Shown: positions 1 to 64,000 of the stretch, piece after piece
Layout: each line of letters begins with the position of its first letter
Numbering within the stretch: the stretch's first letter is position 1
Assembly (NCBI RefSeq): GCF_001543895.1
Contig: NZ_JYIJ01000014.1
Location: forward strand, 124,001 to 188,000
Source: Carbonactinospora thermoautotrophica
GTDB taxonomy: Bacteria; Actinomycetota; Actinomycetes; Streptomycetales; Carbonactinosporaceae
Direction of reading: 5' to 3'
DNA: 64,000 nt
The notes under the pieces: generated by a model
Seen by the model: the letters and a program-made list of their open reading frames with translations, nothing else
Told to the model about the DNA's origin: nothing
Database searches by the model: none
Position numbers and translations under genes: made by a program

Positions 1-1364
1 AGGACCTGCTCGTTCGGCCGCGCTGCGGCGGCCATCGCCGCTTGCGCCGCCAGCAGGACCGGTTCGTAGACGGGAGCGTATGGCGGCGCGTAGGACAGGT
101 CCGCGGCGAGGAGGTCGGTCAGGTCGAAGCCCGCCTGGAGCGCGATGGCGAGCGCATCGATCCGCTTGGCAACACCGTCGCCGGCGCCGACGAGTTGCGC
201 GCCGAGCAGCCGTCCGTCGCGCTGGTGGACCAGGCGAACGGAGACCGGACCGGTGTTCGGGTAGTACTTGGCGCGAGACCTGCCCTCCACATCGGTGGCG
301 ACCGCGGGCAATCCCTCGGCGAGGGCCTCGGTGAGAGTGAGTCCCGTCCGGGCGACGGCGAGGTCGAACACCTTCACCACCGCCGTGCCGACGATCCCGG
401 GGAACCGCGCATCCCCGCCCGCGGCGACGGTGCCGGCCACCCGCCCGGTCTTGTTGGCGGCCGGGCCGAGCGGCACGAACGCCGGGCGGCCGAGCACCCG
501 GTGGTACGGGGCGATGCAGTCGCCGACGGCGTACACATCCGGCAGCGACGTGCGCATTTGATCGTCGACGAGCAGCGCGCCGCCGGGGCCGGTCGCCGCG
601 CCCGCCGCGGCGGCGATGTCGGATCCGGGGCGCACGCCGACGGCCAGCACGATCACGTCCACCGCCAGCGACGACCCGTCGATGACCGCCTCCAGTTGGT
701 CGGCCGTGCGGCGTACCTCCTCCAGCCGCGCGCCGAGCCGCAGGTCCACCCCTTGGCGGCGTACCTCCTTCTCGACCAGCGCCGCTATGGGCGCGTCGAG
801 GTTCGGCATGACCTGCGACGTCATCTCGACCACGGTCACGGCCACGCCGCGTGCGGCGAGCGCCTCGGCCATCTCCAAGCCGATGTAACCGGCGCCGACC
901 ACCAGGGCACGGCCGATTCGCCCGGCGTCGAGGAGGCTGCGCAGGCTGATCGCGTCCTCCAACGCCCGGACGGTGAACACCCGCTGGTCGGAGAGCCCCG
1001 GCACGGGCGGGAGCGCGGGCACGCCTCCGGTCGCGACGACCAACCTGTGGTAGGACATGCGCGCTTCCCGGCCGTCCTCGACGTAGTAGACGACGTGCCG
1101 GTCCGGATCGAGCCGCGTGGCCCGCGCGTTCAGCTTCAAGTTGATCCGTCGGCGGTCGCGGAAGAATGCCGGCGGGTAGGCGACCAGGTCGTCCGCGGCG
1201 GTGACCAGGCCGCTCAGGTAGTACGGGATGCCGCACAGGCCGTACGCGGCGAACCCGCTGGCCTCCAGGACCACGATCTCCAGGGACGGGTCGACACGAC
1301 GCGCCGCGGATGCCGCCGACATCCCCGCCGCGCCGCCGCCGACGACGACCAATCGGTGCCTCAC
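1..1364 (-). CDS. FAD/NAD(P)H-dependent disulfide reductase, CoA-disulfide-reductase type (3' end outside window)
   Basis: Leftward gene running off the window after about 454 codons. The GTG start is chosen because GGAGG lies 8 bases upstream and the dinucleotide loop VVVGGGAAGM follows at once (residues 6-15). AYGLCGIPYYLSG places one redox cysteine at residue 44, the pattern of CoA-disulfide reductases and related NADH oxidases/persulfide reductases. It is not the CxxxxC pair of glutathione or lipoamide reductases. A second nucleotide loop (VVGAGYIGLEMA), the FAD motif VYAVGDC and the C-terminal SYAPPYAPVY dimerisation segment are all readable. Known family role: NAD(P)H-driven reduction of small disulfides or persulfides. 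It is divergent from the sulfonate cluster, with 165 bases between the starts, so reduction of a coenzyme M disulfide, persulfide or mixed disulfide is an attractive inference, not shown. A plain NADH oxidase is the alternative. Confidence 0.85.
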   Translation of the reverse strand, partial: MRHRLVVVGGGAAGMSAASAARRVDPSLEIVVLEASGFAAYGLCGIPYYLSGLVTAADDLVAYPPAFFRDRRRINLKLNARATRLDPDRHVVYYVEDGREARMSYHRLVVATGGVPALPPVPGLSDQRVFTVRALEDAISLRSLLDAGRIGRALVVGAGYIGLEMAEALAARGVAVTVVEMTSQVMPNLDAPIAALVEKEVRRQGVDLRLGARLEEVRRTADQLEAVIDGSSLAVDVIVLAVGVRPGSDIAAAAGAATGPGGALLVDDQMRTSLPDVYAVGDCIAPYHRVLGRPAFVPLGPAANKTGRVAGTVAAGGDARFPGIVGTAVVKVFDLAVARTGLTLTEALAEGLPAVATDVEGRSRAKYYPNTGPVSVRLVHQRDGRLLGAQLVGAGDGVAKRIDALAIALQAGFDLTDLLAADLSYAPPYAPVYEPVLLAAQAAMAAAARPNEQV

Positions 1365-1529
1365 GCTTCGCTCCTCCCGCTTGGTAGCCGGAACGCTAGG
1401 AATGCGGCGCAGGACCATCCATGACCCAGCAGGGCGAAAGAACCGTCGATGTTGGTACTGGCAGGACACAGACTGGGAAACTCCGTCTGCCTACGGTCGA
1501 GCCAGGCATCAACCAGTGGAGGCGTAGCC

Positions 1530-2303
1530 GTGTGGGACTGTCCGGACTTCCTCGCGCTACCCGACCGCGCGCAAAAGCCGCGTCGCCATGGGATCACCCA
1601 CGTCCTCGACAAGGGCACGACGACCGCGGAGCTGGAGGCTCTGCTTGCGCAGGTGGGGCATCTTGTGGACGTGCTCAAGATCGGGTGGGGCATCGCGTAC
1701 ATCGACCCGACGATCAAAGAGCGCGTCGCGCTGTGCCACGCGGCCGGCGTCACGGTCTGCCTCGGTGGGACGCTGCTCGAGGTGGCCGTGTGCCAGGGCC
1801 GCGAGGCTGAGCTGCGGCGCTGGGCGGTCGAGATCGGCATCACCGCGGTCGAGGTGTCCAACGGCTTGCGCGCGATGACTGCTGAGTGGAAAACCGAGCT
1901 GATCCGTTCCCTGGCCGCGGACTTCACGGTGCTCGCGGAGACCGGAGCCAAGGACGGCAACGCCCCCGTGGTGACCGGGCACTGGCTGGCTGAGATGGAA
2001 GCGGACCTCGCCGCCGGGGCCACCTGGGTGATCGCCGAAGGGCGGGAGAGCGGGACGGTCGGGCTGTACCACGAGGACGGGACGGTGCGCGCTGATCTGG
2101 TGGAAGCCGTCGCGGCCCGGCTGCCGATCGACCGGGTGATCTTCGAGGCGCCGCGCAAGGCCCAGCAGGCGTGGTTCGTACGGCGGTTCGGGGCGGACGT
2201 GAACCTCGGCAACGTGCCGCTCGACGAGGTCATCCCCTTGGAGACCCTGCGCCTGGGCCTGCGGGCCGACACCGCTGTGGTGCCGATGGGAGCGCAAGCA
2301 TGA
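1530..2303 (+). CDS. comA: Phosphosulfolactate synthase (ComA family)
   Basis: Predicted 257 aa TIM-barrel enzyme that adds sulfite to phosphoenolpyruvate to give phosphosulfolactate, the entry step of coenzyme M and other C3-sulfonate synthesis. Family hallmarks readable in order: DVLKIGWGIAYIDPTIKE, the GVTVCLGGTLLEVA strand-loop, EVSNGLRAM, LAETGAKDG, and the late EGRESGTVG and VIFEAPRK segments. The reading frame is open further upstream to 1449, but GTG 1530 is preferred: GTGGAGG lies just ahead and the protein then begins WDCPDFLALP, normal length for the family. First gene of a rightward run. Its TGA overlaps the next ATG (ATGA), implying translational coupling. The family is also found in bacteria with no proven coenzyme M, so the final product is inferred from the neighbours. 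Confidence 0.88.
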   Translation: MWDCPDFLALPDRAQKPRRHGITHVLDKGTTTAELEALLAQVGHLVDVLKIGWGIAYIDPTIKERVALCHAAGVTVCLGGTLLEVAVCQGREAELRRWAVEIGITAVEVSNGLRAMTAEWKTELIRSLAADFTVLAETGAKDGNAPVVTGHWLAEMEADLAAGATWVIAEGRESGTVGLYHEDGTVRADLVEAVAARLPIDRVIFEAPRKAQQAWFVRRFGADVNLGNVPLDEVIPLETLRLGLRADTAVVPMGAQA

Positions 2304-3202
2304 TCCCCGATCCTGATCCCAACACGATCGCCCGCCCCTACCGTGGGCTGTCGGTGCAGGAGGTGGACGTCCCGCTGACCGAGGTGGACCTCGTCTCGTT
2401 CCTGCTCGGCCGCGAGGTGTACCGGCGCACCGACTACCTCGTGCTGCGCAACGGCGAGCAGGCCGCGCTGGTGACGGTGCGCAAGGCGTCCGACGAGCCG
2501 CTGTTCTCGCCCGTCGTGGAGGCGCGCGTGCTGGCCGGCCCGGATGAGTTGGCGTTCATCGGCTCGCCCGAGACCGACGTGGGCAACGCCACTGCGCTGG
2601 CCCGGGTGGCGCTCCGGCACGCCAGGCCGGGCGTGCGCGCGTACGTGGTGCAGGGCCGCTACGAGCACGTGAACTTCATCTGGGAACCGGCGCCGGTGCG
2701 GATCCGGGTCACCGAGGTGGTGCCGCCCGAGCCGCCGAAGCTGTTCGCGATGGCCGAACAGGTCGTCGCCTTCGACGAGGACCTGCCGCCGATCGAGCTG
2801 GTCGCGGATGTCGTCGACATCCGGGCGCTCGCGGCGGCGCACCCGGCCGAGACGTACCTCCTGCCGTGCCGCGGCTCGGGCGTGGACCTGGGCGGGGAGG
2901 TCGCGTTCCTCGACACGCGCCCCGCCGAGCGGCGGGACTGGCTGATGGTCGGGTGCGAACGGTCACTGCAGTTCCACCGCCACTTCTACGGCGATGAGCC
3001 GCCGCGGGTCGACATCTGCCCGCGCCGGACGCGTCCGCTCGACGACGGGCTGACGCTGGCCAAATGCTGCCTGCTGGAACGCGGCGTCGAGTTCGAAGGC
3101 AGCGCGGCGGTGGTGCCGTGGGGTTCCAACCTGGACGAGATCCGCCGGGCCCTGCGTTGGCTCACCGGGGTCGACACGCACGATGAGGCCGCTGTCGGGT
3201 GA
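2300..3202 (+). CDS. Conserved-looking protein of unknown function in the sulfonate cluster
   Basis: 300 aa; the start ATG overlaps the comA stop by four bases. I do not recognise a family. There is no signal peptide and no clear membrane segment. It looks cytosolic and two-domain: an N-terminal half with YLVLRNGEQAALVTVRKAS and YVVQGRYEHVNFIWEP, and a C-terminal half rich in Cys, His and Arg (LPCRGSGVDLGG, MVGCERSLQFHRHFYG, VDICPRRT, LAKCCLLERG). The cysteine/histidine-rich second half could bind a metal or carry sulfur, but this is inference from composition. Strict coupling to comA and close packing with the downstream lyase make a role in the same pathway likely. Confidence 0.75.
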   Translation: MIPDPDPNTIARPYRGLSVQEVDVPLTEVDLVSFLLGREVYRRTDYLVLRNGEQAALVTVRKASDEPLFSPVVEARVLAGPDELAFIGSPETDVGNATALARVALRHARPGVRAYVVQGRYEHVNFIWEPAPVRIRVTEVVPPEPPKLFAMAEQVVAFDEDLPPIELVADVVDIRALAAAHPAETYLLPCRGSGVDLGGEVAFLDTRPAERRDWLMVGCERSLQFHRHFYGDEPPRVDICPRRTRPLDDGLTLAKCCLLERGVEFEGSAAVVPWGSNLDEIRRALRWLTGVDTHDEAAVG

Positions 3203-3224
3203 GGTCGGATGAGGAGGAGGCCCG

Positions 3225-4583
3225 GTGAGCGCGCATCTGGTCGACTCGATCCTCTACGGCCACCTCTGGGGGACCCCGGAGATCCGTCGCCTGTTCGACG
3301 ATGAGGGGCGCGTGCAGTCCTGGCTGGACATCCTCGCCGCGCTCGCGCAGGCCCAGGCCGAAGTCGGGCTCGTGCCCGACGACGCGGCGCGGGCCATTCG
3401 GGACCACGCCGATGTGAGGTTGCTCGACCTTGAGCGTGTCGCGGCCGAGACCCGCGCCACCGGGCACTCGACCCTCGGCCTGATCCGCTGCCTGCGGGAC
3501 GTGCTACCCGAGGCGGCGCGTGAGTGGGTGTACTACGGCGCCACCGTCCAGGACATCTCGGACACCTGGACCGCGCTCGTCATGCGCGAGGTCGCGGACA
3601 TCGTCGACCGCGACCTGGCTCGTGCGGAGGCGGCGGCGCTCGCTTTGGCCGAGCGGCATCGCGACACCGTCATGTGCGGCCGCACCCATGGGCAGCCAGG
3701 GCTGCCGGTCACGTTCGGGTTCAAGGCGGCTGTGTGGGCGTCTGAACTGCGCCGGCACCGCGAACGGCTGGCCGAGGGCCGCCCCCGTTGGGAGGTGGCG
3801 CAGCTTGGCGGAGCGTTGGGAACGATGGAGTTCTGGGGTGAGGCGGCGTTGCCGCTGCTGGAGGCGTTCGCCCGGCGCCTCGGGTTGGCCGCCCCGGACA
3901 TTCCGTGGATCACCGCCCGGGACCGGGTCGCGGAGTTCGTCAACCTGCTGGCCATGGTCACGGCGACGATCGCGAAGATCGGCCAGGAGGTGTACGAGCT
4001 GCAGCGCCCCGAAATCGCCGAGCTGGCGGAACCGTTCACCGCCGGGCAGGTGGGCAGCATCACCATGCCGCACAAGCGCAACCCGGAGTTGTCCGAGCAC
4101 CTGGTCACGCTGGCGCGGCTGGTGCGGGCGGACGCGACGGTGACCGTGGAAGGCATGATCGCCGAACACGAGCGCGATGGGCGGGCCTGGAAGGCCGAAT
4201 GGGTGGCTGTTCCCGAGGCGTGCCTGTACACCGGCGCCGCGCTGGCGCTGGCCTGTCGCTTGCTGGAGGGACTGGACGTCGACGCGGCCCGGATGCGGGC
4301 GAACCTGGACGCCCGTGGCGGATATGTTTTGTCCGAGCCGGTGATGCGCGTGCTGGCCGACCGCGTCGGTAAGCACACCGCGCACCAGATCGTGTACGAG
4401 GCGGCGCTCGCCGGACGGGAGCGCGGGGTCGACCTGGGCACGGCGCTGCTCGCCGACCCCCGCATCGCGGAACGTCTCACGCCCGAGGAGATCGCCCGCT
4501 GCCTCGATCCGCACGCCGCTCTCGGAGCTGCTCCGGCGTTCGTCGACCGGGTCCTGGCCACTATCCGCGGGGTCCGACGATGA
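3225..4583 (+). CDS. Aspartase/fumarase-superfamily lyase (candidate phosphosulfolactate phosphate-lyase)
   Basis: 452 aa, GTG start preceded by a GAGGAGGAGG tract. The superfamily signature GSITMPHKRNP is at residues 277-287 (the mobile loop with the catalytic serine). GRTHGQ (152-157) supplies the usual catalytic His region, and GATVQD (105-110) the first conserved region. The overall pattern is nearest to the carboxymuconate cycloisomerase/adenylosuccinate-lyase side of the superfamily. These enzymes abstract a proton next to a carboxylate and expel a beta leaving group. In the bacterial coenzyme M pathway a member eliminates phosphate from phosphosulfolactate to form sulfoacrylate. The position two genes after comA supports that job here. 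No purine genes are nearby, which argues against PurB. The stop overlaps the next start (ATGA). Confidence 0.82.
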   Translation: MSAHLVDSILYGHLWGTPEIRRLFDDEGRVQSWLDILAALAQAQAEVGLVPDDAARAIRDHADVRLLDLERVAAETRATGHSTLGLIRCLRDVLPEAAREWVYYGATVQDISDTWTALVMREVADIVDRDLARAEAAALALAERHRDTVMCGRTHGQPGLPVTFGFKAAVWASELRRHRERLAEGRPRWEVAQLGGALGTMEFWGEAALPLLEAFARRLGLAAPDIPWITARDRVAEFVNLLAMVTATIAKIGQEVYELQRPEIAELAEPFTAGQVGSITMPHKRNPELSEHLVTLARLVRADATVTVEGMIAEHERDGRAWKAEWVAVPEACLYTGAALALACRLLEGLDVDAARMRANLDARGGYVLSEPVMRVLADRVGKHTAHQIVYEAALAGRERGVDLGTALLADPRIAERLTPEEIARCLDPHAALGAAPAFVDRVLATIRGVRR

Positions 4584-5557
4584 ACGGTCTGCTGACCCTG
4601 CCTCGCGTGTCGTTGGCGGTCACGCCGACGCCGCTGCAGCCGGCGCCGCGCCTGTCGGAGGAGCTGGGCGTGGAGGTTTGGCTCAAGCGTGACGACCTGA
4701 CCGGCTTGGGCCTCGGCGGCAACAAGACGCGGGGCCTGGAGTACCTCCTGGCCGAGGCCATCGCCCAGGGCTGCGACTGCCTGGTGACCGGCGCCGGTCC
4801 GCAGTCGAACTGGGCGATGCTCGCGGCGCTCGCCGCCCGTCGCTGCGGGCTGGACCCCTATCTGGTCTTCTACGGTTCGCCCGTGCCGGTCACGGGGAAC
4901 CTGTTGCTGGACCAGATGGTGGGGGCCGATGTCCGCTTCACCGGCGACCCCGACCGCGCCTCGGTCGACGTGGCGATCCAGACGCTTGCCGATGAGCTGC
5001 GGGCGGCCGGACGGCGGCCGTACGTCTTGCCGCGCGGGGGCGCGACGGCGCTCGGCGCGGTGGGCTACGTGCGCGCCAGCCTGGAGCTGGCCGAGCAGTT
5101 GCTCGCCGCCGGGTTGACGCCGTCGCGGTTGTGGCTCGCCACCGGCTCATGCGGCACCCAAGCCGGCCTGGTGGCCGGGGCGCGCTGGTTGCGGGCGCCC
5201 TACCAGGTGGTCGGGGTGACGGTGAGCCGCCCGGCTGAGGAGTGCGTTGCCCGGGTCTTGGACCTCGCGGGGGCCGTCGCCGAGCTGCTGGACCTGCCCG
5301 GCGCCGACGTGCGCGGCGACGTGACCGTGCTGGGCGGCTATCTCGGGCCGGGGTACGGGCGCCGCTCGCCGGAAGGGGAGGCCGCGGCCCAGCTGGTCGC
5401 CCGCACCGAGGGCGTCTTCCTGGACCCGGTGTTCTCGGCCAAGGCCATGGCCTGCCTGATCGACGCGGCCCGCGCCGGCGGTCTCGCCGGACCGGTCGTG
5501 TTCCTGGTGACCGGCGGCGCCCCGACCCTGTTCAACGCCGTGAAGTCGGCGCTGTGA
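4580..5557 (+). CDS. PLP-dependent enzyme, D-cysteine desulfhydrase / ACC deaminase fold
   Basis: 325 aa, fold-type II PLP enzyme. The cofactor lysine is in GLGGNKTRGLEYL (Lys49), preceded by the family-typical VWLKRDDLTG. The phosphate-binding region LATGSCGTQAGLVAG and a C-terminal FLVTGGAPTLFN are present. Family members cleave D-cysteine to sulfide or open aminocyclopropane carboxylate. Within a comA cluster, the bacterial coenzyme M route uses a PLP-family enzyme for a late carbon-sulfur step, so handling of a cysteine-derived sulfur with a sulfonate acceptor is the inferred role. Coupled to the upstream lyase by an ATGA overlap. Its 3' end carries a 14-base tandem duplication spanning the stop codon (5540-5567). 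Substrate cannot be read from sequence. Confidence 0.83.
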   Translation: MNGLLTLPRVSLAVTPTPLQPAPRLSEELGVEVWLKRDDLTGLGLGGNKTRGLEYLLAEAIAQGCDCLVTGAGPQSNWAMLAALAARRCGLDPYLVFYGSPVPVTGNLLLDQMVGADVRFTGDPDRASVDVAIQTLADELRAAGRRPYVLPRGGATALGAVGYVRASLELAEQLLAAGLTPSRLWLATGSCGTQAGLVAGARWLRAPYQVVGVTVSRPAEECVARVLDLAGAVAELLDLPGADVRGDVTVLGGYLGPGYGRRSPEGEAAAQLVARTEGVFLDPVFSAKAMACLIDAARAGGLAGPVVFLVTGGAPTLFNAVKSAL

Positions 5558-5581
5558 AGTCGGCGCTGTGAAGGAGGCGAC

Positions 5582-7087
5582 GTGACCCGGCCCGTCCCGG
5601 AAGGGTACCTGGGTGCTGAGGCCAGGATCAGCAGTGGCCCGGCCCCCGAGCTGGTCGAGGCCGGCTACGCCGTGGAGCTGGCCGACGCCCCGCTCCTGCA
5701 CCACGGCCTCACCCTGGCGGACCTCGCCCACGTCCTCGCGTTGCGGGAGGCCGGCGTGATCCCCGAGCGGGAGGCGGCGATCCTGCTGGCGACCCTGCTC
5801 GAGGTGCTGGACACCCCGGCGGAGGCGTTCCCGTACGACCCGACGTACGGCGACGCCTACAACAGCCGGGAGCGGGAGCTGGAACGCCGGCTGGGTGGTG
5901 TCGCGGGCTGGCTGCACACGGGCCGCACCCGGCGGGAGGCGGGCCGGATCGCCTTCCGGCTGGCGCTGCGCGACCGGTTGCTCGATCTGCATGAGGCGGT
6001 CACCCGGTTCGTCGCCGCCGTGGCCGGGCAGGCGCGGGCGCACGCGTCCACGGTGTGGGCGGACACCACGTACCTGCAGCCGGCGCAGCCCTCGACGTTC
6101 GGCCACTACCTGGGCGGATTCGGTGAGGAGGCGATCCGGCACCTGGAGCGCCTGGAGGCCGCCTACCGGTGGGCGGACCGGTCCCCGGCGGGTGTGGGCG
6201 GGGTGGGCGGCACCCGGGTGCCGCTTGACCGGGCGCGGCTCGCCGACCTGCTCGGCTTCGCCGCCCCGGGCGCGCATACCCGCGACTCGATGTGGGCGGT
6301 GGACGGACTCGCCGAGGCCGTGATGGCGGCGGCGCTGGCCGCGACCACGGTCGACCGGCTCGCCGAGGACCTGGAGATCTTCACCAGCCCCGGGTTCGGC
6401 TACGTGACCCTGGACGCGTCGCTGTGCCGGGCGTCGGTGTTGCTGCCGCAAAAGCGCAACCCCTACGCCCTCGCGGTGATCCGCGCCGGCGCGAGCACGC
6501 TGATCGGCAGGGTGACGGGTCTTTTGGCCACGCAGCGCACCCCGTCCGCCCGGACGGACAACTGGTTGCACGCCTACGGCGAGGTGGCGGGCGCCCTCGA
6601 CCTGGCCCGTCGGGTCGTCGCGCTCGGGGCCGAGGTGGTGCGGACGCTGGAGGTGGACCGCGAGAGGTTGGCCGCCACAGCCGGCACCCACTTCACCGGC
6701 GCGACTGACCTGGCTGAAGAGCTGGTGCTGCGGCACGGACTGGACTACCGGTCCGCTTATCGCACGGTGGGCCGTGCCGTGGCCGCCGCGGTCGACGCCG
6801 GGCAGGCGTCCCTGACCGCCCTCGACCTGGAGCGCGCCGCCGCCGAGGTGTTGGGCCGTCACCTGTCCGTGGACCCGCAGACGGTGCGGGAGGCGCTCGA
6901 CCCGGCGCGCACCGCCATGGCCCGCGCCGCGCTCGGCGGCAGTGCCCCGGAACGGGTCCGGGAGCACTGCCGTGCCCTGAGGCGCCGCGAGGCGGCGGCC
7001 ACCCGGTGGCGGGAGAATCGGCGGGTCGCCGCCCGGGCGGCCGAAGAGCGGCTCATCGCCGCCGCCCGGGCGCTGACCGGTTCTTGA
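5582..7087 (+). CDS. Argininosuccinate-lyase-like member of the aspartase/fumarase superfamily, divergent
   Basis: 501 aa, GTG start with AAGGAGG six bases upstream. Layout is that of argininosuccinate lyase: YNSRERELERRL region, TYLQPAQPSTF (163-173), DSMWAVDGLAEA, and the loop signature ASVLLPQKRNP (284-294, ArgH usually SSLMPQKKNP). One key residue differs. ArgH enzymes read THLQxAQP with a catalytic histidine; here the histidine position is tyrosine (TTYLQPAQP). So it is unlikely to be a genuine ArgH, and there are no arginine genes around. Together with the first lyase it gives the two-lyase-plus-PLP enzyme set described for bacterial coenzyme M synthesis. The step it performs (possibly decarboxylation or sulfur transfer) is not decidable from sequence. 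Confidence 0.82.
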   Translation: MTRPVPEGYLGAEARISSGPAPELVEAGYAVELADAPLLHHGLTLADLAHVLALREAGVIPEREAAILLATLLEVLDTPAEAFPYDPTYGDAYNSRERELERRLGGVAGWLHTGRTRREAGRIAFRLALRDRLLDLHEAVTRFVAAVAGQARAHASTVWADTTYLQPAQPSTFGHYLGGFGEEAIRHLERLEAAYRWADRSPAGVGGVGGTRVPLDRARLADLLGFAAPGAHTRDSMWAVDGLAEAVMAAALAATTVDRLAEDLEIFTSPGFGYVTLDASLCRASVLLPQKRNPYALAVIRAGASTLIGRVTGLLATQRTPSARTDNWLHAYGEVAGALDLARRVVALGAEVVRTLEVDRERLAATAGTHFTGATDLAEELVLRHGLDYRSAYRTVGRAVAAAVDAGQASLTALDLERAAAEVLGRHLSVDPQTVREALDPARTAMARAALGGSAPERVREHCRALRRREAAATRWRENRRVAARAAEERLIAAARALTGS

Positions 7088-7472
7088 CCCTGTCCGAAGG
7101 CCGAGGCTCCCACCCCGCGAATCAGGTGAATGGGCTGGCCAGCCGATGAAGTGCTCCAGAGGGGCGACTCTCTCGGCCCTGCCGTCGATGGTGAGTCCGC
7201 GACGGATCAGGTGGCCCAGCCACGGGAACGCGTCCTCGGCGTCGAACGCCATCGCGTCGAACTCGCGGGTATCCGCGCGTCCCGGATCGGCATTGCCCCG
7301 CCTCAGCTCCGACGACCTGCCGCTCGCGGTTAGGTCGCGCCTCGGACACAGCCGTGTCGGCGGCATCGGGTGGGACGGCGGAGGGATCACGTCCCGACCG
7401 GTCCAGGTTCGGGCCAATGTTCGTCCTGCTGTGCCGAGTCGCCAGCGGCCCTTTTTCGCGCACTGTGTGGGT
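7088..7472. other. Intergenic stretch with a possible antisense gene remnant
   Basis: 385 bases between the argH-like gene and the acylating dehydrogenase. No clear promoter was recognised. On the minus strand, about 7270 down to 7140, one frame uses almost only G/C third bases and reads as a plausible protein tail (EFDAMAFDAEDAFPWLGHLI then RRGLTIDGRAERVAPLEHFI). It has no proper stop of its own, since the frame continues into the antisense of the argH-like gene. I read it as a decayed fragment of an unidentified gene, not a functional one. Confidence 0.3.
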
Positions 7473-8882
7473 ATGAGTGACGTGGCCGACAGCGTGAAGC
7501 AGGAGGTAACGGAGATCGTGGCCCGCGCCAGGGCGGCGCAGGAGGCGATCGCCGATTACACCCAGGAACAGACCGATGACCTGTGCGCTGCGGTGGCCTG
7601 GGCGGTGGCCCGCACCGACCGCGCGGAAGCCCTGGCCAAGCTCGCGGTGGACGAGGGCGGCTTCGGCAACTACGCCGACAAGGTGACCAAGATCAAGAAG
7701 CGTGTGCTCGGCGCGCTGGCCGACATGCGCGACGTCCGCACGGTGGGTGTGGTGGAGGAGGACCCGGCACGCGGCCTGGTGAAAATCGCCAAGCCGGTCG
7801 GCGTCGTCGCCGCCCTCATCCCGACCACCGGCCCGGACGCCACCCCGCCGCTCAAGGCGCTGTTCGCGCTCAAGGGGCGCAACGCCATCGTGGTGGCGCC
7901 GCACCCGCGGACTGCCGAGACCACGGCCGCGGTCGTGGAGTACATGCGCGAGGCCTGCGTGCGGGTCGGCGCGCCCGCCGATCTGGTGCAGGTGCTGTCG
8001 CGTCCGTCGATCGCCAAGACCCAGGAGCTGATGCGCCAGGCCGACCTGGTCGTCGCCACCGGCGGCGCGGCGATGGTCAAGGCCGCCTACAGCTCGGGCA
8101 CCCCCGCGTACGGTGTGGGCGTCGGCAACTCGGTGCACGTGGTCGACGAGACCGCCGATCTTGATGACGCCGCCACCGCCATCGCCGACGCGAAGACCTT
8201 CGACTACGCGACGAGCTGTCTTGCCGACAACGCCATCGTGGTCGAGGCGAGCGTCTATGAGGACTTGCTGGAGCGCCTCGTGGCCCGCGGCGCCCACCGG
8301 TGTGACGCGAAGGAGAAGGCCGCCCTACAGCGGTGCATGTGGCCGGACGGCCGGCACGTGCCGTCAGCCGACGTCATCGCCAAGCCGGCCACCACGATCG
8401 CCCAGCTCGCCGGCTTCACGATCGCCCCCGACCGGACGTTCCTCGTCGTCGAGGAGGACGGCGTCGGACCCGATCACCCGTTCTCGGGCGAGAAGCTGTC
8501 GGTCGTGCTGGCCGCCTACCGGTACACCGGCGGGATCGAGCGAGCCGTCGAGCTGGTCAACGCCATCACCAGCTACCAGGGCCTCGGGCACACCTGCGGC
8601 ATCCACACCCGCCGCGACGACCACGTGGACGCGCTGGCCTTCGGCACCCGGACCGCACGGGTGATGGTCAACCAGAACCTCAACGAGGGGGCCGGGAGCC
8701 CGCGCAACGGCCTGCCGTTCACGCTCAGCCTGAGCTGCGGCACCTGGGGCGGCAACATCACCACGGAGAACGTCAACGCGCGTCATTTCGTGAACCTCAC
8801 GTGGGTCTCGCGTCCCATCGAGCCGCATCCGGTCAGTGAAGAGGAGCTGTTCGCGCGGTACTGGGCGCGGTACGGGCGGTGA
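7473..8882 (+). CDS. sauS: CoA-acylating aldehyde dehydrogenase, sulfoacetaldehyde dehydrogenase (SauS)-like
   Basis: 469 aa, aldehyde dehydrogenase superfamily, CoA-acylating branch. The conserved VAALIPTTGPDATPPLKALF (113-132) is typical of the EutE/AdhE/SauS group. The catalytic cysteine is Cys249 in KTFDYATSCLADNA, and the nucleotide-binding VVATGGAAMVKAAYSSG follows the family. Among characterised members it looks most like SauS, which converts sulfoacetaldehyde, CoA and NAD(P)+ to sulfoacetyl-CoA. Acetaldehyde or another C2/C3 aldehyde remains possible. Start ATG 7473 is chosen because the N-terminus MSDVADSVKQEVTEIV then begins the family helix; the frame is open upstream but not protein-like. 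The ribosome site is weak, so leaderless or short-leader transcription is possible. Context beside comA favours a sulfonated aldehyde or a coenzyme M-linked aldehyde. Confidence 0.8.
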   Translation: MSDVADSVKQEVTEIVARARAAQEAIADYTQEQTDDLCAAVAWAVARTDRAEALAKLAVDEGGFGNYADKVTKIKKRVLGALADMRDVRTVGVVEEDPARGLVKIAKPVGVVAALIPTTGPDATPPLKALFALKGRNAIVVAPHPRTAETTAAVVEYMREACVRVGAPADLVQVLSRPSIAKTQELMRQADLVVATGGAAMVKAAYSSGTPAYGVGVGNSVHVVDETADLDDAATAIADAKTFDYATSCLADNAIVVEASVYEDLLERLVARGAHRCDAKEKAALQRCMWPDGRHVPSADVIAKPATTIAQLAGFTIAPDRTFLVVEEDGVGPDHPFSGEKLSVVLAAYRYTGGIERAVELVNAITSYQGLGHTCGIHTRRDDHVDALAFGTRTARVMVNQNLNEGAGSPRNGLPFTLSLSCGTWGGNITTENVNARHFVNLTWVSRPIEPHPVSEEELFARYWARYGR

Positions 8883-8885
8883 GCG

Positions 8886-10583
8886 TCAGGAGCGCAGCGC
8901 GTGCAGGGTGCGCCACGCCCGGGTGGCGAGCTGCAGGTTGAAGCGGGTGTCCGGATCCGCGAGATCGTGGCCTGAGATTTCGCGGATCCGCTGCAGCCGG
9001 TACTTGAGCGTGCTGCGGTGCACCGCCAGCGCCGCCGCCGTCGCATCGTAGTTGCCCCCGGACTCCAGGTACTGGCTCAGGGTCGTGACCAGCTCCGAGT
9101 GCTTGCGCTCGTCGTAGTCCAGGAGCGCCCCAAGCCACTGGCGCACGAACCGCTCCACCGCCGCCGGGTCGTTCACCTCGCCCAGGATCCGGTACACGCC
9201 CAGGTCCTCGTAGCTGATGGCCCGGTCGTTGCCGCGCGCGGTGCGCTGCATCTTGAGCGCGAGCAGTGCCTCCCGGTACGAGCGGGGGAACTCCGCAGGC
9301 CGGTCGCACGGGCCGCCGATGCCGAGCCGGCAACGACCGCCGCCGAGTTCGGTCAGCACCGCCGTGCGGAACCGTTCCCACGGCACGTCGGTGTCGGACA
9401 GCACGACGACCGTGTCGCCGCGGGCGACGAGGAGCGAGCCGACACCCGTCGTGCGTGCCGCACGCCGGACCGCGTGGAAGAACACGTCGCGGTCCTGGAT
9501 GCGGGCACGTCCCTCGACGACGATGACCCGGTGCCGGCGTTCCAGGTCGTAGCCGAGGGCGTGGGCCCGGGCGAGCGCGCTCTCCTCGTCGGTGCCGGAC
9601 AGCAGCTCCTCGACCAGGTCACGACGGAGCCGCAACTCGGTCTCGGCCATGCTCCGCAGGCGGGCGAGTTCCATCGCGAGCACCGTCGCGCCGTACTCCA
9701 GGGCGATCTGCTCCTGCTCCCCGGCCGCTCGCGCGGGATCCACCAGGGCCAGCACGCCGAGCACGTCGTCGCGCGGGTTGGCGACGGCCAGCAGGCGTCC
9801 GCCTTCGCGGATCGGCCGCCCTTCACGCAGGGCACGCCGCATCATCTGCTCGCGTCGGGCCGGCGGATCCTTCGGGTACGGTTCGGGTCGGTTCGGACCC
9901 GCCCATGCCCGCAGGTTGCCGTAGCGGTCCTCGACGGCGACCGGGAAACCGGTCAGCTCATGCAGGGCCGTCGCGATCCCTTCCTGGCCTTCCCCGGCGA
10001 CCACCACCCGGGTGAACCGGTCGTGGATCCGGATGGCGCGCTCCAGGGCTCGGACCGTCTCCGCCAGGGCGGCGTTGGCCGCGCGCAGCTCCTCGGCCGT
10101 CGCCCGTTCCTTCGCGTGCAGGCGGGCGTTGGCCAAAGCGACGCCCGCCTGCTGGGCGAGCGCCTGCAGCAGGAACTGCTCGGCCGGCGGCGGCTCGTCG
10201 TCGGCGGCGACGACCAGGTAGCCGAGATCCCCTGCCAGGCTGCGCAGCGGCAGCGCCCACCCCCAGGCCTCGCCGGGGATGGTGACCTGCCCGCCGGTAC
10301 GGCCCAGGGTCTTGAGCTGCGCTTCCAGCGCGGCCCGCACTTCCGCACGGGTCGGCGACGGCACGGTCTCCTGCCACTGGCCGTCGACGAGGTACACGCC
10401 TTCGACGTGACAATGTCCGAAGGACGGCACCGAGGTCGTCGCCAGGTGCAGGATCTGCCGTTCGTCGCCGCTCGCGGTCATCAACATCGACAGCATGAGA
10501 AGGCCGCGCAGGCTGGAGAGCTGGTCGCGTAGCACCGTGTCGGAAGCAGGCGGCCAGTCGGCCGAAATCGCGAACGCACTCAT
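8886..10583 (-). CDS. PucR/CdaR-family transcriptional regulator with GAF domain
   Basis: 565 aa. The order is an N-terminal GAF-like sensory domain (about residues 40-170, ending QALAQQAGVALANARL), a coiled linker, a middle CdaR GGDEF-like domain (about 330-450), and a C-terminal PucR helix-turn-helix (YDATAAALAVHRSTLKYRLQ, about 510-530). Such regulators usually activate catabolic genes in response to a small ligand sensed by GAF. It lies 7 bases downstream of the MEDS gene on the same strand, so both are probably one transcript. It is convergent with the acylating dehydrogenase, with stops 3 bases apart. Control of the adjacent sulfonate/coenzyme M genes is inferred from position. Confidence 0.88.
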   Translation of the reverse strand: MSAFAISADWPPASDTVLRDQLSSLRGLLMLSMLMTASGDERQILHLATTSVPSFGHCHVEGVYLVDGQWQETVPSPTRAEVRAALEAQLKTLGRTGGQVTIPGEAWGWALPLRSLAGDLGYLVVAADDEPPPAEQFLLQALAQQAGVALANARLHAKERATAEELRAANAALAETVRALERAIRIHDRFTRVVVAGEGQEGIATALHELTGFPVAVEDRYGNLRAWAGPNRPEPYPKDPPARREQMMRRALREGRPIREGGRLLAVANPRDDVLGVLALVDPARAAGEQEQIALEYGATVLAMELARLRSMAETELRLRRDLVEELLSGTDEESALARAHALGYDLERRHRVIVVEGRARIQDRDVFFHAVRRAARTTGVGSLLVARGDTVVVLSDTDVPWERFRTAVLTELGGGRCRLGIGGPCDRPAEFPRSYREALLALKMQRTARGNDRAISYEDLGVYRILGEVNDPAAVERFVRQWLGALLDYDERKHSELVTTLSQYLESGGNYDATAAALAVHRSTLKYRLQRIREISGHDLADPDTRFNLQLATRAWRTLHALRS

Positions 10584-10590
10584 GGCCTGC

Positions 10591-11199
10591 TCACTGTCTG
10601 ATCGCGAGGAACTCGTCCGGTTCGAGGTAGTAGGGGTTGTCGAACACTATGCCCCCGACCAGGACCTTCGGATGGGTCTTCAACACGTCCATGAGCACCG
10701 CGCCGCTGAACCGGTCAAGGTCGTAAAGGCACAGGATCACCTGCGGGTAACGCGGCAGGAACAGGTTGAGCTTCGACTCGTACCCGATCAGCTCGTCGAC
10801 CCCCGGCATCTGCCGCAGCGACCAGGTCATCTCTCCGACGGCGCGCGTGAAGCTGAAGCCGTGCGCGAGCGCGCCGCCGACCGCCTGGTCCCAGAAGTCC
10901 AGCATGAGAGGCGTGGAGAACCTGCCCTCGCGCAGGTACGTGTCGCTTGACCGCTGGACGTCGAGTTGCTGGCTGCTCAAATAAGGCCCGAGGTCGAGGT
11001 CGGCGGCGAGCGCCGTGAGCACCACCTCAGGGTCGGTGGCATCCACGACGCAGATGCACTTGTCGCCTCTTCGAAGCCCCTCACTGAGGTACGGGATCAG
11101 AATCTTGTCCCGTTCCGCCAAGCCGCGGTAGAACGCGCACAAATGATCACCCGGCGCGATCCGGACGCCGGGAATGCCGAGAGCTATCGAGTTGGGCAA
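10591..11199 (-). CDS. MEDS-domain sensory protein
   Basis: 202 aa, the length of a stand-alone MEDS (methanogen/methylotroph DcmR sensory) domain. Readable blocks: RIAPGDHLCAFYRGLAERDK, GLRRGDKCICVVDATDPEVV, the central HGFSFTRAVGEMTWSLRQ, LNLFLPRYPQVILCLYDL and the closing FDNPYYLEPDEFLA. The start is TTG 11199, seven bases after an AGAGGGGG tract; the frame is open further upstream but unlike protein. MEDS domains sense hydrocarbon or C1 derivatives in DcmR and otherwise accompany anti-sigma-like regulators. It precedes the PucR gene by 7 bases and may present the signal to it. No DNA-binding domain of its own is visible. Confidence 0.82.
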   Translation of the reverse strand: MPNSIALGIPGVRIAPGDHLCAFYRGLAERDKILIPYLSEGLRRGDKCICVVDATDPEVVLTALAADLDLGPYLSSQQLDVQRSSDTYLREGRFSTPLMLDFWDQAVGGALAHGFSFTRAVGEMTWSLRQMPGVDELIGYESKLNLFLPRYPQVILCLYDLDRFSGAVLMDVLKTHPKVLVGGIVFDNPYYLEPDEFLAIRQ

Positions 11200-11772
11200 T
11201 GTAGCCCCCTCTCTTCCGCCACTGATCGTAGGCAGATACGTGCGCTGTTCCTGCCCCTGTCGGGACAAACTCTCTTGCTGAAACCAGCCTGTGAGGACAG
11301 TTCCGGGTAGGCAGTGCGCGTGGTTCCCGCCATTCACCCCCCGTGCGTCTAGCCAGGGGCTACCCGCTGCTGGATGCTCAGCGAGCCGTAGGCGTCGTGC
11401 GTGGTCACGTCCGGCGGCCTCGTCGTCTTCGGCAGTGCCTGACCGCATATAATTGCCTAATTAGGCACTGCTTGCCTACCCCTGCGCGTCGCGACATCGC
11501 ACCCCGGATACCGGGAGTTCGTGTTCGTCGGCGCACGCTGGCCCACGCGGCGGGCGGCTTGCTGGCCGGCCGGCACACCGGCCAGACGGTTCTCCCCCAG
11601 CGCTCGCCGTGGCGGTCGGGGAGTGTTCTCACCCCGCCGCTGTTCGGCAGCCGTGGACAAGGCCGGCGGTCCGGGCCGTGGAAGTGTGTTTCTTGGAGTC
11701 CAGCCTGCGTGCGTCAGCGTCCGTCACCGCCGGGGTGGCGGCTGAACCGCCTCGGGTTTCGTGGCGGCGGGG
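11200..11772. other. Intergenic stretch without a convincing gene
   Basis: 573 bases between the MEDS start and the IS3 remnant. No reading frame here looks like protein. It contains a TATAAT/palindrome element (listed separately, 11432-11471) and presumably the promoter for the leftward MEDS-PucR pair. Nothing else was recognised. Confidence 0.5.
11432..11471. promoter_or_regulatory. TATAAT box nested in inverted repeats (candidate promoter/operator)
   Basis: A perfect TATAAT is at 11448-11453. It is followed by the 14-base perfect palindrome TGCCTAATTAGGCA (11454-11467). Both sit inside longer arms GCAGTGCCT (11432-11440) and AGGCACTGC (11463-11471). In such GC-rich DNA this AT-rich symmetrical element stands out as a regulator-controlled promoter. 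No gene is evident immediately downstream on the plus strand; the MEDS gene lies about 230 bases away on the minus strand. Confidence 0.45.
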
Positions 11773-12060
11773 TTACTTTCCGATCATCTCGGTGGGCTGG
11801 TGGTCCTGGTAGCAGGCCTGCCCGTACTCGGCGGGTGGGTTGTCCGCGGTGGCGCTGTGCAGGCGTCGGTGGTGATACGAGTCGACCGGCGGTGGCGTAC
11901 TCGACGGGGTCGAGGCGCTTGATCAGCTCGGTTTCGAGCAGCCCGATCGTGGCCCTTGCCAGGGCGTCGCCCAGCGCGTCGCCGGAAGACCCCGGCGTCG
12001 ACGAGCCGCTGGGTGAACGCGAAGGAGGTGTATCGGGAGCCGGCGTTGGCATGACTCCAG
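11773..12060 (-). pseudogene. IS3-family transposase (OrfB, integrase core) remnant
   Basis: Leftward fragments of the C-terminal DDE integrase core are readable in three frames. They are WSHANAGSRYTSFAFTQRLV at 12059-12000, then SSGDALGDALARATIGLLET continuing ELIKRLDPVEYATA, then YHHRRLHSATADNPPAEYGQ to a TAA at 11773-11775. These match the usual IS3 OrfB order (HSDRGSQYTS, then the N-AL-E-T-GL-KTE block, then NHRRLHS...PPAE). At least two indels separate the pieces and the upstream half of the gene is missing, so it is dead. It marks an old insertion between the sulfonate locus and the UAAP locus. No terminal inverted repeats were found. Confidence 0.8.
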
Positions 12061-12174
12061 GATCAGAGCCTCCACCAGACCCGAGGCGGTTCAGCTCGAT
12101 GGCCTTCTGGCATGAGCCCAGCGGCTTCGCGCGCGTCGCGGCCCTCGGGGCGAGGCCGCGCCTCTGGCCCGCCC

Positions 12175-12519
12175 TCAGTCGGCGCGGGCGGGTTCGGTCT
12201 CGTCGGGAGCGGACAGCACCAGGGCCAGGCAGGCGCCCGGGAGGTCGGCCACGGCCTCCCACTCGCGAGGGTCGTAGCCGTGCCGACGGGTTACTTCCCA
12301 CAGCTCGGCGAGCAGGGCGGATGCGGCCTGGACGTCTGTGGGGGTGGGCAGCAGGCCGACCGTGGTCGGGTTGCCGGCCAGCCGCCGGCGCAGTTTCTCC
12401 GCGCAGGCCGCGATCAGCGCCACTGGGTTGATCTTCGGGTCGGTCCTGGCGGTCTCCGTGGGGGACGCGGAGTCTGGGCGGGGTTCCACACTCAGGCACG
12501 CAGGGTGGTGCCAGTACAT
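12175..12519 (-). CDS. Small hypothetical protein
   Basis: 114 aa with ATG 12519 and GGAGG seven bases upstream, which makes it more credible than the other frames here. Soluble, mildly acidic, with a helical middle (LIAACAEKLRRRLAGNP, VQAASALLAELWEVTRRHGY) and WEAVADLPGACLALVLSAPD near the end. No family recognised. It lies between the dead transposase and the UAAP genes. Confidence 0.6.
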   Translation of the reverse strand: MYWHHPACLSVEPRPDSASPTETARTDPKINPVALIAACAEKLRRRLAGNPTTVGLLPTPTDVQAASALLAELWEVTRRHGYDPREWEAVADLPGACLALVLSAPDETEPARAD

Positions 12520-12717
12520 CGCATACCTCCACGTTCACGTTTGGCGCATTCCGATCAATGAGCGTGATTCGCGCCGCCTTCAGCATCACCGGGCAGCTGA
12601 TGTCCCCGGCCGGCGCCGGTGTGGACCGCGTCCCGGTGAGCCGGACGTGTGGTGAGGAGCGGTTGGTACCCAGACCGTGCGCAGGCCGAGCGGCGGGCCG
12701 CGATGCGGGCGGCGGGC

Positions 12718-13362
12718 TCACCGGTCACTCGGCGCGGTGACGGTCATGCGGATCGGGGTGGGATCGAAGCCGTTGCACGGGTCGTTGATCTGCGGGCAGT
12801 TGGAAACCAGCACCAGCACGTCGGTCTCCGCGCGCAGCGAGACCCGCAGCCCAGGGGCGGAGATCCCGTAGACGATGCCGAGGGTGCCGTCGGGCTCGAT
12901 GGGGACGTTCATGAACCAGTTGATGTTGCTGACCAGGTCACGCTTGCCCAGGCCCCAGCGGGCGCCCTCGATGAGGAAGTTCTCCACACACGCGTGCTGG
13001 TGCGCGGTGTGGTGCCCGTAGCGCAGGATGTTGGATTCTTTGCTGCACGCGCCACCCAGCGTGTCGTGGCGGCCGCAGGTGTCCTCGACGATCGTCATGA
13101 GCGGGCGGTACTCGTTGTCGCGCAGCACGCTGCCGGTGGTCAAGAAGACGTTCCCCTGGGCCTGGATGGTGTCTGCCGCGCTGTACCGGCGGGTGGTATC
13201 CGCGGCGTCGTAGAGCAGGAAGTCGACGGCCTGGTTGCCATGAAGGTCGACGATGGTGAGCACGTGTCCGCGGCGGACGATCGCAGACCACGGCGCGCGG
13301 GCGGGGACGATGTCGTCGCGGACGATCCGGCTGGTCGGGGTGAAGTCGGTCAGGGTGCTCAT
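12718..13362 (-). CDS. Urea carboxylase-associated protein 1 (UAAP1, DUF1989)
   Basis: 214 aa, the usual DUF1989 size. Typical blocks are VLTIVDLHGNQAVDFLLYDA, TIQAQGNVFLTTGSVLRDNE, EDTCGRHDTLGGACSKESN, YGHHTAHQHACVENFL and WFMNVPIEPDGTLGI. The conserved Cys/His set is consistent with a metal site. The family partners with urea/guanidine carboxylases; paired DUF1989 proteins form carboxyguanidine deiminase in guanidine breakdown. Its ATG overlaps the UAAP2 stop (ATGA), so the two subunits are made together. No urea or guanidine carboxylase or allophanate hydrolase lies in the window, so the exact role here is uncertain. Confidence 0.88.
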   Translation of the reverse strand: MSTLTDFTPTSRIVRDDIVPARAPWSAIVRRGHVLTIVDLHGNQAVDFLLYDAADTTRRYSAADTIQAQGNVFLTTGSVLRDNEYRPLMTIVEDTCGRHDTLGGACSKESNILRYGHHTAHQHACVENFLIEGARWGLGKRDLVSNINWFMNVPIEPDGTLGIVYGISAPGLRVSLRAETDVLVLVSNCPQINDPCNGFDPTPIRMTVTAPSDR

Positions 13363-14207
13363 GCGATCCCCCTCGCCTGGGCGTACTCGACGGTGTTGAG
13401 GAAGGCGCGCCGTCCTTCAGGGGTCGCCGACCACACCGGGTCACCCGGTCCGGTCGGCTCGTCCCGCCACGCCAGCACTTCCAGCGCCGAGCAGGTGTAG
13501 TTCGGCCGGGGGTCGAGCGGATGCGGGACGTTCGCGATCAGGACGATCAGGGGCAGCTCGGCGCGTAGCGTGACTGAGCGGCCGGCGCCGGCCGACCCGG
13601 TGAACCGCAGCCGGCCGTCGGGCTCGACGCGAACGCCCTTGAAGAAGGACAGGCTGGGCGGGATGTCCCGGGCGGACAGGCCGTGCTTGGCGGCGGCCAG
13701 GGTGAACAGCGGGCGGCCGGCGGGAGTGGGTCCATGGGGGCTGCCGTCGCCGTACCGCTCGGTGTTGCGCGTGAGTGTCGAGGTGCCGCACAGCGCGTCG
13801 TGGCGGGCTGAGGTGTCGGCGACGATGGAGGCGAGCACCCTGCCCTGGTCAGACAGCAGCAGGTGCCCCTCGCCCAGGTACGCCTGCCAGAGCACCTTCA
13901 CCGTGTCCGCCACGTTGAGCCGTTCCCACGGCTGGTCGGCGTTGTACAGCAGGACGTGCGCGCAGGCGTCACCGTGCACGTCCGTGAGCCGAAGGGTCGA
14001 ACCCCTTGCCAGGACCTTGTGCGTGTAGCCGCCGCCGGGGACGGTCTCCGCCCACACCAGGCTTCGGGGGTCGACGTCGGCCGGCGGTTCCGACCAGTCA
14101 CTGGCCGGCAGAACCGGCATCGCCTCGATGACGGCGTCATCTTCAGCCCCGGCGTACTCCCCGGCGCTGTAGGTCGTCGTGTTCGCGGATGTGGGGGTGG
14201 TCGGCAT
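13359..14207 (-). CDS. Urea carboxylase-associated protein 2 (UAAP2, DUF1989)
   Basis: 282 aa from ATG 14207. DUF1989 blocks: TLRLTDVHGDACAHVLLYNA, VLWQAYLGEGHLLLSDQGRV, VADTSARHDALCGTSTLT, PPSLSFFKGVRVEPDG and a C-terminal VPHPLDPRPNYTCSALEV. It has the longer N-terminal extension usual for the second subunit. The frame stays open upstream through a triplicated GAGAAGGACAGC motif, which I treat as leader because each copy carries a ribosome-site-like AAGGA. First of the coupled pair with UAAP1; expected to form a hetero-oligomeric amidine hydrolase (carboxyguanidine deiminase type), by family knowledge. Confidence 0.86.
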   Translation of the reverse strand: MPTTPTSANTTTYSAGEYAGAEDDAVIEAMPVLPASDWSEPPADVDPRSLVWAETVPGGGYTHKVLARGSTLRLTDVHGDACAHVLLYNADQPWERLNVADTVKVLWQAYLGEGHLLLSDQGRVLASIVADTSARHDALCGTSTLTRNTERYGDGSPHGPTPAGRPLFTLAAAKHGLSARDIPPSLSFFKGVRVEPDGRLRFTGSAGAGRSVTLRAELPLIVLIANVPHPLDPRPNYTCSALEVLAWRDEPTGPGDPVWSATPEGRRAFLNTVEYAQARGIA

Positions 14208-14213
14208 GGCTGC

Positions 14214-14252
14214 GCTGTCCTTCTCGCTGTCCTTCTCGACGCTGTCCTTCTC
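14214..14252 (-). repeat. Three copies of a 12-base motif with Shine-Dalgarno-like core, upstream of UAAP2
   Basis: On the minus strand GAGAAGGACAGC occurs at 14252-14241, 14237-14226 and 14225-14214, with three extra bases between the first two. Each copy contains AAGGA. The last ends 6 bases before the UAAP2 ATG. It may be a simple expansion or a multi-copy ribosome-landing leader. Confidence 0.6.
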
Positions 14253-14260
14253 GGGTAGGG

Positions 14261-14368
14261 TCAGTCGGCGACGGCCGGTACCGGTTCCTCGGCGTCGGTC
14301 GGTTCTCGGTAGCTGAAACAGGTCAGATCGTCGTCCACCAGGTGCCCGAGAGGCGCGGGTACGGACAT
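14261..14368 (-). CDS. 35-codon leader ORF upstream of UAAP2
   Basis: ATG 14368 preceded by CAGGAGG with 4 bases of spacing, one of the best ribosome sites in the region, and a TGA at 14261-14263. The peptide starts MSVPAPLGHLVDDDLTCFSY and ends with an acidic, proline-rich tail (PTDAEEPVPAVAD). It stops 53 bases before UAAP2. It could be a translated leader, a small subunit or a precursor peptide. No family recognised; the support is the ribosome site, the compact ORF and the operon position. Confidence 0.45.
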   Translation of the reverse strand: MSVPAPLGHLVDDDLTCFSYREPTDAEEPVPAVAD

Positions 14369-14603
14369 GGGGCCTCCTGTCGCCGGATGCGCGCAGGCCA
14401 GCGAGTTCATGTCGTATGACCGAAATTAAGTTCCGTGCGCAACCGCGGGATGTCCCGGCGGTCACGAGTGCGTTAGTGGGTCTTCACCGCCCGCTCTCCC
14501 GGCCTGTGAGCGTGCCAGGACCGGCACCGTGTCGCGGATCGCGTCAACCACTTCGGGGCAAGGACGAGATCTTCGCGCCCTGTTGGAGAGCACCGTCGCG
14601 GAG

Positions 14604-15515
14604 TCAGGGGGCGAGGGCTTCCAGGGCCTCCTCGGCGCGTCGCATGGAAGCGGCCGGGTCGGCGTCGGGGGAGCCGATCCCGGGGTCGAAGTTGAGGTCG
14701 TAGAACAGCTCGGTCACGCCTTGTGCACGCAGCATGTCCAGGTCGCCGCGGATCTCCTCGTAGGAGCCGGTCAGCGGCCTGCGCTCCGGGTTCCCGGGCG
14801 GGCCGACCCGCACCACGCCCCGGCACACGAAACGCAAGGACTCCGGGTCGCGGCCGGCGGCGCGGGCGGCCTCCTTGACCATCGCGATGGGCTCCTTGAG
14901 CCGGCTGAGATCAGCTCCGCTGCTGCTGATCCACCCGTCTGCCAGTCGTCCGGCACGGCGCAGGGCGGGCTCGGCGGCGCCGCCCAGCAGCACGGGCGGG
15001 TGGGGGCGCTGGACCGGTTTTGGGGACAGCCGCACCGGGGGGAAGTCGTAGAAGTCGCCGTGGAACTCGGCGACTTCCTCGGTCCACAGGGCGTGCAGGG
15101 CACGCAGGAACTCCTCGCCGCGCCGGCCCCGGTGCTCGTACGGCACGCCGGAGGCCGCGTACTCCTCCCGGGACCAGCCCAGGCCCAGGCCGAGGTCGAG
15201 GCGCCCGGCGGAGACGACGTCGAGGGTGGCCGCCTGCTTGGCGAGCAGGGCGGGGGAGAAGAACGGCATGTTGAGCACGGCGACGCCGAGCCGGACGCGT
15301 TCGGTGTGCCCGGCGAGGTAGGCGAGCGTGACGACCGGATCCTGGACGCTGCGGTACGCCTCCGCCCACTTCGTCGCCGGTTCGGCGGGGAACAGCAGGC
15401 GCTGGAACGCCCACAGTGAGTGGTAGCCGAGTTCCTCGGCCCGGCGGGCGATGCGGACCTGGTTCTCCGGGGTCGCCCACGACCCGGAGACGGGGACGGC
15501 GAATCCGATCTCCAT
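14604..15515 (-). CDS. LLM-class F420-dependent oxidoreductase
   Basis: 303 aa luciferase-like TIM barrel. The start ATG 15515 follows GGGGAGAAAGAC; the protein opens MEIGFAVPVSGSWATPENQV. Family blocks: FPAEPATKWAEAYRSVQDPV, SAGRLDLGLGLGWSREEY, PHPPVLLGGAAEPALRRAGR and ADGWISS. Actinobacterial members of this type normally use F420 rather than FMN. Substrate unknown. It stands alone, with no F420 biosynthesis gene nearby. Confidence 0.85.
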   Translation of the reverse strand: MEIGFAVPVSGSWATPENQVRIARRAEELGYHSLWAFQRLLFPAEPATKWAEAYRSVQDPVVTLAYLAGHTERVRLGVAVLNMPFFSPALLAKQAATLDVVSAGRLDLGLGLGWSREEYAASGVPYEHRGRRGEEFLRALHALWTEEVAEFHGDFYDFPPVRLSPKPVQRPHPPVLLGGAAEPALRRAGRLADGWISSSGADLSRLKEPIAMVKEAARAAGRDPESLRFVCRGVVRVGPPGNPERRPLTGSYEEIRGDLDMLRAQGVTELFYDLNFDPGIGSPDADPAASMRRAEEALEALAP

Positions 15516-15725
15516 GTCTTTCTCCCCTCTGCTCTCGCGTGTTCTGAGTTCCCCCACCACGCCCGGTGTTACCTCCGACCCTGCCGTGACCTGCCAGGCA
15601 CCTGCTACCAGTTGGCCGCCGAGCGCGGGCGGGCGGTCGCCGAGGCGACCGGCCGGCTTCGGACGTGTGGCGAGAAAGCGTCCGGGTAGGGGTCACCCGT
15701 TCTGGTGATCCCGGAGGAGGGCCAG

Positions 15726-17207
15726 ATGGGTCGAGATGTCCCTGCGGTCGCCTTCACGCGCGAAGACAGGCGCCGGTACCGGGAGAAGGTACGGCGGTGC
15801 CTGGACGCGCTCGCCCGGATGCTGCGCGAGTCGCGGTTCGATGACGACCGGGCGTGCGTCGGGCTGGAGATCGAGCTGAACCTGGTTGACGATTCCGGCG
15901 AACCCGCCATGAAGAACGCCGAGGTGCTGAAGGCGATCGCCGATCCGGCGTGGTCCGCGGAGCTGGGCCAGTTCAACGTAGAGACCAACGTGCCGCCGCG
16001 GCAGTTGGCGCGCGGGGGCGCTGCGGAGATGGAGCAGGAGGTGCGCGACAGCCTCAACCACGCCGAGGAACGGGCCCGGACGGTGGGCAGCCACCTGGTG
16101 CTGATCGGGATCCTGCCGACGCTGCGGCAAAGCGACGTCAGTGAGGCGGCGCTGTCGGTCAACCCCCGCTACCGGCTGCTGAACGAGCAGATCTTCGCCG
16201 CGCGCGGGGAGGACCTGTACATCGAGATCGACGGGGTCGAGCGGCTGGTCGCGCGCGCCGACAGCATCGTGCCCGAGGCGGCGTGCACCAGCGTCCAGTT
16301 CCACCTGCAGGTCAGCCCGGAGATGTTCGCGAGCTGTTGGAACGCCGCGCAGGCCATCGCCGGTGTCCAGGTGGCGCTGGGCGCGAACTCGCCGTTCCTG
16401 TTCGGCAAGGAACTGTGGCATGAGACCCGCGTGGGGCTGTTCGAGCAGGCCACCGACACGCGGCCGGCGGAGCTCAAGACCCAGGGTGTGCGTCCGCGGG
16501 TGTGGTTCGGTGAACGGTGGATCACCTCGGTGTTCGACCTGTTCGAGGAGAACACCCGTTACTTTCCGGCGCTGCTGCCGATCTGCGAGGACGAGGACCC
16601 GGCCGAGGTCCTGGACCGGGGCGACGTGCCGGAGCTCGCCGAGCTGACCCTGCACAACGGCACCATCTACCGGTGGAACCGACCGGTGTACGCGGTCACG
16701 CGGGACAAGCCCCATCTGCGGGTGGAGAACCGGGTGCTGCCCGCCGGGCCCACCGTCGCCGACATCATCGCCAACGGCGCGTTCTACCATGGCCTGCTGC
16801 GCTCGCTCGCCCACGCCGAGCGGCCCGTCTGGACGCGGATGTCGTTCTCGGCCGCGGCGGACAACTTCCGCGCCGCCGCCCGGTACGGCATCGACGCCCG
16901 CCTGTTCTGGCCGGGTGTCGGGGAGGTGCCCGTCACGGAGCTCGCGCTGCGGCACCTGCTGCCGCTCGCCTACCAGGGCCTGGACCAGTGGGGGATGTAC
17001 CCGGAGGACCGGGACCGGTTGCTCGGCGTCATCGAGCAGCGCTGCCTGACCGGGCGCACCGGCGCCACCTGGCAGACCGAGACCTACCACGCGATCGACG
17101 CCGCCCACGCCGTTGAGCGCCACGAGGCCCTGCGTCGGATGACGCTGCGCTACATCCAGCACATGCACACCAACGAGCCCGTGCACACCTGGCCGGTCAT
17201 GAGCTGA
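15726..17207 (+). CDS. Glutamate-cysteine ligase family (GCS2) protein
   Basis: 493 aa. ATG 15726 is chosen over GTG 15705 because GGAGGAGG lies 7 bases upstream. The GCS2 core is readable: CVGLEIELNLVDDSGEP with the metal-binding Glu pair, WSAELGQFNVETNVPPRQLA, TSVQFHLQVSPEMF, ANSPFLFGKELWHETRVGLF and RVENRVLPAGPTVADIIANG. The fold makes gamma-glutamyl amide bonds with ATP. Actinobacterial members are often called glutamate-cysteine ligases, but substrates other than cysteine are common. No glutathione or ergothioneine partner gene is adjacent, so the acceptor amine is unknown. Monocistronic: it starts about 210 bases from the divergent LLM gene and is followed by an AT-rich gap. Confidence 0.82.
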   Translation: MGRDVPAVAFTREDRRRYREKVRRCLDALARMLRESRFDDDRACVGLEIELNLVDDSGEPAMKNAEVLKAIADPAWSAELGQFNVETNVPPRQLARGGAAEMEQEVRDSLNHAEERARTVGSHLVLIGILPTLRQSDVSEAALSVNPRYRLLNEQIFAARGEDLYIEIDGVERLVARADSIVPEAACTSVQFHLQVSPEMFASCWNAAQAIAGVQVALGANSPFLFGKELWHETRVGLFEQATDTRPAELKTQGVRPRVWFGERWITSVFDLFEENTRYFPALLPICEDEDPAEVLDRGDVPELAELTLHNGTIYRWNRPVYAVTRDKPHLRVENRVLPAGPTVADIIANGAFYHGLLRSLAHAERPVWTRMSFSAAADNFRAAARYGIDARLFWPGVGEVPVTELALRHLLPLAYQGLDQWGMYPEDRDRLLGVIEQRCLTGRTGATWQTETYHAIDAAHAVERHEALRRMTLRYIQHMHTNEPVHTWPVMS

Positions 17208-17384
17208 TTTAGGATTTCTCGGCCTTTAGGGCACAGAGCTTATAACGGCTTTTTTTTGTATAGCTACTTTTTAGCCGAATACTGGCTGAACATGGAAGAT
17301 TCCGGCGACTGTCGTAGGGATATGAGACGGTGAGGGAACAGTACAAGAACCACCAATGCCACACGGGGATCCCGGGGGAGGTTC
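17208..17384. other. AT-rich intergenic pocket with T-tract
   Basis: Strikingly AT-rich against its surroundings. It has a run of eight T (17250-17257) flanked by short CGGCT/AGCCG arms (17246-17250 and 17273-17277), which may terminate the upstream ligase transcript. The amidase ribosome site (GGGGGAG, 17374-17380) is at its right end. The base composition suggests a boundary of acquired DNA. Confidence 0.5.
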
Positions 17385-18101
17385 ATGGTGGCTCGCTGTC
17401 CCTTCGCAGAAGCCCGGTTCCTGCCGGAGTCGTCCACCCAGCCGCGCATCAAACCGACGCAGATCATCTCGCACACCATGGCCGGCACCTTGAGCGGCAC
17501 CGACGCCTGGTTCCGCCGCGGGGACGTCGGCGTCGAGACGCACTTCGGTATCGGTCGAGGTGGGCGCCTGTATCAGTGGATGGACACCACCGTCCGGGCG
17601 GACGGCAACTACAAGGCCAACCGCCGCCCCGACGGGACGGGTGCGATCAGCATCGAGACCGAGGGGTACGCATCCGAGCCGTGGACGCAGGCCCAGATCG
17701 ACATGCTGGTTCGCCTACACGTCTGGCTCATGCGGACCCATACCTCGATCGGCCGGCGGATCTGCCGCACCGCGGATGACCCCGGCCTGGGGTACCACAC
17801 CATGTTCGGGGCGCCTGGCCCGTGGACGCCCGTAGCGAAGGACTGCCCGGGCAAGAAACGCATCCAACAGTGGCGCGAGGTCGTCGTACCGCGCGTACTC
17901 GCTGCTTTGAAGGAGGAGGATATGACCGCTGACGAGATCGCCGCCGCCGTATGGAACGCCGAGTTCGGCCGCGGTGACCGCCGTGTCACAGCGGGCCGGA
18001 TGCTCGCGGAAACGCGGGAGGACGCGCATGCCGTCCGCGAGGCCCTGGACGCGCTGGCCGCGCGCGTCGCTGCCCTGGAGGCACGGATGAATCAGTCTTG
18101 A
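17385..18101 (+). CDS. N-acetylmuramoyl-L-alanine amidase (PGRP/amidase_2), phage-endolysin-like
   Basis: 238 aa. The amidase_2/PGRP core covers about residues 20-175: IISHTMAGTLSGTDAWFRRG, the VETHFGIGRGGRLYQWMDTT zinc-His segment, GAISIETEGYASEPWTQAQI and a closing GYHTMFGAPGPWTPVAKDCP with the last ligand region. This arrangement is usual in actinophage lysin A proteins and their chromosomal relatives. It hydrolyses the amide between MurNAc and the stem peptide. A short C-terminal helix pair (ALDALAARVAALEARM) may oligomerise. There is no signal peptide, as expected for a phage lysin. No holin or structural phage gene is near, so it looks like a captured single gene. Confidence 0.8.
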   Translation: MVARCPFAEARFLPESSTQPRIKPTQIISHTMAGTLSGTDAWFRRGDVGVETHFGIGRGGRLYQWMDTTVRADGNYKANRRPDGTGAISIETEGYASEPWTQAQIDMLVRLHVWLMRTHTSIGRRICRTADDPGLGYHTMFGAPGPWTPVAKDCPGKKRIQQWREVVVPRVLAALKEEDMTADEIAAAVWNAEFGRGDRRVTAGRMLAETREDAHAVREALDALAARVAALEARMNQS

Positions 18102-18155
18102 GCGGGGAACCCGGCGCGTGGCCGCTCGTGCGTCGCCGCCCTCGCGGTCGCCTGA

Positions 18156-18177
18156 CCGGCGGGCGTGAACCCGCCGG
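18156..18177. terminator. Hairpin between convergent genes
   Basis: CCGGCGGG (18156-18163) and CCCGCCGG (18170-18177) form a perfect 8-bp stem with a 6-base loop, between the stops of the amidase and the zinc-ribbon gene. No T-tract; a bidirectional GC hairpin. Confidence 0.5.
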
Positions 18178-18182
18178 CACGA

Positions 18183-18482
18183 TCACAGCTGCGGCAGGCC
18201 GCCGGGCACCGGCGGCGTGGGCGGGGACTGCGGCGCAGCCGGCGGCTGTGCCTGGGCGAGGAACCCCGCCAGTTGGTCCTTCGGCACGCGGGACGTCGCG
18301 CCGCAGAACGTGCATTCCAGCAAGTGCTGCGTCCGGACCGGGAACAGCGGGACGAAGAACAGCGTGAACTTGGTCACCAGCCGGCGCAGCCCGTGCGCGG
18401 CCGGGTTCTGGCACCCGGCGCACACGAGCGTCACTATCGCCAGCCGCTCGACGTAGCGTTTGAATCCCCAGATGATGATCAC
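18183..18482 (-). CDS. Small zinc-ribbon protein
   Basis: 99 aa. Two CxxC knuckles (VCAGCQNPAAH and LECTFCGATSRVP) make a zinc ribbon around a hydrophobic FTLFFVPLFP stretch; the tail is proline-rich (PPAAPQSPPTPPVPG). This is the common actinobacterial zinc_ribbon_15-type protein of unknown function, with a start MIIIWGFKRYVERL that fits the family. Stands alone. Confidence 0.75.
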   Translation of the reverse strand: MIIIWGFKRYVERLAIVTLVCAGCQNPAAHGLRRLVTKFTLFFVPLFPVRTQHLLECTFCGATSRVPKDQLAGFLAQAQPPAAPQSPPTPPVPGGLPQL

Positions 18483-18656
18483 GTGATCGCCCTACTCGGC
18501 ATGCTGCGGGTATTGGCTCGCCGGGGAGCGTAGCGGCTACCCGTCCCCGTGGGCCACGTGCGAGACCGACCCGTTACCGGACGAGCGGTGTCCCGGTGTC
18601 CCCCGGTCCGGAGCGTGGCCGGCCCCTGACCGCGGGTGGTCAGCCGGTCGCACTGC

Positions 18657-18833
18657 CTACACGGGGGAGCGGAGCGCCTCCAGGATGCGTTGCAGCGTGG
18701 CCCGTCGCGTGCGCAGCAGGCGCCGGTACCCGGGGTTGTCGGTGTGCAAGATCTCCATGTAGAAGTCGCCGAGGTACGTTTCCAGCAGCTCGCGCAAGAC
18801 CGTGGCTTCCTCGTTGGTCAGTTCCAGCCGCAT
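18657..18833 (-). CDS. Small conserved-looking helical protein
   Basis: 58 aa from ATG 18833 with CCGGAGG six bases upstream. It begins MRLELTNEEATVLRELLETY, then LGDFYMEILHTDNPGYRR and a basic end. It is a helix-rich, leucine-heptad protein of a kind common in actinobacteria; no function known. Starts further upstream would read through the 11-base tandem repeat and are rejected. Confidence 0.65.
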   Translation of the reverse strand: MRLELTNEEATVLRELLETYLGDFYMEILHTDNPGYRRLLRTRRATLQRILEALRSPV

Positions 18834-18879
18834 GGCGACCTCCGGGGGGACGGCACCAGGAAGTATGCCCGGGCGGGAG

Positions 18880-18934
18880 GCGCCGACACTGCGCCGACAC
18901 TGCGCCGACACTGCGCCGACACTGCGCCGACACT
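18880..18934 (+). repeat. Five perfect tandem copies of an 11-base unit
   Basis: GCGCCGACACT repeated exactly five times (18880-18934), upstream of the 58-aa gene (whose ATG is at 18833 on the minus strand). A variable-number tandem repeat candidate, possibly altering promoter spacing. Confidence 0.85.
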
Positions 18935-19102
18935 GTTCAGTTCAGGACCTGGCTGCGCGGACGCCTCGGCGGAGCAGGCGGCGTGCTGGGGTCCGGGCCG
19001 GCCGCCGCCCCGCTGGCGCAAGATGACAGGGTTAGATAACAGGCCTAAGCTGCGACAACCCCGAACGACCCGCCGCATTCCCCACAAGCACACCCAACCA
19101 AA

Positions 19103-20788
19103 TCAACGAACGGCGAACCGCGCCAGGCAGCGATCGAACCGGACCTCCACCCGCTGGCCACGCGCCACGGTCACCTGCTGGGTCTCCAGCACCGTGCCGT
19201 CCGGGCGGGTACAGCTGAGCGTCCAGCTTTCCGGCAGCAAGCCGACGCCGGGTTCCTGGGACGGCCGGAGCGACGGGTTCAGGTGCCAGGTGAACCGCGG
19301 GCCGGTGACGGTCATCGCGGACTCCAGCCGCTGGCGGAAGGCGATCGGGCCAGAAGCCGACCCGCCGGGGTCGTCGGTGCGCATCGTGAACTCCTTGACG
19401 GCGCGCAACACCGCCCCGACCGGGGCGAAGCCGGTGACCACGCCGTGGTACCCCGGGTCGACCGCCGTCTCGAACGCAACCAGGTACGCCTCGCGGTTGC
19501 CCTTGCCGGCGTATACGCCGTGGCCCAGGTACTCGTCGATCACCGCCGACCCGAAGTCCGGGTGGAAGTCCTTGGGGTTGATCTCGAACGTGTACCCCAG
19601 CGCGCCGGTCGCGTAGTACGCCCAGTCCTCGACCGTGCCGTTTGTCGGGTACAGCTGGTACGCCGCCTGGCTGGTGTACCCGTTCTGGGTCGCCATCCGG
19701 TCGCCGAGCGCCTGGTACAAGGACTCCTCCGGGGCGTTGCCGCCGGCCACCCCCGGCGACCGGAGCACCAGGTTGCCGTAGGTGTGGTTGCTGATCAGCA
19801 CGGTGACCTGGCGGGAAGCGACCAGGTCGCGGACGTTCCGGGTCTCCGGCTCCGAGAACGGCGCCTGACCCCGGTAGTCCTGCGCCCACCACTGGTCCGA
19901 CGAGCCCCTACCGCCCCAGAAGCCACCGTAGTTGCGGTTCACGTCGACCCCCCGGCTGGTCAAGCCGTTGTCCGCGTAGGTCGCGCACTCGGCCACCGGG
20001 TGTTCGACCACGCCGTCCCACTGGCGGCAGTTCTTGCGCTTCCACTCCAACGCGCCAGCCGCCCGGGACTTCTCGAATCCGTCCGGGTTCACGACCGGGA
20101 CGATGAGGGCCCGCCCCTCGCGGAGCAGCCGGGCGATCCGCGGGTCGGTGTAGGCGTGACGCACCAGGTCGTACGCGAACTCCATCGCGTGCTCGCCCGA
20201 CGGCCACTCCCGGGCGTGGTGCAGGCCCATGAGCAGGAACACCGGCCGCCCGTCCGGCATCTGCACCCCGTGGGCGATCTCCACCCCGTACACCCAGCGG
20301 CCCTCGAGCGTCTGATGGTCGAGCCGGACCAGCCGCACCAGCTCCGGGTACCGGGCGGCCAGCTCGCGCAGCTCCCGCTCGTAGTCGCCCAGCGTGCGGT
20401 AGGCGATGCGCCCGCTCGGCAGCGGGGAGACGGCCGTCTGGGCGGCGAGCCGCTGGTCCAGTTCCCGGTACCGCCGCTGGCGTTCGCCGAGATCGGATTC
20501 CAGGACGGTCCAGCGCAGGCCGGCGGCGCGCAGCCGGGCGAGGTCGTCCGGGCCATGCACGAGGGCGTCGACGAACCCGGCCCCGGCGCGCGGGGTGAGG
20601 TCGAGCCCGAGCCCGGCCAGCTGCGCACGGTCGGCCGAGGCGGGGGCGTGGACGCGGACCAGCGCCGGGCCGGTCGCAGCCGGACGCTCGGCGACCGGCA
20701 CGGCGGCCGCGCCGGCGGTGAGCACGCCGGCGGTGAGCACGCCACCGGCCAGCGCGGTAGCGACGCGCCTGGGGAGACGGGACAGCAC
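19103..20788 (-). CDS. Secreted zinc carboxypeptidase (peptidase family M14)
   Basis: 561 aa with an N-terminal signal peptide (basic LPRRVA, then ALAGGVLTAGVLTAGAAAVP, with an internal GVLTA duplication). A propeptide-like region runs to about 120. The M14 domain follows: GLHHAREWPSGEH gives zinc ligands His191 and Glu194, SNHTYGNL gives His335, and GYTFEINP gives catalytic Glu402. NPDGFEKSR and VDVNRNYGGFW supply substrate-binding residues. It removes C-terminal residues from peptides outside the cell. The C-terminal 100 aa form a beta-rich extension (TWHLNPSLRP, RVEVRFDRC). Stands alone. Confidence 0.92.
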   Translation of the reverse strand: MLSRLPRRVATALAGGVLTAGVLTAGAAAVPVAERPAATGPALVRVHAPASADRAQLAGLGLDLTPRAGAGFVDALVHGPDDLARLRAAGLRWTVLESDLGERQRRYRELDQRLAAQTAVSPLPSGRIAYRTLGDYERELRELAARYPELVRLVRLDHQTLEGRWVYGVEIAHGVQMPDGRPVFLLMGLHHAREWPSGEHAMEFAYDLVRHAYTDPRIARLLREGRALIVPVVNPDGFEKSRAAGALEWKRKNCRQWDGVVEHPVAECATYADNGLTSRGVDVNRNYGGFWGGRGSSDQWWAQDYRGQAPFSEPETRNVRDLVASRQVTVLISNHTYGNLVLRSPGVAGGNAPEESLYQALGDRMATQNGYTSQAAYQLYPTNGTVEDWAYYATGALGYTFEINPKDFHPDFGSAVIDEYLGHGVYAGKGNREAYLVAFETAVDPGYHGVVTGFAPVGAVLRAVKEFTMRTDDPGGSASGPIAFRQRLESAMTVTGPRFTWHLNPSLRPSQEPGVGLLPESWTLSCTRPDGTVLETQQVTVARGQRVEVRFDRCLARFAVR

Positions 20789-21119
20789 GGCACCTCCCGG
20801 ATCATGGGGACGGTGCCTCTCACCCTAAGAACGCCAGGCCGTCTGATCCGCTGACGCGGCCGGCGGGGTCGATCATTAAGGGGACACCGGCTGCTCCGTC
20901 CGGGTGGCCGCTGACGGCCGCGCGCGTTACCCGCCCCGCGCAGACGGCGATCCACCGGGCGACCGAGGCGTCCGCCGGCGATCGACAGGGGCAGCAGGGC
21001 GCGGGCCGTCGCGGAGACGGGGGCGCGTACCCCTGGCTCGGTCGGGTACGCACATAGGCGGAGGACGAAATCCCCGCCAGGGGATTGGATAGGAGGCGAG
21101 TGGAACGAGAGGCTATCTG
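20789..21119. other. Divergent promoter region of the M14 peptidase and sigR
   Basis: 331 bases between divergent starts. It holds an inverted repeat AATCCCC (21069-21075)/GGGGATT (21080-21086) with a 4-base loop just ahead of sigR, and the sigR ribosome site GAGAGG. I did not find a clear SigR-type GGAAT/GTT promoter pair. Nothing else was recognised. Confidence 0.45.
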
Positions 21120-21776
21120 ATGCCCGGCGTACGTGAGACCGGCACCCCGCTCGACCAGGCCGCTTCGACCTTCGAGGCACAGGCGGCGCGTTTCGAGCAG
21201 GAGGCGTTGCCGTACCTGGATCAGCTGTACTCGGCCGCTCTGCGCATGACCCGTAACCCGGCGGACGCCGAGGACCTGGTCCAGGAGACGTTCGCCAAGG
21301 CGTTCGCGTCGTTCCACCAGTTCACGGCCGGTACGAACCTGAAGGCGTGGTTGTACCGGATCTTGACGAACACCTTCATCAACTCCTACCGCAAGCGGCA
21401 GCGGGAGCCGCAGCAGACCGTCGGGGAGGAGTTGGAGGACTGGCAGCTGGCCCGGGTGGAGTCGCACACCTCCGCGGGCCTGCGCTCGGCGGAGGCCGAG
21501 GCGTTGGACCATCTGCCGGACTCCGATGTGAAAAGGGCGTTGCAGCAGATCCCGGAGGAGTTCCGGATCGCGGTGTACCTGGCGGATGTGGAGGGTTTCG
21601 CGTACAAGGAGATCGCGGAGATCATGGGTACGCCGATCGGGACGGTGATGTCCCGGCTGCACCGCGGTCGCCGGCAGTTGCGTGAGCTGCTGGAGGACTA
21701 CGCGCGCGAACGCGGGCTCCTGCCCGCCGACCCCAGGCCTGACAACGATCCGAGGTCCGACGACAAGGAGCGCTGA
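21120..21776 (+). CDS. sigR: ECF RNA polymerase sigma factor, SigR/SigH family
   Basis: 218 aa. Sigma region 2 is about residues 30-95 ([56 protein letters not shown]) and region 4 about 135-190 ([40 protein letters not shown]). The sequence matches the thiol-oxidative-stress group that includes Streptomyces SigR and mycobacterial SigH. Normally a zinc anti-sigma factor (RsrA/RshA) follows directly; here the next gene is on the opposite strand, so that partner is absent locally. It directs transcription of thioredoxin and other thiol-repair genes, by family knowledge. Confidence 0.88.
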
Positions 21777-21793
21777 ACCGCGGGCCGGGCCAA

Positions 21794-22861
21794 CTACGCG
21801 GCCGCCGGGTGACCGCGCGGCGACCGCTCCTCAGCGGCGACCACGGACGCGACGCGGTGGCGGCGGGCGGAGCGGACCACGAGCCAGGCGAAGACGGCGT
21901 ACCCGACCAGCTCCGCCACGACCGAACGCCAGTCGGCGGCCCGGACGGTGCTCAGGTCGATCGGGCCGGCCGTCGCCTCCAGCAGGAGCACGACCAGGTT
22001 GTTCACGGTGTGGTACGCGATCGCGGCCTCCAGCCCGCCGGTGCGCACCGTGAGCCACGCCAGCAGGACCCCCAGGGAGCCGTGGGCGAGCCAGGTCCAC
22101 CCGTTGGGCGGGAGGTGCAGCGCGGCGAAGACCACGGCGCTGAGCAGGATGCCCACCCAGGGAGTTCGCAGGTAGGCGCCTGCGGCCTGGACGAGCCAGC
22201 CCCGGGTCAGGTACTCCTCGGCGGCCGCCTGGAAGGGGACGAGCAGGACGATGACCGCTGCCGTGGTGAGGAACGCCGTCCAGGTGGTGTTCCAGGTGAG
22301 AACCCCGCGCATCTCCCCGGGAACGAGCGCCAAGTACACCGTGAAAGCGATCAGGAGGGCCACCAGCGCGGGGCCCAGGCAGTGGGCGAGCCAGCGCCAG
22401 CGCAGCCGCCCGGCGACCGAGGACAGCGTGCCGGGCCGGCGTCGCTGCACCCAGATCGCGGCCAGCCAGATCGCGGGGAGCGCGACCGCGATGGTGGCCA
22501 GCGACAGGGCGAGAGCCCAGGTGGGGTTCTTCGGCCAGAGGGTATCCGGGTCGAAGCCCGCCTCCGGGGATGCGGTCCTGGCCAGCACGACCATGAGCAG
22601 CCCCGCGCCGAGCAGCCAGGCCACGACGACCACGAGCGTGCCGACGATGGGTCGCCACCAGCGGTGCCGGCTGGTGCGGGCGAGCTGCGCGTACGACGCG
22701 CCCGGGGGAGGGCTCGCGAACCATCCGGCGCGCCGCTGGTCCCGCGGCGGCGTCGGCGGCGCGGGCGGCGCCGCCCAGGGATCGGCGGAACTGTCTGGCG
22801 GGGTCCACGGGTTCGGCGGGGGCGCCGGCGAGCCGAGGTCGTCCGGGGGCGGCGTCGTCAC
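21794..22861 (-). CDS. CPBP-family (Abi/CAAX) intramembrane metalloprotease
   Basis: 355 aa from GTG 22861, with an AGGAGG six bases upstream. The N-terminal 60 aa are cytosolic and Pro-rich; then about eight membrane segments (IVGTLVVVVAWLLGAGLLMV, LALSLATIAVALPAIWLAAI, TAAVIVLLVPFQAAAEEYL and others). CPBP motifs: EEYLTRGW (EExxxR), then FAALHLPPN and AIAYHTVNN with the two active-site histidines. Bacterial members are linked to bacteriocin immunity or membrane-protein maturation; substrate unknown. Convergent with sigR, 17 bases between stops. Confidence 0.87.
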   Translation of the reverse strand: MTTPPPDDLGSPAPPPNPWTPPDSSADPWAAPPAPPTPPRDQRRAGWFASPPPGASYAQLARTSRHRWWRPIVGTLVVVVAWLLGAGLLMVVLARTASPEAGFDPDTLWPKNPTWALALSLATIAVALPAIWLAAIWVQRRRPGTLSSVAGRLRWRWLAHCLGPALVALLIAFTVYLALVPGEMRGVLTWNTTWTAFLTTAAVIVLLVPFQAAAEEYLTRGWLVQAAGAYLRTPWVGILLSAVVFAALHLPPNGWTWLAHGSLGVLLAWLTVRTGGLEAAIAYHTVNNLVVLLLEATAGPIDLSTVRAADWRSVVAELVGYAVFAWLVVRSARRHRVASVVAAEERSPRGHPAAA

Positions 22862-23150
22862 GGTGCCCTCCTCCTGACAGGTGCGTACGGTGACCCGTCG
22901 CACGGTTCTTCCGGCGCCTGGGCCGTCATCGGCCGATTGTAGGGAGCGGGCGGGGTGACCGGGCCGTACGAGCTGCCCGCCGACGGCGTGTGGTGATCGG
23001 CGACAGTCGACCCCCGGGGGAACGCCGGGGTATCTGCGTGTCTTCCCGCCGTCCCGCCGCCCATACCCGAGGCGCGGGGCGGCATGTGCATGACACCGGC
23101 CGGCCCGGGTATCCGCCGTGCGTACCGAGCCGGAGATCAGGAGGGGAGGC

Positions 23151-23816
23151 GTGAAGGCAGCGGCGATCATCCCGGCGTACAACGAGGCTCCGACCGTGGC
23201 GAAGGTGATCCGCGCGGCCCAGGCGGCGCCTTCGATCAGCGAGGTCATCGTCGCCGACGGCGAGTCCGTCGACGGCACGCCCGACATCGCCCGGGCCGAG
23301 GGTGCCCGCGTGGTCAGCGTGGCCGGCGGCAAGGGCGAGGGGATGGCCGCAGGCGTGGCGGCCACGGACGCCGACGTGATCGTGTTCCTGGACGCCGATC
23401 TCACCGGCCTGCGCCCCGATCACGTGGAACGGCTGGTGCGGAGCGTGACCGAGGACGGTGCGGGCATGGCGCTCGGCCTGTTCGACCGCGGTCGGTGGCT
23501 CAACCCGATCTTCCTGCACCTGCTGCCCCGGCTCACCGGGGAGCGCGCGCTGCGTCGGGAGCTGTTCACCTCGCTGTCCCCGAAGGACTGCCGCGGCTAC
23601 CGGGTCGAGGCCGCGCTGAACTCGCGCGCCGCCGAGCTGGGGGAGCGGGTCGAGGCGTACGTGCTCGACGGCATGTTCCACCGGACCAAGGAGGAGAAGC
23701 ACGGCAACCCGGTGCTCGGGTTCGCCAAGAAAGTGGCGATGCTCTCGGTCGCGGTGTGGGAGTACCTGGCATACCAGCTGCGCCGACGGGTCCGGCTCAG
23801 CGGGCGAGGAGGCTGA
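23151..23816 (+). CDS. Family 2 glycosyltransferase
   Basis: 221 aa, GTG start after GAGGGGAGG. A GT-A fold is evident: AAIIPAYNEAPTVAKVI, VIVADGESVDGTPDIARAEG, and VIVFLDADLTGLRPDHV with the DAD metal motif. It ends in a basic amphipathic segment (EYLAYQLRRRVRLSGRGG) likely to touch the membrane. Short members like this resemble polyprenol-phosphate or glucosyl transferases; donor and acceptor are unknown. The last 20 bases overlap the convergent glycosidase gene. Confidence 0.82.
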   Translation: MKAAAIIPAYNEAPTVAKVIRAAQAAPSISEVIVADGESVDGTPDIARAEGARVVSVAGGKGEGMAAGVAATDADVIVFLDADLTGLRPDHVERLVRSVTEDGAGMALGLFDRGRWLNPIFLHLLPRLTGERALRRELFTSLSPKDCRGYRVEAALNSRAAELGERVEAYVLDGMFHRTKEEKHGNPVLGFAKKVAMLSVAVWEYLAYQLRRRVRLSGRGG

Positions 23817-26061
23817 CCTCGCCCGCGCCCTCCTCGCTCGACCAGGCCGGGTCCAGGCCGGGGGCGACCAGCCGGGCGCGCCCGGTGTGCCACTCCCACT
23901 GCAGGACGGCCTTGTCCCCGTCCCAGGTCAGGCGGTAGGAGAGCCGGCCGGCGTAGGTGGGGGCGTCGCGCACCTCCAGGTCGTGGCCCCGCCACTCCTC
24001 GGGCAGCAGCGTGAGCAGGGCGACCGTCCCGTCCCGCTGCTCGCGCACCAGGACCGCACGCACGAAGCTGAGGAAGTCGGCCACCGTCCAGCCGTGGTGG
24101 CCGTCGCCCATGCAGCCGCCGCCGAGCTGCGGGTGGATCGCCTCGGGCCAGGTGAAGGTCGGGGACGCGGCGTCCAGCAGCCAGCGCAGCCGCCGCCACG
24201 CGGTCGGGTCGCGCCGCTCCAGCTCCACGAAGGCCAGCTGCAGCGTCAGGTACGTGCCGAGCCCGGTGTGTGAGATCTCCTGGTAGAACGCGTCACCCAG
24301 GGTGAACCGCTCCCGGATGACCTCCAGCGTCCCGGTCACCAGCGGGTCGTCGGGCTCCAGCAGCTCCAGCGGCTGGCAGGCCACCAGCGACCCGACCAGG
24401 CCTGCGTCCACGCCCCGGTAGGGCCCGGCCGGGATGAACCGTCGCCCGGTGTCGGCGATCGACCGGTTGATGGAGGCGAGGATCGCGTGGCGAAAGGCGC
24501 GCGCCTCGTGCAGGATCACGTCCGCGGAGGCGGTGTGGCCCAGCGTGCGCGCGATCATGGCTCCGTCGTACAGGCCGCGCAGCGCCCAGAAGTCGTCCCA
24601 GTAGTAGTAGTCGAACGGCCCTAGGTGTTCCGCGGACACCCCGGGCGGCAGGAGCCCGCGCACCCGCGGGTCCTGGTGCCGGTGTGCCCGCCGGGTGTTC
24701 CAGATCCAGTTCACGCCCTGCCGCACCGCAGGCGCCAGCTCGGCCAGCAGCCTCTCGTCGCGGGTGAGCCGGAAGTGCTCGGCGATCGCCCAGATCGCCG
24801 CCCCGTTGGCGTCCCACTCCCGCCACTGGCTGTAGAAGAAGCCGTCGTGCCGCTGCCGGTTCGGGTAGGAGACGAGCACGTCGGCGGCCTCGGCGTGGAA
24901 CCCCCACCGGTCCAGCGCCGCGACCTGGTACGCCGCGTCGCGGAACCAGAACCGGTGGTAGGTGTGCGGGCCGGCGGTGATGCTGCCCGGGTCGTGCAGC
25001 AACAGCAGGTACGCGCGGTTCGCGTCCACGGCCCGCTGCAGCCGCTCGTCCGGCAGCCGGACCCGCAGCCCCCGGTCCAGCGCCGCGGTCCAGCGGCCGA
25101 GCGCCTCCTGCTCGGTGCGCGCGGGCTCGCGCACGGCCACCCCGGTCGTCTCCCGACGCGACAGCGGCGGCAGCGGCAGCAGCACCTGCCGGCTCCCGCC
25201 CGGCGGCACCGGGTACACCACGGCCGCCTGCGCGAGCCCCGCCGGGTCGTGCACCTGGCCGCCGCCCCGGCCGAAGTCGCCCCGGCGCAGCCGGTGCAGG
25301 CAGTCGCCGGTGTGGAACGTGGCGAAGACCGTTCCTTCAGGCGGCTCGGGCAGCAGCACCGCCTCCCGCCCGTCGATCAGGATGCGTTCCGGGGTCAGCT
25401 CGATGTCCTCGACGACCGCGAGCCCTTCGGGGTTGTACGGCCGGATCGCGAACGCCACCCGCACCGGGCGGTCCGCTCCGTTGCGCACCTGGACGACGAC
25501 GCGCTCTCCCGCAGTGGTCTCCACCGCGTACACCCGCTGGCTCACCTCACCGCCGTCGGCCAGCGTCACCGCCGTCTCCACCAGCGGGATCGGATACGGC
25601 AGGGACTGGCGCGGGTGGACGCCGCGGCTCGGCACGATCCAGGTCTCGCCGTCGCACACCCACCAGTCCAGCGACCAGCTGTCCGGCTCGACCGTGACCA
25701 GGCCGGCCGGGTCCACGATGGCCTCCCAGGGGGAGAGCGGGTTGCCCACGCCGGTCCAGTTCCGGTGCGTCACGTTGCTGGTGAACGGCAGGTGGCCGCG
25801 CGGCACGAACGCCGGCGACCTCGGGTCGAGCTGCCGGTTCAGCCAGTACGGCCACACCCAGTCGGGCCGGATCTGCGCGGCCGCCCGGGTCCGCAGCGCG
25901 CGAGCGAGCGTGCGCGCGCCGACCGGCAGCATCTCCGTCGGCGCCTCGATCTCGAACCGCTCACCCAGCCGCTGGAACGTGGTGAGGTGGCGCAGCACGT
26001 CCTCGCCGATGTGGAAGCGGCGCGCCAGCCGGCGCAGCACCGCGGCTCGCCAGTCGACCAT
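23797..26061 (-). CDS. Six-hairpin glycosidase (GH15/GH63/amylo-glucosidase-like)
   Basis: 754 aa, ATG 26061 after GGAGAGGAGGA. The N-terminal half is beta-rich (RGHLPFTSNVTHRNWTGV, SWSLDWWVCDGETWIVPSRG). The C-terminal half is an (alpha/alpha)6 barrel with YHRFWFRDAAYQVAALDRWG, FYSQWREWDANGAAIWAIAE and FDYYYWDDFWALRGLYDG. The FRDA and EWD(A)NG motifs fit the catalytic acid/base region of clan GH-L/GH-G enzymes. No signal peptide, so cytosolic. Likely acts on a glycogen-like or glucosyl-glycerate-type substrate; the nearby GT2 hints at a glucoside made and trimmed together, which is inference. Confidence 0.78.
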   Translation of the reverse strand: MVDWRAAVLRRLARRFHIGEDVLRHLTTFQRLGERFEIEAPTEMLPVGARTLARALRTRAAAQIRPDWVWPYWLNRQLDPRSPAFVPRGHLPFTSNVTHRNWTGVGNPLSPWEAIVDPAGLVTVEPDSWSLDWWVCDGETWIVPSRGVHPRQSLPYPIPLVETAVTLADGGEVSQRVYAVETTAGERVVVQVRNGADRPVRVAFAIRPYNPEGLAVVEDIELTPERILIDGREAVLLPEPPEGTVFATFHTGDCLHRLRRGDFGRGGGQVHDPAGLAQAAVVYPVPPGGSRQVLLPLPPLSRRETTGVAVREPARTEQEALGRWTAALDRGLRVRLPDERLQRAVDANRAYLLLLHDPGSITAGPHTYHRFWFRDAAYQVAALDRWGFHAEAADVLVSYPNRQRHDGFFYSQWREWDANGAAIWAIAEHFRLTRDERLLAELAPAVRQGVNWIWNTRRAHRHQDPRVRGLLPPGVSAEHLGPFDYYYWDDFWALRGLYDGAMIARTLGHTASADVILHEARAFRHAILASINRSIADTGRRFIPAGPYRGVDAGLVGSLVACQPLELLEPDDPLVTGTLEVIRERFTLGDAFYQEISHTGLGTYLTLQLAFVELERRDPTAWRRLRWLLDAASPTFTWPEAIHPQLGGGCMGDGHHGWTVADFLSFVRAVLVREQRDGTVALLTLLPEEWRGHDLEVRDAPTYAGRLSYRLTWDGDKAVLQWEWHTGRARLVAPGLDPAWSSEEGAGEVSLLAR

Positions 26062-26323
26062 GCCGTCCTCCTCTCCCAGCCTCGGGGCACCCCACGGTTG
26101 CTTCCCCGCCGCCGCTGGTCGATGCACCGATCACCGCCGCGGCGCGCACCGCTCACGGAGCGGGTCGCCGGGGCGTGCCGCTCATGGAGCGTGTCGTACC
26201 CCGCCCCGAGCCGCTCCCGCGTTCGGGGAGCGTGCGGCCGGTCGCCGATACCCGCCGCAACCTTGTCCTGGTGCCCGGGAAGGGGCAGGCTTCGAGATAG
26301 AGCCGGCTACCAGGGCAGGTCCT

Positions 26324-29209
26324 ATGTCAATGTTCGAGCCCGAGGACGCGGAGCCGCGGGCAGCCGATGCTCCCGGCCCCCGCCGGGGGCGTCGCCTGCT
26401 GGTCCTGCTCGCCGCCGCGGTGGCGTTGCTCATCGTGACGGGGATCGTCGCCGACTTCTGGACCGACCTGCTGTGGTTCCGCTCGGTCGGCTTCACCCGG
26501 GTGTTCCGCACCCAACTGCTGACCAAGGCCGGGCTCTTCGTCGCGTTCGCGCTGCCGGTCGCCGCGATCCTGGCCGCCAACATCACGATCGCGTACCGGG
26601 TGCGCCCGCCGTTCCGGCCTCGGCGCGACACGACCACCGAGGAGCTGTGGCGGATGTTCGAGGCCCGCCGGCGGCTGGTCACGACCGGCGTGGCGGCCGG
26701 CGTGGGGCTGCTGGTCGGCTGGGTCGCGGCGGGGGAGTGGCGGGTGTTCCTGCAGTGGCACCACGGCGTGCGGTTCGGCGTGACCGACCCGCAGTTCGGC
26801 CTGGACGTCGCCTTCTACGCGTTCGGCTACCCCTGGTGGCGCTTCCTGCTGGGAGCCGCGTTCACCACCGTGCTGCTCGCCATGCTCGTCGCGCTGGCCA
26901 CGCACCACCTCGCCGGGGGGCTGCGGTTCGAGGGGCGGCCGAGGCTCACCTCCGCCGCGCAGGCGCACATGTCGCTGCTGATCGGCCTGTTCGTGCTGCT
27001 CAAGGCCGTCGCGTACTGGCTCGACCGGTACGGTCTGGCCATCGGCTCCGACGGCGTCTTCCCGGGCTGGACCGGCCTGAAGTACACGCAGGCCAACGCC
27101 GTGCTGCCGGTCAAGGCCATCATGGCGTCGATCGCGGTCATCTGCGCGGGGCTGTTCTTCGTGAACGTGGTCCGCCGCTCGTGGCTGCTGCCCGGGATCG
27201 GCATCGGGCTGCTGCTGTTCTCAGCGGTCCTCATCGGCGGCATCTACCCGGTGCTCGTGCAGCAGTTCTACGTCCGCCCGGCCGAGGCCGACCGGGAGGC
27301 CCGGTTCATCGCGCGCAACATCGCCGCCACCCGCCAGGCGTACGGGGTCCAGGACGCCAGGATCCAAAACTACGACGCCGTCACCGACGTCGAGCCCGGC
27401 CAGTTGCGGGCCGACGCGGATACCACGGCCAGCGTCCGACTGCTCGACCCGAGCGTGGTCTCCTCGACGTACCAGCAGCTCCAGCAGGTGCGCGGCTTCT
27501 ACGCCTTCGCCGACCTGCTCGACGTGGACCGGTACCTGATCGACGGCAGGCACCAGGACACCGTGGTGGCGGTGCGTGAGCTGAACCTGTCCGGGCTGGG
27601 CCAGGGCCAGCGCACCTGGGTGAACCAGCACCTGCGGTACACCCACGGTTTCGGCTTCGTCGCCGCGCGCGGCAACACGCGCAACCCCGACGGCAAGCCC
27701 ACGTTCGTGGAGTCCGACATCCCGCCGCAGGGCAAGCTCGGGAAGTACGAGCCGCGGATCTACTTCGGCGAGCAGTCCCCGGAGTACTCGGTGGTCGGCG
27801 CCCCGCCCGGCGCAGCACCGCAGGAGATCGACTACCCGGACGACACCAGCCCGACCGGCCAGCGCAACAACACCTACCGCGGCACCGGCGGGGTGCCGGT
27901 CGGGTCGCTCGGCCGCCGGCTGCTGTTCTCGCTCCGGTTCGGGGAGGAGAAGATCCTGCTGAGCAGCGCGATCAACGCCGAGTCGCGGATCCTGTACATC
28001 CGCCACCCCCGCGAGCGCGTCGCCAAGGTCGCGCCCTGGCTCACCCTCGACTCCAACGCCTACCCGGCGGTCGTGGGCGGCCGGATCGTGTGGATCATCG
28101 ACGGCTACACCACCACCAACGGCTTCCCCTACTCGACCCGCGTCACGCTGGACGAGGCGACCGCCGACTCGCTCACCTCGCCGGAGCGGCAGGTCATCAC
28201 GCCGCGCGAGGAGATCAACTACATCCGCAACTCGGTCAAGGCGACCGTGGACGCGTACGACGGCACGGTGACCCTGTACGCCTGGGACGACACCGACCCG
28301 GTGCTGCGGACCTGGACGCGGGCCTTCCCCGGCACGGTCAAGCCGCGGTCGGCGATCCCGCCGGAGCTGCTGGCGCACCTGCGCTACCCGGAGGACCTGT
28401 TCAAGGTGCAGCGCGAAATCCTGGCCCGCTACCACGTCACCGATCCGCAGGCCTTCTACGGCGGCCAGGACTTCTGGCGGATCCCCGACGACCCCACCGA
28501 GGGCTCCGGCCACCGCGGCAGGCAGCCCGCCTTCTACCTGACGCTGCGCATGCCCGACCAGCCGCGGCCGACGTTCTCGCTCAGCACCACCTTCGTCCCG
28601 GCCAACCGCCCGAACCTCGCGGCCTTCATGGCGGTCGACGCCGAGCCCGGCGAGGACTACGGCACGATCCGCGTCCTGCAGCTCCCGCGCACCACGGCGA
28701 TCCCCGGACCCGGCCAGGTGCAGAACAACTTCAACTCCGACTCGCGCGTCGCGCAGATCATCAACCTGCTGCGCCGCGGGGAGTCCGACGTGGTGTACGG
28801 CAACCTGCTCACGCTCCCGGTCGGCGGCGGGCTGCTGTACGTCGAGCCGATCTACGTCAAGGCCCGCAGCGGCACCTCCTACCCGTTGCTGCAGAAGGTG
28901 CTCGTGGGGTTCGGCGACCGGATCGCCTTCGAGAACACCCTGCAGGAGGCGCTGGACGCGGTGTTCCAGGGGCGGGCGGGTACCACCACCGGGGAGGCCC
29001 CGGCCACCCCGCCCGGTGGCCAGCCGGCTAGCGGGGACTTGAACCAGGCGCTCGCCGACGCGCGCAAGGCGCTCGCCGACGCCGAGCGCGCCCGCGTCGC
29101 CGGGGACTGGGCCGCGTACGGGGAGGCGCAGCGCCGGCTCGCCGAGGCGATCGAGCGGGCGACCGCCGCCCAGCAGGGGAGTCAGCCCTCGCCGGCACCC
29201 ACGCCGTGA
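26324..29209 (+). CDS. UPF0182 family membrane protein
   Basis: 961 aa. The N-terminal third has about seven membrane helices (LLVLLAAAVALLIVTGIVAD, FVAFALPVAAILAANITIAY and onward to LLPGIGIGLLLFSAVLIGGI). It opens with DFWTDLLWFRSVGFTRVFRT, diagnostic of UPF0182. A large extracytoplasmic domain follows with YVRPAEADREARFIARNI, AINAESRILYIRHPRERV and PVGGGLLYVEPIYVKA, then a C-terminal coiled segment (LADARKALADAERARVAGDW). ATG 26324 or ATG 26330 could be used; AGGT at 26317-26320 spaces better to 26330. The frame is open far upstream, but that part is antisense to the glycosidase. Function is unknown; the family is nearly universal in actinobacteria. Confidence 0.93.
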   Translation: MSMFEPEDAEPRAADAPGPRRGRRLLVLLAAAVALLIVTGIVADFWTDLLWFRSVGFTRVFRTQLLTKAGLFVAFALPVAAILAANITIAYRVRPPFRPRRDTTTEELWRMFEARRRLVTTGVAAGVGLLVGWVAAGEWRVFLQWHHGVRFGVTDPQFGLDVAFYAFGYPWWRFLLGAAFTTVLLAMLVALATHHLAGGLRFEGRPRLTSAAQAHMSLLIGLFVLLKAVAYWLDRYGLAIGSDGVFPGWTGLKYTQANAVLPVKAIMASIAVICAGLFFVNVVRRSWLLPGIGIGLLLFSAVLIGGIYPVLVQQFYVRPAEADREARFIARNIAATRQAYGVQDARIQNYDAVTDVEPGQLRADADTTASVRLLDPSVVSSTYQQLQQVRGFYAFADLLDVDRYLIDGRHQDTVVAVRELNLSGLGQGQRTWVNQHLRYTHGFGFVAARGNTRNPDGKPTFVESDIPPQGKLGKYEPRIYFGEQSPEYSVVGAPPGAAPQEIDYPDDTSPTGQRNNTYRGTGGVPVGSLGRRLLFSLRFGEEKILLSSAINAESRILYIRHPRERVAKVAPWLTLDSNAYPAVVGGRIVWIIDGYTTTNGFPYSTRVTLDEATADSLTSPERQVITPREEINYIRNSVKATVDAYDGTVTLYAWDDTDPVLRTWTRAFPGTVKPRSAIPPELLAHLRYPEDLFKVQREILARYHVTDPQAFYGGQDFWRIPDDPTEGSGHRGRQPAFYLTLRMPDQPRPTFSLSTTFVPANRPNLAAFMAVDAEPGEDYGTIRVLQLPRTTAIPGPGQVQNNFNSDSRVAQIINLLRRGESDVVYGNLLTLPVGGGLLYVEPIYVKARSGTSYPLLQKVLVGFGDRIAFENTLQEALDAVFQGRAGTTTGEAPATPPGGQPASGDLNQALADARKALADAERARVAGDWAAYGEAQRRLAEAIERATAAQQGSQPSPAPTP

Positions 29210-29338
29210 GGCCCGAACCCGTCGGCGATGTCCGCTGATCCTCGCCACCGGGCAGGTAGGCACATGCCCACCCCTCGATACCATCCGGCAACCAGCGGCG
29301 GGAGACCAGGAGCGGAGACCAGGAGCGGGGTGAGGCGG

Positions 29339-30835
29339 ATGCAGCACATCAGCGCGCAGGAGCTCATCGAGCGGGTGCTCGACCCGGGAAGCTGGCGGTC
29401 GTGGGACACCGAGGTGCCCCAGCCGTTCTCGGTCGACCCCGAGTACGCCCAGGACCTGACCCGGGCTCGGGAGCGCACCGGGCTGGACGAAGCCGTGCTC
29501 ACCGGGGAAGGGCGCATCCGGGGGCGGCGGGTCGCGGTCGCCGCGTGCGAGTTCGCCTTCCTGGCCGGCTCGATCGGCGTCGCCGCGGCCGAGCGCCTGG
29601 TCCGGGCGATCGAGCGGGCGACCGCCGAACGGCTGCCGCTGGTCGCCTCGCCCACCTCGGGCGGCACGCGCATGCAGGAGGGCACGGTCGCGTTCCTCCA
29701 GATGGTGAAGATCACCGCGGCTATCGCCCGGCACCGGGCGGCCGGCCTGCCGTACCTGGTGTACCTGCGCCATCCCACGATGGGCGGGGTGCTCGCGTCC
29801 TGGGGGTCGCTCGGGCACGTGACGGCCGCCCAGCCGGGCGCGATGATCGGCTTCCTCGGCCCCCGCGTGTACGAGGCGCTGCACGGCAAACCGTTCCCGC
29901 CCGGGGTACAGGTGGCGGAGAACCTGTACGAGCACGGGCTGCTGGACGCGGTGGTCGCGCCTGAGGACCTGCGCGACATCGCCGCCCGGGCGCTCGCCGT
30001 GCTGTGCGCCCTTGACGAGCCGCTGCCGCAGGTGCCCGACCCGGACGTCGAGCCGCATCGCGACGTGCCGGCTTGGGACGCGGTGACCCGGTCCCGCCGG
30101 CTGGACCGGCCCGGCGTGCGGGCGCTGCTCAAGCTGGGCGCCCGTGACGTGATCCCGCTGCACGGCACCGGCCAGGGCGAGAGCGAGCCCGGGCTGCTCG
30201 TCGCGCTGGCCCGGTTCGGCGCCGCGCCCTGCGTGGTGCTCGGCCAGGACCGCACCCGCCAGTCCACCTACGGCCCGCTGGGCCCCGCGGGCCTGCGCGA
30301 GGCGCGGCGCGGCATGCGGCTCGCCGCCGAGCTGAACCTGCCGCTGGTCACCGTCATCGACACGGCCGGCGCGGCGCTGAGCCAGGAGGCGGAGGAACGC
30401 GGGCTCGCCGGGGAGATCGCCCGCTGCCTCGCCGACCTGGTCATGCTGCCCGCGCCGACGGTGTGCGTGCTGCTCGGCGAGGGCGCGGGCGGGGGAGCGC
30501 TCGCCCTGCTGCCGGCCGACCGGGTCATCGCGGCCCAGCACGGCTGGCTCTCGCCGCTGCCGCCGGAGGGCGCCTCGGCCATCCTGTACCGGACCACCGA
30601 CCGGGCGGCTGAGCTGGCCGCGCGGCAGGGGGTGCGCGCGGCGGACCTGCTCGCCGCGGGCATCGTCGACCGGGTGGTGGCCGAGTGTCCCGACGCGGCC
30701 GAGGAACGGGAGGCGTTCCTGGGGCGGCTGGCCCGGGTGCTGGAGTACGAGCTGGTCGGGCTGGTCCGGCGCGACCCGGACGAGCGGCTCGCCGCGCGCT
30801 CCGCCCGGTACCGGCGGCTGGGGCTGCCGGAGTAA
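29339..30835 (+). CDS. Acyl-CoA carboxylase carboxyltransferase, fused beta/alpha-type
   Basis: 498 aa. Two crotonase-fold halves: an AccD-like N-terminal half (GRIRGRRVAVAACEFAFLAG, PLVASPTSGGTRMQEGTVAF, HPTMGGVLASWGSLGHVT) and an AccA-like C-terminal half (LPLVTVIDTAGAALSQEAEE, VCVLLGEGAGGGALALLPAD). It lacks the AccD zinc finger. The family moves the carboxyl group from biotin to an acyl-CoA. No biotin carboxylase or BCCP gene is adjacent, so the partner is elsewhere. ATG 29339 is preferred; GTG 29330 is also possible. A short direct repeat (AGACCAGGAGCGG) sits just upstream, 29303-29329. Confidence 0.85.
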   Translation: MQHISAQELIERVLDPGSWRSWDTEVPQPFSVDPEYAQDLTRARERTGLDEAVLTGEGRIRGRRVAVAACEFAFLAGSIGVAAAERLVRAIERATAERLPLVASPTSGGTRMQEGTVAFLQMVKITAAIARHRAAGLPYLVYLRHPTMGGVLASWGSLGHVTAAQPGAMIGFLGPRVYEALHGKPFPPGVQVAENLYEHGLLDAVVAPEDLRDIAARALAVLCALDEPLPQVPDPDVEPHRDVPAWDAVTRSRRLDRPGVRALLKLGARDVIPLHGTGQGESEPGLLVALARFGAAPCVVLGQDRTRQSTYGPLGPAGLREARRGMRLAAELNLPLVTVIDTAGAALSQEAEERGLAGEIARCLADLVMLPAPTVCVLLGEGAGGGALALLPADRVIAAQHGWLSPLPPEGASAILYRTTDRAAELAARQGVRAADLLAAGIVDRVVAECPDAAEEREAFLGRLARVLEYELVGLVRRDPDERLAARSARYRRLGLPE

Positions 30836-30928
30836 GGCGGGTAAGCGTGGGATGACCCCGGGCTTACGCCGTGTTGACGGCCTTCGCAGGATCGTGGATG
30901 GGGGAAACGGTCCGAACAGGAGGTCACA

Positions 30929-32125
30929 GTGAACACCGATGGCGGCGCACTGGGCCCGCGATACCCGCACCGCGACGGCGGCTGGACCGAAGCGCCTCCG
31001 GCCGAGCCGCTCGGGACGCTGCCGGCGTCCCGCGGCCGGCGGCGCATCGGGCTGGTCGCAGGCGCGGTCGCGCTCTCCCTGGTGTCCGCGGTCACCGGCG
31101 GCGGCGTCGCCCTGTACCTTTCCGACCGCTCGGTGGCGACCGCCTCCGGCGTGAGCGTGGAGGTGGACCCGCGGGCGCTGAGCCGCCCCGCCGACAGCCT
31201 CGCCGGCATCGCCGAGCGCGCCCTGCCGAGCGTGGTGACGATCACGGTGAGCGGGGTGCGCGGGGGCTCGGTGGGGTCGGGCTTCGTGTACGACGAGGCC
31301 GGTCACGTCCTGACCAACGCGCACGTGGTCCAGCTCGCCCAGGAAGGCGGTGCCGTCACCGTGTCGTTCCAGGACGGCACCCGGGTGCCCGCGCGGCTGG
31401 TCGGGCTCTCCACCACGTACGACCTGGCGGTGCTCCAGGTCAGCGGCGTGCGCGACCTGACCCCGCTGCCGCTCGGCAACTCCGACACCGCCAAGGTCGG
31501 CGACCAGGCGCTGGCGATCGGCAGTCCGCACGCGCTGAACGGCACGGTGACCGCGGGCATCATCAGCGCGGTGAACCGGCCGTGGCCGGTCGGCACCGAG
31601 GGGCAGAAGTACATGAGCGCGCTGCAGACCGACGCGCCGATCAACCCGGGCAACTCCGGCGGCCCGCTCATCAACGCCCAAGGCCAGGTCATCGGGATCA
31701 ACACCTCGATCGAGACGGCGGGGCGGCAGTCGCCGTTCGACGAGGCCGGCAACATCGGGCTCGGCTTCGCGATCCCGGTCAACCAGGCCAGGCGGGTGGC
31801 TGAGGAGCTGATCCGGGCCGGCCGGGCCAACTACCCGATCCTGGGCGTCGTGCTGAGCGCTGACAGCCTGACCCCGACCGGCACGGCCGTCACGGCGGGC
31901 GGCGCGGTGCTCGCGCAGGTGAGCGAGGGTTCAGCGGCGGCGCGGGCCGGGCTGCGGCCCGGTGACGTGGTCACCGAGGTGGACGGCAAGAAGGTGGCCA
32001 GCGGGGAGGACCTGATGGCGGCCTTGTGGCGGAAGGCCCCGGGCGAGCAGGTGAGGATCACCTACCTGCGGGACGGCCAGACCCGGACGGTCACGGCGAC
32101 GCTGTCGGCGGAGCCGGTGAGCTGA
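30929..32125 (+). CDS. HtrA/DegP-like membrane-anchored serine protease with PDZ domain
   Basis: 398 aa, GTG start with AGGAGG six bases upstream. A short cytosolic head leads to one membrane anchor (IGLVAGAVALSLVSAVTGGG, 40-59). The trypsin-like domain has the triad His132 (LTNAHVV), Asp165 (TYDLAVLQ) and Ser243 (NPGNSGGPL). One C-terminal PDZ domain (VLAQVSEGSAAARAGLRPGD, VVTEVDGKKV) spans about 300-395. It works outside the membrane on misfolded or signalling proteins. Followed by a strong hairpin terminator. A TTGACG at 30873-30878 may be the -35 box. Confidence 0.92.
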   Translation: MNTDGGALGPRYPHRDGGWTEAPPAEPLGTLPASRGRRRIGLVAGAVALSLVSAVTGGGVALYLSDRSVATASGVSVEVDPRALSRPADSLAGIAERALPSVVTITVSGVRGGSVGSGFVYDEAGHVLTNAHVVQLAQEGGAVTVSFQDGTRVPARLVGLSTTYDLAVLQVSGVRDLTPLPLGNSDTAKVGDQALAIGSPHALNGTVTAGIISAVNRPWPVGTEGQKYMSALQTDAPINPGNSGGPLINAQGQVIGINTSIETAGRQSPFDEAGNIGLGFAIPVNQARRVAEELIRAGRANYPILGVVLSADSLTPTGTAVTAGGAVLAQVSEGSAAARAGLRPGDVVTEVDGKKVASGEDLMAALWRKAPGEQVRITYLRDGQTRTVTATLSAEPVS

Positions 32126-32130
32126 ACTCG

Positions 32131-32163
32131 GTGCTGGCGCCACCCCGAGCGCGGCGCCAGCAC
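32131..32163 (+). terminator. Strong hairpin after the HtrA gene
   Basis: GTGCTGGCGCC (32131-32141) pairs perfectly with GGCGCCAGCAC (32153-32163) across an 11-base loop, six bases past the stop codon. No T-tract, as is common in high-GC actinobacteria. Confidence 0.75.
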
Positions 32164-32186
32164 CCGCTTCCCTTGGCTCAAGGGTA

Positions 32187-32205
32187 GAAAACGGGAACCG
32201 TTTTC
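32187..32205. promoter_or_regulatory. Perfect palindrome GAAAACGG-GAA-CCGTTTTC (operator candidate)
   Basis: Two 8-base arms with a 3-base centre, in the gap between HtrA and the lipase locus. The AT-rich GAAAAC/GTTTTC arms are reminiscent of metal- or LacI-type operators, but spacing does not fit a box I can name. No gene starts immediately after it. Confidence 0.5.
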
Positions 32206-32423
32206 GCTAGTCCTCGCGTGGGTGACCGCGTGTCCGGTCGCCACGTCGGGGCGCCCGGTACGGTCACCCGCGGCGGGCGCTCCGACCCGGCGGCACGATC
32301 TCCGGGAGCGGCGGGGGAGCCGAGCAAGCCCCATTTGGCCGATCGCCTATTTTGGGTAATTTGCGTAGATTACAGGAGAGTGTTCGGATCGGCGCTCAGG
32401 GAGCCGACACCGGTGAGGTCACC
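32206..32423. other. Intergenic stretch, probable promoter of the lipase transcript
   Basis: No reading frame that looks like protein. An AT-richer patch (around 32340-32375) ending in CAGGAGAG could hold the promoter of the following genes. Confidence 0.35.
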
Positions 32424-32768
32424 ATGGCACGCCAAATCCCCCCGCACACCCGGACCGGGGCTTCGACCTGGGGCCGGGCACGACCGCGCTGGAGGCCGGC
32501 CGGCACGAGGGCGAGGACGTCTCGGTCATCGGCAGCGGCGTGCCGCGGCTCGGTGTCGCCGTCCTGGCGCGGCCGGCGCTCTCCCCGCGCACCCGCCACG
32601 CCGGCTCGCTGGTGCGCGCCGGCCGCGCGCTGGGCGCCTTCGTCCCAGTCGCTCGCGCGGAGCCTGCTAGCGGACACCTACCTGCCCGGGGCCTGGGCGC
32701 GCCGGCCGGCGCGGTACGGCGCGCACCAGCCGCCGCGGGTCGCACCCGGTCCGAGGGAGACGCGATGA
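32424..32768 (+). pseudogene. Possible frame-disrupted ORF coupled to the patatin gene
   Basis: ATG 32424 has a GTGAGG ribosome site. Its frame ends in a TGA (32766-32768) that overlaps the patatin ATG (ATGA), a coupling signature. But the middle of the ORF is low-complexity Arg/Ala/Ser/Pro, while a different frame there is protein-like with G/C third bases (FDLGPGTTALEAGRHEGEDV, SVIGSGVPRLGVAVLARPAL). The original frame looks protein-like again at the end (SLARSLLADTYLPGAW). This suggests two compensating indels in an unidentified gene. Confidence 0.35.
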
Positions 32769-33817
32769 GGAATCTCAACGCCCGCCCGGCGCTGTCGACG
32801 GGGCTGGCCCGCGACCCGGCGGAGGACGACCCGGGCCGCCGCGTGGGCCTGGTGTTCTCGGGTGGGGGAGCGCCCGCGGCGTACTTCGGCGCGGGCGTCG
32901 CCTGCGCGGTCGAGGAGGCCGGCCTGCGCCCGTGCGTCTTCTCCGGGGTCTCCGCCGGAGCACTGAACGCCGGGGCGCTCAGCGTCGGGCTGGACGCGGC
33001 CCACCTGGCCGAGCTGTGGACGAGCATCCGCTGGCAGGACGTCTACCGGCCGCGCCTGGACGTCTGGCGGATGCCCGCCGTCCAGAACCTGCTGAGCCGG
33101 CCGGCCGCCTCGCTGATCGAGCGGTTGCTGAACGCCGTGGGCTGGTCGTGGTTCCTCGACACGAAACCGGCCCGTGCGACGCTGGCCAACGCGCTGGGTG
33201 GCCAGACGCTGCGGATTCGCGACGGGGCGGTCCTGATCGTGTCCGCCGTGGACCAGGGCACGGCCGAGGTCGTCCGGTTCACCAACTCCCTGCCGCCCGC
33301 GCACCGGCGGGGACACGAGTTCCAGGAGACCGAGCTCACCGTCGACCACCTCCTCGCGAGCGCCGCGGTGCCGGTGCTGTTCGCACCCGGCCACATCGGC
33401 GGGCGCCGGTACGTGGACGCGGGGCTGGTGGCCAACACGCCGTTGAAGCCGGCCCTCGCGTACGAGCTCGACGCGGTGATCGTCGTCTCGGCCTCGGGTC
33501 TCAGCCGCCCGGCGCCGCCGCCCGCCTCCCTGGGCGACGCCATCGGGCTGCTCGCCGAGAACATCGCGTACTTCGCCCTGCTCAGCGACTACCGGCACGC
33601 GGAGACGGTGAACACCCTGGTCCAGGTGGCGCCGGAGAAGACCGAGAAGAAGCAGGTGGACCTGCTGCTCGTGGAGCCGAGCGGGCTGGCGTTCGACCCC
33701 TCGGCGTTCCTGCGGTTCAGCCCGCGGGACGCCCGCCGCCTCATCGAGCACGGCCGGTCGATGGGCCGGCGCAGGCTCGGCATGTGGCCGGCCATGGAAA
33801 CGCTCACGGCGACCTGA
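32765..33817 (+). CDS. Patatin-like phospholipase
   Basis: 350 aa, ATG with GAGGGAGA upstream. Patatin hallmarks: glycine-rich oxyanion GLVFSGGGAPAAYFGAGVAC, nucleophile elbow FSGVSAGALN (GxSxG), and the catalytic Asp in RRYVDAGLVANTPLKPAL (DxG/A). No signal peptide or membrane segment, so intracellular. It hydrolyses acyl esters of phospholipids or neutral lipids; natural substrate unknown. Followed by a hairpin. Confidence 0.88.
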   Translation: MRNLNARPALSTGLARDPAEDDPGRRVGLVFSGGGAPAAYFGAGVACAVEEAGLRPCVFSGVSAGALNAGALSVGLDAAHLAELWTSIRWQDVYRPRLDVWRMPAVQNLLSRPAASLIERLLNAVGWSWFLDTKPARATLANALGGQTLRIRDGAVLIVSAVDQGTAEVVRFTNSLPPAHRRGHEFQETELTVDHLLASAAVPVLFAPGHIGGRRYVDAGLVANTPLKPALAYELDAVIVVSASGLSRPAPPPASLGDAIGLLAENIAYFALLSDYRHAETVNTLVQVAPEKTEKKQVDLLLVEPSGLAFDPSAFLRFSPRDARRLIEHGRSMGRRRLGMWPAMETLTAT

Positions 33818-33842
33818 CCGGAGCCGGCACGCCTGGCTCCGG
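33818..33842 (+). terminator. Hairpin after the patatin gene
   Basis: CCGGAGCC (33818-33825) pairs with GGCTCCGG (33835-33842) over a 9-base loop, directly after the stop codon. Confidence 0.6.
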
Positions 33843-33866
33843 GGCCGCCCGCGGCGGATCACCACC

Positions 33867-34121
33867 GTGCACCCGCTCGGCCCCTGGGCCACGACCCGGG
33901 CTGTCCGCGCCGGCCCGTACATCGCCGCTGGCTCGGGGAACCTCGCCCTCACGATCGCGGCCGGACGCGGCCGCTCAGCGGCCCGGCGCGCGATCCGGGC
34001 GCACCACCAGCTCGCGCCCCGACCCGTCCCGTGCCAGTGGTCCCGCCGCGGCTCCGGCACCCGGGCCGCTCCACCCCGGAAGTCCCGGCACGCCCTTGCC
34101 CCGGTCCCCGTGCCGGCGTGA
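33867..34121 (+). CDS. Doubtful small ORF
   Basis: 84 codons from GTG 33867. Third positions are almost all G/C and the peptide is basic (RAVRAGPYIAAGSGNLALTI, then Arg/Pro-rich). There is no good ribosome site and no family match. In DNA this GC-rich it may be chance; listed because the surrounding 309 bases otherwise hold nothing I can identify. Confidence 0.2.
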   Translation: MHPLGPWATTRAVRAGPYIAAGSGNLALTIAAGRGRSAARRAIRAHHQLAPRPVPCQWSRRGSGTRAAPPRKSRHALAPVPVPA

Positions 34122-34151
34122 GCTTGCCGTCACCGGGGCGAGGGCACCGGC

Positions 34152-34994
34152 TCATCCAGCCGGGGTGTCCCCCTCCTCGAGGGTTTCGGTGTAGCGGACG
34201 GCGACCAGTTGGGCGACACAGGGGTGGGCACGAAGAGGTTCGGCGTGCTCGCAGCCGGCTTCCTCGGCCGCCTCGACGAGCTGCTTTTCAGCCTCGGGGT
34301 TCGGCATGATCAGGCTCGGGGCGAGCGCGAGCCTGCGGGCGCCGACCGAGCGGAGCTGCTCGGCGGCCTCGGCGATCGTGCGCTTGCCCTCCAGCGCGAC
34401 CGCCGCCACCGGCACGGCGAGCCGGGCGGCGAGCAGCACCCCGGTGACGGCGGCGCTCTTGGCCGCCTCTTCCCCGCCGCTCGTGGCGACCACGATGCCG
34501 TCCGCCGCGGTGATCAAGGCGAGCAGCCGCATCCGGTCGGCGCGGGCGAGCCCGGCCTCGGACAGCCGAATGTGCAGCGCTTCGGCGAGCAGCGGGTGTG
34601 GGCCGAGCGGAGGGGCGAGCCGCGCGGAGACGCCCGCGTCGGCTATGGCCCGCCGCAGGGCACCCTCGACCCGGGGGTCGGGATCGGGCACCAGCGGGAC
34701 GACGATGGCCGGGGAGCCGCGGTCGTCGCTGCTGAGGACGGTGGGCAGGCTCGGCTCGTCCCCGCCGAGAAACCCGATGCGGATGTCCACACCGGACAAG
34801 CTGGCCCGGGCGAGGGTGGCGATCTCCTTGGCCACCGCCGTGGCGGCGGGACTCGACGCGCCGGGCACGGCGAGAACCAGGGGTGGCGCGTTCCCCGGCA
34901 CGACACGCTCCTCCGGTCGTCGGTGATGCCCACCCGGGCGAGGCGACCGGGTGCGGACGGGCAGAGGCTCGTCAGCGATCGCGTCAGGACTCAT
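34152..34994 (-). CDS. CbiX/sirohydrochlorin-chelatase-like protein
   Basis: 280 aa. Two chelatase-like half-domains: the first begins PPLVLAVPGASSPAATAVAK with an acidic active-site-like loop, the second around LLALITAADGIVVATSGGEE. IVVPLVPDPDPRVEGALRRA and RRLALAPSLIMP fit actinobacterial CbiX-related proteins. Typical catalytic histidines (HGS near the start) are not obvious, replaced by PGAS, so chelatase activity is doubtful. The N-terminal 35 aa are basic and unstructured. No cobalamin or siroheme gene is adjacent. Confidence 0.65.
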   Translation of the reverse strand: MSPDAIADEPLPVRTRSPRPGGHHRRPEERVVPGNAPPLVLAVPGASSPAATAVAKEIATLARASLSGVDIRIGFLGGDEPSLPTVLSSDDRGSPAIVVPLVPDPDPRVEGALRRAIADAGVSARLAPPLGPHPLLAEALHIRLSEAGLARADRMRLLALITAADGIVVATSGGEEAAKSAAVTGVLLAARLAVPVAAVALEGKRTIAEAAEQLRSVGARRLALAPSLIMPNPEAEKQLVEAAEEAGCEHAEPLRAHPCVAQLVAVRYTETLEEGDTPAG

Positions 34995-35040
34995 GGATGA
35001 GAACGCTAGTCAATACGCCGCGTTGCGGCATCGTGGACGT

Positions 35041-35054
35041 CAGATCTTGATCTG
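35041..35054. promoter_or_regulatory. Palindrome CAGATC-TT-GATCTG upstream of mcrB
   Basis: Perfect 6-2-6 inverted repeat about 110 bases before the mcrB start, in an AT-richer promoter region also serving the divergent CbiX-like gene. Candidate operator for the defence genes. Confidence 0.4.
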
Positions 35055-35160
35055 ATCGAAAGCATCGGTGCAAGTTTCCCAGCCGCACGTTTCCCGCCTG
35101 GTTTTTGCGATCATAAGACATCGCTCGCTAGGGCGGAGAGAGCATACCGGGGGCCTACTG

Positions 35161-37206
35161 GTGAGTACCTTCGCGCGGCAGACCGGCGCGCGGCTGCGCG
35201 CCGCGCTGGAGATCCTGGCCGACGAGCCCAAGGGGTTGCACGTCCGCGAACTGTGGCAGCTCGTGCGCGAGCGGGTGCCGCTGACCGAGGAAGAGGAGCG
35301 TCGCAACCCGAACGGAAGGACCAAGGGCGAGGACCGCTTCCGCTGGCACAGCGTGGACGTGGTGCGGGCCGGCTGGCTGGTCAAGGACAACGGCGTCTGG
35401 CGGATCACCGGGCCGGGACGCAAGGCGCTGTTCGACTACCCGGACCCGGCCGACTTCTACCGGGCGGCGTACGCCGCGTACCGGTACTGGGAGCAGAACC
35501 AGCACCGGTACGACCGGGTCGAGCACATCCTGGGAGCGCTGCCCGACGGGACCTGGGTGCCGTTGCCGGTGCTCGCGGAGTACACCGGGCTGCGGGAGGA
35601 CGCGCTCGCGGACCGGTTGCAGGGTGCCCGGCCACCGGGCTGGTACCGCGTCCTGGACGAATCCGGAGGAATCTCCACCTTCGCCCCTATGGATGAGGAG
35701 CGTGACACCTGGTTCCGGCTCCTCGAGGAGGACGGCGTCCGGTTCGAGGCGCCGGACCGCGCGGCCCGCTCACAGCTCCTCGCCACTGAGGACCTGGCCG
35801 CGCTCGAAGAACCCGACGCGCCGGACGAGACGCCCAGCACGCGGGCCTGGCTGCTGCGCGCCGGTCGCCGGCTCGGCGAGTGGCGCGACGAGGAGTACTG
35901 CGCGTTGCCGGCCGACTTGCTGCGAACCCTCCTGCCCGGTGTCGACCGGGAACGTGTGCGCGCGGCGGTGGAGGAGGACCTGCGCCACCTCTCGTACACG
36001 ACCAGGGCGGAGAAAGCCGGTGAGTTCCACGACTTCCTGACCCGCATGCGGCCGGGTGACCTCGTCGCCGCCTCCGGTCTCGGCGGGGTCCTCGTGGGCC
36101 AGGTGACCGGCGAGCCGGAGCACGTCAGGAACGACACCGGGCAGCGCTTGTTCCGGCGTGCGGTACGGTGGCGCACCACGGCCCCGGTGCCGCACGACAA
36201 CCTGCCCGAGGCGCTGGTCGCCAAGCTCTCCACGCAGCGCGCGCTGCTCGACGTCACCGACTTCGTCGACGACCTGCAGACGCTGCTCGACGGCCGCCGG
36301 CCGGCGGGGACCGTGGCCCGCCCACGTGAGGTGGAGCTGCCTCCCGCGACCCGGGAACTGGCCGAGGAGTTGCTGGTCCCCAAGGCATGGCTGGACGAGT
36401 GCGTCGCGCTGCTGCGCGAGCGGCCCCAGCTCGTGTTCTACGGCCCACCGGGCACCGGCAAGACATACCTTGCCCAGCGGCTCGCCTGGCACCTGGCCGG
36501 GCGGGAGAACACGGTCGTCGTCCAGTTCCACCCCGCGTACTCCTACGAGGACTTCTTCGAGGGCTACCGTCCGTCGCGCGGCGCGGACGGGCAGGTGCGG
36601 CTCGACCTGGTGGCCGGGCCGTTCCGGCGGCTGGTGGAGCGGTCGCGGGACGAGCCCGAGCACCCCTTCGTGCTGGTCATCGACGAGCTGAACCGGGCCA
36701 ACCTGGCGAAGGTGTTCGGCGAGCTGTACTTCCTGCTGGAGTACCGCGACCACGCCGTCAACCTGCTGTACTCCTCCGGCGACGACCCGGGCTTCACCCT
36801 GCCGCGCAACGTGCTCGTCCTCGCCACCATGAACACCGCGGACCGGTCGATCGCGCTGGTCGACGCGGCGATGCGGCGGCGCTTCTCCTTCCGCCGCCTG
36901 TACCCCAACGAGGAACCCGTACGGTCGGTCTTCCGCCGCTGGCTGGCGGACCGGAACGCCGACGACACGTTGGCGCGCCTGCTGGACGAGCTCAACGACC
37001 GCATCGGCGACGTCGACTTCATGATCGGCCCGTCCTACCTCATGCGCCCGACGTTGCTGCGGGACGGGCAGGTCGACCGGGAGGCGCTGGGCCGGGTGTG
37101 GGAGCACGAGATCCTGCCCCTGCTGGAGGACCACCACCACGGGCAGGACGTGCGGGTGCGGGAGGAGTACGCGCTCGACACGCTCCTCGACGCCATCGCG
37201 GGGTGA
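35161..37206 (+). CDS. mcrB: McrB-type GTPase/AAA+ subunit of a type IV McrBC restriction system
   Basis: 681 aa from GTG 35161, which gives a clean N-terminal winged-helix Mrr_N-like domain (RAALEILADEPKGLHVRELW, FRWHSVDVVRAGWLVKDNGV). A middle region probably recognises modified DNA. The C-terminal AAA+ domain has Walker A YGPPGTGKTYLAQRL (near 427), Walker B VIDELNRANLAKVFGELYF (near 507) and the McrB guanine-specific MNTADRS (near 557). McrB hexamers translocate using GTP and activate McrC to cut DNA carrying modified cytosines. The frame is open to 35068, but that stretch is not protein-like. mcrC follows after 6 bases. Confidence 0.92.
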   Translation: MSTFARQTGARLRAALEILADEPKGLHVRELWQLVRERVPLTEEEERRNPNGRTKGEDRFRWHSVDVVRAGWLVKDNGVWRITGPGRKALFDYPDPADFYRAAYAAYRYWEQNQHRYDRVEHILGALPDGTWVPLPVLAEYTGLREDALADRLQGARPPGWYRVLDESGGISTFAPMDEERDTWFRLLEEDGVRFEAPDRAARSQLLATEDLAALEEPDAPDETPSTRAWLLRAGRRLGEWRDEEYCALPADLLRTLLPGVDRERVRAAVEEDLRHLSYTTRAEKAGEFHDFLTRMRPGDLVAASGLGGVLVGQVTGEPEHVRNDTGQRLFRRAVRWRTTAPVPHDNLPEALVAKLSTQRALLDVTDFVDDLQTLLDGRRPAGTVARPREVELPPATRELAEELLVPKAWLDECVALLRERPQLVFYGPPGTGKTYLAQRLAWHLAGRENTVVVQFHPAYSYEDFFEGYRPSRGADGQVRLDLVAGPFRRLVERSRDEPEHPFVLVIDELNRANLAKVFGELYFLLEYRDHAVNLLYSSGDDPGFTLPRNVLVLATMNTADRSIALVDAAMRRRFSFRRLYPNEEPVRSVFRRWLADRNADDTLARLLDELNDRIGDVDFMIGPSYLMRPTLLRDGQVDREALGRVWEHEILPLLEDHHHGQDVRVREEYALDTLLDAIAG

Positions 37207-37212
37207 GCGGGC

Positions 37213-38394
37213 GTGGCGCTGATCGAGCTGGAGGAACTGGGCGGGAAGACGGCCGCTCTCACCGACGCCCAGGCCGCCGCCCTGGCCGCTTCCGGGGTGG
37301 TGCGCGTGTCGCGCCGGCGGTCAGGGACCTGGGAGGTCGAGCCCTGCGGAAAGGTCGGCGTGGCACGGGTGGCGGGCGTCGAGATCCGGATCACGCCGAA
37401 GATCCCGATCAGGCGGCTGCTGTTCCTCATCGGGTACGCACGCGACCAGGGCGGCTGGCGCGATGAGGACGTCGAGCTCGCCGACTTCCCCGACCTGGTG
37501 CCCGCGGCCGCCCACGCCTTCGCCCGGCAGGCCGAGCGGGCCCTGGCCGGCGGGGTGCTCCAGGGGTACCGCACGGTGGACGACGCGCTGCCCGTCGTGC
37601 GCGGCCGCATCCGCCAGCGGGACCAGGTGCGCCGCTGGGGCCTGCCGGCGCCGGTCGAGGTGTCCTACGACGACTTCTCCGTCGACATCGCCGAGAACCA
37701 GCTCCTGCGCACGGCCGCGTCCGAGCTGCTCGCCCTGCCCGGGGTGCCCGCCGCCGTGCGGACGCGCCTGCGCGCCATCGCGCACCGGCTCGCCCTGGCG
37801 ACCCCGCTGCGCCGGGGACGCCCGTTGCCCGCCTGGCGGCCGACCCGGCTCAACGCCCGGTACCACCACGCGGTCCGCCTGGCCGAGCTGGTGCTACGCG
37901 GCCGGTCGTTCGACCAGGACTGGCCCGGCACCGTGCGGGTGAACGGCTTCCTGTTCGACATGGTCAAGGTGTTCGAGGACTTCGTCACCGTGGCGCTCGC
38001 CGAGGCGCTGCGCCCGTACGGGGGCCGGTGCAAGGCGCAGGCACGCCTGCACCTGACGCGCGAGCGGCGGGTCCTGCTCAAGCCGGACCTGGTGTGGTAC
38101 GCGACCGGCGACCGGCCGGCGGCGGTCGTGGACGCCAAGTACAAGGCGGAGCGGACCTCCGGCGTCCCGCAGCAGGACCTGTACCAGATGCTCGCCTACT
38201 GCACCGCGCTCGGCCTGCCGCGCGGCCACCTGGTGTACGCCAAGGGCCAGCAGCCCGAACTCACCCACCACGTCCGCAACAGCGGCGTCGAACTGGTCCA
38301 GCACGCCTTGGACCTGGAACAGGACCTCCCCGGGCTGCGGGGGCAGGTCGCGCGGATCGCCGAAGCGATCGTGAGCCCCTCGCCAGGCGGGTGA
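37213..38394 (+). CDS. mcrC: McrC-type endonuclease subunit
   Basis: 393 aa, GTG start 6 bases after mcrB. McrC pattern: VGVARVAGVEIRITPKIPIR, LLFLIGYARD, and YRTVDDALPVVRGRIRQRDQ in the N-terminal half. The C-terminal PD-(D/E)xK nuclease has LLKPDLVWY followed by AAVVDAKYKAE, then DLYQMLAYCTALGL. The catalytic Asp, Asp and Lys are all present, so the nuclease should be active. It cuts when stimulated by McrB. Convergent with the helicase-PLD gene, 6 bases between stops. Confidence 0.92.
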   Translation: MALIELEELGGKTAALTDAQAAALAASGVVRVSRRRSGTWEVEPCGKVGVARVAGVEIRITPKIPIRRLLFLIGYARDQGGWRDEDVELADFPDLVPAAAHAFARQAERALAGGVLQGYRTVDDALPVVRGRIRQRDQVRRWGLPAPVEVSYDDFSVDIAENQLLRTAASELLALPGVPAAVRTRLRAIAHRLALATPLRRGRPLPAWRPTRLNARYHHAVRLAELVLRGRSFDQDWPGTVRVNGFLFDMVKVFEDFVTVALAEALRPYGGRCKAQARLHLTRERRVLLKPDLVWYATGDRPAAVVDAKYKAERTSGVPQQDLYQMLAYCTALGLPRGHLVYAKGQQPELTHHVRNSGVELVQHALDLEQDLPGLRGQVARIAEAIVSPSPGG

Positions 38395-38400
38395 CCGGGA

Positions 38401-41400
38401 TCAGGTCCCGCTGTTCCTCTCGCGCCTCAGCCGCACCTCCTGCCTCCATGCGCACGCCTGCCTGCCCCGCTCGTCCCTTCTGCCGCAGCGCCAGAACCAG
38501 GGATAGTTCATCTTGCTCTCTTTGGAACGCCACAGCTCGACCTCGGGGTGACCGCAGTCGCCGCACCTGCCCGGCGGGGTGGAAAACGCCTCACCGTGCT
38601 CGTGCTCCAGCATCTTGGCGGCGAAGCGGTGGCCCTCGACGATGCACATGACCTCGCGGGTCGTGCTGTGGGACAGGATGTTGAGGCTGCCGAGTACCGT
38701 CACCCGCCGGTCGATGACGATCAGCTTCTGGTGCATGTCGCGGTACCTGATCACCCTGGGCACAGCCTGGCGCAGCGCGGCCAGCGCCTCCCGGAAGTCT
38801 TTTCTCTCCTGCATCTGCCGGTCGGTGGAGCCGCGGACGAAGACCCGGACGTCCACACCGCGCCGCACCGCGTCGCTCAACAGCGGCAGCACCTGGTGCG
38901 TCCGCTTCGCCGTCCACGGCGCCCACAGGTAGATCTCCTGCCGGGCCGCGCCGAGATACGCCTCCAGCGCGGCGTAGAACGTGCGTTCGTCGAGCACCTC
39001 CACGATCCGCACGTACTGGCTGAGCACGTCGGCCAGCTCCAGCGTGACTGGGTCGGGCTGGGCCGCTGGTTCCGCCCCGGCCGGGGCCAACAGCTCGGTG
39101 GCGGCCACCCGGCGGATCAGCCCTTCTCGCACCAGCTTGCGAACCGTGTGCAGCACAGTTCCGGACGGCGCGCGCCGGACGGCCTTTCCGCTACCGATGA
39201 GGTACAGGCGGTGCTTGGCCCGGGTGAGACCGACGTTGAACAACCGCGCGCCGTCACGCCGGTACCCGTTGGTGCTGTCCGCTCGCCCCTTGGCCACCCA
39301 TCCGGGGCGGCGGCCGTCTTCGACGAGGTCGAAGATCACCACGTCAAACTCGCAGCCCTGCGCGGAGTGGATCGTGAGGGCTTCCGCGTCGAGCGACGCG
39401 CGGACGTCCTCCACGTCGCGCAGTGCCTCCAGAGCGACCTCGACCTGGTATCGGTAGGGGGCCAGGATGGCCACGCTTTCGCCTCTGTCGCGGTGATGTT
39501 GCGCGAGGATTCGACCGAGCAGGCCCCCGGCGGGCCACCACCCGCTGTCCCGGCTGATCCGGCGGATGGTGCCCAGGTCGTCCAGCTTGTCGGTGTCCAG
39601 GAAGACGATCTCCGGGTCCGCCGGGTCCAGGGCGGGAAGTTCCCGGCCCGGTTGCAGCTCACCCGCGTACATGGCGCGGTTCGCCAGTTGCATGATGGCC
39701 GGGCCGAACCGGTACTGCCAGGTCAGAACGGCGCAGCCTGGGTGGTCCCGCGCATCCTGCGGGGTCCGGATGCCGCACACTTCGAAGCAGTCGCGGCCGA
39801 GCCAATCGCGCGCCCTAAGGTTATCGTCCTGCCGGAAATCACTCGCCGTGGGCGCGGGGAGTTGCAGGAAGTCACCGAGCAGTACGGCCGTCCTCTCAGC
39901 CTTGGCGACCGCGAGCAGTACCTCGGGAACGGTGGCAGCCCCCGCCTCGTCGACGAGCACGACGTCGAACTCGCGCGCGGCGATCGCCGGGTGGATCCGG
40001 GAGCGGGCCAGGGTGGCAGCCACGAGCTTCGCCTGCCCGATGATCTCCTTCTCCGCGTCCCGGCGCAGTCTCTCCAGCTTCTCGCCGAGTTCCCGGTATC
40101 TGGCCTCCAGCCGCTGGCGCTGGGGCTCCTCAGCCTTGACGTGCTGCCGTAACCGTTCCAACTCGGCGTGGCGCGTGGGGAAGTTGGCCTGCTCGGCCTC
40201 GGCGACCACGCGATGGTGCTCATCGGTGGCACGTGGCCCAGCCCGCATAGTCTCCAGCTTCCGGCGCAGGTCATCGCGCTGCCGCTCCAGCGCGGCGACC
40301 TCCCCCTTGGCTGTGTCCGCCCCGGCCCGGGCCTCGTCGAGCACTTTCTCCCGGCGTGCGATCTCGGCCTCGTCGATCGGCGCGGCACGTTGTAGGAGTT
40401 CGGGGATCCGGGCTTGCAGCAGTGGTCGTTGCCGCTCCAGTGCTTTTCGTGCCTCCTCGTACCGCCGGGCGGCTGCTTCCAGCTCGCGGTGCCTGGTGTC
40501 CCGCGTTTCCCGGGCGTTGCGCGCGGCGACGCGGTTCCGCAGGCGCGCCAGCAAGGGCTGGGATTCCAGTGCGCGGACTTTGGCCAATGCCTCCTGGTAC
40601 GCGCTGTCGGCCTGCATCAGCGCGAGCTCGCGTTTGCCGGCCTCGATCTCCAGCCCGTTGAGTTGCGCTCGCAGCTCGCCGGCTTCCGCGAGGTACTGGC
40701 GTGCTGGTGCGATCTCCTCCCACGCGGCTTCCGCACGGGCCAGCTCCCGATGCTTCGCTTCCGCGGTCATGCGGGCCTGCTCAAGCTCCGTGCCTAGCCG
40801 TTCCAGCCATGCGGTCGACTCGGCGATCTGTTGCTCCTGATCGATCAGGCGGCGAGCTGTCTCGTACGCGTGCGGGTCGTACCCGGCGAGCTCGTCCTCC
40901 AGCCGGCGCAGTTTCGCTACCGAGTCCTGGAGCACGGAGAGGCGCCGTTCGACCTCGTCCCGCTCCTCGGCCACTTTGCGTTGCCGGTCCTTGACGAGCA
41001 GGGGCAGGGAAACGGACGGGTTCTTCGCCACGTCGGGCAGGGCCGGTGGACCGACGCGGACGAGTTCGCCCGGTCCGAACTGCCCGCTCTTGACCACTTC
41101 GAGCAGAGCGTTGTCCACCGCCACGTTGGTGGGGGAAACGAGAAGCACCCGTGACCCCGCCTGGAGCAGGCTGGTGATCGCCAGGGCCAGGACCCTGGTC
41201 TTACCGGTGCCCGGCGGACCCCATACCAGGAAGAGCCCAGGCGTGTGGCAGGCGTCGTAGACCTGCCATTGGGCCGGGTTGAGCGTGCGATCACGGTCGG
41301 TCGGCAGCGGCGGCAGCGTGGTCAGCCGTCCGCGTGCGAGGTCATCGGCTTTTCCCGGATCGGTCAGGCCGCGTAACGCCTCCAGAAGACGTTGGATGAG

Positions 41401-41727
41401 GAATCCCCTCGGCTGAACGAGCCCGTAGAGGCACAGCTCACCGTCGAGGAAGCTGCCGGCCCGCACCCGCGCGATCTCACCTTCGACCACCACCTCCCCA
41501 ACCGGGTGGGCGTCGCGCTCCGGATATTTCAACCCGGCCGGGCCGATCCGGAGCGCTTCGAACAACTCCAGGCTCCCTCTTCGGCCGCGCAGGTCGACGG
41601 TGAACCAGCCCTGTTCGGCGCCGGGCCGCGCGGCGGCGATCGCCTCCCAACGCGGCGAGCCGCCCTGGCCCTCCTTCGCGAGCCAGCGCTGGACGGCTTC
41701 GAGGACTTCGGTGCGCCAGTCCGGCAA
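38401..41727 (-). CDS. Superfamily 1 (Upf1/DNA2-like) helicase fused to a phospholipase-D nuclease domain
   Basis: 1108 aa from TTG 41727, chosen for the GGGGGAGGAAGA ribosome site. Order: an N-terminal 110 aa of unknown type; Walker A LVWGPPGTGKTRVLALAITS (near 169); a long coiled coil inserted in the motor (about 230-555, e.g. KLRRLEDELAGYDPHAYETA, KLETMRAGPRATDEHHRVVA); Walker B VVLVDEAGAATVPEVLLAVA; and C-terminal helicase motifs ALTIHSAQGCEFDVVIFDLV and FNVGLTRAKHRLYLI. A PLD nuclease domain with HQKLIVIDRRVTVLGSLN (near 995) and a terminal Cys-rich ribbon (CGDCGHPEVELW, WRCGRR) close the protein. Only one HxK motif is seen, so it probably dimerises. The PLD part recalls DrmC of DISARM. 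Likely acts as DNA-translocating nuclease in phage defence. Confidence 0.85.
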   Translation of the reverse strand: MPDWRTEVLEAVQRWLAKEGQGGSPRWEAIAAARPGAEQGWFTVDLRGRRGSLELFEALRIGPAGLKYPERDAHPVGEVVVEGEIARVRAGSFLDGELCLYGLVQPRGFLIQRLLEALRGLTDPGKADDLARGRLTTLPPLPTDRDRTLNPAQWQVYDACHTPGLFLVWGPPGTGKTRVLALAITSLLQAGSRVLLVSPTNVAVDNALLEVVKSGQFGPGELVRVGPPALPDVAKNPSVSLPLLVKDRQRKVAEERDEVERRLSVLQDSVAKLRRLEDELAGYDPHAYETARRLIDQEQQIAESTAWLERLGTELEQARMTAEAKHRELARAEAAWEEIAPARQYLAEAGELRAQLNGLEIEAGKRELALMQADSAYQEALAKVRALESQPLLARLRNRVAARNARETRDTRHRELEAAARRYEEARKALERQRPLLQARIPELLQRAAPIDEAEIARREKVLDEARAGADTAKGEVAALERQRDDLRRKLETMRAGPRATDEHHRVVAEAEQANFPTRHAELERLRQHVKAEEPQRQRLEARYRELGEKLERLRRDAEKEIIGQAKLVAATLARSRIHPAIAAREFDVVLVDEAGAATVPEVLLAVAKAERTAVLLGDFLQLPAPTASDFRQDDNLRARDWLGRDCFEVCGIRTPQDARDHPGCAVLTWQYRFGPAIMQLANRAMYAGELQPGRELPALDPADPEIVFLDTDKLDDLGTIRRISRDSGWWPAGGLLGRILAQHHRDRGESVAILAPYRYQVEVALEALRDVEDVRASLDAEALTIHSAQGCEFDVVIFDLVEDGRRPGWVAKGRADSTNGYRRDGARLFNVGLTRAKHRLYLIGSGKAVRRAPSGTVLHTVRKLVREGLIRRVAATELLAPAGAEPAAQPDPVTLELADVLSQYVRIVEVLDERTFYAALEAYLGAARQEIYLWAPWTAKRTHQVLPLLSDAVRRGVDVRVFVRGSTDRQMQERKDFREALAALRQAVPRVIRYRDMHQKLIVIDRRVTVLGSLNILSHSTTREVMCIVEGHRFAAKMLEHEHGEAFSTPPGRCGDCGHPEVELWRSKESKMNYPWFWRCGRRDERGRQACAWRQEVRLRRERNSGT

Positions 41728-41757
41728 TGCTCTTCCTCCCCCCGTACGCGGACGGGT

Positions 41758-42369
41758 CTAGATTCCGACCCCGAGATCGGCCAGGAACGGGCTTGGCTGC
41801 CCGTGCCAGACGCGCAGGGCCTCCCAGGCCCGGGTGCAGGCGACGAACAGCAGGCAGCGTTCCCGCAGCAGTTCCTCGGCGTGGCGGAGCGGGTCCTCCT
41901 CGACCAGCAGCCGGACCAGGGGCAGGACCTGATCGTCGATGCCGAGCCGGCGCAGGTCGGCGTCGCTCACGTGGTCGAACAGCCGCTCCGGCTGGGTCGC
42001 CGACATCTGTTCCAGCCCTCGGGACAGATGTTCGATGGCGACCACGTTCCGGACCTCCAGCGCGCCGCTCACCGCGTTGACGGTGATCACGTGGTGGCTC
42101 GCCCAGCGGATCGCCTCGTCGTGGGGGAGTACGGTCAGCAACACGTACTCATCGCCATGCTCCGGCGCGGCCACCACGCCCCGATAGAAGTGAGTGATCC
42201 GGATCGTGCGGATGCGGGGGTCGCGCGCGTGCTGGATCTTCTCCAGGTGCAGCCCGGCGTGGGTGTGCTCGGCGAACTTGTCGATCGCCTCCTCGACCGC
42301 GCGCTTGACGTGGTTCTCCAGCTTCGCGTACTCGGTGAGAAACGACTTGGCGATCGACAACCGTGCCAT
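41758..42369 (-). CDS. Internally deleted UvrD-like helicase (RelE-like N-domain plus last helicase motif)
   Basis: 203 aa from ATG 42369 after AGGGGG. Residues 1-125 match the RelE-like domain that opens many actinobacterial UvrD-type helicases (SIAKSFLTEYAKLENHVKRA, HAGLHLEKIQHARDPRIRTI, then RITHFYRGVVAAPEHGDEYV). The last 45 residues match the very end of such helicases (ELLRERCLLFVACTRAWEAL, then WHGQPSPFL, helicase motif VI region). The ATPase core in between is absent, yet the frame is intact. So this is either an in-frame deletion product or a genuine mini-protein binding the partner downstream. It is 30 bases upstream of the helicase-PLD gene and probably co-transcribed. It cannot be a helicase itself: no Walker motifs. 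Confidence 0.7.
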   Translation of the reverse strand: MARLSIAKSFLTEYAKLENHVKRAVEEAIDKFAEHTHAGLHLEKIQHARDPRIRTIRITHFYRGVVAAPEHGDEYVLLTVLPHDEAIRWASHHVITVNAVSGALEVRNVVAIEHLSRGLEQMSATQPERLFDHVSDADLRRLGIDDQVLPLVRLLVEEDPLRHAEELLRERCLLFVACTRAWEALRVWHGQPSPFLADLGVGI

Positions 42370-42490
42370 GTCCCCCTGCCCATGTCCGGCCTTGATCGAC
42401 TACTGTGCCACAGGCCGCCCGGACCGTGGCCGGATTTCTGCCATGCGAAACCGCCCCTGATCGACTCGCGGCGGCGCTAGGTTTTACGCC

Positions 42491-45400
42491 GTGACTCCCG
42501 AACCCGCTCCTGGTCAGCTCGTGACCGTACGCAACCGCCTGTGGACTGTGGCCGACGTGGCGCGCGGCGCGGTCGCCGACGGCGACGCGCATCGCGTCAC
42601 CGCCCGGCCGCAGCACTTGGTCTCGCTGGTCAGCGTCGAGGACGACGCCCGGGATGAGAGCCTGCGCGTGGTCTGGGAGCTGGAGCCCGGCGTGGTCGTC
42701 CACGAGCGGGAGGCCCTGCCCGGCCCGGAGCAGGGGTTCGACGAGCCCGGCCAGCTCGACGCCTTCCTCGACGCGGTCCGCTGGGGCGCGATCGCCTCCG
42801 CCGACCGCTCGGCGTTGCAGGCGCCGTTCCGCAGCGGCGTCACGATCGAGGACTACCAGCTCGACCCGGTGGCCCGGGCGCTGTCCATGCCGCGCGTCAA
42901 CCTGCTGATCGCCGACGACGTCGGCCTGGGCAAGACAGTCGAGGCCGGCCTGGTCATGCAGGAGCTGCTGCTGCGGCACCGGGCGCGCAAGATGCTCATC
43001 GTCTGCCCGGCCAGCCTGACCGTGCAGTGGCGCGACGAGATGCGGGAGAAGTTCGGCCTGGACTTCCGCATCGTGGACTCCGAGCTGCTGCGCGCGCTGC
43101 GCCGCGAGCAGGGCCTGTACGTGAACCCGTGGGCGCACTACCCCCGGCTGATCACCAGCATCGACTGGCTCAAGCGCGACCGGCCCATGCGGCTGCTGCG
43201 CGACTTCCTGAAGTCCGGGCCGGCCTACCCCCGCCCGATCGACCTGCTGGTCGTCGACGAGGTGCACGCTTGCGCGCCCAGCGGTACCGGCCGGTACGCG
43301 GTCGACACGCTGCGCACCAAGGCGATCAAGGAACTCGCCCCGTACTGCGAGCACCGGCTGTTTTTGTCCGCGACCCCGCACAACGGGTACCTGGAGAGCT
43401 TCACCGCCCTGCTGGAGTTGCTGGACGAGCGGCGCTTCGCCCGCGGGGTGCGCCCGACCGAGGAGCAGCTACGCCGGGTCATGGTGCGCCGGCTGAAGTC
43501 CGAGCTGCCCCCGCGCTGGGACGGCAGCCCGCGCTTCCCCGAGCGCAAGCTGCTGCCCCTGGAGGTGGAGCTGGCCGGCGACGAGCGGGAGGCCCACGGC
43601 CTGCTGCGTGAGTACGCCGCCAGCCGGCTCGCCCGCGCCGCCGACCCCAGGCAGCGCGCGGCGGCCGACTTCGTCACCACCCTGCTCAAGAAGCGGCTGC
43701 TGTCCAGCCCTGCCGCCTTCCACCGCACCCTGCTCACCCACCTGGACACCGTTTCCGGCCGCGCCCCCGCCTTGGGCGCGGCCCCGCCGCCCGACGTGCT
43801 CCGGCGGTACGCCGAGCGGCTGGACGAGACCGGCGAGCGGGACGAGGAGTACGACGAGGTCGAGTTCGAGGCGCTGGCCGCCGCCAACCGGGCCGCGCAG
43901 CCGCTCACCCCGGCCGAGCGCGAGCTGCTGGACCGCCTGATCGCCTGGGCCGACCAGGCGCGCGGCCGGGCCGACGCCAAGTTCCGCTGCTTCCTCACCT
44001 GGCTGGACGGCGTCGTCCGGCCCGGCGGACGGTGGAGCGACGCGCGGGTCATCGTGTTCACCGAGTACCGGGACACCCAGCGCTGGCTGCGCGAGCGGCT
44101 GGTCAGCGCCGGCTACCCGGCCGAGCGCATCGCCCTGCTGTACGGCGGCATGGACGCGGCCGACCGGGAACGGGTCAAGAACGAGTTCCAGGGCGACCCC
44201 GCCCTCGCCCCGGTCCGGGTGCTGGTCGCCACCGACGCGGCCAGCGAGGGCATCAGCCTGCAACGGCACTGCCACCGGCTGCTGCACTGGGAGATCCCCT
44301 GGAACCCCAACCGGCTGGAGCAGCGCAACGGCCGCGTCGACCGGCACGGCCAGCGCGCCCGCGAGGTGCTGGTGTACCACTTCGTGCCCGCCGGGTACCG
44401 GGAGAAGATCGCCGACGGCTCCCTTGAGGGCGACCTGTTCTTCCTGCACCAGGCCGCGCAGAAGGTCGAGCAGATCCGCGAGGACCTGGGCAGCGTCGGC
44501 CCGGTGATCGCCGACCAGGTGGTGGAGGCCATGCTGGGCCGCCGCAGCCAGCTCGTGGAGACCGACGCCGAGCTGCGCCGCCGGCAGGTCTCCCGGCTGA
44601 AGTTCGAGCGCGACCTGGCCCGCCGGCTGGAGGAGTTGACCGCGCAGCTCACCGGCAGCCGCGACGCCCTCAACCTCAGCCCCGCCACCCTGGAACGCGT
44701 GGTGCGCACCGGGCTGCGGCTCGCTCACCGCAAGGACCTGCTGCCCGCCGACCCGCCCGCCGGCTTCACCGGCGCCTGCTTCCGGCTGCCGGAGCTGCCC
44801 GGCGCCTGGGCGGAGGCGCGTGCCGCCGGGCTGCGCCACCCGCTCACCGGGGAGGAACGCCCGGTCACCTTCGACGCCGACGCCTACCACCGGCACCACC
44901 GCGACGACGTGGTGCTGCTGCACCTGGGCAGCCGGCTGGTGCAGATGTGCCTGCGGCTGCTGCGCGCCGAGCTGTGGGCGGGCGGCGCGACGCAGGCGAG
45001 GCTGCGCCGGGTCACCGCCCGCGTCGTGCCCGGCGACAGCCTGCGCACCCCGGCCGTGGTGGCGTACGGGCGGATGGTGGTGACCGGCGCGGACGGCACC
45101 CGGCTGCACGAGGAGTTGGTCACCGCGGGCGGGTTCGTCGAGGGCGGCCGCCTGGCCCGGGCGGACGCCGAGGAGCTGGCCCGGTTCCTCGCCGGCGCGG
45201 GCGACCGGCAGCCGGGGGAGGAGACGCGCGCCCGGCTCGCCGAGCTGTGGCCCACGCTCGGCCCCTCCCTGGAGCGGCAGCTCCGCACCGAGGTGGACAA
45301 GCGGTTCCGCAGGCTCGCCAAGGAGCTGGACAAGCGCTGTGCCGAGGAGGTGGCCGCGGTCGGGGAGGTGCTGGCGGAGCTGGAGCGGTCGATCCGGGAC

Positions 45401-45625
45401 GCGCTCGACGACACCGAGCACTGGGAGCAGATCAGCCTGTTCGAGACCCAGAGCGCGGAGCGGGAACAGCTCCGCGCCGACCGGGCGGCGCTGGAGGAGC
45501 GGCTGGCGCAGCTCCCGGAGATCCGCGACCGGGAGCAGGACGCGCTGCGCCGCCGGTACGCCGACCCGGTGCCCCGGCTCTTCCCCGCCGCCGTGGCCTT
45601 CCTCGTCCCGTCCGCACTCGCGTAG
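42491..45625 (+). CDS. drmD: SNF2-family helicase, DISARM DrmD-like
   Basis: 1044 aa from GTG 42491; a weak ribosome site, but the N-terminus APGQLVTVRNRLWTVADVAR is as expected for DrmD. The SNF2 motor has Walker A IADDVGLGKTVEAGLVMQEL (near 142), LIVCPASLTVQWRDEMREKF, motif II LLVVDEVHACAPS and FLSATPHNGY. The C-terminal lobe has VIVFTEYRDTQRWLRERL, DAASEGISLQRHCHRLLHWE and NPNRLEQRNGRVDRHGQ (arginine finger). A long helical C-terminal extension (about 700-1044) is retained. In class 1 DISARM, DrmD acts with the DrmMI methylase against incoming phage DNA. Four bases separate it from the methylase start. DrmA and DrmB are not seen here. Confidence 0.85.
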   Translation: MTPEPAPGQLVTVRNRLWTVADVARGAVADGDAHRVTARPQHLVSLVSVEDDARDESLRVVWELEPGVVVHEREALPGPEQGFDEPGQLDAFLDAVRWGAIASADRSALQAPFRSGVTIEDYQLDPVARALSMPRVNLLIADDVGLGKTVEAGLVMQELLLRHRARKMLIVCPASLTVQWRDEMREKFGLDFRIVDSELLRALRREQGLYVNPWAHYPRLITSIDWLKRDRPMRLLRDFLKSGPAYPRPIDLLVVDEVHACAPSGTGRYAVDTLRTKAIKELAPYCEHRLFLSATPHNGYLESFTALLELLDERRFARGVRPTEEQLRRVMVRRLKSELPPRWDGSPRFPERKLLPLEVELAGDEREAHGLLREYAASRLARAADPRQRAAADFVTTLLKKRLLSSPAAFHRTLLTHLDTVSGRAPALGAAPPPDVLRRYAERLDETGERDEEYDEVEFEALAAANRAAQPLTPAERELLDRLIAWADQARGRADAKFRCFLTWLDGVVRPGGRWSDARVIVFTEYRDTQRWLRERLVSAGYPAERIALLYGGMDAADRERVKNEFQGDPALAPVRVLVATDAASEGISLQRHCHRLLHWEIPWNPNRLEQRNGRVDRHGQRAREVLVYHFVPAGYREKIADGSLEGDLFFLHQAAQKVEQIREDLGSVGPVIADQVVEAMLGRRSQLVETDAELRRRQVSRLKFERDLARRLEELTAQLTGSRDALNLSPATLERVVRTGLRLAHRKDLLPADPPAGFTGACFRLPELPGAWAEARAAGLRHPLTGEERPVTFDADAYHRHHRDDVVLLHLGSRLVQMCLRLLRAELWAGGATQARLRRVTARVVPGDSLRTPAVVAYGRMVVTGADGTRLHEELVTAGGFVEGGRLARADAEELARFLAGAGDRQPGEETRARLAELWPTLGPSLERQLRTEVDKRFRRLAKELDKRCAEEVAAVGEVLAELERSIRDALDDTEHWEQISLFETQSAEREQLRADRAALEERLAQLPEIRDREQDALRRRYADPVPRLFPAAVAFLVPSALA

Positions 45626-45628
45626 GTG

Positions 45629-48600
45629 ATGCCCGTGCCTCCCCGCGCTGCCAAGCCGAGCGACCAGCACGCCGAGTGGCTCGCCCTGCTGCCCGTCGAC
45701 GGCCCGTTCCTGGCGCTGCCGATCCTCACCGAAGCCTTCCGGCAGGGCTTGGACACCGTGCCGGACCGGGTGATGGAGCGGGTACGCGCCGCCTACGACC
45801 AGTTCACCGCCGACCCGGCCACGCTGTGCCGCGCCTGGATCGACTTCGTGCTCGCCGAGGTGCTCGGCTACGACACCCGCGTCCTGGTCACCGGCCCGCA
45901 GATCCCGGTGTACGAGCAGCGGCCGGGCGGCCCGATCCGGCCCGACGCGGCCGTGGTGACCGGCGGCGGGCAAGAGCGCGTCACCCGCCTGCTCGTGTAC
46001 CGCCTGCCGTGGGGCACCAACCTGGAGCGCTCCGGCGACGGCCCCGCCCCGCGCGACGCCGCCGCCGAGGTGGCGCGCGCCTCCGGCCACCCGCTCGCCC
46101 TGGTCACCAACGGCCGGCTGTGGCTGCTCGTCCACGCCCGAAGCGGCGAACCCACCACGGTCGCCACCTTCGACGCGGATCTGTGGCTGGAGGAGCCGCT
46201 GCTGCTGCGCGCCTTCGCCAGCCTGCTGTCGCTGCGCCGCCTCGCGGGCGTGCCCGAGGACGTCACGCTGGCCGGGCTGTTCCGCCGCAGCGCCGAGGCC
46301 CAGGCCGAGGTCACCGACACCCTCGGCCGCCAGGTCCGCCAAGCCGTGGAACTCCTGGTCGGCGAGATCTCCCGGCTGGACCGGGAGTCCGGCGGGGAAC
46401 TGCTGGCGGGGAAGGACCCCCGGGAGGTGTACCGGGGCGCGCTGACCGTCATGATGCGGCTGGTCTTCCTGCTGTACGCCGAGGAGCGGCGGCTGCTGCC
46501 GCTGGGGGAGGAGCTGTACGACGCCTCGTACGCGGTCTCCACCCTGCAACGCCGGCTCGACGGGGAGGCCAGCCAGCACGGCGAGGAGATCGGCGACCGG
46601 CGCACCGCCGCCTGGCCGCGCCTGCTCGCCACCTTCCGCCTCGTCCACGACGGCTGCGAGCACGAGGCGCTGCGGCTGCCCGCGTACGGCGGGGAGCTGT
46701 TCGACCCGGCCCGCTACCCGTGGCTGGACCGGCTCGCCGTCACCGACCGGGTGGTCCGCGAGATCCTGGACGCGCTGCTGGTGCTGCGCCGCAAGGGCCA
46801 GGGCGCGCAGCGGCTCTCCTACAAGGGCCTGGACGTGGAGCAGATCGGCCACGTGTACGAGGGCCTGCTGGAGTACTCCTGCGTCCGCGCGGACGAGCCG
46901 TACCTGGGGCTGGCCGGCAAGCTGGAGCCGGAACTGCCGCTCGCGGAGCTGGAGCGCCGCCGCGACCAGCCCGGGTTCGCCGGCTGGCTGCGCGAACAGA
47001 CGGGCATGACCGCCCGCCAGGTGGAGGCCGCGCTCGCCCACCGGCCGGACCCGCACGAGCTGGCCCTGCTGCACGCCGCCTGCGACAGCGACGCTGGCCT
47101 GGCCGCGCGGGCGCGCCCCTTCCTCGGGCTGCTCCGCCGCGACCTGCGCGGGCTCCCGACCGTGTACCCGGCAGGGTCGGTGCTGGTCACCCAGGTGTCA
47201 GACCGGCGCTCCTCCGGCACCCACTACACCCCGCGCGCCCTGGCCGAGGAGGTCGTCGAGCACACGCTCGCCCCGCTGTGCTACTCGCCCGGCCCGGCCG
47301 AGGGCGCCGAACCCGGCCACTGGCGGGCCAAGACCGCCGAGGAGCTGCTGTCGCTGAAGATCGTGGACCCGGCCATGGGCTCGGGCGCGTTCCTGGTGGC
47401 CGCCTGCCGGTACCTCGCCGACCGCGTGGTGGAGGCCTGGGACCGCGACGGCGCGCCCGACGAGCTGGACCTGCCCGCCGACCGCGACGAGCGCCTGGTG
47501 ATCGCCCGCCGCCTGGTCGCCGAGCGCTGCGTCTTCGGCGTGGACCGCGACGAGATGGCCGTCGGCCTGGCCAAGCTCTCCATGTGGCTGGTCACCCTGG
47601 CCAGGCACAAGCCGTTCTCCTTCCTCGACCACGCGCTGCGCTGCGGGGACTCGCTGATCGGGGTGACCCGGCTGGACCAGGTGGTGAAGTTCCACCTCAA
47701 CCCGGCCGAGGGCGAGTTCTGGAACGCCCGGCTTTCTGGCGAGATCGACAGGCTGGTCGAGCGGGTGATGGGCGAGGCGACCGAACTGCGCCGCGAGATC
47801 GAGGCCATGCCGGTACGCGACGTGCGCGACGCCGAGGAGAAGGAGCGCAAGCTCAACCGGGCCGAGAAGCTGACCGAGGGCCTGCGGCTGGCCGCCGACG
47901 CGGTGGTCGCCGCCGCGCTCTCCACCGCGAAACTGTCGGACGACGCGTACGACGACCGGCTCAATTCGATCTCGGAGCCGGTGCAGGACGCCTTGCACGG
48001 CGACACGGAGGCCGAGCGGAAGGTCCGCGACAAGGTGGACGCCTGGCTCAAGGGGCCGCGCCCCGAGCCGGTCCGCCCCTTCCACTGGCCCCTGGAGTTC
48101 CCCGAGGTCTTCGCCCGGGGCGGCTTCGACGCCGTGGTCGGCAACCCGCCCTTCGTCGGCGGGCAGCGCATCACCGGCACGGCCGGCGAGGACTACCGCG
48201 ACCACCTGGTCCGCCGGATCGCGCGCGGCCGGCGCGGCAGCGCCGACCTGTGCGCCTACTTCTTCCTCCGCGATTTGGACATCGCCCCGAAGGGCCGGGT
48301 CGGCGTCATCGCCACCAACACCATCGCCCAGGGCGACACCCGCGAGGTCGGGCTGGAGCAGGCCGTGCAGCGTGGCTGGACGATCTACCGGGGCGAGAAG
48401 ACTCGTTTGTGGCCTGGCACCGCGTCGGTGGTGGTGTCCCTTGTCTGGGCGGGTCGAGCGCCTGAATCGGAACCCCGCATCCTCGACGGCTGGCGAGTAC
48501 GCGACATCACACCGGCACTCGATCCCCAGTCAAGGGTGACCGGAACGCCGTACCGGCTGGCAGCCAACGCGGGCAAGTCCTTCATCGGCTCGTACGTGCT

Positions 48601-49576
48601 CGGCATGGGCTTCGTGCTGGAGCCTGAGCAGGCCCATGCCCTCATCGAAGCCGACCCGCGCAACGCTGAGGTGCTGTTCCCGTATCTCAACGGTGAGGAC
48701 CTGAACTCCCGGCCCGACTGCTCGGCCAGCCGGTGGGTCATCAACTTCCATGATTGGCCGCTGGAGAAGGCGAAGACGTACCCCGAGCCGTTCCGCATCG
48801 TCGAGGAGAAAGTCAAGCCGCAGCGGCTTCAGCAGCACGACCAGTACGGACAACGCTACTGGTGGCGGTTCTTGCGCACGCGCCCTGAGTTGTATGAAGC
48901 GATCAAAGATCTTAGTCGTGTGCTAGTAATTGCCCGGATTAGTCGCACCGGTATGCCAGTTCTCGTTCCATGCGGGCAGGTGCTCAACGAGAAGATCGTT
49001 GTCTTTGCTACTGACTCCAGCGTTGATCTTGCATTGATCTCATCGGAGCTTCATCGTCTTTGGGCGCATAAGTACTCGGCGACGCTAAAGACTGATCTCC
49101 AATACACGCCTTCCGACTGCTTCGAGACCTTCCCGCAGCCGGACCCAACCAGCCGGACGAAGCATGTGGGTGCGGAACTGGAGGCGTACCGTCGTCCGCT
49201 CATGCTGCGGCGGCAGCTTGGGCTCACCGCTTTGTACAACCGGGTGAATGACCCTGACGACCACGACCCGGCGATAGCCCGGCTGCGGGAGATCCACGTC
49301 GAGATCGACGAGGCGGTGCGCGAGGCGTACGGGTGGGACGACCTGGAGTTGAAGCACGGGTTCTACGAGACCCGGCAGGGGATGCGGTTCACGGTCGCGC
49401 CGGATGTGCAGGTGGAGATCTGCGACCGGCTGCTGGAGCTGAACCACCAGCGGTACGAGGAAGAGGTCGCGCGCGGCCTGCACAGCAAGAAGCGCTCCGG
49501 CCGGCCCGCGGGAGGGCGGGCCGAGCCGGAGTCGTGGGACGGGGCGCTGTTCCCGCCGGACGGAGCCTTGTTCTAG
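45629..49576 (+). CDS. drmMI: Large N6-adenine DNA methyltransferase, DISARM DrmMI / Eco57I-like
   Basis: 1315 aa. ATG 45629 follows the drmD stop; GTG 45626 or 45635 are alternatives. The N-terminal 550 aa form a helical/nuclease-like region (PDAAVVTGGGQERVTRLLVY, VYRGALTVMMRLVFLLYAEE). Methylase motif I IVDPAMGSGAFLVAACRYLA is near 579 and catalytic motif IV FDAVVGNPPFVGGQRITG near 836, followed by a C-terminal target-recognition region with PLNG-like segments. This size and order fit the class 1 DISARM methylase. It marks host DNA as self; with DrmD it forms the modification half of a defence system. Codon use becomes visibly AT-richer around 48400-49200, inside the presumed recognition region. 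The stop overlaps the next convergent stop (CTAG). Confidence 0.85.
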   Translation: MPVPPRAAKPSDQHAEWLALLPVDGPFLALPILTEAFRQGLDTVPDRVMERVRAAYDQFTADPATLCRAWIDFVLAEVLGYDTRVLVTGPQIPVYEQRPGGPIRPDAAVVTGGGQERVTRLLVYRLPWGTNLERSGDGPAPRDAAAEVARASGHPLALVTNGRLWLLVHARSGEPTTVATFDADLWLEEPLLLRAFASLLSLRRLAGVPEDVTLAGLFRRSAEAQAEVTDTLGRQVRQAVELLVGEISRLDRESGGELLAGKDPREVYRGALTVMMRLVFLLYAEERRLLPLGEELYDASYAVSTLQRRLDGEASQHGEEIGDRRTAAWPRLLATFRLVHDGCEHEALRLPAYGGELFDPARYPWLDRLAVTDRVVREILDALLVLRRKGQGAQRLSYKGLDVEQIGHVYEGLLEYSCVRADEPYLGLAGKLEPELPLAELERRRDQPGFAGWLREQTGMTARQVEAALAHRPDPHELALLHAACDSDAGLAARARPFLGLLRRDLRGLPTVYPAGSVLVTQVSDRRSSGTHYTPRALAEEVVEHTLAPLCYSPGPAEGAEPGHWRAKTAEELLSLKIVDPAMGSGAFLVAACRYLADRVVEAWDRDGAPDELDLPADRDERLVIARRLVAERCVFGVDRDEMAVGLAKLSMWLVTLARHKPFSFLDHALRCGDSLIGVTRLDQVVKFHLNPAEGEFWNARLSGEIDRLVERVMGEATELRREIEAMPVRDVRDAEEKERKLNRAEKLTEGLRLAADAVVAAALSTAKLSDDAYDDRLNSISEPVQDALHGDTEAERKVRDKVDAWLKGPRPEPVRPFHWPLEFPEVFARGGFDAVVGNPPFVGGQRITGTAGEDYRDHLVRRIARGRRGSADLCAYFFLRDLDIAPKGRVGVIATNTIAQGDTREVGLEQAVQRGWTIYRGEKTRLWPGTASVVVSLVWAGRAPESEPRILDGWRVRDITPALDPQSRVTGTPYRLAANAGKSFIGSYVLGMGFVLEPEQAHALIEADPRNAEVLFPYLNGEDLNSRPDCSASRWVINFHDWPLEKAKTYPEPFRIVEEKVKPQRLQQHDQYGQRYWWRFLRTRPELYEAIKDLSRVLVIARISRTGMPVLVPCGQVLNEKIVVFATDSSVDLALISSELHRLWAHKYSATLKTDLQYTPSDCFETFPQPDPTSRTKHVGAELEAYRRPLMLRRQLGLTALYNRVNDPDDHDPAIARLREIHVEIDEAVREAYGWDDLELKHGFYETRQGMRFTVAPDVQVEICDRLLELNHQRYEEEVARGLHSKKRSGRPAGGRAEPESWDGALFPPDGALF

Positions 49577-51069
49577 TTGCTGCTCGCGAGGAATTCCCGC
49601 AGGTCGCGGGCTGCCGGCGTGTGCTGGGCTTCTTTGGGAAGGGACCTGGCCACCTCGCGGGCGTACGACCACAGGATCGGCGCTCGCCGCTCCTCGGGCA
49701 GGTCGAGGATCACCCGGACGGTGCTGCGGCATCCCTCGGTGACGTCGCCGTCCCTGACGAGGCATTCAGCCTGGTGCAGGCGGATGAGGGTCGGCTCAAG
49801 CGTCTCGTTGGGGGAGTAGAGCGGCAGCGCGGCCTGCTGTTCCCGGTACGCCTCCCGGGTGAGCCCGACCCGGGTCAGGCTGCCGCTGAAGTACGAGCGC
49901 ATCTGCTGCTCGGGGAAGCAGAACGAGCTGGCCCGGGTTTCCTCCGCGTCGAGCCGGGCGAAGGCGTCCCGCGCTCGGTTGATCGCGGCAGACACGCCGG
50001 GGCGGTCGCCCAGCCAGGACCGCGCGCTCGCCTCCACGGCGTGCGCCATCGGGTGGGCGGCGCACGGGATGTTCCGGGTGAGCGCCTGGGCCTGCTCGGT
50101 GAGCCGCAGCGCGAGCCGGGCCGTTTGCACCGGGTCAGCGCCGTAGCGGATGCGGGGGAGCGCCCCGGAGATCGCCTTGCGGGTGAGCACCCAGCCGCGC
50201 AGGGCGCGGTCGCCGTTCTCCTCGGCGGCGGCCTGCGCGGTGTTGAACCACCGCCAGGCGTCGCGCGGCTCGCCGAGGTTGAGCAGCGTGACCCCCATGA
50301 GCGCGGCGAGCTGCGCGCTCAGGTAGTAGACGTGCTTGCGGTCGTGCAGCCGCAGGCCGCGCTGGGCCAGCGCCTGGAGTTCGGCGAAGTCCGCCGCGAG
50401 CTCGCCGAGCAGCGACAGCGGCGGCGCGGTCTTGAGGGCGTAGCCGTGGGCTTCGACGATGTGCTCCCACTCGTCGAGGGTGGTCGGTTCGAGTGCCGGG
50501 GGCCGGACCGTGTGCTCGGCGTCCTGACGGAGCAGTTCGAGCGCGTGCGCGGCCTGCGGGGTGAGGCCGCTGCCCAGGGCGAGTCCGGCTAACGCGGTGC
50601 GGAGCAGTTCACGACGGCGCATCGGGTCCTCCTGGTGATCCGTTCTATTCAGGAGATCACCGGTTGACCCCTTTTCGCCACCCTTTCCGGGGCCTGCGAG
50701 GACCGGAAATAGCGGTCGTTCGCCAGGCTCGCCCCCGCTGTAGTCGCCGCCGAAGCCCAGCCAGTCCGGCCGCGTCTGGTACAGGCGACACAAGGGATCG
50801 AGGAGCCACATCGGCACCGGGTGCTTGCCCAGCTCGTAGCAGCTCAGCCCGGCCTTGCCCAGGTGGGGCTGGCGGAGCCCGATCCGCGCGCAGACCTCGT
50901 CCAGCCGGTCGGCGGCCTCCTCCAGCGGCCAGCCGTGGGCCAGCCGCCAGGCCCGCAGCGGGGTCACCTGGCAGCAGGCCACGATCTCCGCCGCGGTACG
51001 GACCAGCGGCCAGCCGGCACGCTGGGCGAGTTCCCTGATGCGGGCCGCGCAGGCCCTGCCGTGCGCCAT
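49573..51069 (-). CDS. HTH regulator with TPR-like helical C-terminal domain
   Basis: 498 aa from ATG 51069. The N-terminal 100 aa hold a cryptic XRE-type HTH (LRAWRLAHGWPLEEAADRLD, CYELGKHPVPMWLLDPLCRL, TRPDWLGFG). A linker with MRRRELLRTALAGLALGSGL follows, then about 300 aa of alpha-helical repeats (LAADFAELQALAQRGLRLHD, RWFNTAQAAAEENGDRALRG, RLHQAECLVRDGDVTEGCRS). This is the common actinomycete architecture of HTH plus TPR regulators near secondary-metabolite and defence loci. Its position between the defence methylase and the mycosin array leaves both as targets. Ribosome site GGGGGTGG. Confidence 0.75.
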   Translation of the reverse strand: MAHGRACAARIRELAQRAGWPLVRTAAEIVACCQVTPLRAWRLAHGWPLEEAADRLDEVCARIGLRQPHLGKAGLSCYELGKHPVPMWLLDPLCRLYQTRPDWLGFGGDYSGGEPGERPLFPVLAGPGKGGEKGSTGDLLNRTDHQEDPMRRRELLRTALAGLALGSGLTPQAAHALELLRQDAEHTVRPPALEPTTLDEWEHIVEAHGYALKTAPPLSLLGELAADFAELQALAQRGLRLHDRKHVYYLSAQLAALMGVTLLNLGEPRDAWRWFNTAQAAAEENGDRALRGWVLTRKAISGALPRIRYGADPVQTARLALRLTEQAQALTRNIPCAAHPMAHAVEASARSWLGDRPGVSAAINRARDAFARLDAEETRASSFCFPEQQMRSYFSGSLTRVGLTREAYREQQAALPLYSPNETLEPTLIRLHQAECLVRDGDVTEGCRSTVRVILDLPEERRAPILWSYAREVARSLPKEAQHTPAARDLREFLASSN

Positions 51070-51162
51070 CGCACCACCCCCGGTACGTGATCGAAAACCT
51101 GCCCTCACCGTAATGCCGGAAAGACGCTGGTGTGGTCGGGTTCGGTAAGACGGGTGACGCAA

Positions 51163-51201
51163 GTAGTGCCTGGCGCGACCAGAGGTCGCGCCAGGCACTA
51201 C
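51163..51201. terminator. 18-bp perfect hairpin
   Basis: GTAGTGCCTGGCGCGACC (51163-51180), loop AGA, and its exact complement (51184-51201). Second hairpin of the double structure that ends the leftward mycosin array, upstream of the HTH regulator. Confidence 0.75.
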
Positions 51202-51225
51202 ATACGCTGTGGGGGCCGGCTTTGC

Positions 51226-51274
51226 TGCGGCTCATGCTTGCGGCTCGTGCTGCGGCTTGTGCTGCGGCTCGTGC
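51226..51274 (+). repeat. Four imperfect copies of TGCGGCTCGTGC
   Basis: Copies at 51226-51237 (CTCATGC variant), 51239-51250, 51251-51262 (CTTGTGC variant) and 51263-51274, filling the gap between the two hairpins. Confidence 0.7.
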
Positions 51275-51275
51275 T

Positions 51276-51325
51276 ACGTCGAGTGTGCGTGTCGTCACAC
51301 GTGTGACGACACGCACACTCGACGT
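51276..51325. terminator. 50-base perfect palindrome after the last mycosin gene
   Basis: Left arm 51276-51300 (ACGTCGAGTGTGCGTGTCGT then CACAC) is the exact reverse complement of 51301-51325, with no loop. It starts 10 bases past the mycosin stop on the minus strand. It is very likely the main terminator of the array, but could also be a protein-binding or cruciform site. Confidence 0.7.
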
Positions 51326-51335
51326 TCCCGGGGGT

Positions 51336-52619
51336 TCAGCGCCGGGGTTGCTGCCAGCCGGGCGGCGGGGGTGGGGGTGGGCCGGGTTGGTGCCACGGCC
51401 CGGGGGGTGCGCCGGCCTGCTGGTACTGCGGGCCGGGTGGTGGCCCGTACGGCCCGGGCGGCGGTGGCCAGCCGCCCCCGCCCGGTGGCTGGTTGCGCCC
51501 GCTGCCGCGCCGGGCTAGGAGCACCACCAGCACGATCACGGCTCCGACGGCGAGCAGGCCGCCGAGCGCCCAGACCAGGACCGACCCGGAGCCCTCATCG
51601 CCGGAGCCGCCGGCCTGCGGTTGGCTCGTGGGCTGGGCCGCGGTCAGTTCGGGCGCGAGGGGGTTCTTGTCCCGGGGCCACTCGCCCACGTCCTCGGTCA
51701 GCGCGCGGACTGGGTTGATCATGCCGTAGCCGCAGTAGTCGTCCCTGCCCGGCGGCCCGCAGTCGTCAGCGGTCTTGATCAACCGGTGGATCACCTGGTT
51801 CGCCGACAACTCCGGGAACTTCGCCCGGATCAACGCCACCGTCGCCGACACGTACGCGGTGGCCTGGCTGGTCCCGTTGCCAGTGTCGTATTCGCCGCCG
51901 GGTTCAGCCGCGTAGATGTCCACCCCGGGGGCGGCGACAGTGACCCAGGAGCCATGCCCGGATTTGTGCCACGGGCTCTTGTTCTGATCGACCGCCGAGA
52001 CAGCGATCACACCCAGATACGCCGCAGGATAAAAGGGCTGGTTCGACCCGGTGTTCCCAGCACCGGCGATAACCACCACATCTTTGCGGAGGGCGTACTC
52101 GATCGCCTCCTTCTCCGGATTGTCCTTAGCCAGTTCCGGATTCGTAATGGGACCGCCTTCGGAAATGTTAAGGACCTTGATTCCCTGGTCAGCAGCGTAC
52201 TTGATTGCCTTTGCGCGCGATAGGCGGTTTGGGGAGCCGACGTCGCCGGTGACCATGGGATAGATCCGGGCCTTGGGCGCCAGACCGAGGACGCCACTAG
52301 GCGCGTGTCCTGTGCCGGCGATGATGCTGGCCATCGCGGTACCGTGTCCGTCCGGGTCGGTGGTGCCGTCGCCGGTTCCGCGATAGAAGTCCTTGCCGGG
52401 TACCACCTGTCCCTTCAGGTCCGGGTGGGTGGCGTCAGCGCCGGAGTCCACAAGGCCGACCGTCACACCTTCGCCCTGCGTGTACTTCCAGGCCTCCTGC
52501 GCGCGGAGTTTCTGCAACGCCCACTGGTTGCCGACGCCAGCGGCAGCGGGCGTAGGGATGGCCAGCAGCAGCATCCCGGAGGCGGTGAGCAGGCTTCCGG
52601 CCCGTAGCAGTCTTCGCAC
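51336..52619 (-). CDS. mycP: Mycosin-like S8 serine protease, array unit 1
   Basis: 427 aa from GTG 52619. A signal peptide (LRAGSLLTASGMLLLAIPTP) leads into a subtilisin domain with Asp58 (GLVDSGADATHPDL), His92 (DGHGTAMASI), oxyanion Asn189 and Ser251 (GNGTSQATAYVSA). All catalytic residues are intact. A single membrane helix near the C-terminus (VLVWALGGLLAVGAVIVLVV) is followed by a cytosolic Gly/Pro tail. This is the mycosin architecture of type VII secretion, where the protease is needed for secretion and cuts some substrates. Last gene of its unit, 28 bases after the WXG gene. Residues about 102-225 differ strongly from the two paralogues, whereas both ends are nearly identical. Confidence 0.9.
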   Translation of the reverse strand: MRRLLRAGSLLTASGMLLLAIPTPAAAGVGNQWALQKLRAQEAWKYTQGEGVTVGLVDSGADATHPDLKGQVVPGKDFYRGTGDGTTDPDGHGTAMASIIAGTGHAPSGVLGLAPKARIYPMVTGDVGSPNRLSRAKAIKYAADQGIKVLNISEGGPITNPELAKDNPEKEAIEYALRKDVVVIAGAGNTGSNQPFYPAAYLGVIAVSAVDQNKSPWHKSGHGSWVTVAAPGVDIYAAEPGGEYDTGNGTSQATAYVSATVALIRAKFPELSANQVIHRLIKTADDCGPPGRDDYCGYGMINPVRALTEDVGEWPRDKNPLAPELTAAQPTSQPQAGGSGDEGSGSVLVWALGGLLAVGAVIVLVVLLARRGSGRNQPPGGGGWPPPPGPYGPPPGPQYQQAGAPPGPWHQPGPPPPPPPGWQQPRR

Positions 52620-52647
52620 TCCTCGGCTCCGTCCCTCCTCTGGCGGC

Positions 52648-53946
52648 CTATTCGATGACCGGGGGCACGGTCGGCTTCTTCACCGCCCAGGTGTCCTCGT
52701 CCTCGACCAGGTACGAGGGGCGGCGGCTGCGCTCGCGTTCCTGCTCACCCCCCGCCCCGCCGTGCGCCCCATGCGCACCCATCATGCCCGCCGGCCCACC
52801 GGCCCCGGTCGGCCGGCCACCGCCGGCCCCGGTCCCGGCCGGGCGTCCCCCGGAGATCCCGGACCCGGGCACCGCGCCCCCACCGCCCGGCACCCGGCCG
52901 GCCCCGCCCACGCCGCCGCTGCCGCCCGCGCCGCCGGGCACCACACCCCCGGCACCACCCCGGCTGATCCCGGCACCGCCCCCGCCGACCCGGCCGCCAC
53001 CGAGCCCGGAGCCGCGACCGGCACCACCACTCATCGGAGGCAGCACCCCGACCGGCGGGACGCCCCCACCTGACACGCCCGACCCCGGCGACGTGGGTTG
53101 CCAACCGCCCGGCGACTGGCCCGGCAAACCCTGCGGCGGGTTGACGCCCTCCAACTCGCTGCCCAACGGACCCCCACCCGGGAGCGCGCCGCCGCCCGCC
53201 GGCACCCGCCCGCCAAGGCCACCATCACCGGCACCGTAGCCGTGGACGCCGCCACCACCGCCGTAGCCGTGGACGCCGCCACCACCGCTTCCACCAGAGA
53301 CACCCGGGAAACCGGCCCCACCCCGGCCCTCTACGCTTGTCCGCGGTCCGCCGTCATCCGGACCCTTCCAGTCCTCTATGTCAGGCCCCTCGTCCGAGAT
53401 ACGACTCTCAGGGTCCAAGGTAAGGGCCGCCTCCCGGTAGGCGGCGTCCGCGGCGGCGACGAGTCGGATGGCCTCCTGGCGGTCGCGTTCCATCTCCTGG
53501 AGTTCGCGTTCGCCGATCACGCGCCCGACGATCCCGCCGATGACGTTCACGCCGGGGGCGGGCGGTAGGGCCGCGCCCGCCCCGTACTTGAGCGCCTTGG
53601 CCGCCGCCACCTTCCACTCCGGCGGCGGGGGCGGCATCTGCTTCGCCTTAGCCAGGGCATCCCCGGCGGAGGACAGCGCCCTGCCGGCGGTCTCCGCGTC
53701 GTTGGCGAGCGTGGTCGTCGACTTGACGATGTAGTCCACGGCCTGGCCGAACTGTTCGGCCGCCTGGCCCTGCCACGCGCCGGAGGCTTGCAGGGCGCGT
53801 ACCTCGGCCTGCAGCGCGCCGATCTGGTGGCGCAGGTCGGCGGCGACCCGCTGCCAGTGCTCGCCCGCGCCGTGCAACGCGCTCGGGTCGGCGTTCTCGA
53901 CCAGCTTCCACAGCTGGTCGTGGTCCATCGACTCGTACTTGGACAT
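52648..53946 (-). CDS. WXG-motif type VII secretion substrate with Gly/Pro-rich tail, unit 1
   Basis: 432 aa. The N-terminal 110 aa form a helical hairpin with the WXG turn at residues 58-60 (ASGAWQGQAAEQF), as in WXG100/PPE-type proteins. A glycine-zipper-like segment (PAPGVNVIGGIVGRVIGERE) and a charged helix (ELQEMERDRQEAIRLVAAAD) follow. A 200-aa Gly/Pro low-complexity region then leads to a conserved basic/acidic end (RERSRRPSYLVEDEDTWAVK). The long tail resembles EspB-like or filamentous secreted substrates. Probably pairs with the 161-aa protein encoded 15 bases upstream. Confidence 0.8.
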   Translation of the reverse strand: MSKYESMDHDQLWKLVENADPSALHGAGEHWQRVAADLRHQIGALQAEVRALQASGAWQGQAAEQFGQAVDYIVKSTTTLANDAETAGRALSSAGDALAKAKQMPPPPPEWKVAAAKALKYGAGAALPPAPGVNVIGGIVGRVIGERELQEMERDRQEAIRLVAAADAAYREAALTLDPESRISDEGPDIEDWKGPDDGGPRTSVEGRGGAGFPGVSGGSGGGGVHGYGGGGGVHGYGAGDGGLGGRVPAGGGALPGGGPLGSELEGVNPPQGLPGQSPGGWQPTSPGSGVSGGGVPPVGVLPPMSGGAGRGSGLGGGRVGGGGAGISRGGAGGVVPGGAGGSGGVGGAGRVPGGGGAVPGSGISGGRPAGTGAGGGRPTGAGGPAGMMGAHGAHGGAGGEQERERSRRPSYLVEDEDTWAVKKPTVPPVIE

Positions 53947-53961
53947 CTCGGCCCCCGTTCC

Positions 53962-54447
53962 TCACCAGTCCATGCCCTGGTCCCGCGCCTCGGGGTGCTG
54001 CTGCTCCTGCTGCTGGGCGTAGCGGCGCTGCTCCTCGACCTGCTGCTGCGACTGGCGCAGCAGCTCGCCCTCCTCCCGCGTGCACAGGTTCGGCTGTGGC
54101 TGGTACTTGCTGGCGTAGATCTCGGGCAGCTCTTCCTTGCTCTTCACGAACGGCACCCGGTTGTCCGCGTCGGTCTCGCGGTAGCGGTTCACCACCCGGG
54201 CGGTGTTGCCGCGCAGGTTCTGGATCTGGGCGACCGTGTCGTTGAGTAGCAGGTGCAGCCGCTGCGACATGGTCCGGTACGCGCCCGCCAGCAGCGGGGA
54301 GGCCTCCAGCCCCCCGAGCTTGCCGCCGTCCAGCCGGCCGTCGTGCACCGCCTGCTGCGCGGCGCGGTCGAACTCGTCGACGATCCCGGCCAGCTTGGCA
54401 GCGAACCGCTGCAGGGCGTCCACATCGGCGTGGAAGGAGTCAGCCAC
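53962..54447 (-). CDS. Helical-hairpin partner protein with YxxxD secretion signal, unit 1
   Basis: 161 aa from GTG 54447, the start aligned with the unit 3 copy. Two long helices (FHADVDALQRFAAKLAGIVD, AYRTMSQRLHLLLNDTVAQI) are followed by RVVNRYRETDADNR, where Tyr89 to Asp93 form the YxxxD export signal of type VII substrates. The tail is a Gln-rich coiled coil (LLRQSQQQVEEQRRYAQQQE). No WXG turn of its own, so it is the likely signal-bearing half of a heterodimer with the WXG protein. Protein and DNA are identical to the unit 2 copy. Confidence 0.78.
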   Translation of the reverse strand: MADSFHADVDALQRFAAKLAGIVDEFDRAAQQAVHDGRLDGGKLGGLEASPLLAGAYRTMSQRLHLLLNDTVAQIQNLRGNTARVVNRYRETDADNRVPFVKSKEELPEIYASKYQPQPNLCTREEGELLRQSQQQVEEQRRYAQQQEQQHPEARDQGMDW

Positions 54448-54545
54448 CGAAACCCCCGTCAAACCGTCCGTATGATCAGGAAAGGTACCGGCGAGGGGTG
54501 ACCACGGCAACGGCGCAACCCCTGACCACGGGCCTTTTCGGCGTA
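54448..54545 (-). promoter_or_regulatory. Conserved leader of array unit 1
   Basis: The minus strand reads CGAAAAGGCCCGTGGTCAGG, GGTTG, then GTCACCCCTCG and GGTACCTTTCCTGATCA before the gene. AGGGGT and ACCCCT can pair. The same elements precede units 2 and 3, so it is the likely promoter/leader of each unit. Confidence 0.5.
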
Positions 54546-54562
54546 TCGGCACGTCGGCCCTG

Positions 54563-54600
54563 ATGGGTGTGCGTGCCGTGTCGGGGGCACGCACACCCAT
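54563..54600. terminator. 15-bp hairpin between excalibur copy and unit 1
   Basis: ATGGGTGTGCGTGCC (54563-54577) pairs with GGCACGCACACCCAT (54586-54600), 8-base loop; CACGCACACCCATGCC then repeats once more at 54606-54621. It ends the excalibur transcript. Confidence 0.65.
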
Positions 54601-54621
54601 GCCTTCACGCACACCCATGCC

Positions 54622-55177
54622 TTACCGGGCGGTGTTGTCACCCGGCCCGCAGGCGATGCCGTCGCGGTTGGTGTCGAGCCGGTGCCGGTCGCGGCCGTGC
54701 ACGGGCAGTGGGTCGAAGCCGTGCGCGCAGTCAGGCGCAGTGGTCCGCGACGCCGGTCGGGAACCGCCACGGCACGCATTGCCCGGGCTCGCCGTAGGCG
54801 CGGTCGCAGCTGTCGTACCCCGGCGGCAGCGACACCCGGGTCCGTTTCGGGGCGGGGTGCTTGCGCTGGCCGGTCAGCCGCTGGGCGGACGGCTGGATGT
54901 GCGGGGCCGCCGTGGGTTTCACGGACGGCGGGGCCGGCTTCGGGCGCGCGGTGGCCTGGCCGATCGCCAGCCCGGTGCCCAGCGCCGCGGCGAGGCCGGC
55001 ATCGACACGTCGAACCAACTTTTTTCGCGGGGCCGCCCAGTGCTTGAAACGCCAAGCCGCCGCAGGGGTAAGGCCCACCGCCATGAGGCGTCTCAGCCGA
55101 CGGTCCCCACACGGACACCGCGTCCGCTCATCGGCATGAGCGGACGGCACCCCGGCCGACCTGGCCAGCACCCCCAC
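54622..55177 (-). pseudogene. Frame-disrupted excalibur-domain protein, copy B
   Basis: The frame from GTG 55177 gives a basic N-terminus, a hydrophobic stretch (VDAGLAAALGTGLAIG) and a Pro/Lys-rich linker, then LPPGYDSCDRAYGEPGQCVP and WRFPTGVADHCA, and stops at TGA 54733-54731. The excalibur calcium-binding motif continues in the +1 frame: DCAHGFDPLPVHGRDRHR then LDTNRDGIACGPGDNTAR to TAA 54622. So the domain is split by a stop in the context GCC TGA C. Either the gene is broken, or a +1 slip at the TGA makes the full protein. The DNA is identical to copy A. Confidence 0.6.
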
Positions 55178-55230
55178 CTCGGGGGTCTGGTCTTACTTCC
55201 GGTGGGTGCGTGGCCCACGGGCGGGGGTTC

Positions 55231-56511
55231 TCAGTGTTGGGGTGGTTGCCAGCCGGGCGGCGGGGGTGGGCCGGGCTGTGGCCACGGCCCGGGGGGTGCG
55301 CCGGCCTGCTGGTACTGCGGGCCGGGTGGTGGCCCGTACGGCCCGGGCGGCCCGGGGGGTGGCCAGCCGCCCCCGCCCGGCGGCTGGTCGCGCCCGCTGC
55401 CGCGCCGGGCCAGGAGCACCACGACGAGGATGACCGCCCCGACGGCGAGCAGGCCGCCCAGCGCCCACACCAGCACTGGCCCGGGGCCGCCCTCACCCGA
55501 GTCGTTGGCCTGTGGCTGTTGCGTGGGCTGGGCGGCGGTCAACTCGGGCGCGAGGGGGTTCTTGTCCCGGGGCCACTCGCCCACGTCCTCGGTCAGCGCC
55601 CGCACCGGGTTGATCATCCCGTACCCGCAGTAGTCATCCCTGCCCGGCGGCCCGCAGTCGTCGGCGGTCTTGATCAGCCGGTGGATCACCTGGTTCGCCG
55701 ACAACTCCGGGAACTTCGCCCGGATCAACGCCACGGTAGCCGACACGTACGCGGTGGCCTGGCTGGTCCCGCTGCCGGTGTCGTACTTCCCGCCCGGCTC
55801 GGCTGCGTAGATGTCCACCCCGGGGGCGGCCACGGTCACCCACGGGCCGTGCTGGGTCTCCGCCCACGGCTTGCCGTTCTTGTCCACGGCGGTGACCGCG
55901 ATCACCCCGGGGTAGGCGGCCGGGTAGTTCGGCGTGCTGAGCCCGTCGTTACCCGCCGCAGCCACGATCACCACGTCACGGCGCAGGGCCTCCTCAATCG
56001 CCGCTTTTTCCGGGCTGTTCTCAGCGAGTTGTGGATCCTTGGTACCGCCAGCCGAGATATTGATGACTTTGATTCCTTGTGCGATCGCATGCTTGATGGC
56101 GGCCTCGCGGGCGTTGCTGTACGAAGAGCCGTAGGTGCCGGTGACCATTGGGTAGATCCGGGCTCTCGGCGCAAGACCCAACACCCGTCCCGAGCCGTTG
56201 CCGGTGCCAGCAATGAGACTGGCCATTGCGGTGCCGTGCCCATGTTGATCGGTTGTGCCATCCCCGGTACCACGATGAAAGTCCTTACCGGGAACAACCT
56301 GACCACGCAGGTCCGGATGCGTAGCGTCGACACCCGTATCGAGAACCGCAACCGTCACACCCTCGCCCTGCGTGTACTTCCAGGCTTCCTTCGCGCGGAG
56401 TTTCTGCAACGCCCACTGGTTGCTGACACCGGCGGTGGCCGAGCCAGACGTGGCCAGCAGCAGCATGCCGGAGGCGGTGAGCAGGCTTCCGGCCCGTAGC
56501 AGTCTTCGCAC
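55231..56511 (-). CDS. mycP: Mycosin-like S8 serine protease, array unit 2
   Basis: 426 aa. Same architecture as unit 1: signal peptide, Asp58 (AVLDTGVDATHPDL), His92 (HGHGTAMASL), Ser in GSGTSQATAYVSA, membrane helix VLVWALGGLLAVGAVILVVV and Gly/Pro tail with PQYQQAGAPPGPW. The central catalytic region is its own version (ARIYPMVTGTYGSSYSNARE, INISAGGTKDPQLAENSPEK, IVAAAGNDGLSTPNYPAAYP). The 3' 500 bases are identical to the unit 3 gene. Confidence 0.9.
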   Translation of the reverse strand: MRRLLRAGSLLTASGMLLLATSGSATAGVSNQWALQKLRAKEAWKYTQGEGVTVAVLDTGVDATHPDLRGQVVPGKDFHRGTGDGTTDQHGHGTAMASLIAGTGNGSGRVLGLAPRARIYPMVTGTYGSSYSNAREAAIKHAIAQGIKVINISAGGTKDPQLAENSPEKAAIEEALRRDVVIVAAAGNDGLSTPNYPAAYPGVIAVTAVDKNGKPWAETQHGPWVTVAAPGVDIYAAEPGGKYDTGSGTSQATAYVSATVALIRAKFPELSANQVIHRLIKTADDCGPPGRDDYCGYGMINPVRALTEDVGEWPRDKNPLAPELTAAQPTQQPQANDSGEGGPGPVLVWALGGLLAVGAVILVVVLLARRGSGRDQPPGGGGWPPPGPPGPYGPPPGPQYQQAGAPPGPWPQPGPPPPPGWQPPQH

Positions 56512-56539
56512 TCCTCGGCTCCGTCCCTCCTCTGGCGGC

Positions 56540-57829
56540 CTATTCGATGACCGGGGGCACGGTCGGCTTCTTCACCGCCCAGGTGTCCTCGTCCTCGACC
56601 AGGTACGAGGGGCGGCGGCTGCGCTCGCGTTCCTGCTCACCCCCCGCCCCGCCGTGCGCCCCATGCGCACCCATCATGCCCGCCGGCCCACCGGCCCCGG
56701 TCGGCCGGCCACCGCCGGCCCCGGTCCCGGCCGGGCGTCCCCCGGAGATCCCGGACCCGGGCACCGCGCCCCCACCGCCCGGCACCCGGCCGGCCCCGCC
56801 CGCGCCGATGCTGCCGCCCGCGCCGCCGGGCACCACACCCCCGGCCCGGCCGATCCCGGCCCCGCCGCCGACCCGGCCGCCACCGACCCCGGAGCCGCGA
56901 CCGGCCCCACCACTCACCGGCGGCAGCACCCCGACCGGCGGGACGACCCCACTCGATGCGCCCGACCCCGTGGGCTGCCAACCGCCCGGCGACTGGCCCG
57001 GCAACCCCTGCCCGGGTGACGGATTGACGCCCTCCAGCTCACTGCCCAACGGACCCCCACCCGGCAGCGCGCCGCCACCCGCCGGCACCCGACCGCCCAG
57101 GCCACCATCACCGCCCCCGTAGCCGTGGACGCTCCCGCCGCCGTACCCGGCGACACCGCCGCCACCGCCACCCGAGCCGGAAACACCGGAGTAACCTCGC
57201 CCCGAATGACCGGATACACCCGTTCCCGACCCGCCGTCGCCAGGGTCCTTCCAGTCGTCGACGTCCGGCGTGTCCTTCCCCCGCACCGTCCCGGGGGCTA
57301 GCACTTCAGCGGCCTGGCGGTATTCAGCGTCGGCTGCGGCGACCAGCCGGATGGCTTCCTGGCGGTCGCGTTCCATCTCCTGGAGTTCGCGTTCGCCGAT
57401 CACGCGGCCGACGATCCCGCCGATGACGTTCACGCCGGGGGCGGGCGGTAGGGCCGCGCCTGCCCCGTGCTTGAGCGCCTTGGCCGCCGCGACCTTCCAC
57501 TCCGGTGGCGGGGGCGGCATCTGCTTCGCCTTAGCCAGGGCATCCCCGGCGGAGGACAGCGCCCTGCCGGCGGTCTCCGCGTCGTTGGCGAGCGTGGTCG
57601 TCGACTTGACGATGTAGTCCACGGCCTGGCCGAACTGTTCGGCCGCCTGGCCCTGCCACGCGCCGGAGGCTTGCAGGGCGCGTACCTCGGCCTGCAGCAC
57701 GCCGATCTGCTCGCGCAGGTCGGCGGCGACCCGCTGCCAGTGCTCGCCCGCCCCGTGCAACGCGCTCGGGTCGGCGTTCTCGACCAGCTTCCACAGCTGG
57801 TCGTGGTCCAGCGACTCGTACTTCGACAT
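56540..57829 (-). CDS. WXG-motif secretion substrate with Gly/Pro-rich tail, unit 2
   Basis: 429 aa from ATG 57829. The N-terminal hairpin MSKYESLDHDQLWKLVENAD and the WQG turn are nearly identical to unit 1. The middle differs (EVLAPGTVRGKDTPDVDDWK) and the Gly-rich repeats vary in number (GGGGVAGYGGGSVHGYGG), as expected for slippage-prone low-complexity DNA. The end RRPSYLVEDEDTWAVKKPTV is shared. Starts 17 bases after the 161-aa gene. Confidence 0.8.
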   Translation of the reverse strand: MSKYESLDHDQLWKLVENADPSALHGAGEHWQRVAADLREQIGVLQAEVRALQASGAWQGQAAEQFGQAVDYIVKSTTTLANDAETAGRALSSAGDALAKAKQMPPPPPEWKVAAAKALKHGAGAALPPAPGVNVIGGIVGRVIGERELQEMERDRQEAIRLVAAADAEYRQAAEVLAPGTVRGKDTPDVDDWKDPGDGGSGTGVSGHSGRGYSGVSGSGGGGGGVAGYGGGSVHGYGGGDGGLGGRVPAGGGALPGGGPLGSELEGVNPSPGQGLPGQSPGGWQPTGSGASSGVVPPVGVLPPVSGGAGRGSGVGGGRVGGGAGIGRAGGVVPGGAGGSIGAGGAGRVPGGGGAVPGSGISGGRPAGTGAGGGRPTGAGGPAGMMGAHGAHGGAGGEQERERSRRPSYLVEDEDTWAVKKPTVPPVIE

Positions 57830-57846
57830 CTCGGTCCCCCCGTTCC

Positions 57847-58332
57847 TCACCAGTCCATGCCCTGGTCCCGCGCCTCGGGGTGCTGCTGCTCCTGCTGCTG
57901 GGCGTAGCGGCGCTGCTCCTCGACCTGCTGCTGCGACTGGCGCAGCAGCTCGCCCTCCTCCCGCGTGCACAGGTTCGGCTGTGGCTGGTACTTGCTGGCG
58001 TAGATCTCGGGCAGCTCTTCCTTGCTCTTCACGAACGGCACCCGGTTGTCCGCGTCGGTCTCGCGGTAGCGGTTCACCACCCGGGCGGTGTTGCCGCGCA
58101 GGTTCTGGATCTGGGCGACCGTGTCGTTGAGTAGCAGGTGCAGCCGCTGCGACATGGTCCGGTACGCGCCCGCCAGCAGCGGGGAGGCCTCCAGCCCCCC
58201 GAGCTTGCCGCCGTCCAGCCGGCCGTCGTGCACCGCCTGCTGCGCGGCGCGGTCGAACTCGTCGACGATCCCGGCCAGCTTGGCAGCGAACCGCTGCAGG
58301 GCGTCCACATCGGCGTGGAAGGAGTCAGCCAC
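57847..58332 (-). CDS. Helical-hairpin partner protein with YxxxD signal, unit 2
   Basis: 161 aa, GTG 58332. Identical at DNA and protein level to the unit 1 copy, including the YRETD signal and Gln-rich coiled tail. First gene of unit 2. Confidence 0.78.
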   Translation of the reverse strand: MADSFHADVDALQRFAAKLAGIVDEFDRAAQQAVHDGRLDGGKLGGLEASPLLAGAYRTMSQRLHLLLNDTVAQIQNLRGNTARVVNRYRETDADNRVPFVKSKEELPEIYASKYQPQPNLCTREEGELLRQSQQQVEEQRRYAQQQEQQHPEARDQGMDW

Positions 58333-58430
58333 CGAAACCCCCGTCAAACCGTCCGTATGATCAGGAAAGGTACCGGCGAGGGGTGACCACGGCAACGGCG
58401 CAACCCCTGACCACGGGCCTTTTCGGCGTA
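58333..58430 (-). promoter_or_regulatory. Conserved leader of array unit 2
   Basis: Identical to the unit 1 leader: GGTCAGGGGTTG and GTCACCCCTCG elements and GGTACCTTTCCTGATCA ahead of the GTG start. Confidence 0.5.
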
Positions 58431-58447
58431 TCGGCACGTCGGCCCTG

Positions 58448-58485
58448 ATGGGTGTGCGTGCCGTGTCGGGGGCACGCACACCCAT
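58448..58485. terminator. 15-bp hairpin between excalibur copy and unit 2
   Basis: Identical to the hairpin at 54563-54600, shifted by 3885 bases. Confidence 0.65.
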
Positions 58486-58506
58486 GCCTTCACGCACACC
58501 CATGCC

Positions 58507-59062
58507 TTACCGGGCGGTGTTGTCACCCGGCCCGCAGGCGATGCCGTCGCGGTTGGTGTCGAGCCGGTGCCGGTCGCGGCCGTGCACGGGCAGTGGGTCG
58601 AAGCCGTGCGCGCAGTCAGGCGCAGTGGTCCGCGACGCCGGTCGGGAACCGCCACGGCACGCATTGCCCGGGCTCGCCGTAGGCGCGGTCGCAGCTGTCG
58701 TACCCCGGCGGCAGCGACACCCGGGTCCGTTTCGGGGCGGGGTGCTTGCGCTGGCCGGTCAGCCGCTGGGCGGACGGCTGGATGTGCGGGGCCGCCGTGG
58801 GTTTCACGGACGGCGGGGCCGGCTTCGGGCGCGCGGTGGCCTGGCCGATCGCCAGCCCGGTGCCCAGCGCCGCGGCGAGGCCGGCATCGACACGTCGAAC
58901 CAACTTTTTTCGCGGGGCCGCCCAGTGCTTGAAACGCCAAGCCGCCGCAGGGGTAAGGCCCACCGCCATGAGGCGTCTCAGCCGACGGTCCCCACACGGA
59001 CACCGCGTCCGCTCATCGGCATGAGCGGACGGCACCCCGGCCGACCTGGCCAGCACCCCCAC
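58507..59062 (-). pseudogene. Frame-disrupted excalibur-domain protein, copy A
   Basis: Same sequence as copy B: an N-terminal part ending PTGVADHCA at TGA 58618-58616, and the excalibur signature (GFDPLPVHGRDRHR, NRDGIACG) in the +1 frame to TAA 58507. Because both copies carry the same disruption, it predates the duplication or is tolerated as functional frameshifting. Confidence 0.6.
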
Positions 59063-59115
59063 CTCGGGGGTCTGGTCTTACTTCCGGTGGGTGCGTGGCC
59101 CACGGGCGGGGGTTC

Positions 59116-60399
59116 TCAGTGTTGGGGTGGTTGCCAGCCGGGCGGCGGGGGTGGGCCGGGCTGTGGCCACGGCCCGGGGGGTGCGCCGGCCTGCTGGTAC
59201 TGCGGGCCGGGTGGTGGCCCGTACGGCCCGGGCGGCCCGGGGGGTGGCCAGCCGCCCCCGCCCGGCGGCTGGTCGCGCCCGCTGCCGCGCCGGGCCAGGA
59301 GCACCACGACGAGGATGACCGCCCCGACGGCGAGCAGGCCGCCCAGCGCCCACACCAGCACTGGCCCGGGGCCGCCCTCACCCGAGTCGTTGGCCTGTGG
59401 CTGTTGCGTGGGCTGGGCGGCGGTCAACTCGGGCGCGAGGGGGTTCTTGTCCCGGGGCCACTCGCCCACGTCCTCGGTCAGCGCCCGCACCGGGTTGATC
59501 ATCCCGTACCCGCAGTAGTCATCCCTGCCCGGCGGCCCGCAGTCGTCGGCGGTCTTGATCAGCCGGTGGATCACCTGGTTCGCCGACAACTCCGGGAACT
59601 TCGCCCGGATCAACGCCACCGTCGCCGACACGTAGGCGGTGGCCGCGCTGGTCCCGCTGCCGGTGTCGTAGCTCCCGCCCGGCTCGGCTGCGTAGATGTC
59701 CACCCCGGGTGCTGCCACGGTCACCCACGGGCCGTGCTGGGTCTTCGCCCACGGCTTGCCGTGCCGGTCCACGGCGGTGACCGCGATCACCCCGGGGTAG
59801 GCGGCCGGGTAGTTCGGCGTGCTGCGGCCATCGTTCCCCGCCGCCGCGACGATCACCACGTCGTTGCGCAGGGCGTACTCGACCGCTCTCTTCTCAGAGT
59901 TGTCCTTTGCCAGTTCCGGGTTGGAGAAAACACCGGATTGTGAGATGTTGATGACTTTAAATCCGTGGTCGGCCGCGTACTTGATCGCCTCTGCTCGGGT
60001 CAGGGGATCGGGGGAACCGAAAGCTGCCGTCACCAGCGGGAAAATCTGAGCTTTTGGTGCCAGGCCAAGAACACCCTTCGCGCCTTCACCTGTCCCGGCG
60101 ATGATGCTGGCCATCGCCGTGCCGTGCCCATCCGGATCGGTGGTGCCATCACCGCTGTTGTACTGGAAGGCTTTGCCAGGCACGACCTGCCCCCGAAGGT
60201 CCGGGTGGGTGGCGTCAGCGCCAGAGTCCACAAGACCGACCGTCACCCCTTCGCCCTGCGTGTACTTCCAGGCCTCCTGCGCGCGGAGTTTCTGCAGCGC
60301 CCACTGGTTGCTGACACCAGCGGCAGCGGGCGTAGGGATGGCCAGCAGCAGCATCCCGGAGGCGGTGAGCAGGCTTCCGGCCCGTAGCAGTCTTCGCAC
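59116..60399 (-). CDS. mycP: Mycosin-like S8 serine protease, array unit 3
   Basis: 427 aa from GTG 60399. Signal peptide, Asp58 (GLVDSGADATHPDL), His92, and active Ser in GSGTSAATAYVSA (Ala where units 1 and 2 have Gln). The membrane helix and Gly/Pro tail are the same as unit 2. The central region is again distinct (AQIFPLVTAAFGSPDPLTRA, NISQSGVFSNPELAKDNSEK) and AT-richer in DNA than its flanks. Followed on the minus strand by excalibur copy A, 53 bases away. Confidence 0.9.
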   Translation of the reverse strand: MRRLLRAGSLLTASGMLLLAIPTPAAAGVSNQWALQKLRAQEAWKYTQGEGVTVGLVDSGADATHPDLRGQVVPGKAFQYNSGDGTTDPDGHGTAMASIIAGTGEGAKGVLGLAPKAQIFPLVTAAFGSPDPLTRAEAIKYAADHGFKVINISQSGVFSNPELAKDNSEKRAVEYALRNDVVIVAAAGNDGRSTPNYPAAYPGVIAVTAVDRHGKPWAKTQHGPWVTVAAPGVDIYAAEPGGSYDTGSGTSAATAYVSATVALIRAKFPELSANQVIHRLIKTADDCGPPGRDDYCGYGMINPVRALTEDVGEWPRDKNPLAPELTAAQPTQQPQANDSGEGGPGPVLVWALGGLLAVGAVILVVVLLARRGSGRDQPPGGGGWPPPGPPGPYGPPPGPQYQQAGAPPGPWPQPGPPPPPGWQPPQH

Positions 60400-60423
60400 T
60401 CCTCGGCTCCGTTTCTTCCCGGC

Positions 60424-61734
60424 CTATTCGATGACCGGGGGCACGGTCGGCTTCTTCACCGCCCAGGTCTCCTCGTCCTCGACCAGGTACGACGGGCGGC
60501 GGCTGCGCTCGCGTTCCTGCTCACCCCCCGCGCCGTGCGCCCCGGGCGCGCCCATCATGCCCGCCGGCCCACCGGCCCCGGTCGGCCGGCCACCGCCCGC
60601 ACCGGCCCCGGCCGGGCGGCCCCCGGAGATCCCCGACCCGGGCACCGCGCCACCGCCGCCCGGCGCCCGGCCAGCCCCGCACGCGCCGACTCTGCCGCCC
60701 GCGCCGCCGGGCACCACACCACCGGCACCACCCCGGCCGAGCCCGGCCCCACCACCGCCGACCCGGCCGCCACCGACCCCGGAGCCGCGACCGGCACCAC
60801 CACTCACCGGAGGCAGCACCCCGACCGGCGGGACGACCCCACCCGACACGCCCGACCCCGGCGACGTGGGCTGCCAACCACCCGGCGACTGGCCCGGCAA
60901 CCCCTGCCCGGGGGGTGGGTTGACGCCCTCCAGCTCGCTGCCCAACGGACCCCCGCCCGGGAGCGCGCCGCCGCCCGCCGGCACCCGCCCGCTCAGGCCA
61001 CCATCACCGCCCCCGTACCCGTGCACGCCACCACCGCCGCCGTACCCGGCGACGCCGCCATCACCGCCAACCGAGCCGGAAACACCGGAGTAACCCCGCC
61101 CCGGATGACCGGACACACTCGTTCCTGACCCACCGCCATCCGGATCCTTCCAGCCATCGATGTCCGGCCCGTCACCACCCAACCGCTCGGCGAACGTGGG
61201 GTCCAAGGCCTCTGCCGCCCGCCGGTATTCGGCATCGGCTGCGGCGACCAGGCGGATGGCCTCCTGGCGGTCGCGTTCCATCTCCTGGAGTTCGCGTTCG
61301 CCGATCACGCGGCCGACGATCCCGCCGATGACGTTCACACCTGGGGCGGGCGGCACGGCCACGCCCGCCCCGTACTTGAGCGCCTTGGCCGCCGCGACCT
61401 TCCAGTCCGGCGGCGGGGGCGGCATCTGCTTCGCCTTAGCCAGGGCATCCCCGGCGGAGGAAAGTACCTTGCCGGTCTTCTCAGCGTCCTTGGCGATGTC
61501 CTCGGTCGACTTGACGATGTAGTCCACGGCCTGGCCGAACTGCTCGGCCGCCTGGCCCTGCCACGCGCCCGAGGCCTGCAGGGCGCGTACCTCGGCCTGC
61601 AGCGCGCCGATCTGGTGGCGCAGGTCGGCGGCGACCCGCTGCCAGTGCTCGCCCGCGCCGTGCAACGCGCCCGGGTCGGCGTTCTCGACCAGCTTCCACA
61701 GCTGGTCGTGGTCCATCGACTCGTACTTGGACAT
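60424..61734 (-). CDS. WXG-motif secretion substrate with Gly/Pro-rich tail, unit 3
   Basis: 436 aa from ATG 61734. The WQG hairpin is present. It differs from units 1-2 after the hairpin (KSTEDIAKDAEKTGKVLSSA; FAERLGGDGPDIDGWKDPDG) and in the Gly-rich tail, but keeps the end RRPSYLVEDEETWAVKKPTV. The most divergent of the three, in line with unit 3 being the oldest or least converted. Confidence 0.8.
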   Translation of the reverse strand: MSKYESMDHDQLWKLVENADPGALHGAGEHWQRVAADLRHQIGALQAEVRALQASGAWQGQAAEQFGQAVDYIVKSTEDIAKDAEKTGKVLSSAGDALAKAKQMPPPPPDWKVAAAKALKYGAGVAVPPAPGVNVIGGIVGRVIGERELQEMERDRQEAIRLVAAADAEYRRAAEALDPTFAERLGGDGPDIDGWKDPDGGGSGTSVSGHPGRGYSGVSGSVGGDGGVAGYGGGGGVHGYGGGDGGLSGRVPAGGGALPGGGPLGSELEGVNPPPGQGLPGQSPGGWQPTSPGSGVSGGVVPPVGVLPPVSGGAGRGSGVGGGRVGGGGAGLGRGGAGGVVPGGAGGRVGACGAGRAPGGGGAVPGSGISGGRPAGAGAGGGRPTGAGGPAGMMGAPGAHGAGGEQERERSRRPSYLVEDEETWAVKKPTVPPVIE

Positions 61735-61751
61735 CTCGGTCCCCCCGTTCC

Positions 61752-62237
61752 TCACCAGTCCATGCCCTGGTCCCGCGTCTCGGGGCGCTGCTGTTCCTGC
61801 TGCTGGGCGTAGCGGCGCTGCTCCTCGACCTGCTGCTGCGACTGGCGCAGCAGCTCGCCCTCCTCCCGCGTGCACAGGTTCGGCTGTGGCTGGTACTTGC
61901 TGGCGTAGATCTCGGGCAGCTCTTCCTTGCTCTTCACGAACGGCACCCGGTTGTCCGCGTCGGTCTCGCGGTAGCGGTTCACCACCCGGGCGGTGTTGCC
62001 GCGCAGGTTCTGGATCTGGGCGACCGTGTCGTTGAGTAGCAGGTGCAGCCGCTGCGACATGGTCCGGTACGCGCCCGCCAGCAGCGGGGAGGCCTCCAGC
62101 CCCCCGAGCTTGCCGCCGTCCAGCCCGCTGCCGTGCACCGCCCGCTGCGCGGTGCGGTCGAACTCGTCGACGAGGCCCTGCAGCTTGGTCGCGAACCGTT
62201 CGAGCGTGTCCAGATCGACGTGGAAGGAGTCAGCCAC
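61752..62237 (-). CDS. Helical-hairpin partner protein with YxxxD signal, unit 3
   Basis: 161 aa, GTG 62237. The N-terminal helix is diverged (SFHVDLDTLERFATKLQGLV) whereas residues 43 onward are nearly identical to units 1-2, with the YRETD signal and coiled tail. First gene of the array in transcription order. No excalibur gene precedes it. Confidence 0.78.
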   Translation of the reverse strand: MADSFHVDLDTLERFATKLQGLVDEFDRTAQRAVHGSGLDGGKLGGLEASPLLAGAYRTMSQRLHLLLNDTVAQIQNLRGNTARVVNRYRETDADNRVPFVKSKEELPEIYASKYQPQPNLCTREEGELLRQSQQQVEEQRRYAQQQEQQRPETRDQGMDW

Positions 62238-62335
62238 CGGAACCCCCCGTCAATCACTGTCCATGTGATCAGGAAAGGTACCTGCGAGGGGTGACTACGG
62301 CAAAAGCACAACCCCTGACCACGGGCCTTTTCGGT
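62238..62335 (-). promoter_or_regulatory. Conserved leader of array unit 3
   Basis: Diverged version of the unit leaders but keeping GAAAAGGCCCGTGGTCAGGG, GTCACCCCTCG and GGTACCTTTCCTGATCA. The retention of these blocks when neighbouring bases have changed supports a function in expression of the array. Confidence 0.55.
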
Positions 62336-62503
62336 CCCTATTGCGAAGAACCGGCCAGTCCCCGGACCGGGTGACGCGCGTCGCACGCGGGCGGCACCAC
62401 CTCCTCGGCCGGCGCGTGCCGCGCTACGTAGCGGCTTCGATCACTTGGCGGCAGGGCAGCCGCCGGCGGAAAGTCCTGCCGCGCAGATCGCGAAGGGAGG
62501 ACC

Positions 62504-62785
62504 ATGCCGGACACCACGACCGCCGCGGCCCGCACGCCGAACCTCGTCCTGCGGAGCATCCGCCACCAGATGTGCCTGAGCCAGGCCGAGTTCGCCGAGG
62601 AGATCGTCCGGGTCGCCCGCGAGATGGGGCTGAGCCTGGCTTGTGACGAGAAGCGGGTCGGCCGGTGGGAGCGCGGGGAGGTGCGCTGGCCGCAGCCCGC
62701 CTACCGCCGGGTGCTCAAGGCCCTGACCGGGCGGCCGGCCCAGGAGCTGGGCTTCGTCCCGCCGTACGAGGAGACGCCGGCGTGA
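62504..62785 (+). CDS. Small XRE-type HTH protein
   Basis: 93 aa, ATG with GGGAGG upstream. Helix-turn-helix in LVLRSIRHQMCLSQAEFAEE followed by KRVGRWERGEVRWPQPAYRR (recognition helix with VGRWERGE), ending TGRPAQELGFVPPY. This is the short N-terminal module of the HTH/TPR regulators (compare the gene at 49573-51069), here free-standing. Divergent from the type VII array, so may regulate it. Confidence 0.75.
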   Translation: MPDTTTAAARTPNLVLRSIRHQMCLSQAEFAEEIVRVAREMGLSLACDEKRVGRWERGEVRWPQPAYRRVLKALTGRPAQELGFVPPYEETPA

Positions 62786-62824
62786 CGCGGCTGCCGAGAC
62801 CGGTTACCGCGATGACGTGCCCGG

Positions 62825-63304
62825 TCAACTGTCTGTCCGCTGCTCGCTGTTCCGTTGGCTGCGCTGTACGCCGGCCTGTACGCCGGCGCGGCCCTCATCG
62901 CGCGGGCCGCGTGCAGGCCGGCTGGCCTTGCCAGCGGTCGCGGCGTCGTAGCGTTTGCGCGCGGCCAGCACGTCGCTGATGTGTTCGAGCGCCCACGCCT
63001 CCAGCGCGTCGAGCGGGGGGAGCAGTGTCTGACCGAGGTCGGTCAGCTCGTACTCGACGTGCGGGGGGATGACCGGATGCACGGTGCGGCGCACCAGGCC
63101 GTCGCGCTCCAGGGCGCGCAGCGTCGCGGTGAGCATCTTCTGCGACACTCCCTCGATGCGCCGCGCCAACTCCGTGTAGCGCAGCGGTCCGTCCCGCAGC
63201 GCGCCGACGACGAGGACCGTCCAACGGTCACCGATGCGGTCGAGCACTTGGCGGGTCGGGCACTCCTTCAGGTACGGGTTCCACTCTGGCTGCCCCTCGC
63301 TCAC
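62825..63304 (-). CDS. HxlR-family (DUF24) transcriptional regulator
   Basis: 159 aa from GTG 63304, eight bases after AAGGAGA. The HxlR winged helix is complete: CPTRQVLDRIGDRWTVLVVG with the N-terminal redox-type cysteine, LRDGPLRYTELARRIEGVSQ, KMLTATLRALERDGLVRRTV and EYELTDLGQTLLPPLDALEA. Members such as YodB and QorR sense quinones or aldehydes through that cysteine. Divergent from a quinone-oxidoreductase-like gene, the classic arrangement. The Arg-rich C-terminal tail is unusual. Confidence 0.88.
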   Translation of the reverse strand: MSEGQPEWNPYLKECPTRQVLDRIGDRWTVLVVGALRDGPLRYTELARRIEGVSQKMLTATLRALERDGLVRRTVHPVIPPHVEYELTDLGQTLLPPLDALEAWALEHISDVLAARKRYDAATAGKASRPARGPRDEGRAGVQAGVQRSQRNSEQRTDS

Positions 63305-63332
63305 CTGCACACTCTCCTTTTCGTCTGTATCA

Positions 63333-63344
63333 CACTTCAAAGTG
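63333..63344. promoter_or_regulatory. Palindrome CACTT-CA-AAGTG (operator candidate)
   Basis: Inverted repeat between the divergent HxlR and oxidoreductase genes, in an AT-richer patch. A plausible binding site for the HxlR regulator. Confidence 0.5.
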
Positions 63345-63436
63345 CTTACTCTCCAGCAGGAATCGACTCTCTGTTGTTCCCGTTGGCCTGGTGGGCGCCG
63401 CAGGGCGCGGCGCGTAGGGGACTGAAGGGAGTCTTC

Positions 63437-64000
63437 ATGCCCATCGTCGTTACCGGTGCCACCGGCCAGCTCGGACGTCTCGTCGTCGAGTCGCTGCTCG
63501 AAAAGGTCCCTGCCGAGCAGATCGTCGCCGCCGGCCGCAACGTCAAGAAGGTCGCCGACCTGGCCGAGCGTGGCGTGCAGGTCCGCCGGATCGACTTCGA
63601 CCAGCCCGAGACGCTCACCGCGGCGTTCGCCGGTGCGGACAAGCTGCTGCTGGTCTCCAGCCTGGGTCCAGACGAGCTGCGCATCGTCCAGCACCGTGCC
63701 GCGGTCCAGGCCGCGAAGGACGCTGGTGTGGGGCTGCTCGTCTACACGAGCATCACCGACGCGGACACCTCCCCGCTCACGCTGGCGCGCAACGTGCACA
63801 AGCCGACGGAGCAGGCCATCAAGGAGTCCGGTCTCCGGTATGTGCTGCTGCGCAACGCCATGTACACCGAGAACTGGACCGCGACCCTGCGGCAGGCGGT
63901 CGAGCAGGGCAGCATCGTCGCGAACGCCGGCGACGGCCGCATCGTGACCGCGGCCCGCGCCGACCTCGCCGCCGCAGCCGCCGCCGTGCTCACCGGCGAC
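63437..64000 (+). CDS. NmrA-like NAD(P)H quinone oxidoreductase type 2 (QorB/YtfG-like), 3' end outside window
   Basis: 188 codons in the window. ATG 63437 follows GAAGGGAG. The Rossmann start MPIVVTGATGQLGRLVVESL, VAAGRNVKKVADLAERGVQV, KLLLVSSLGPDELR and LRYVLLRNAMYTENW follow the YtfG/QorB pattern of atypical short-chain dehydrogenases. These reduce quinones with NADPH and protect from electrophiles. Likely repressed by the divergent HxlR regulator. Confidence 0.85.
   Translation, partial: MPIVVTGATGQLGRLVVESLLEKVPAEQIVAAGRNVKKVADLAERGVQVRRIDFDQPETLTAAFAGADKLLLVSSLGPDELRIVQHRAAVQAAKDAGVGLLVYTSITDADTSPLTLARNVHKPTEQAIKESGLRYVLLRNAMYTENWTATLRQAVEQGSIVANAGDGRIVTAARADLAAAAAAVLTGD

Follow-up and report, generated by a model that had tools for sequence, protein, structure and literature searches.

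The window analyzed here, a 64,000-nucleotide stretch of the Carbonactinospora thermoautotrophica genome, holds five forward-strand genes at positions 1530-7087, in the order xcbB/comA (1530-2303), xcbA (2300-3202), xcbD (3225-4583), xcbE (4580-5557), and xcbC (5582-7087), with ATGA overlaps at the comA/xcbA junction (2300-2303) and the xcbD/xcbE junction (4580-4583). A preliminary description had proposed a candidate coenzyme M (CoM) or C3-sulfonate biosynthesis operon made up of a ComA, a first lyase, a PLP enzyme, and a second lyase joined by two ATGA overlaps; these four families lie where it placed them and both overlaps are real, but its gene list overlooked the 300-amino-acid product of xcbA, encoded between comA and the first lyase. 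CoM (2-mercaptoethanesulfonate) is a small thiol with which alkene-eating bacteria capture toxic epoxides, and the bacterial pathway for its synthesis was worked out in Xanthobacter Py2.

In a profile search, the best-scoring models for four of the five genes were dedicated NCBIfam CoM models, and comA matched PF02679 (270 bits). The comA gene has a GTG start with GGAGG upstream, and its product scored 224 bits against the archaeal equivalog model TIGR03849 (arch_ComA), below the cut-off of 280, and is 64 to 67% identical to ComA of Nocardioides JS614 and Mycolicibacterium chubuense NBB4, identifying it as a phosphosulfolactate synthase with 1u83 and 1qwg as relatives of solved structure. XcbD, an aspartase/fumarase-superfamily enzyme (3-sulfopropionylcysteine synthase in NCBI naming), scored 758.6 bits against NF052536, above the cut-off of 600, and is 77% identical to its counterpart on NBB4 pMYCCH.01 and 48% to that of Py2. 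The ArgH-like lyase XcbC is 78% identical to the NBB4 protein and scored 427 bits against NF052535 (cut-off 575). XcbE, of D-cysteine desulfhydrase fold (PF00291) with the PLP lysine motif GGNKTR, is 73% identical to NBB4 XcbE and 61 to 73% identical to XcbE across the known clusters, and had NF052537 as its best NCBIfam model (348 bits, cut-off 450). The scores of XcbC and XcbE below cut-off are typical of the whole actinobacterial branch, since known actinobacterial XcbC proteins reach 332 to 399 bits and the XcbE proteins of JS614 and NBB4 310 to 328 bits.

Phylogenies and active-site signatures agreed with these assignments for the lyases. The XcbC and XcbD clades include the Py2 proteins and exclude both the host's own and the E. 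coli ArgH and PurB, with SH-aLRT support of 99 to 100 for the split, so that a grouping of the lyases with true PurB or ArgH, which the preliminary description had named as fatal to its proposal, was not observed. XcbC carries TYLQ and ASVLLPQKRNP (TYLQ and ASKILPQKRNP in Py2) and lacks the ArgH signatures THLQ and GSSxMP, which together with its clade sets it apart from ArgH; XcbD retains THGQ and shares GSITMPHKRNP with Py2 XcbD, and the paired ArgH/PurB catalytic signatures THxQ and GSSxMPxKxNP are present in neither lyase. For xcbE, separation from other desulfhydrases was weakly tested, as E. coli DcyD was the single outgroup in the tree.

The gene that had been overlooked encodes a DUF7714 protein of the NCBIfam XcbA family, called xcbF1 in one paper, which belongs to Xcb-type operons by its score against NF052538 (457 bits, cut-off 150) and is 81% identical to its NBB4 counterpart. 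Across 38 sequences, Cys190, 219, 240, 256, and 257 and His123 and His226 are invariant. The AlphaFold2 model, built from an alignment of non-plasmid loci, has a pLDDT of 92.9, and a fold search returned no clear PDB relative, with TM-scores to the query of at most 0.24 among the matches listed. In Xanthobacter Py2, XcbA lies upstream of xcbB and is split over two frames. At the level of sequence, this comparison shows XcbA, a putative fifth pathway gene, as a component that CoM biosynthesis in bacteria consistently includes.

The same five genes occur in identical order in NBB4, on two plasmids, and in JS614. Of the 26 related loci in this operon class that hold all five, 15 share the order. 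Such clustering is far beyond chance, and a fortuitous assembly of the genes was rejected by this synteny. Identity of the operon proteins is 61 to 81% to NBB4 and JS614 and 37 to 54% to Py2; none of the other sampled genomes of the host's order carries the operon. Together, synteny, identity, trees, active-site signatures, and NCBIfam models whose scores were calibrated with known members support orthology of the five predicted genes to those of the bacterial CoM pathway, upholding the earlier CoM reading of the locus, and the operon is of a kind already known from degraders of ethene and vinyl chloride. From this we infer CoM production by C. thermoautotrophica.

The flanking genes are likewise related to those of known clusters. 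Divergent from the operon, on the reverse strand, an open reading frame that runs off the window start (3-1364) encodes a CoA-disulfide-reductase-like flavoenzyme with a single active-site cysteine (YGLCGIPYYL), scoring 384 bits against TIGR03385, below the cut-off of 578.8, and 77% identical to its counterpart in NBB4 pMYCCH.01 and 59% to that of JS614. It was considered as a candidate 2-ketopropyl-CoM carboxylase (2-KPCC) and ruled out by its single CoADR-type cysteine and the absence of CPHxACVPHH, the 2-KPCC lying on contig 13; its probable role is to maintain CoM or CoA thiols in the reduced state or to act in the breakdown of epoxide-CoM conjugates. Downstream on the forward strand (7473-8882) is a SauS-like acylating aldehyde dehydrogenase (NF047625, 551 bits, below the cut-off of 600), 77 to 86% identical to those of the NBB4 and JS614 clusters, which probably oxidizes a CoM-linked aldehyde or sulfoacetaldehyde. 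Two reverse-strand genes follow, an EtnR1-like PucR-type regulator with a GAF-like N terminus (8886-10583; PF13556, PF17853) and an EtnR2-like MEDS-domain sensor (10591-11448, true start probably near 11190; PF14417, 161 bits), respectively 60 to 76% and 54 to 68% identical to their counterparts in the NBB4 and JS614 clusters.

The preliminary description had found no epoxyalkane:CoM transferase (EaCoMT) in the window, which is correct, and had left the user of the cofactor undetermined, which no longer holds. The genome search it suggested, for an alkene monooxygenase and EaCoMT, recovered an EaCoMT and a candidate for the monooxygenase. The nearest EaCoMT, an EtnE 84% identical to that of JS614, lies on the same contig 21.7 kb upstream of the window (C14:101211-102326), separated from the operon by an acetone-carboxylase-like block, and has the HxC...C zinc ligands of an EaCoMT (HTCWGN, TTDCGL). 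Contig 13 carries an alkene-type diiron monooxygenase, further EaCoMT homologues, an SDR, and a 2-KPCC. The monooxygenase, on a different contig from the operon, is EtnABCD-like (C13:261881-265942) with an alpha subunit at 58 to 65% identity, and the 2-KPCC (C13:278953-280506), recognized by CPHQACVPHH, which fits the motif CPHxACVPHH, is 74% identical to the JS614 homologue and 55% to Py2 XecC.

We propose with high confidence, on the strength of these gene assignments, that the operon makes CoM that would feed EtnE-based epoxide capture and the entry of epoxides into central metabolism. The chemistry given here for XcbB, XcbC, and XcbD follows citing papers and NCBIfam names. The starting materials would be phosphoenolpyruvate and sulfite, with cysteine as the probable sulfur donor. 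In the first step, XcbB would join phosphoenolpyruvate and sulfite into (R)-phosphosulfolactate, from which XcbC would remove phosphate to give sulfoacrylate; XcbD would then add across the double bond, with 3-sulfopropionylcysteine as the product suggested by its NCBI name, the PLP enzyme XcbE may release the thiol, and XcbA may contribute a further step, likely decarboxylation or reduction. EtnE would use the resulting CoM on epoxides supplied by the diiron monooxygenase, followed by an SDR dehydrogenase and then either 2-KPCC or a CoA-transferase/ligase branch, and the adjacent PucR and MEDS proteins are likely epoxide-responsive regulators.

Two other readings of the locus are each very improbable. 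In place of CoM, the product could be sulfolactate, cysteate, sulfoacetaldehyde, or another C2 or C3 sulfonate with a role in osmoprotection, in spores, or in sulfonate metabolism: comA alone is found outside CoM makers, such as in our control Bacillus subtilis, the PLP protein also matches the cysteate sulfo-lyase CuyA (284 bits), and a SauS-like sulfoacetaldehyde dehydrogenase lies downstream. However, the CuyA match falls 64 bits short of that to the XcbE model, XcbD exceeds a CoM-specific cut-off, the five-gene set co-occurs with EtnE and 2-KPCC, and the aldehyde dehydrogenase belongs to known etn islands. With similarly little probability, CoM is made but serves mainly outside epoxide capture, for example as a thiol redox buffer or in a Nit1C-linked process. 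Since complete operons exist without a nearby EaCoMT, beside Nit1C, OsmC, and Lar genes, the operon alone is no proof of an epoxide role, and the host has a Nit1C-like set about 80 kb away on the same contig; yet this set is not adjacent to the operon, which falls in the EaCoMT-linked clade of the tree, and EtnE, 2-KPCC, and EtnR-like regulators are present. Least probable, and rejected for the lyases by the trees and signatures above, is that the lyases and PLP gene are clustered housekeeping paralogues of ArgH, PurB, and D-cysteine desulfhydrase. The shared superfamilies and the score of the second lyase against the argH model (269 bits, cut-off 279.5) speak for this reading. Against it, an ArgH-like gene lies on contig 12 and a PurB-like gene on contig 19, both distinct from the operon lyases, and XcbC replaces the catalytic THxQ and GSSxMP by TYLQ and AS(V/K)xLP.

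Beyond this host, we compared 50 related loci of the class, 29 of which have EtnE within reach of the operon, and our survey found complete xcb operons without a nearby EaCoMT in Pseudonocardia, Terrabacter, and others. No EaCoMT match at all was found in 13 of the 22 genomes of this latter type. Genes associated with it encode MSMEG_0572, radical SAM MSMEG_0568, GNAT, and AIR-synthase-like proteins of the Nit1C family, an OsmC-like protein, and a CoA-disulfide-reductase-like flavoenzyme, with LarB, LarC, and LarE in addition in Pseudonocardia. To our knowledge, EaCoMT is the only bacterial user of CoM, and we found no paper linking Nit1C to CoM in the literature searched. The Nit1C, OsmC, and occasional Lar neighbors hint at another use, and we tentatively suggest, at somewhat less than even confidence, that bacteria employ the xcb operon, as a portable module for making CoM, in at least two ways, epoxide capture and a Nit1C-tied use without EaCoMT; the latter would be a CoM-dependent process not described before and separate from both methane and alkene metabolism. 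Such operons make other bacterial roles of CoM directly testable, and C. thermoautotrophica, an actinomycete, joins the few bacteria for which both CoM synthesis and the consumption of alkene epoxides, such as those of ethene, propene, or vinyl chloride, are predicted.

Among known systems, the etn/CoM island of NBB4 pMYCCH.01 (NC_018022) shares with the host CoA-transferases, SDR, flavoenzyme, comA, xcbA, xcbD, xcbE, xcbC, aldehyde dehydrogenase, PucR, and MEDS genes, in this order and at 67 to 86% protein identity, but lies on a plasmid surrounded by transposases, includes its monooxygenase, has extra genes between xcbC and the aldehyde dehydrogenase, and carries xcbD in two pieces in the record. 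In Nocardioides sp. JS614, the ethene/vinyl chloride island on plasmid pNOCA01 (NC_008697) has the same operon order, EtnE, a 2-KPCC-like protein, aldehyde dehydrogenase, PucR, and MEDS; there EtnABCD-EtnE directly adjoin the CoA ligase, whereas in the host an acetone-carboxylase-like block and a thiolase intervene between EtnE and the ligase. The propene/CoM cluster of Xanthobacter autotrophicus Py2 pXAUT01 (CP000782) holds all five xcb genes but differs in order (xcbA-B-C-D-E), protein identity, monooxygenase group, and its LysR regulator. The archaeal pathway (ComA to ComE) has only the ComA step in common with the bacterial one, continuing with ComB to ComE where the bacterial operon encodes lyases and a PLP enzyme.

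The predicted coenzyme M (CoM) operon is a tight array of co-directional genes on the forward strand, comprising comA (xcbB; 1530-2303, with a GTG start at 1530), xcbA (2300-3202), xcbD (3225-4583) and xcbC (5582-7087), the last two encoding members of the aspartase/fumarase superfamily, and, between these, xcbE (4580-5557) for a PLP enzyme. The preliminary description had read the region as a CoM or C3-sulfonate operon, and both the observation and its reading hold, for a kind of system that is already known; the two ATGA overlaps are present at 2300-2303 and 4580-4583 and the named families are there, but the 300-aa xcbA gene was overlooked. XcbA matches Pfam DUF7714 at 322 bits and the NCBIfam XcbA model at 457 bits (cut-off 150), and the best matches of XcbD, XcbC and XcbE are NCBIfam models dedicated to bacterial CoM synthesis. 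XcbD scores 758.6 bits against a cut-off of 600, whereas XcbC (426.6 bits; cut-off 575) and XcbE (348 bits; cut-off 450) fall below theirs, and their counterparts in established ethene degraders were scored as a control. Those of Nocardioides sp. JS614 and Mycolicibacterium chubuense NBB4 score lower still (332-399 for XcbC, 310-328 for XcbE), while Xanthobacter autotrophicus Py2 passes both cut-offs (783 and 525), so the low scores are a trait of the actinobacterial branch.

Phylogenies checking whether the two lyases group with ArgH and PurB placed XcbC and XcbD with Xcb enzymes, including those of Py2, and apart from the host's own ArgH-like and PurB-like proteins and E. coli ArgH and PurB (SH-aLRT 99-100 on the separating branches; outgroup branches in the XcbD tree are long). 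Active-site signatures agree with this placement: XcbC carries TYLQ and ASVLLPQKRNP (Py2, TYLQ and ASKILPQKRNP; ArgH, THLQ and GSSxMPQKKNP), and every XcbD has GSITMPHK, the PurB counterpart being GSSTMPHK. XcbE groups with XcbE of NBB4 and other clusters in a tree with a single outgroup. The host also holds a second XcbC-like copy on contig 18 (680647-681658; L136, L137, L139, L141), broken by frame breaks and ~54% identical in its best part.

PMC8727900 and PMC11507031, summarising primary work, give phosphosulfolactate as the XcbB product and have XcbC eliminate phosphate to yield sulfoacrylate. NCBI names XcbD 3-sulfopropionylcysteine synthase, after which XcbE would be expected to release the thiol. 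Decarboxylation and reduction are among the steps of the published five-step scheme. XcbA has five cysteines (190, 219, 240, 256 and 257) invariant across 38 sequences; its predicted structure is confident (pLDDT 92.9), with no clear relative among solved structures, and it may plausibly hold a metal or Fe-S site.

The user of the cofactor had been called unknown because the view was limited to the window; the host genome (5.13 Mb, 19 contigs, 99% complete) supplies several candidates. An epoxyalkane:CoM transferase (EaCoMT) of the EtnE type, 84% identical to JS614 EtnE and with HxC...C zinc ligands, lies on the operon's own contig 14 (101211-102326), of which the window covers 124001-188000. 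In the interval between this gene and the operon come first an acetone-carboxylase-like set, a pair of CoA-transferases, an AMP ligase and a thiolase, and next the etn-island genes for the CoA ligase, CoA-transferases and SDR. Contig 13 encodes an EtnABCD-like diiron monooxygenase beside three tandem EaCoMT-like genes, one frame-disrupted (268775-272543; L038:13775-17543), together with a 2-ketopropyl-CoM carboxylase (74% identical to the JS614 protein, motif CPHQACVPHH), an SDR and a MEDS protein. Another EaCoMT homologue is encoded on contig 18 and shares 44% identity with Py2 XecA. Other diiron monooxygenase sets occur on contigs 15 (44129-47121) and 19 (301262-307533), some ~47-49% identical to Xanthobacter alkene monooxygenase; the host appears to be a versatile hydrocarbon oxidiser.

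Scanning one genome per species (84,980 species) gave 136 XcbA loci, and the 80 kept and read form two sets. In the first, which includes Acidimicrobiia, Methylococcales and one Ktedonobacterales genome, EtnE is within reach; the other retains the operon with no EaCoMT within 10 kb and is mainly Pseudonocardia, with Terrabacter, Nonomuraea, Chloroflexota and Marinimicrobia. Among 22 whole genomes searched from the latter, 13 gave no EaCoMT match at E of 1e-20, eight only distant MetE-like matches (identity no higher than 51% for short pieces and 41% for full-length alignments) and a single one a true EtnE (79%). Recurrent neighbours of these operons (L094-L097, L100, L101, L103-L105, L107-L110, L112-L114, L116, L117, L119, L121-L123) are Nit1C-family genes (MSMEG_0572 family, MSMEG_0567 GNAT, MSMEG_0568 radical SAM, sll0787-like AIR synthase), OsmC-like and AllG/AllH genes and, in Pseudonocardia, LarB/LarC/LarE; where EtnE is at least 65% identical, none of the surveyed loci has Nit1C, OsmC or AllG genes. 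This neighbourhood marks a candidate second bacterial use of CoM. The host's own Nit1C-like set is unlinked to the operon, at a distance of ~80 kb. XcbA occurs in 15 of 395 sampled genomes of the host's class, and this genome is the only one from its order. Interest lies in the host, the constant yet unexplained XcbA and the relatives without EaCoMT.

The window also holds two adjacent DUF1989 proteins (12718-14465), DISARM-like defence genes (38401-49576; DrmD 1353 bits, DrmMI 1694 bits, helicase/PLD protein on the opposite strand) and three tandem copies, ~3.9 kb apart and up to 100% identical in parts, of an S8 subtilase and WXG100/PPE-like module (51336-62041).

PMC8727900 describes such clusters in vinyl chloride islands, with a hypothetical 308-aa extra gene beside xcbB, named xcbF1, which we take to be DUF7714, and PMC11507031 covers them in methanotrophs, as well as the EtnR1/EtnR2 regulators. 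The first matches of XcbD in a protein search of plasmids were NBB4 (77% and 64%), JS614 (68%) and Py2 (47.5%). In Py2, XcbA lies upstream of xcbB (L017:16740-17584, CP000782), is 43-54% identical to the window protein, and is split between two frames in the sequence as deposited and missing from the annotation table. NBB4 and JS614 share the window's order of reverse-strand flavoenzyme, comA, xcbA, xcbD, xcbE and xcbC, and their islands also contain the aldehyde dehydrogenase, PucR and MEDS genes, at 61-81% pairwise identity for the five Xcb proteins and 77-86% for the dehydrogenase.
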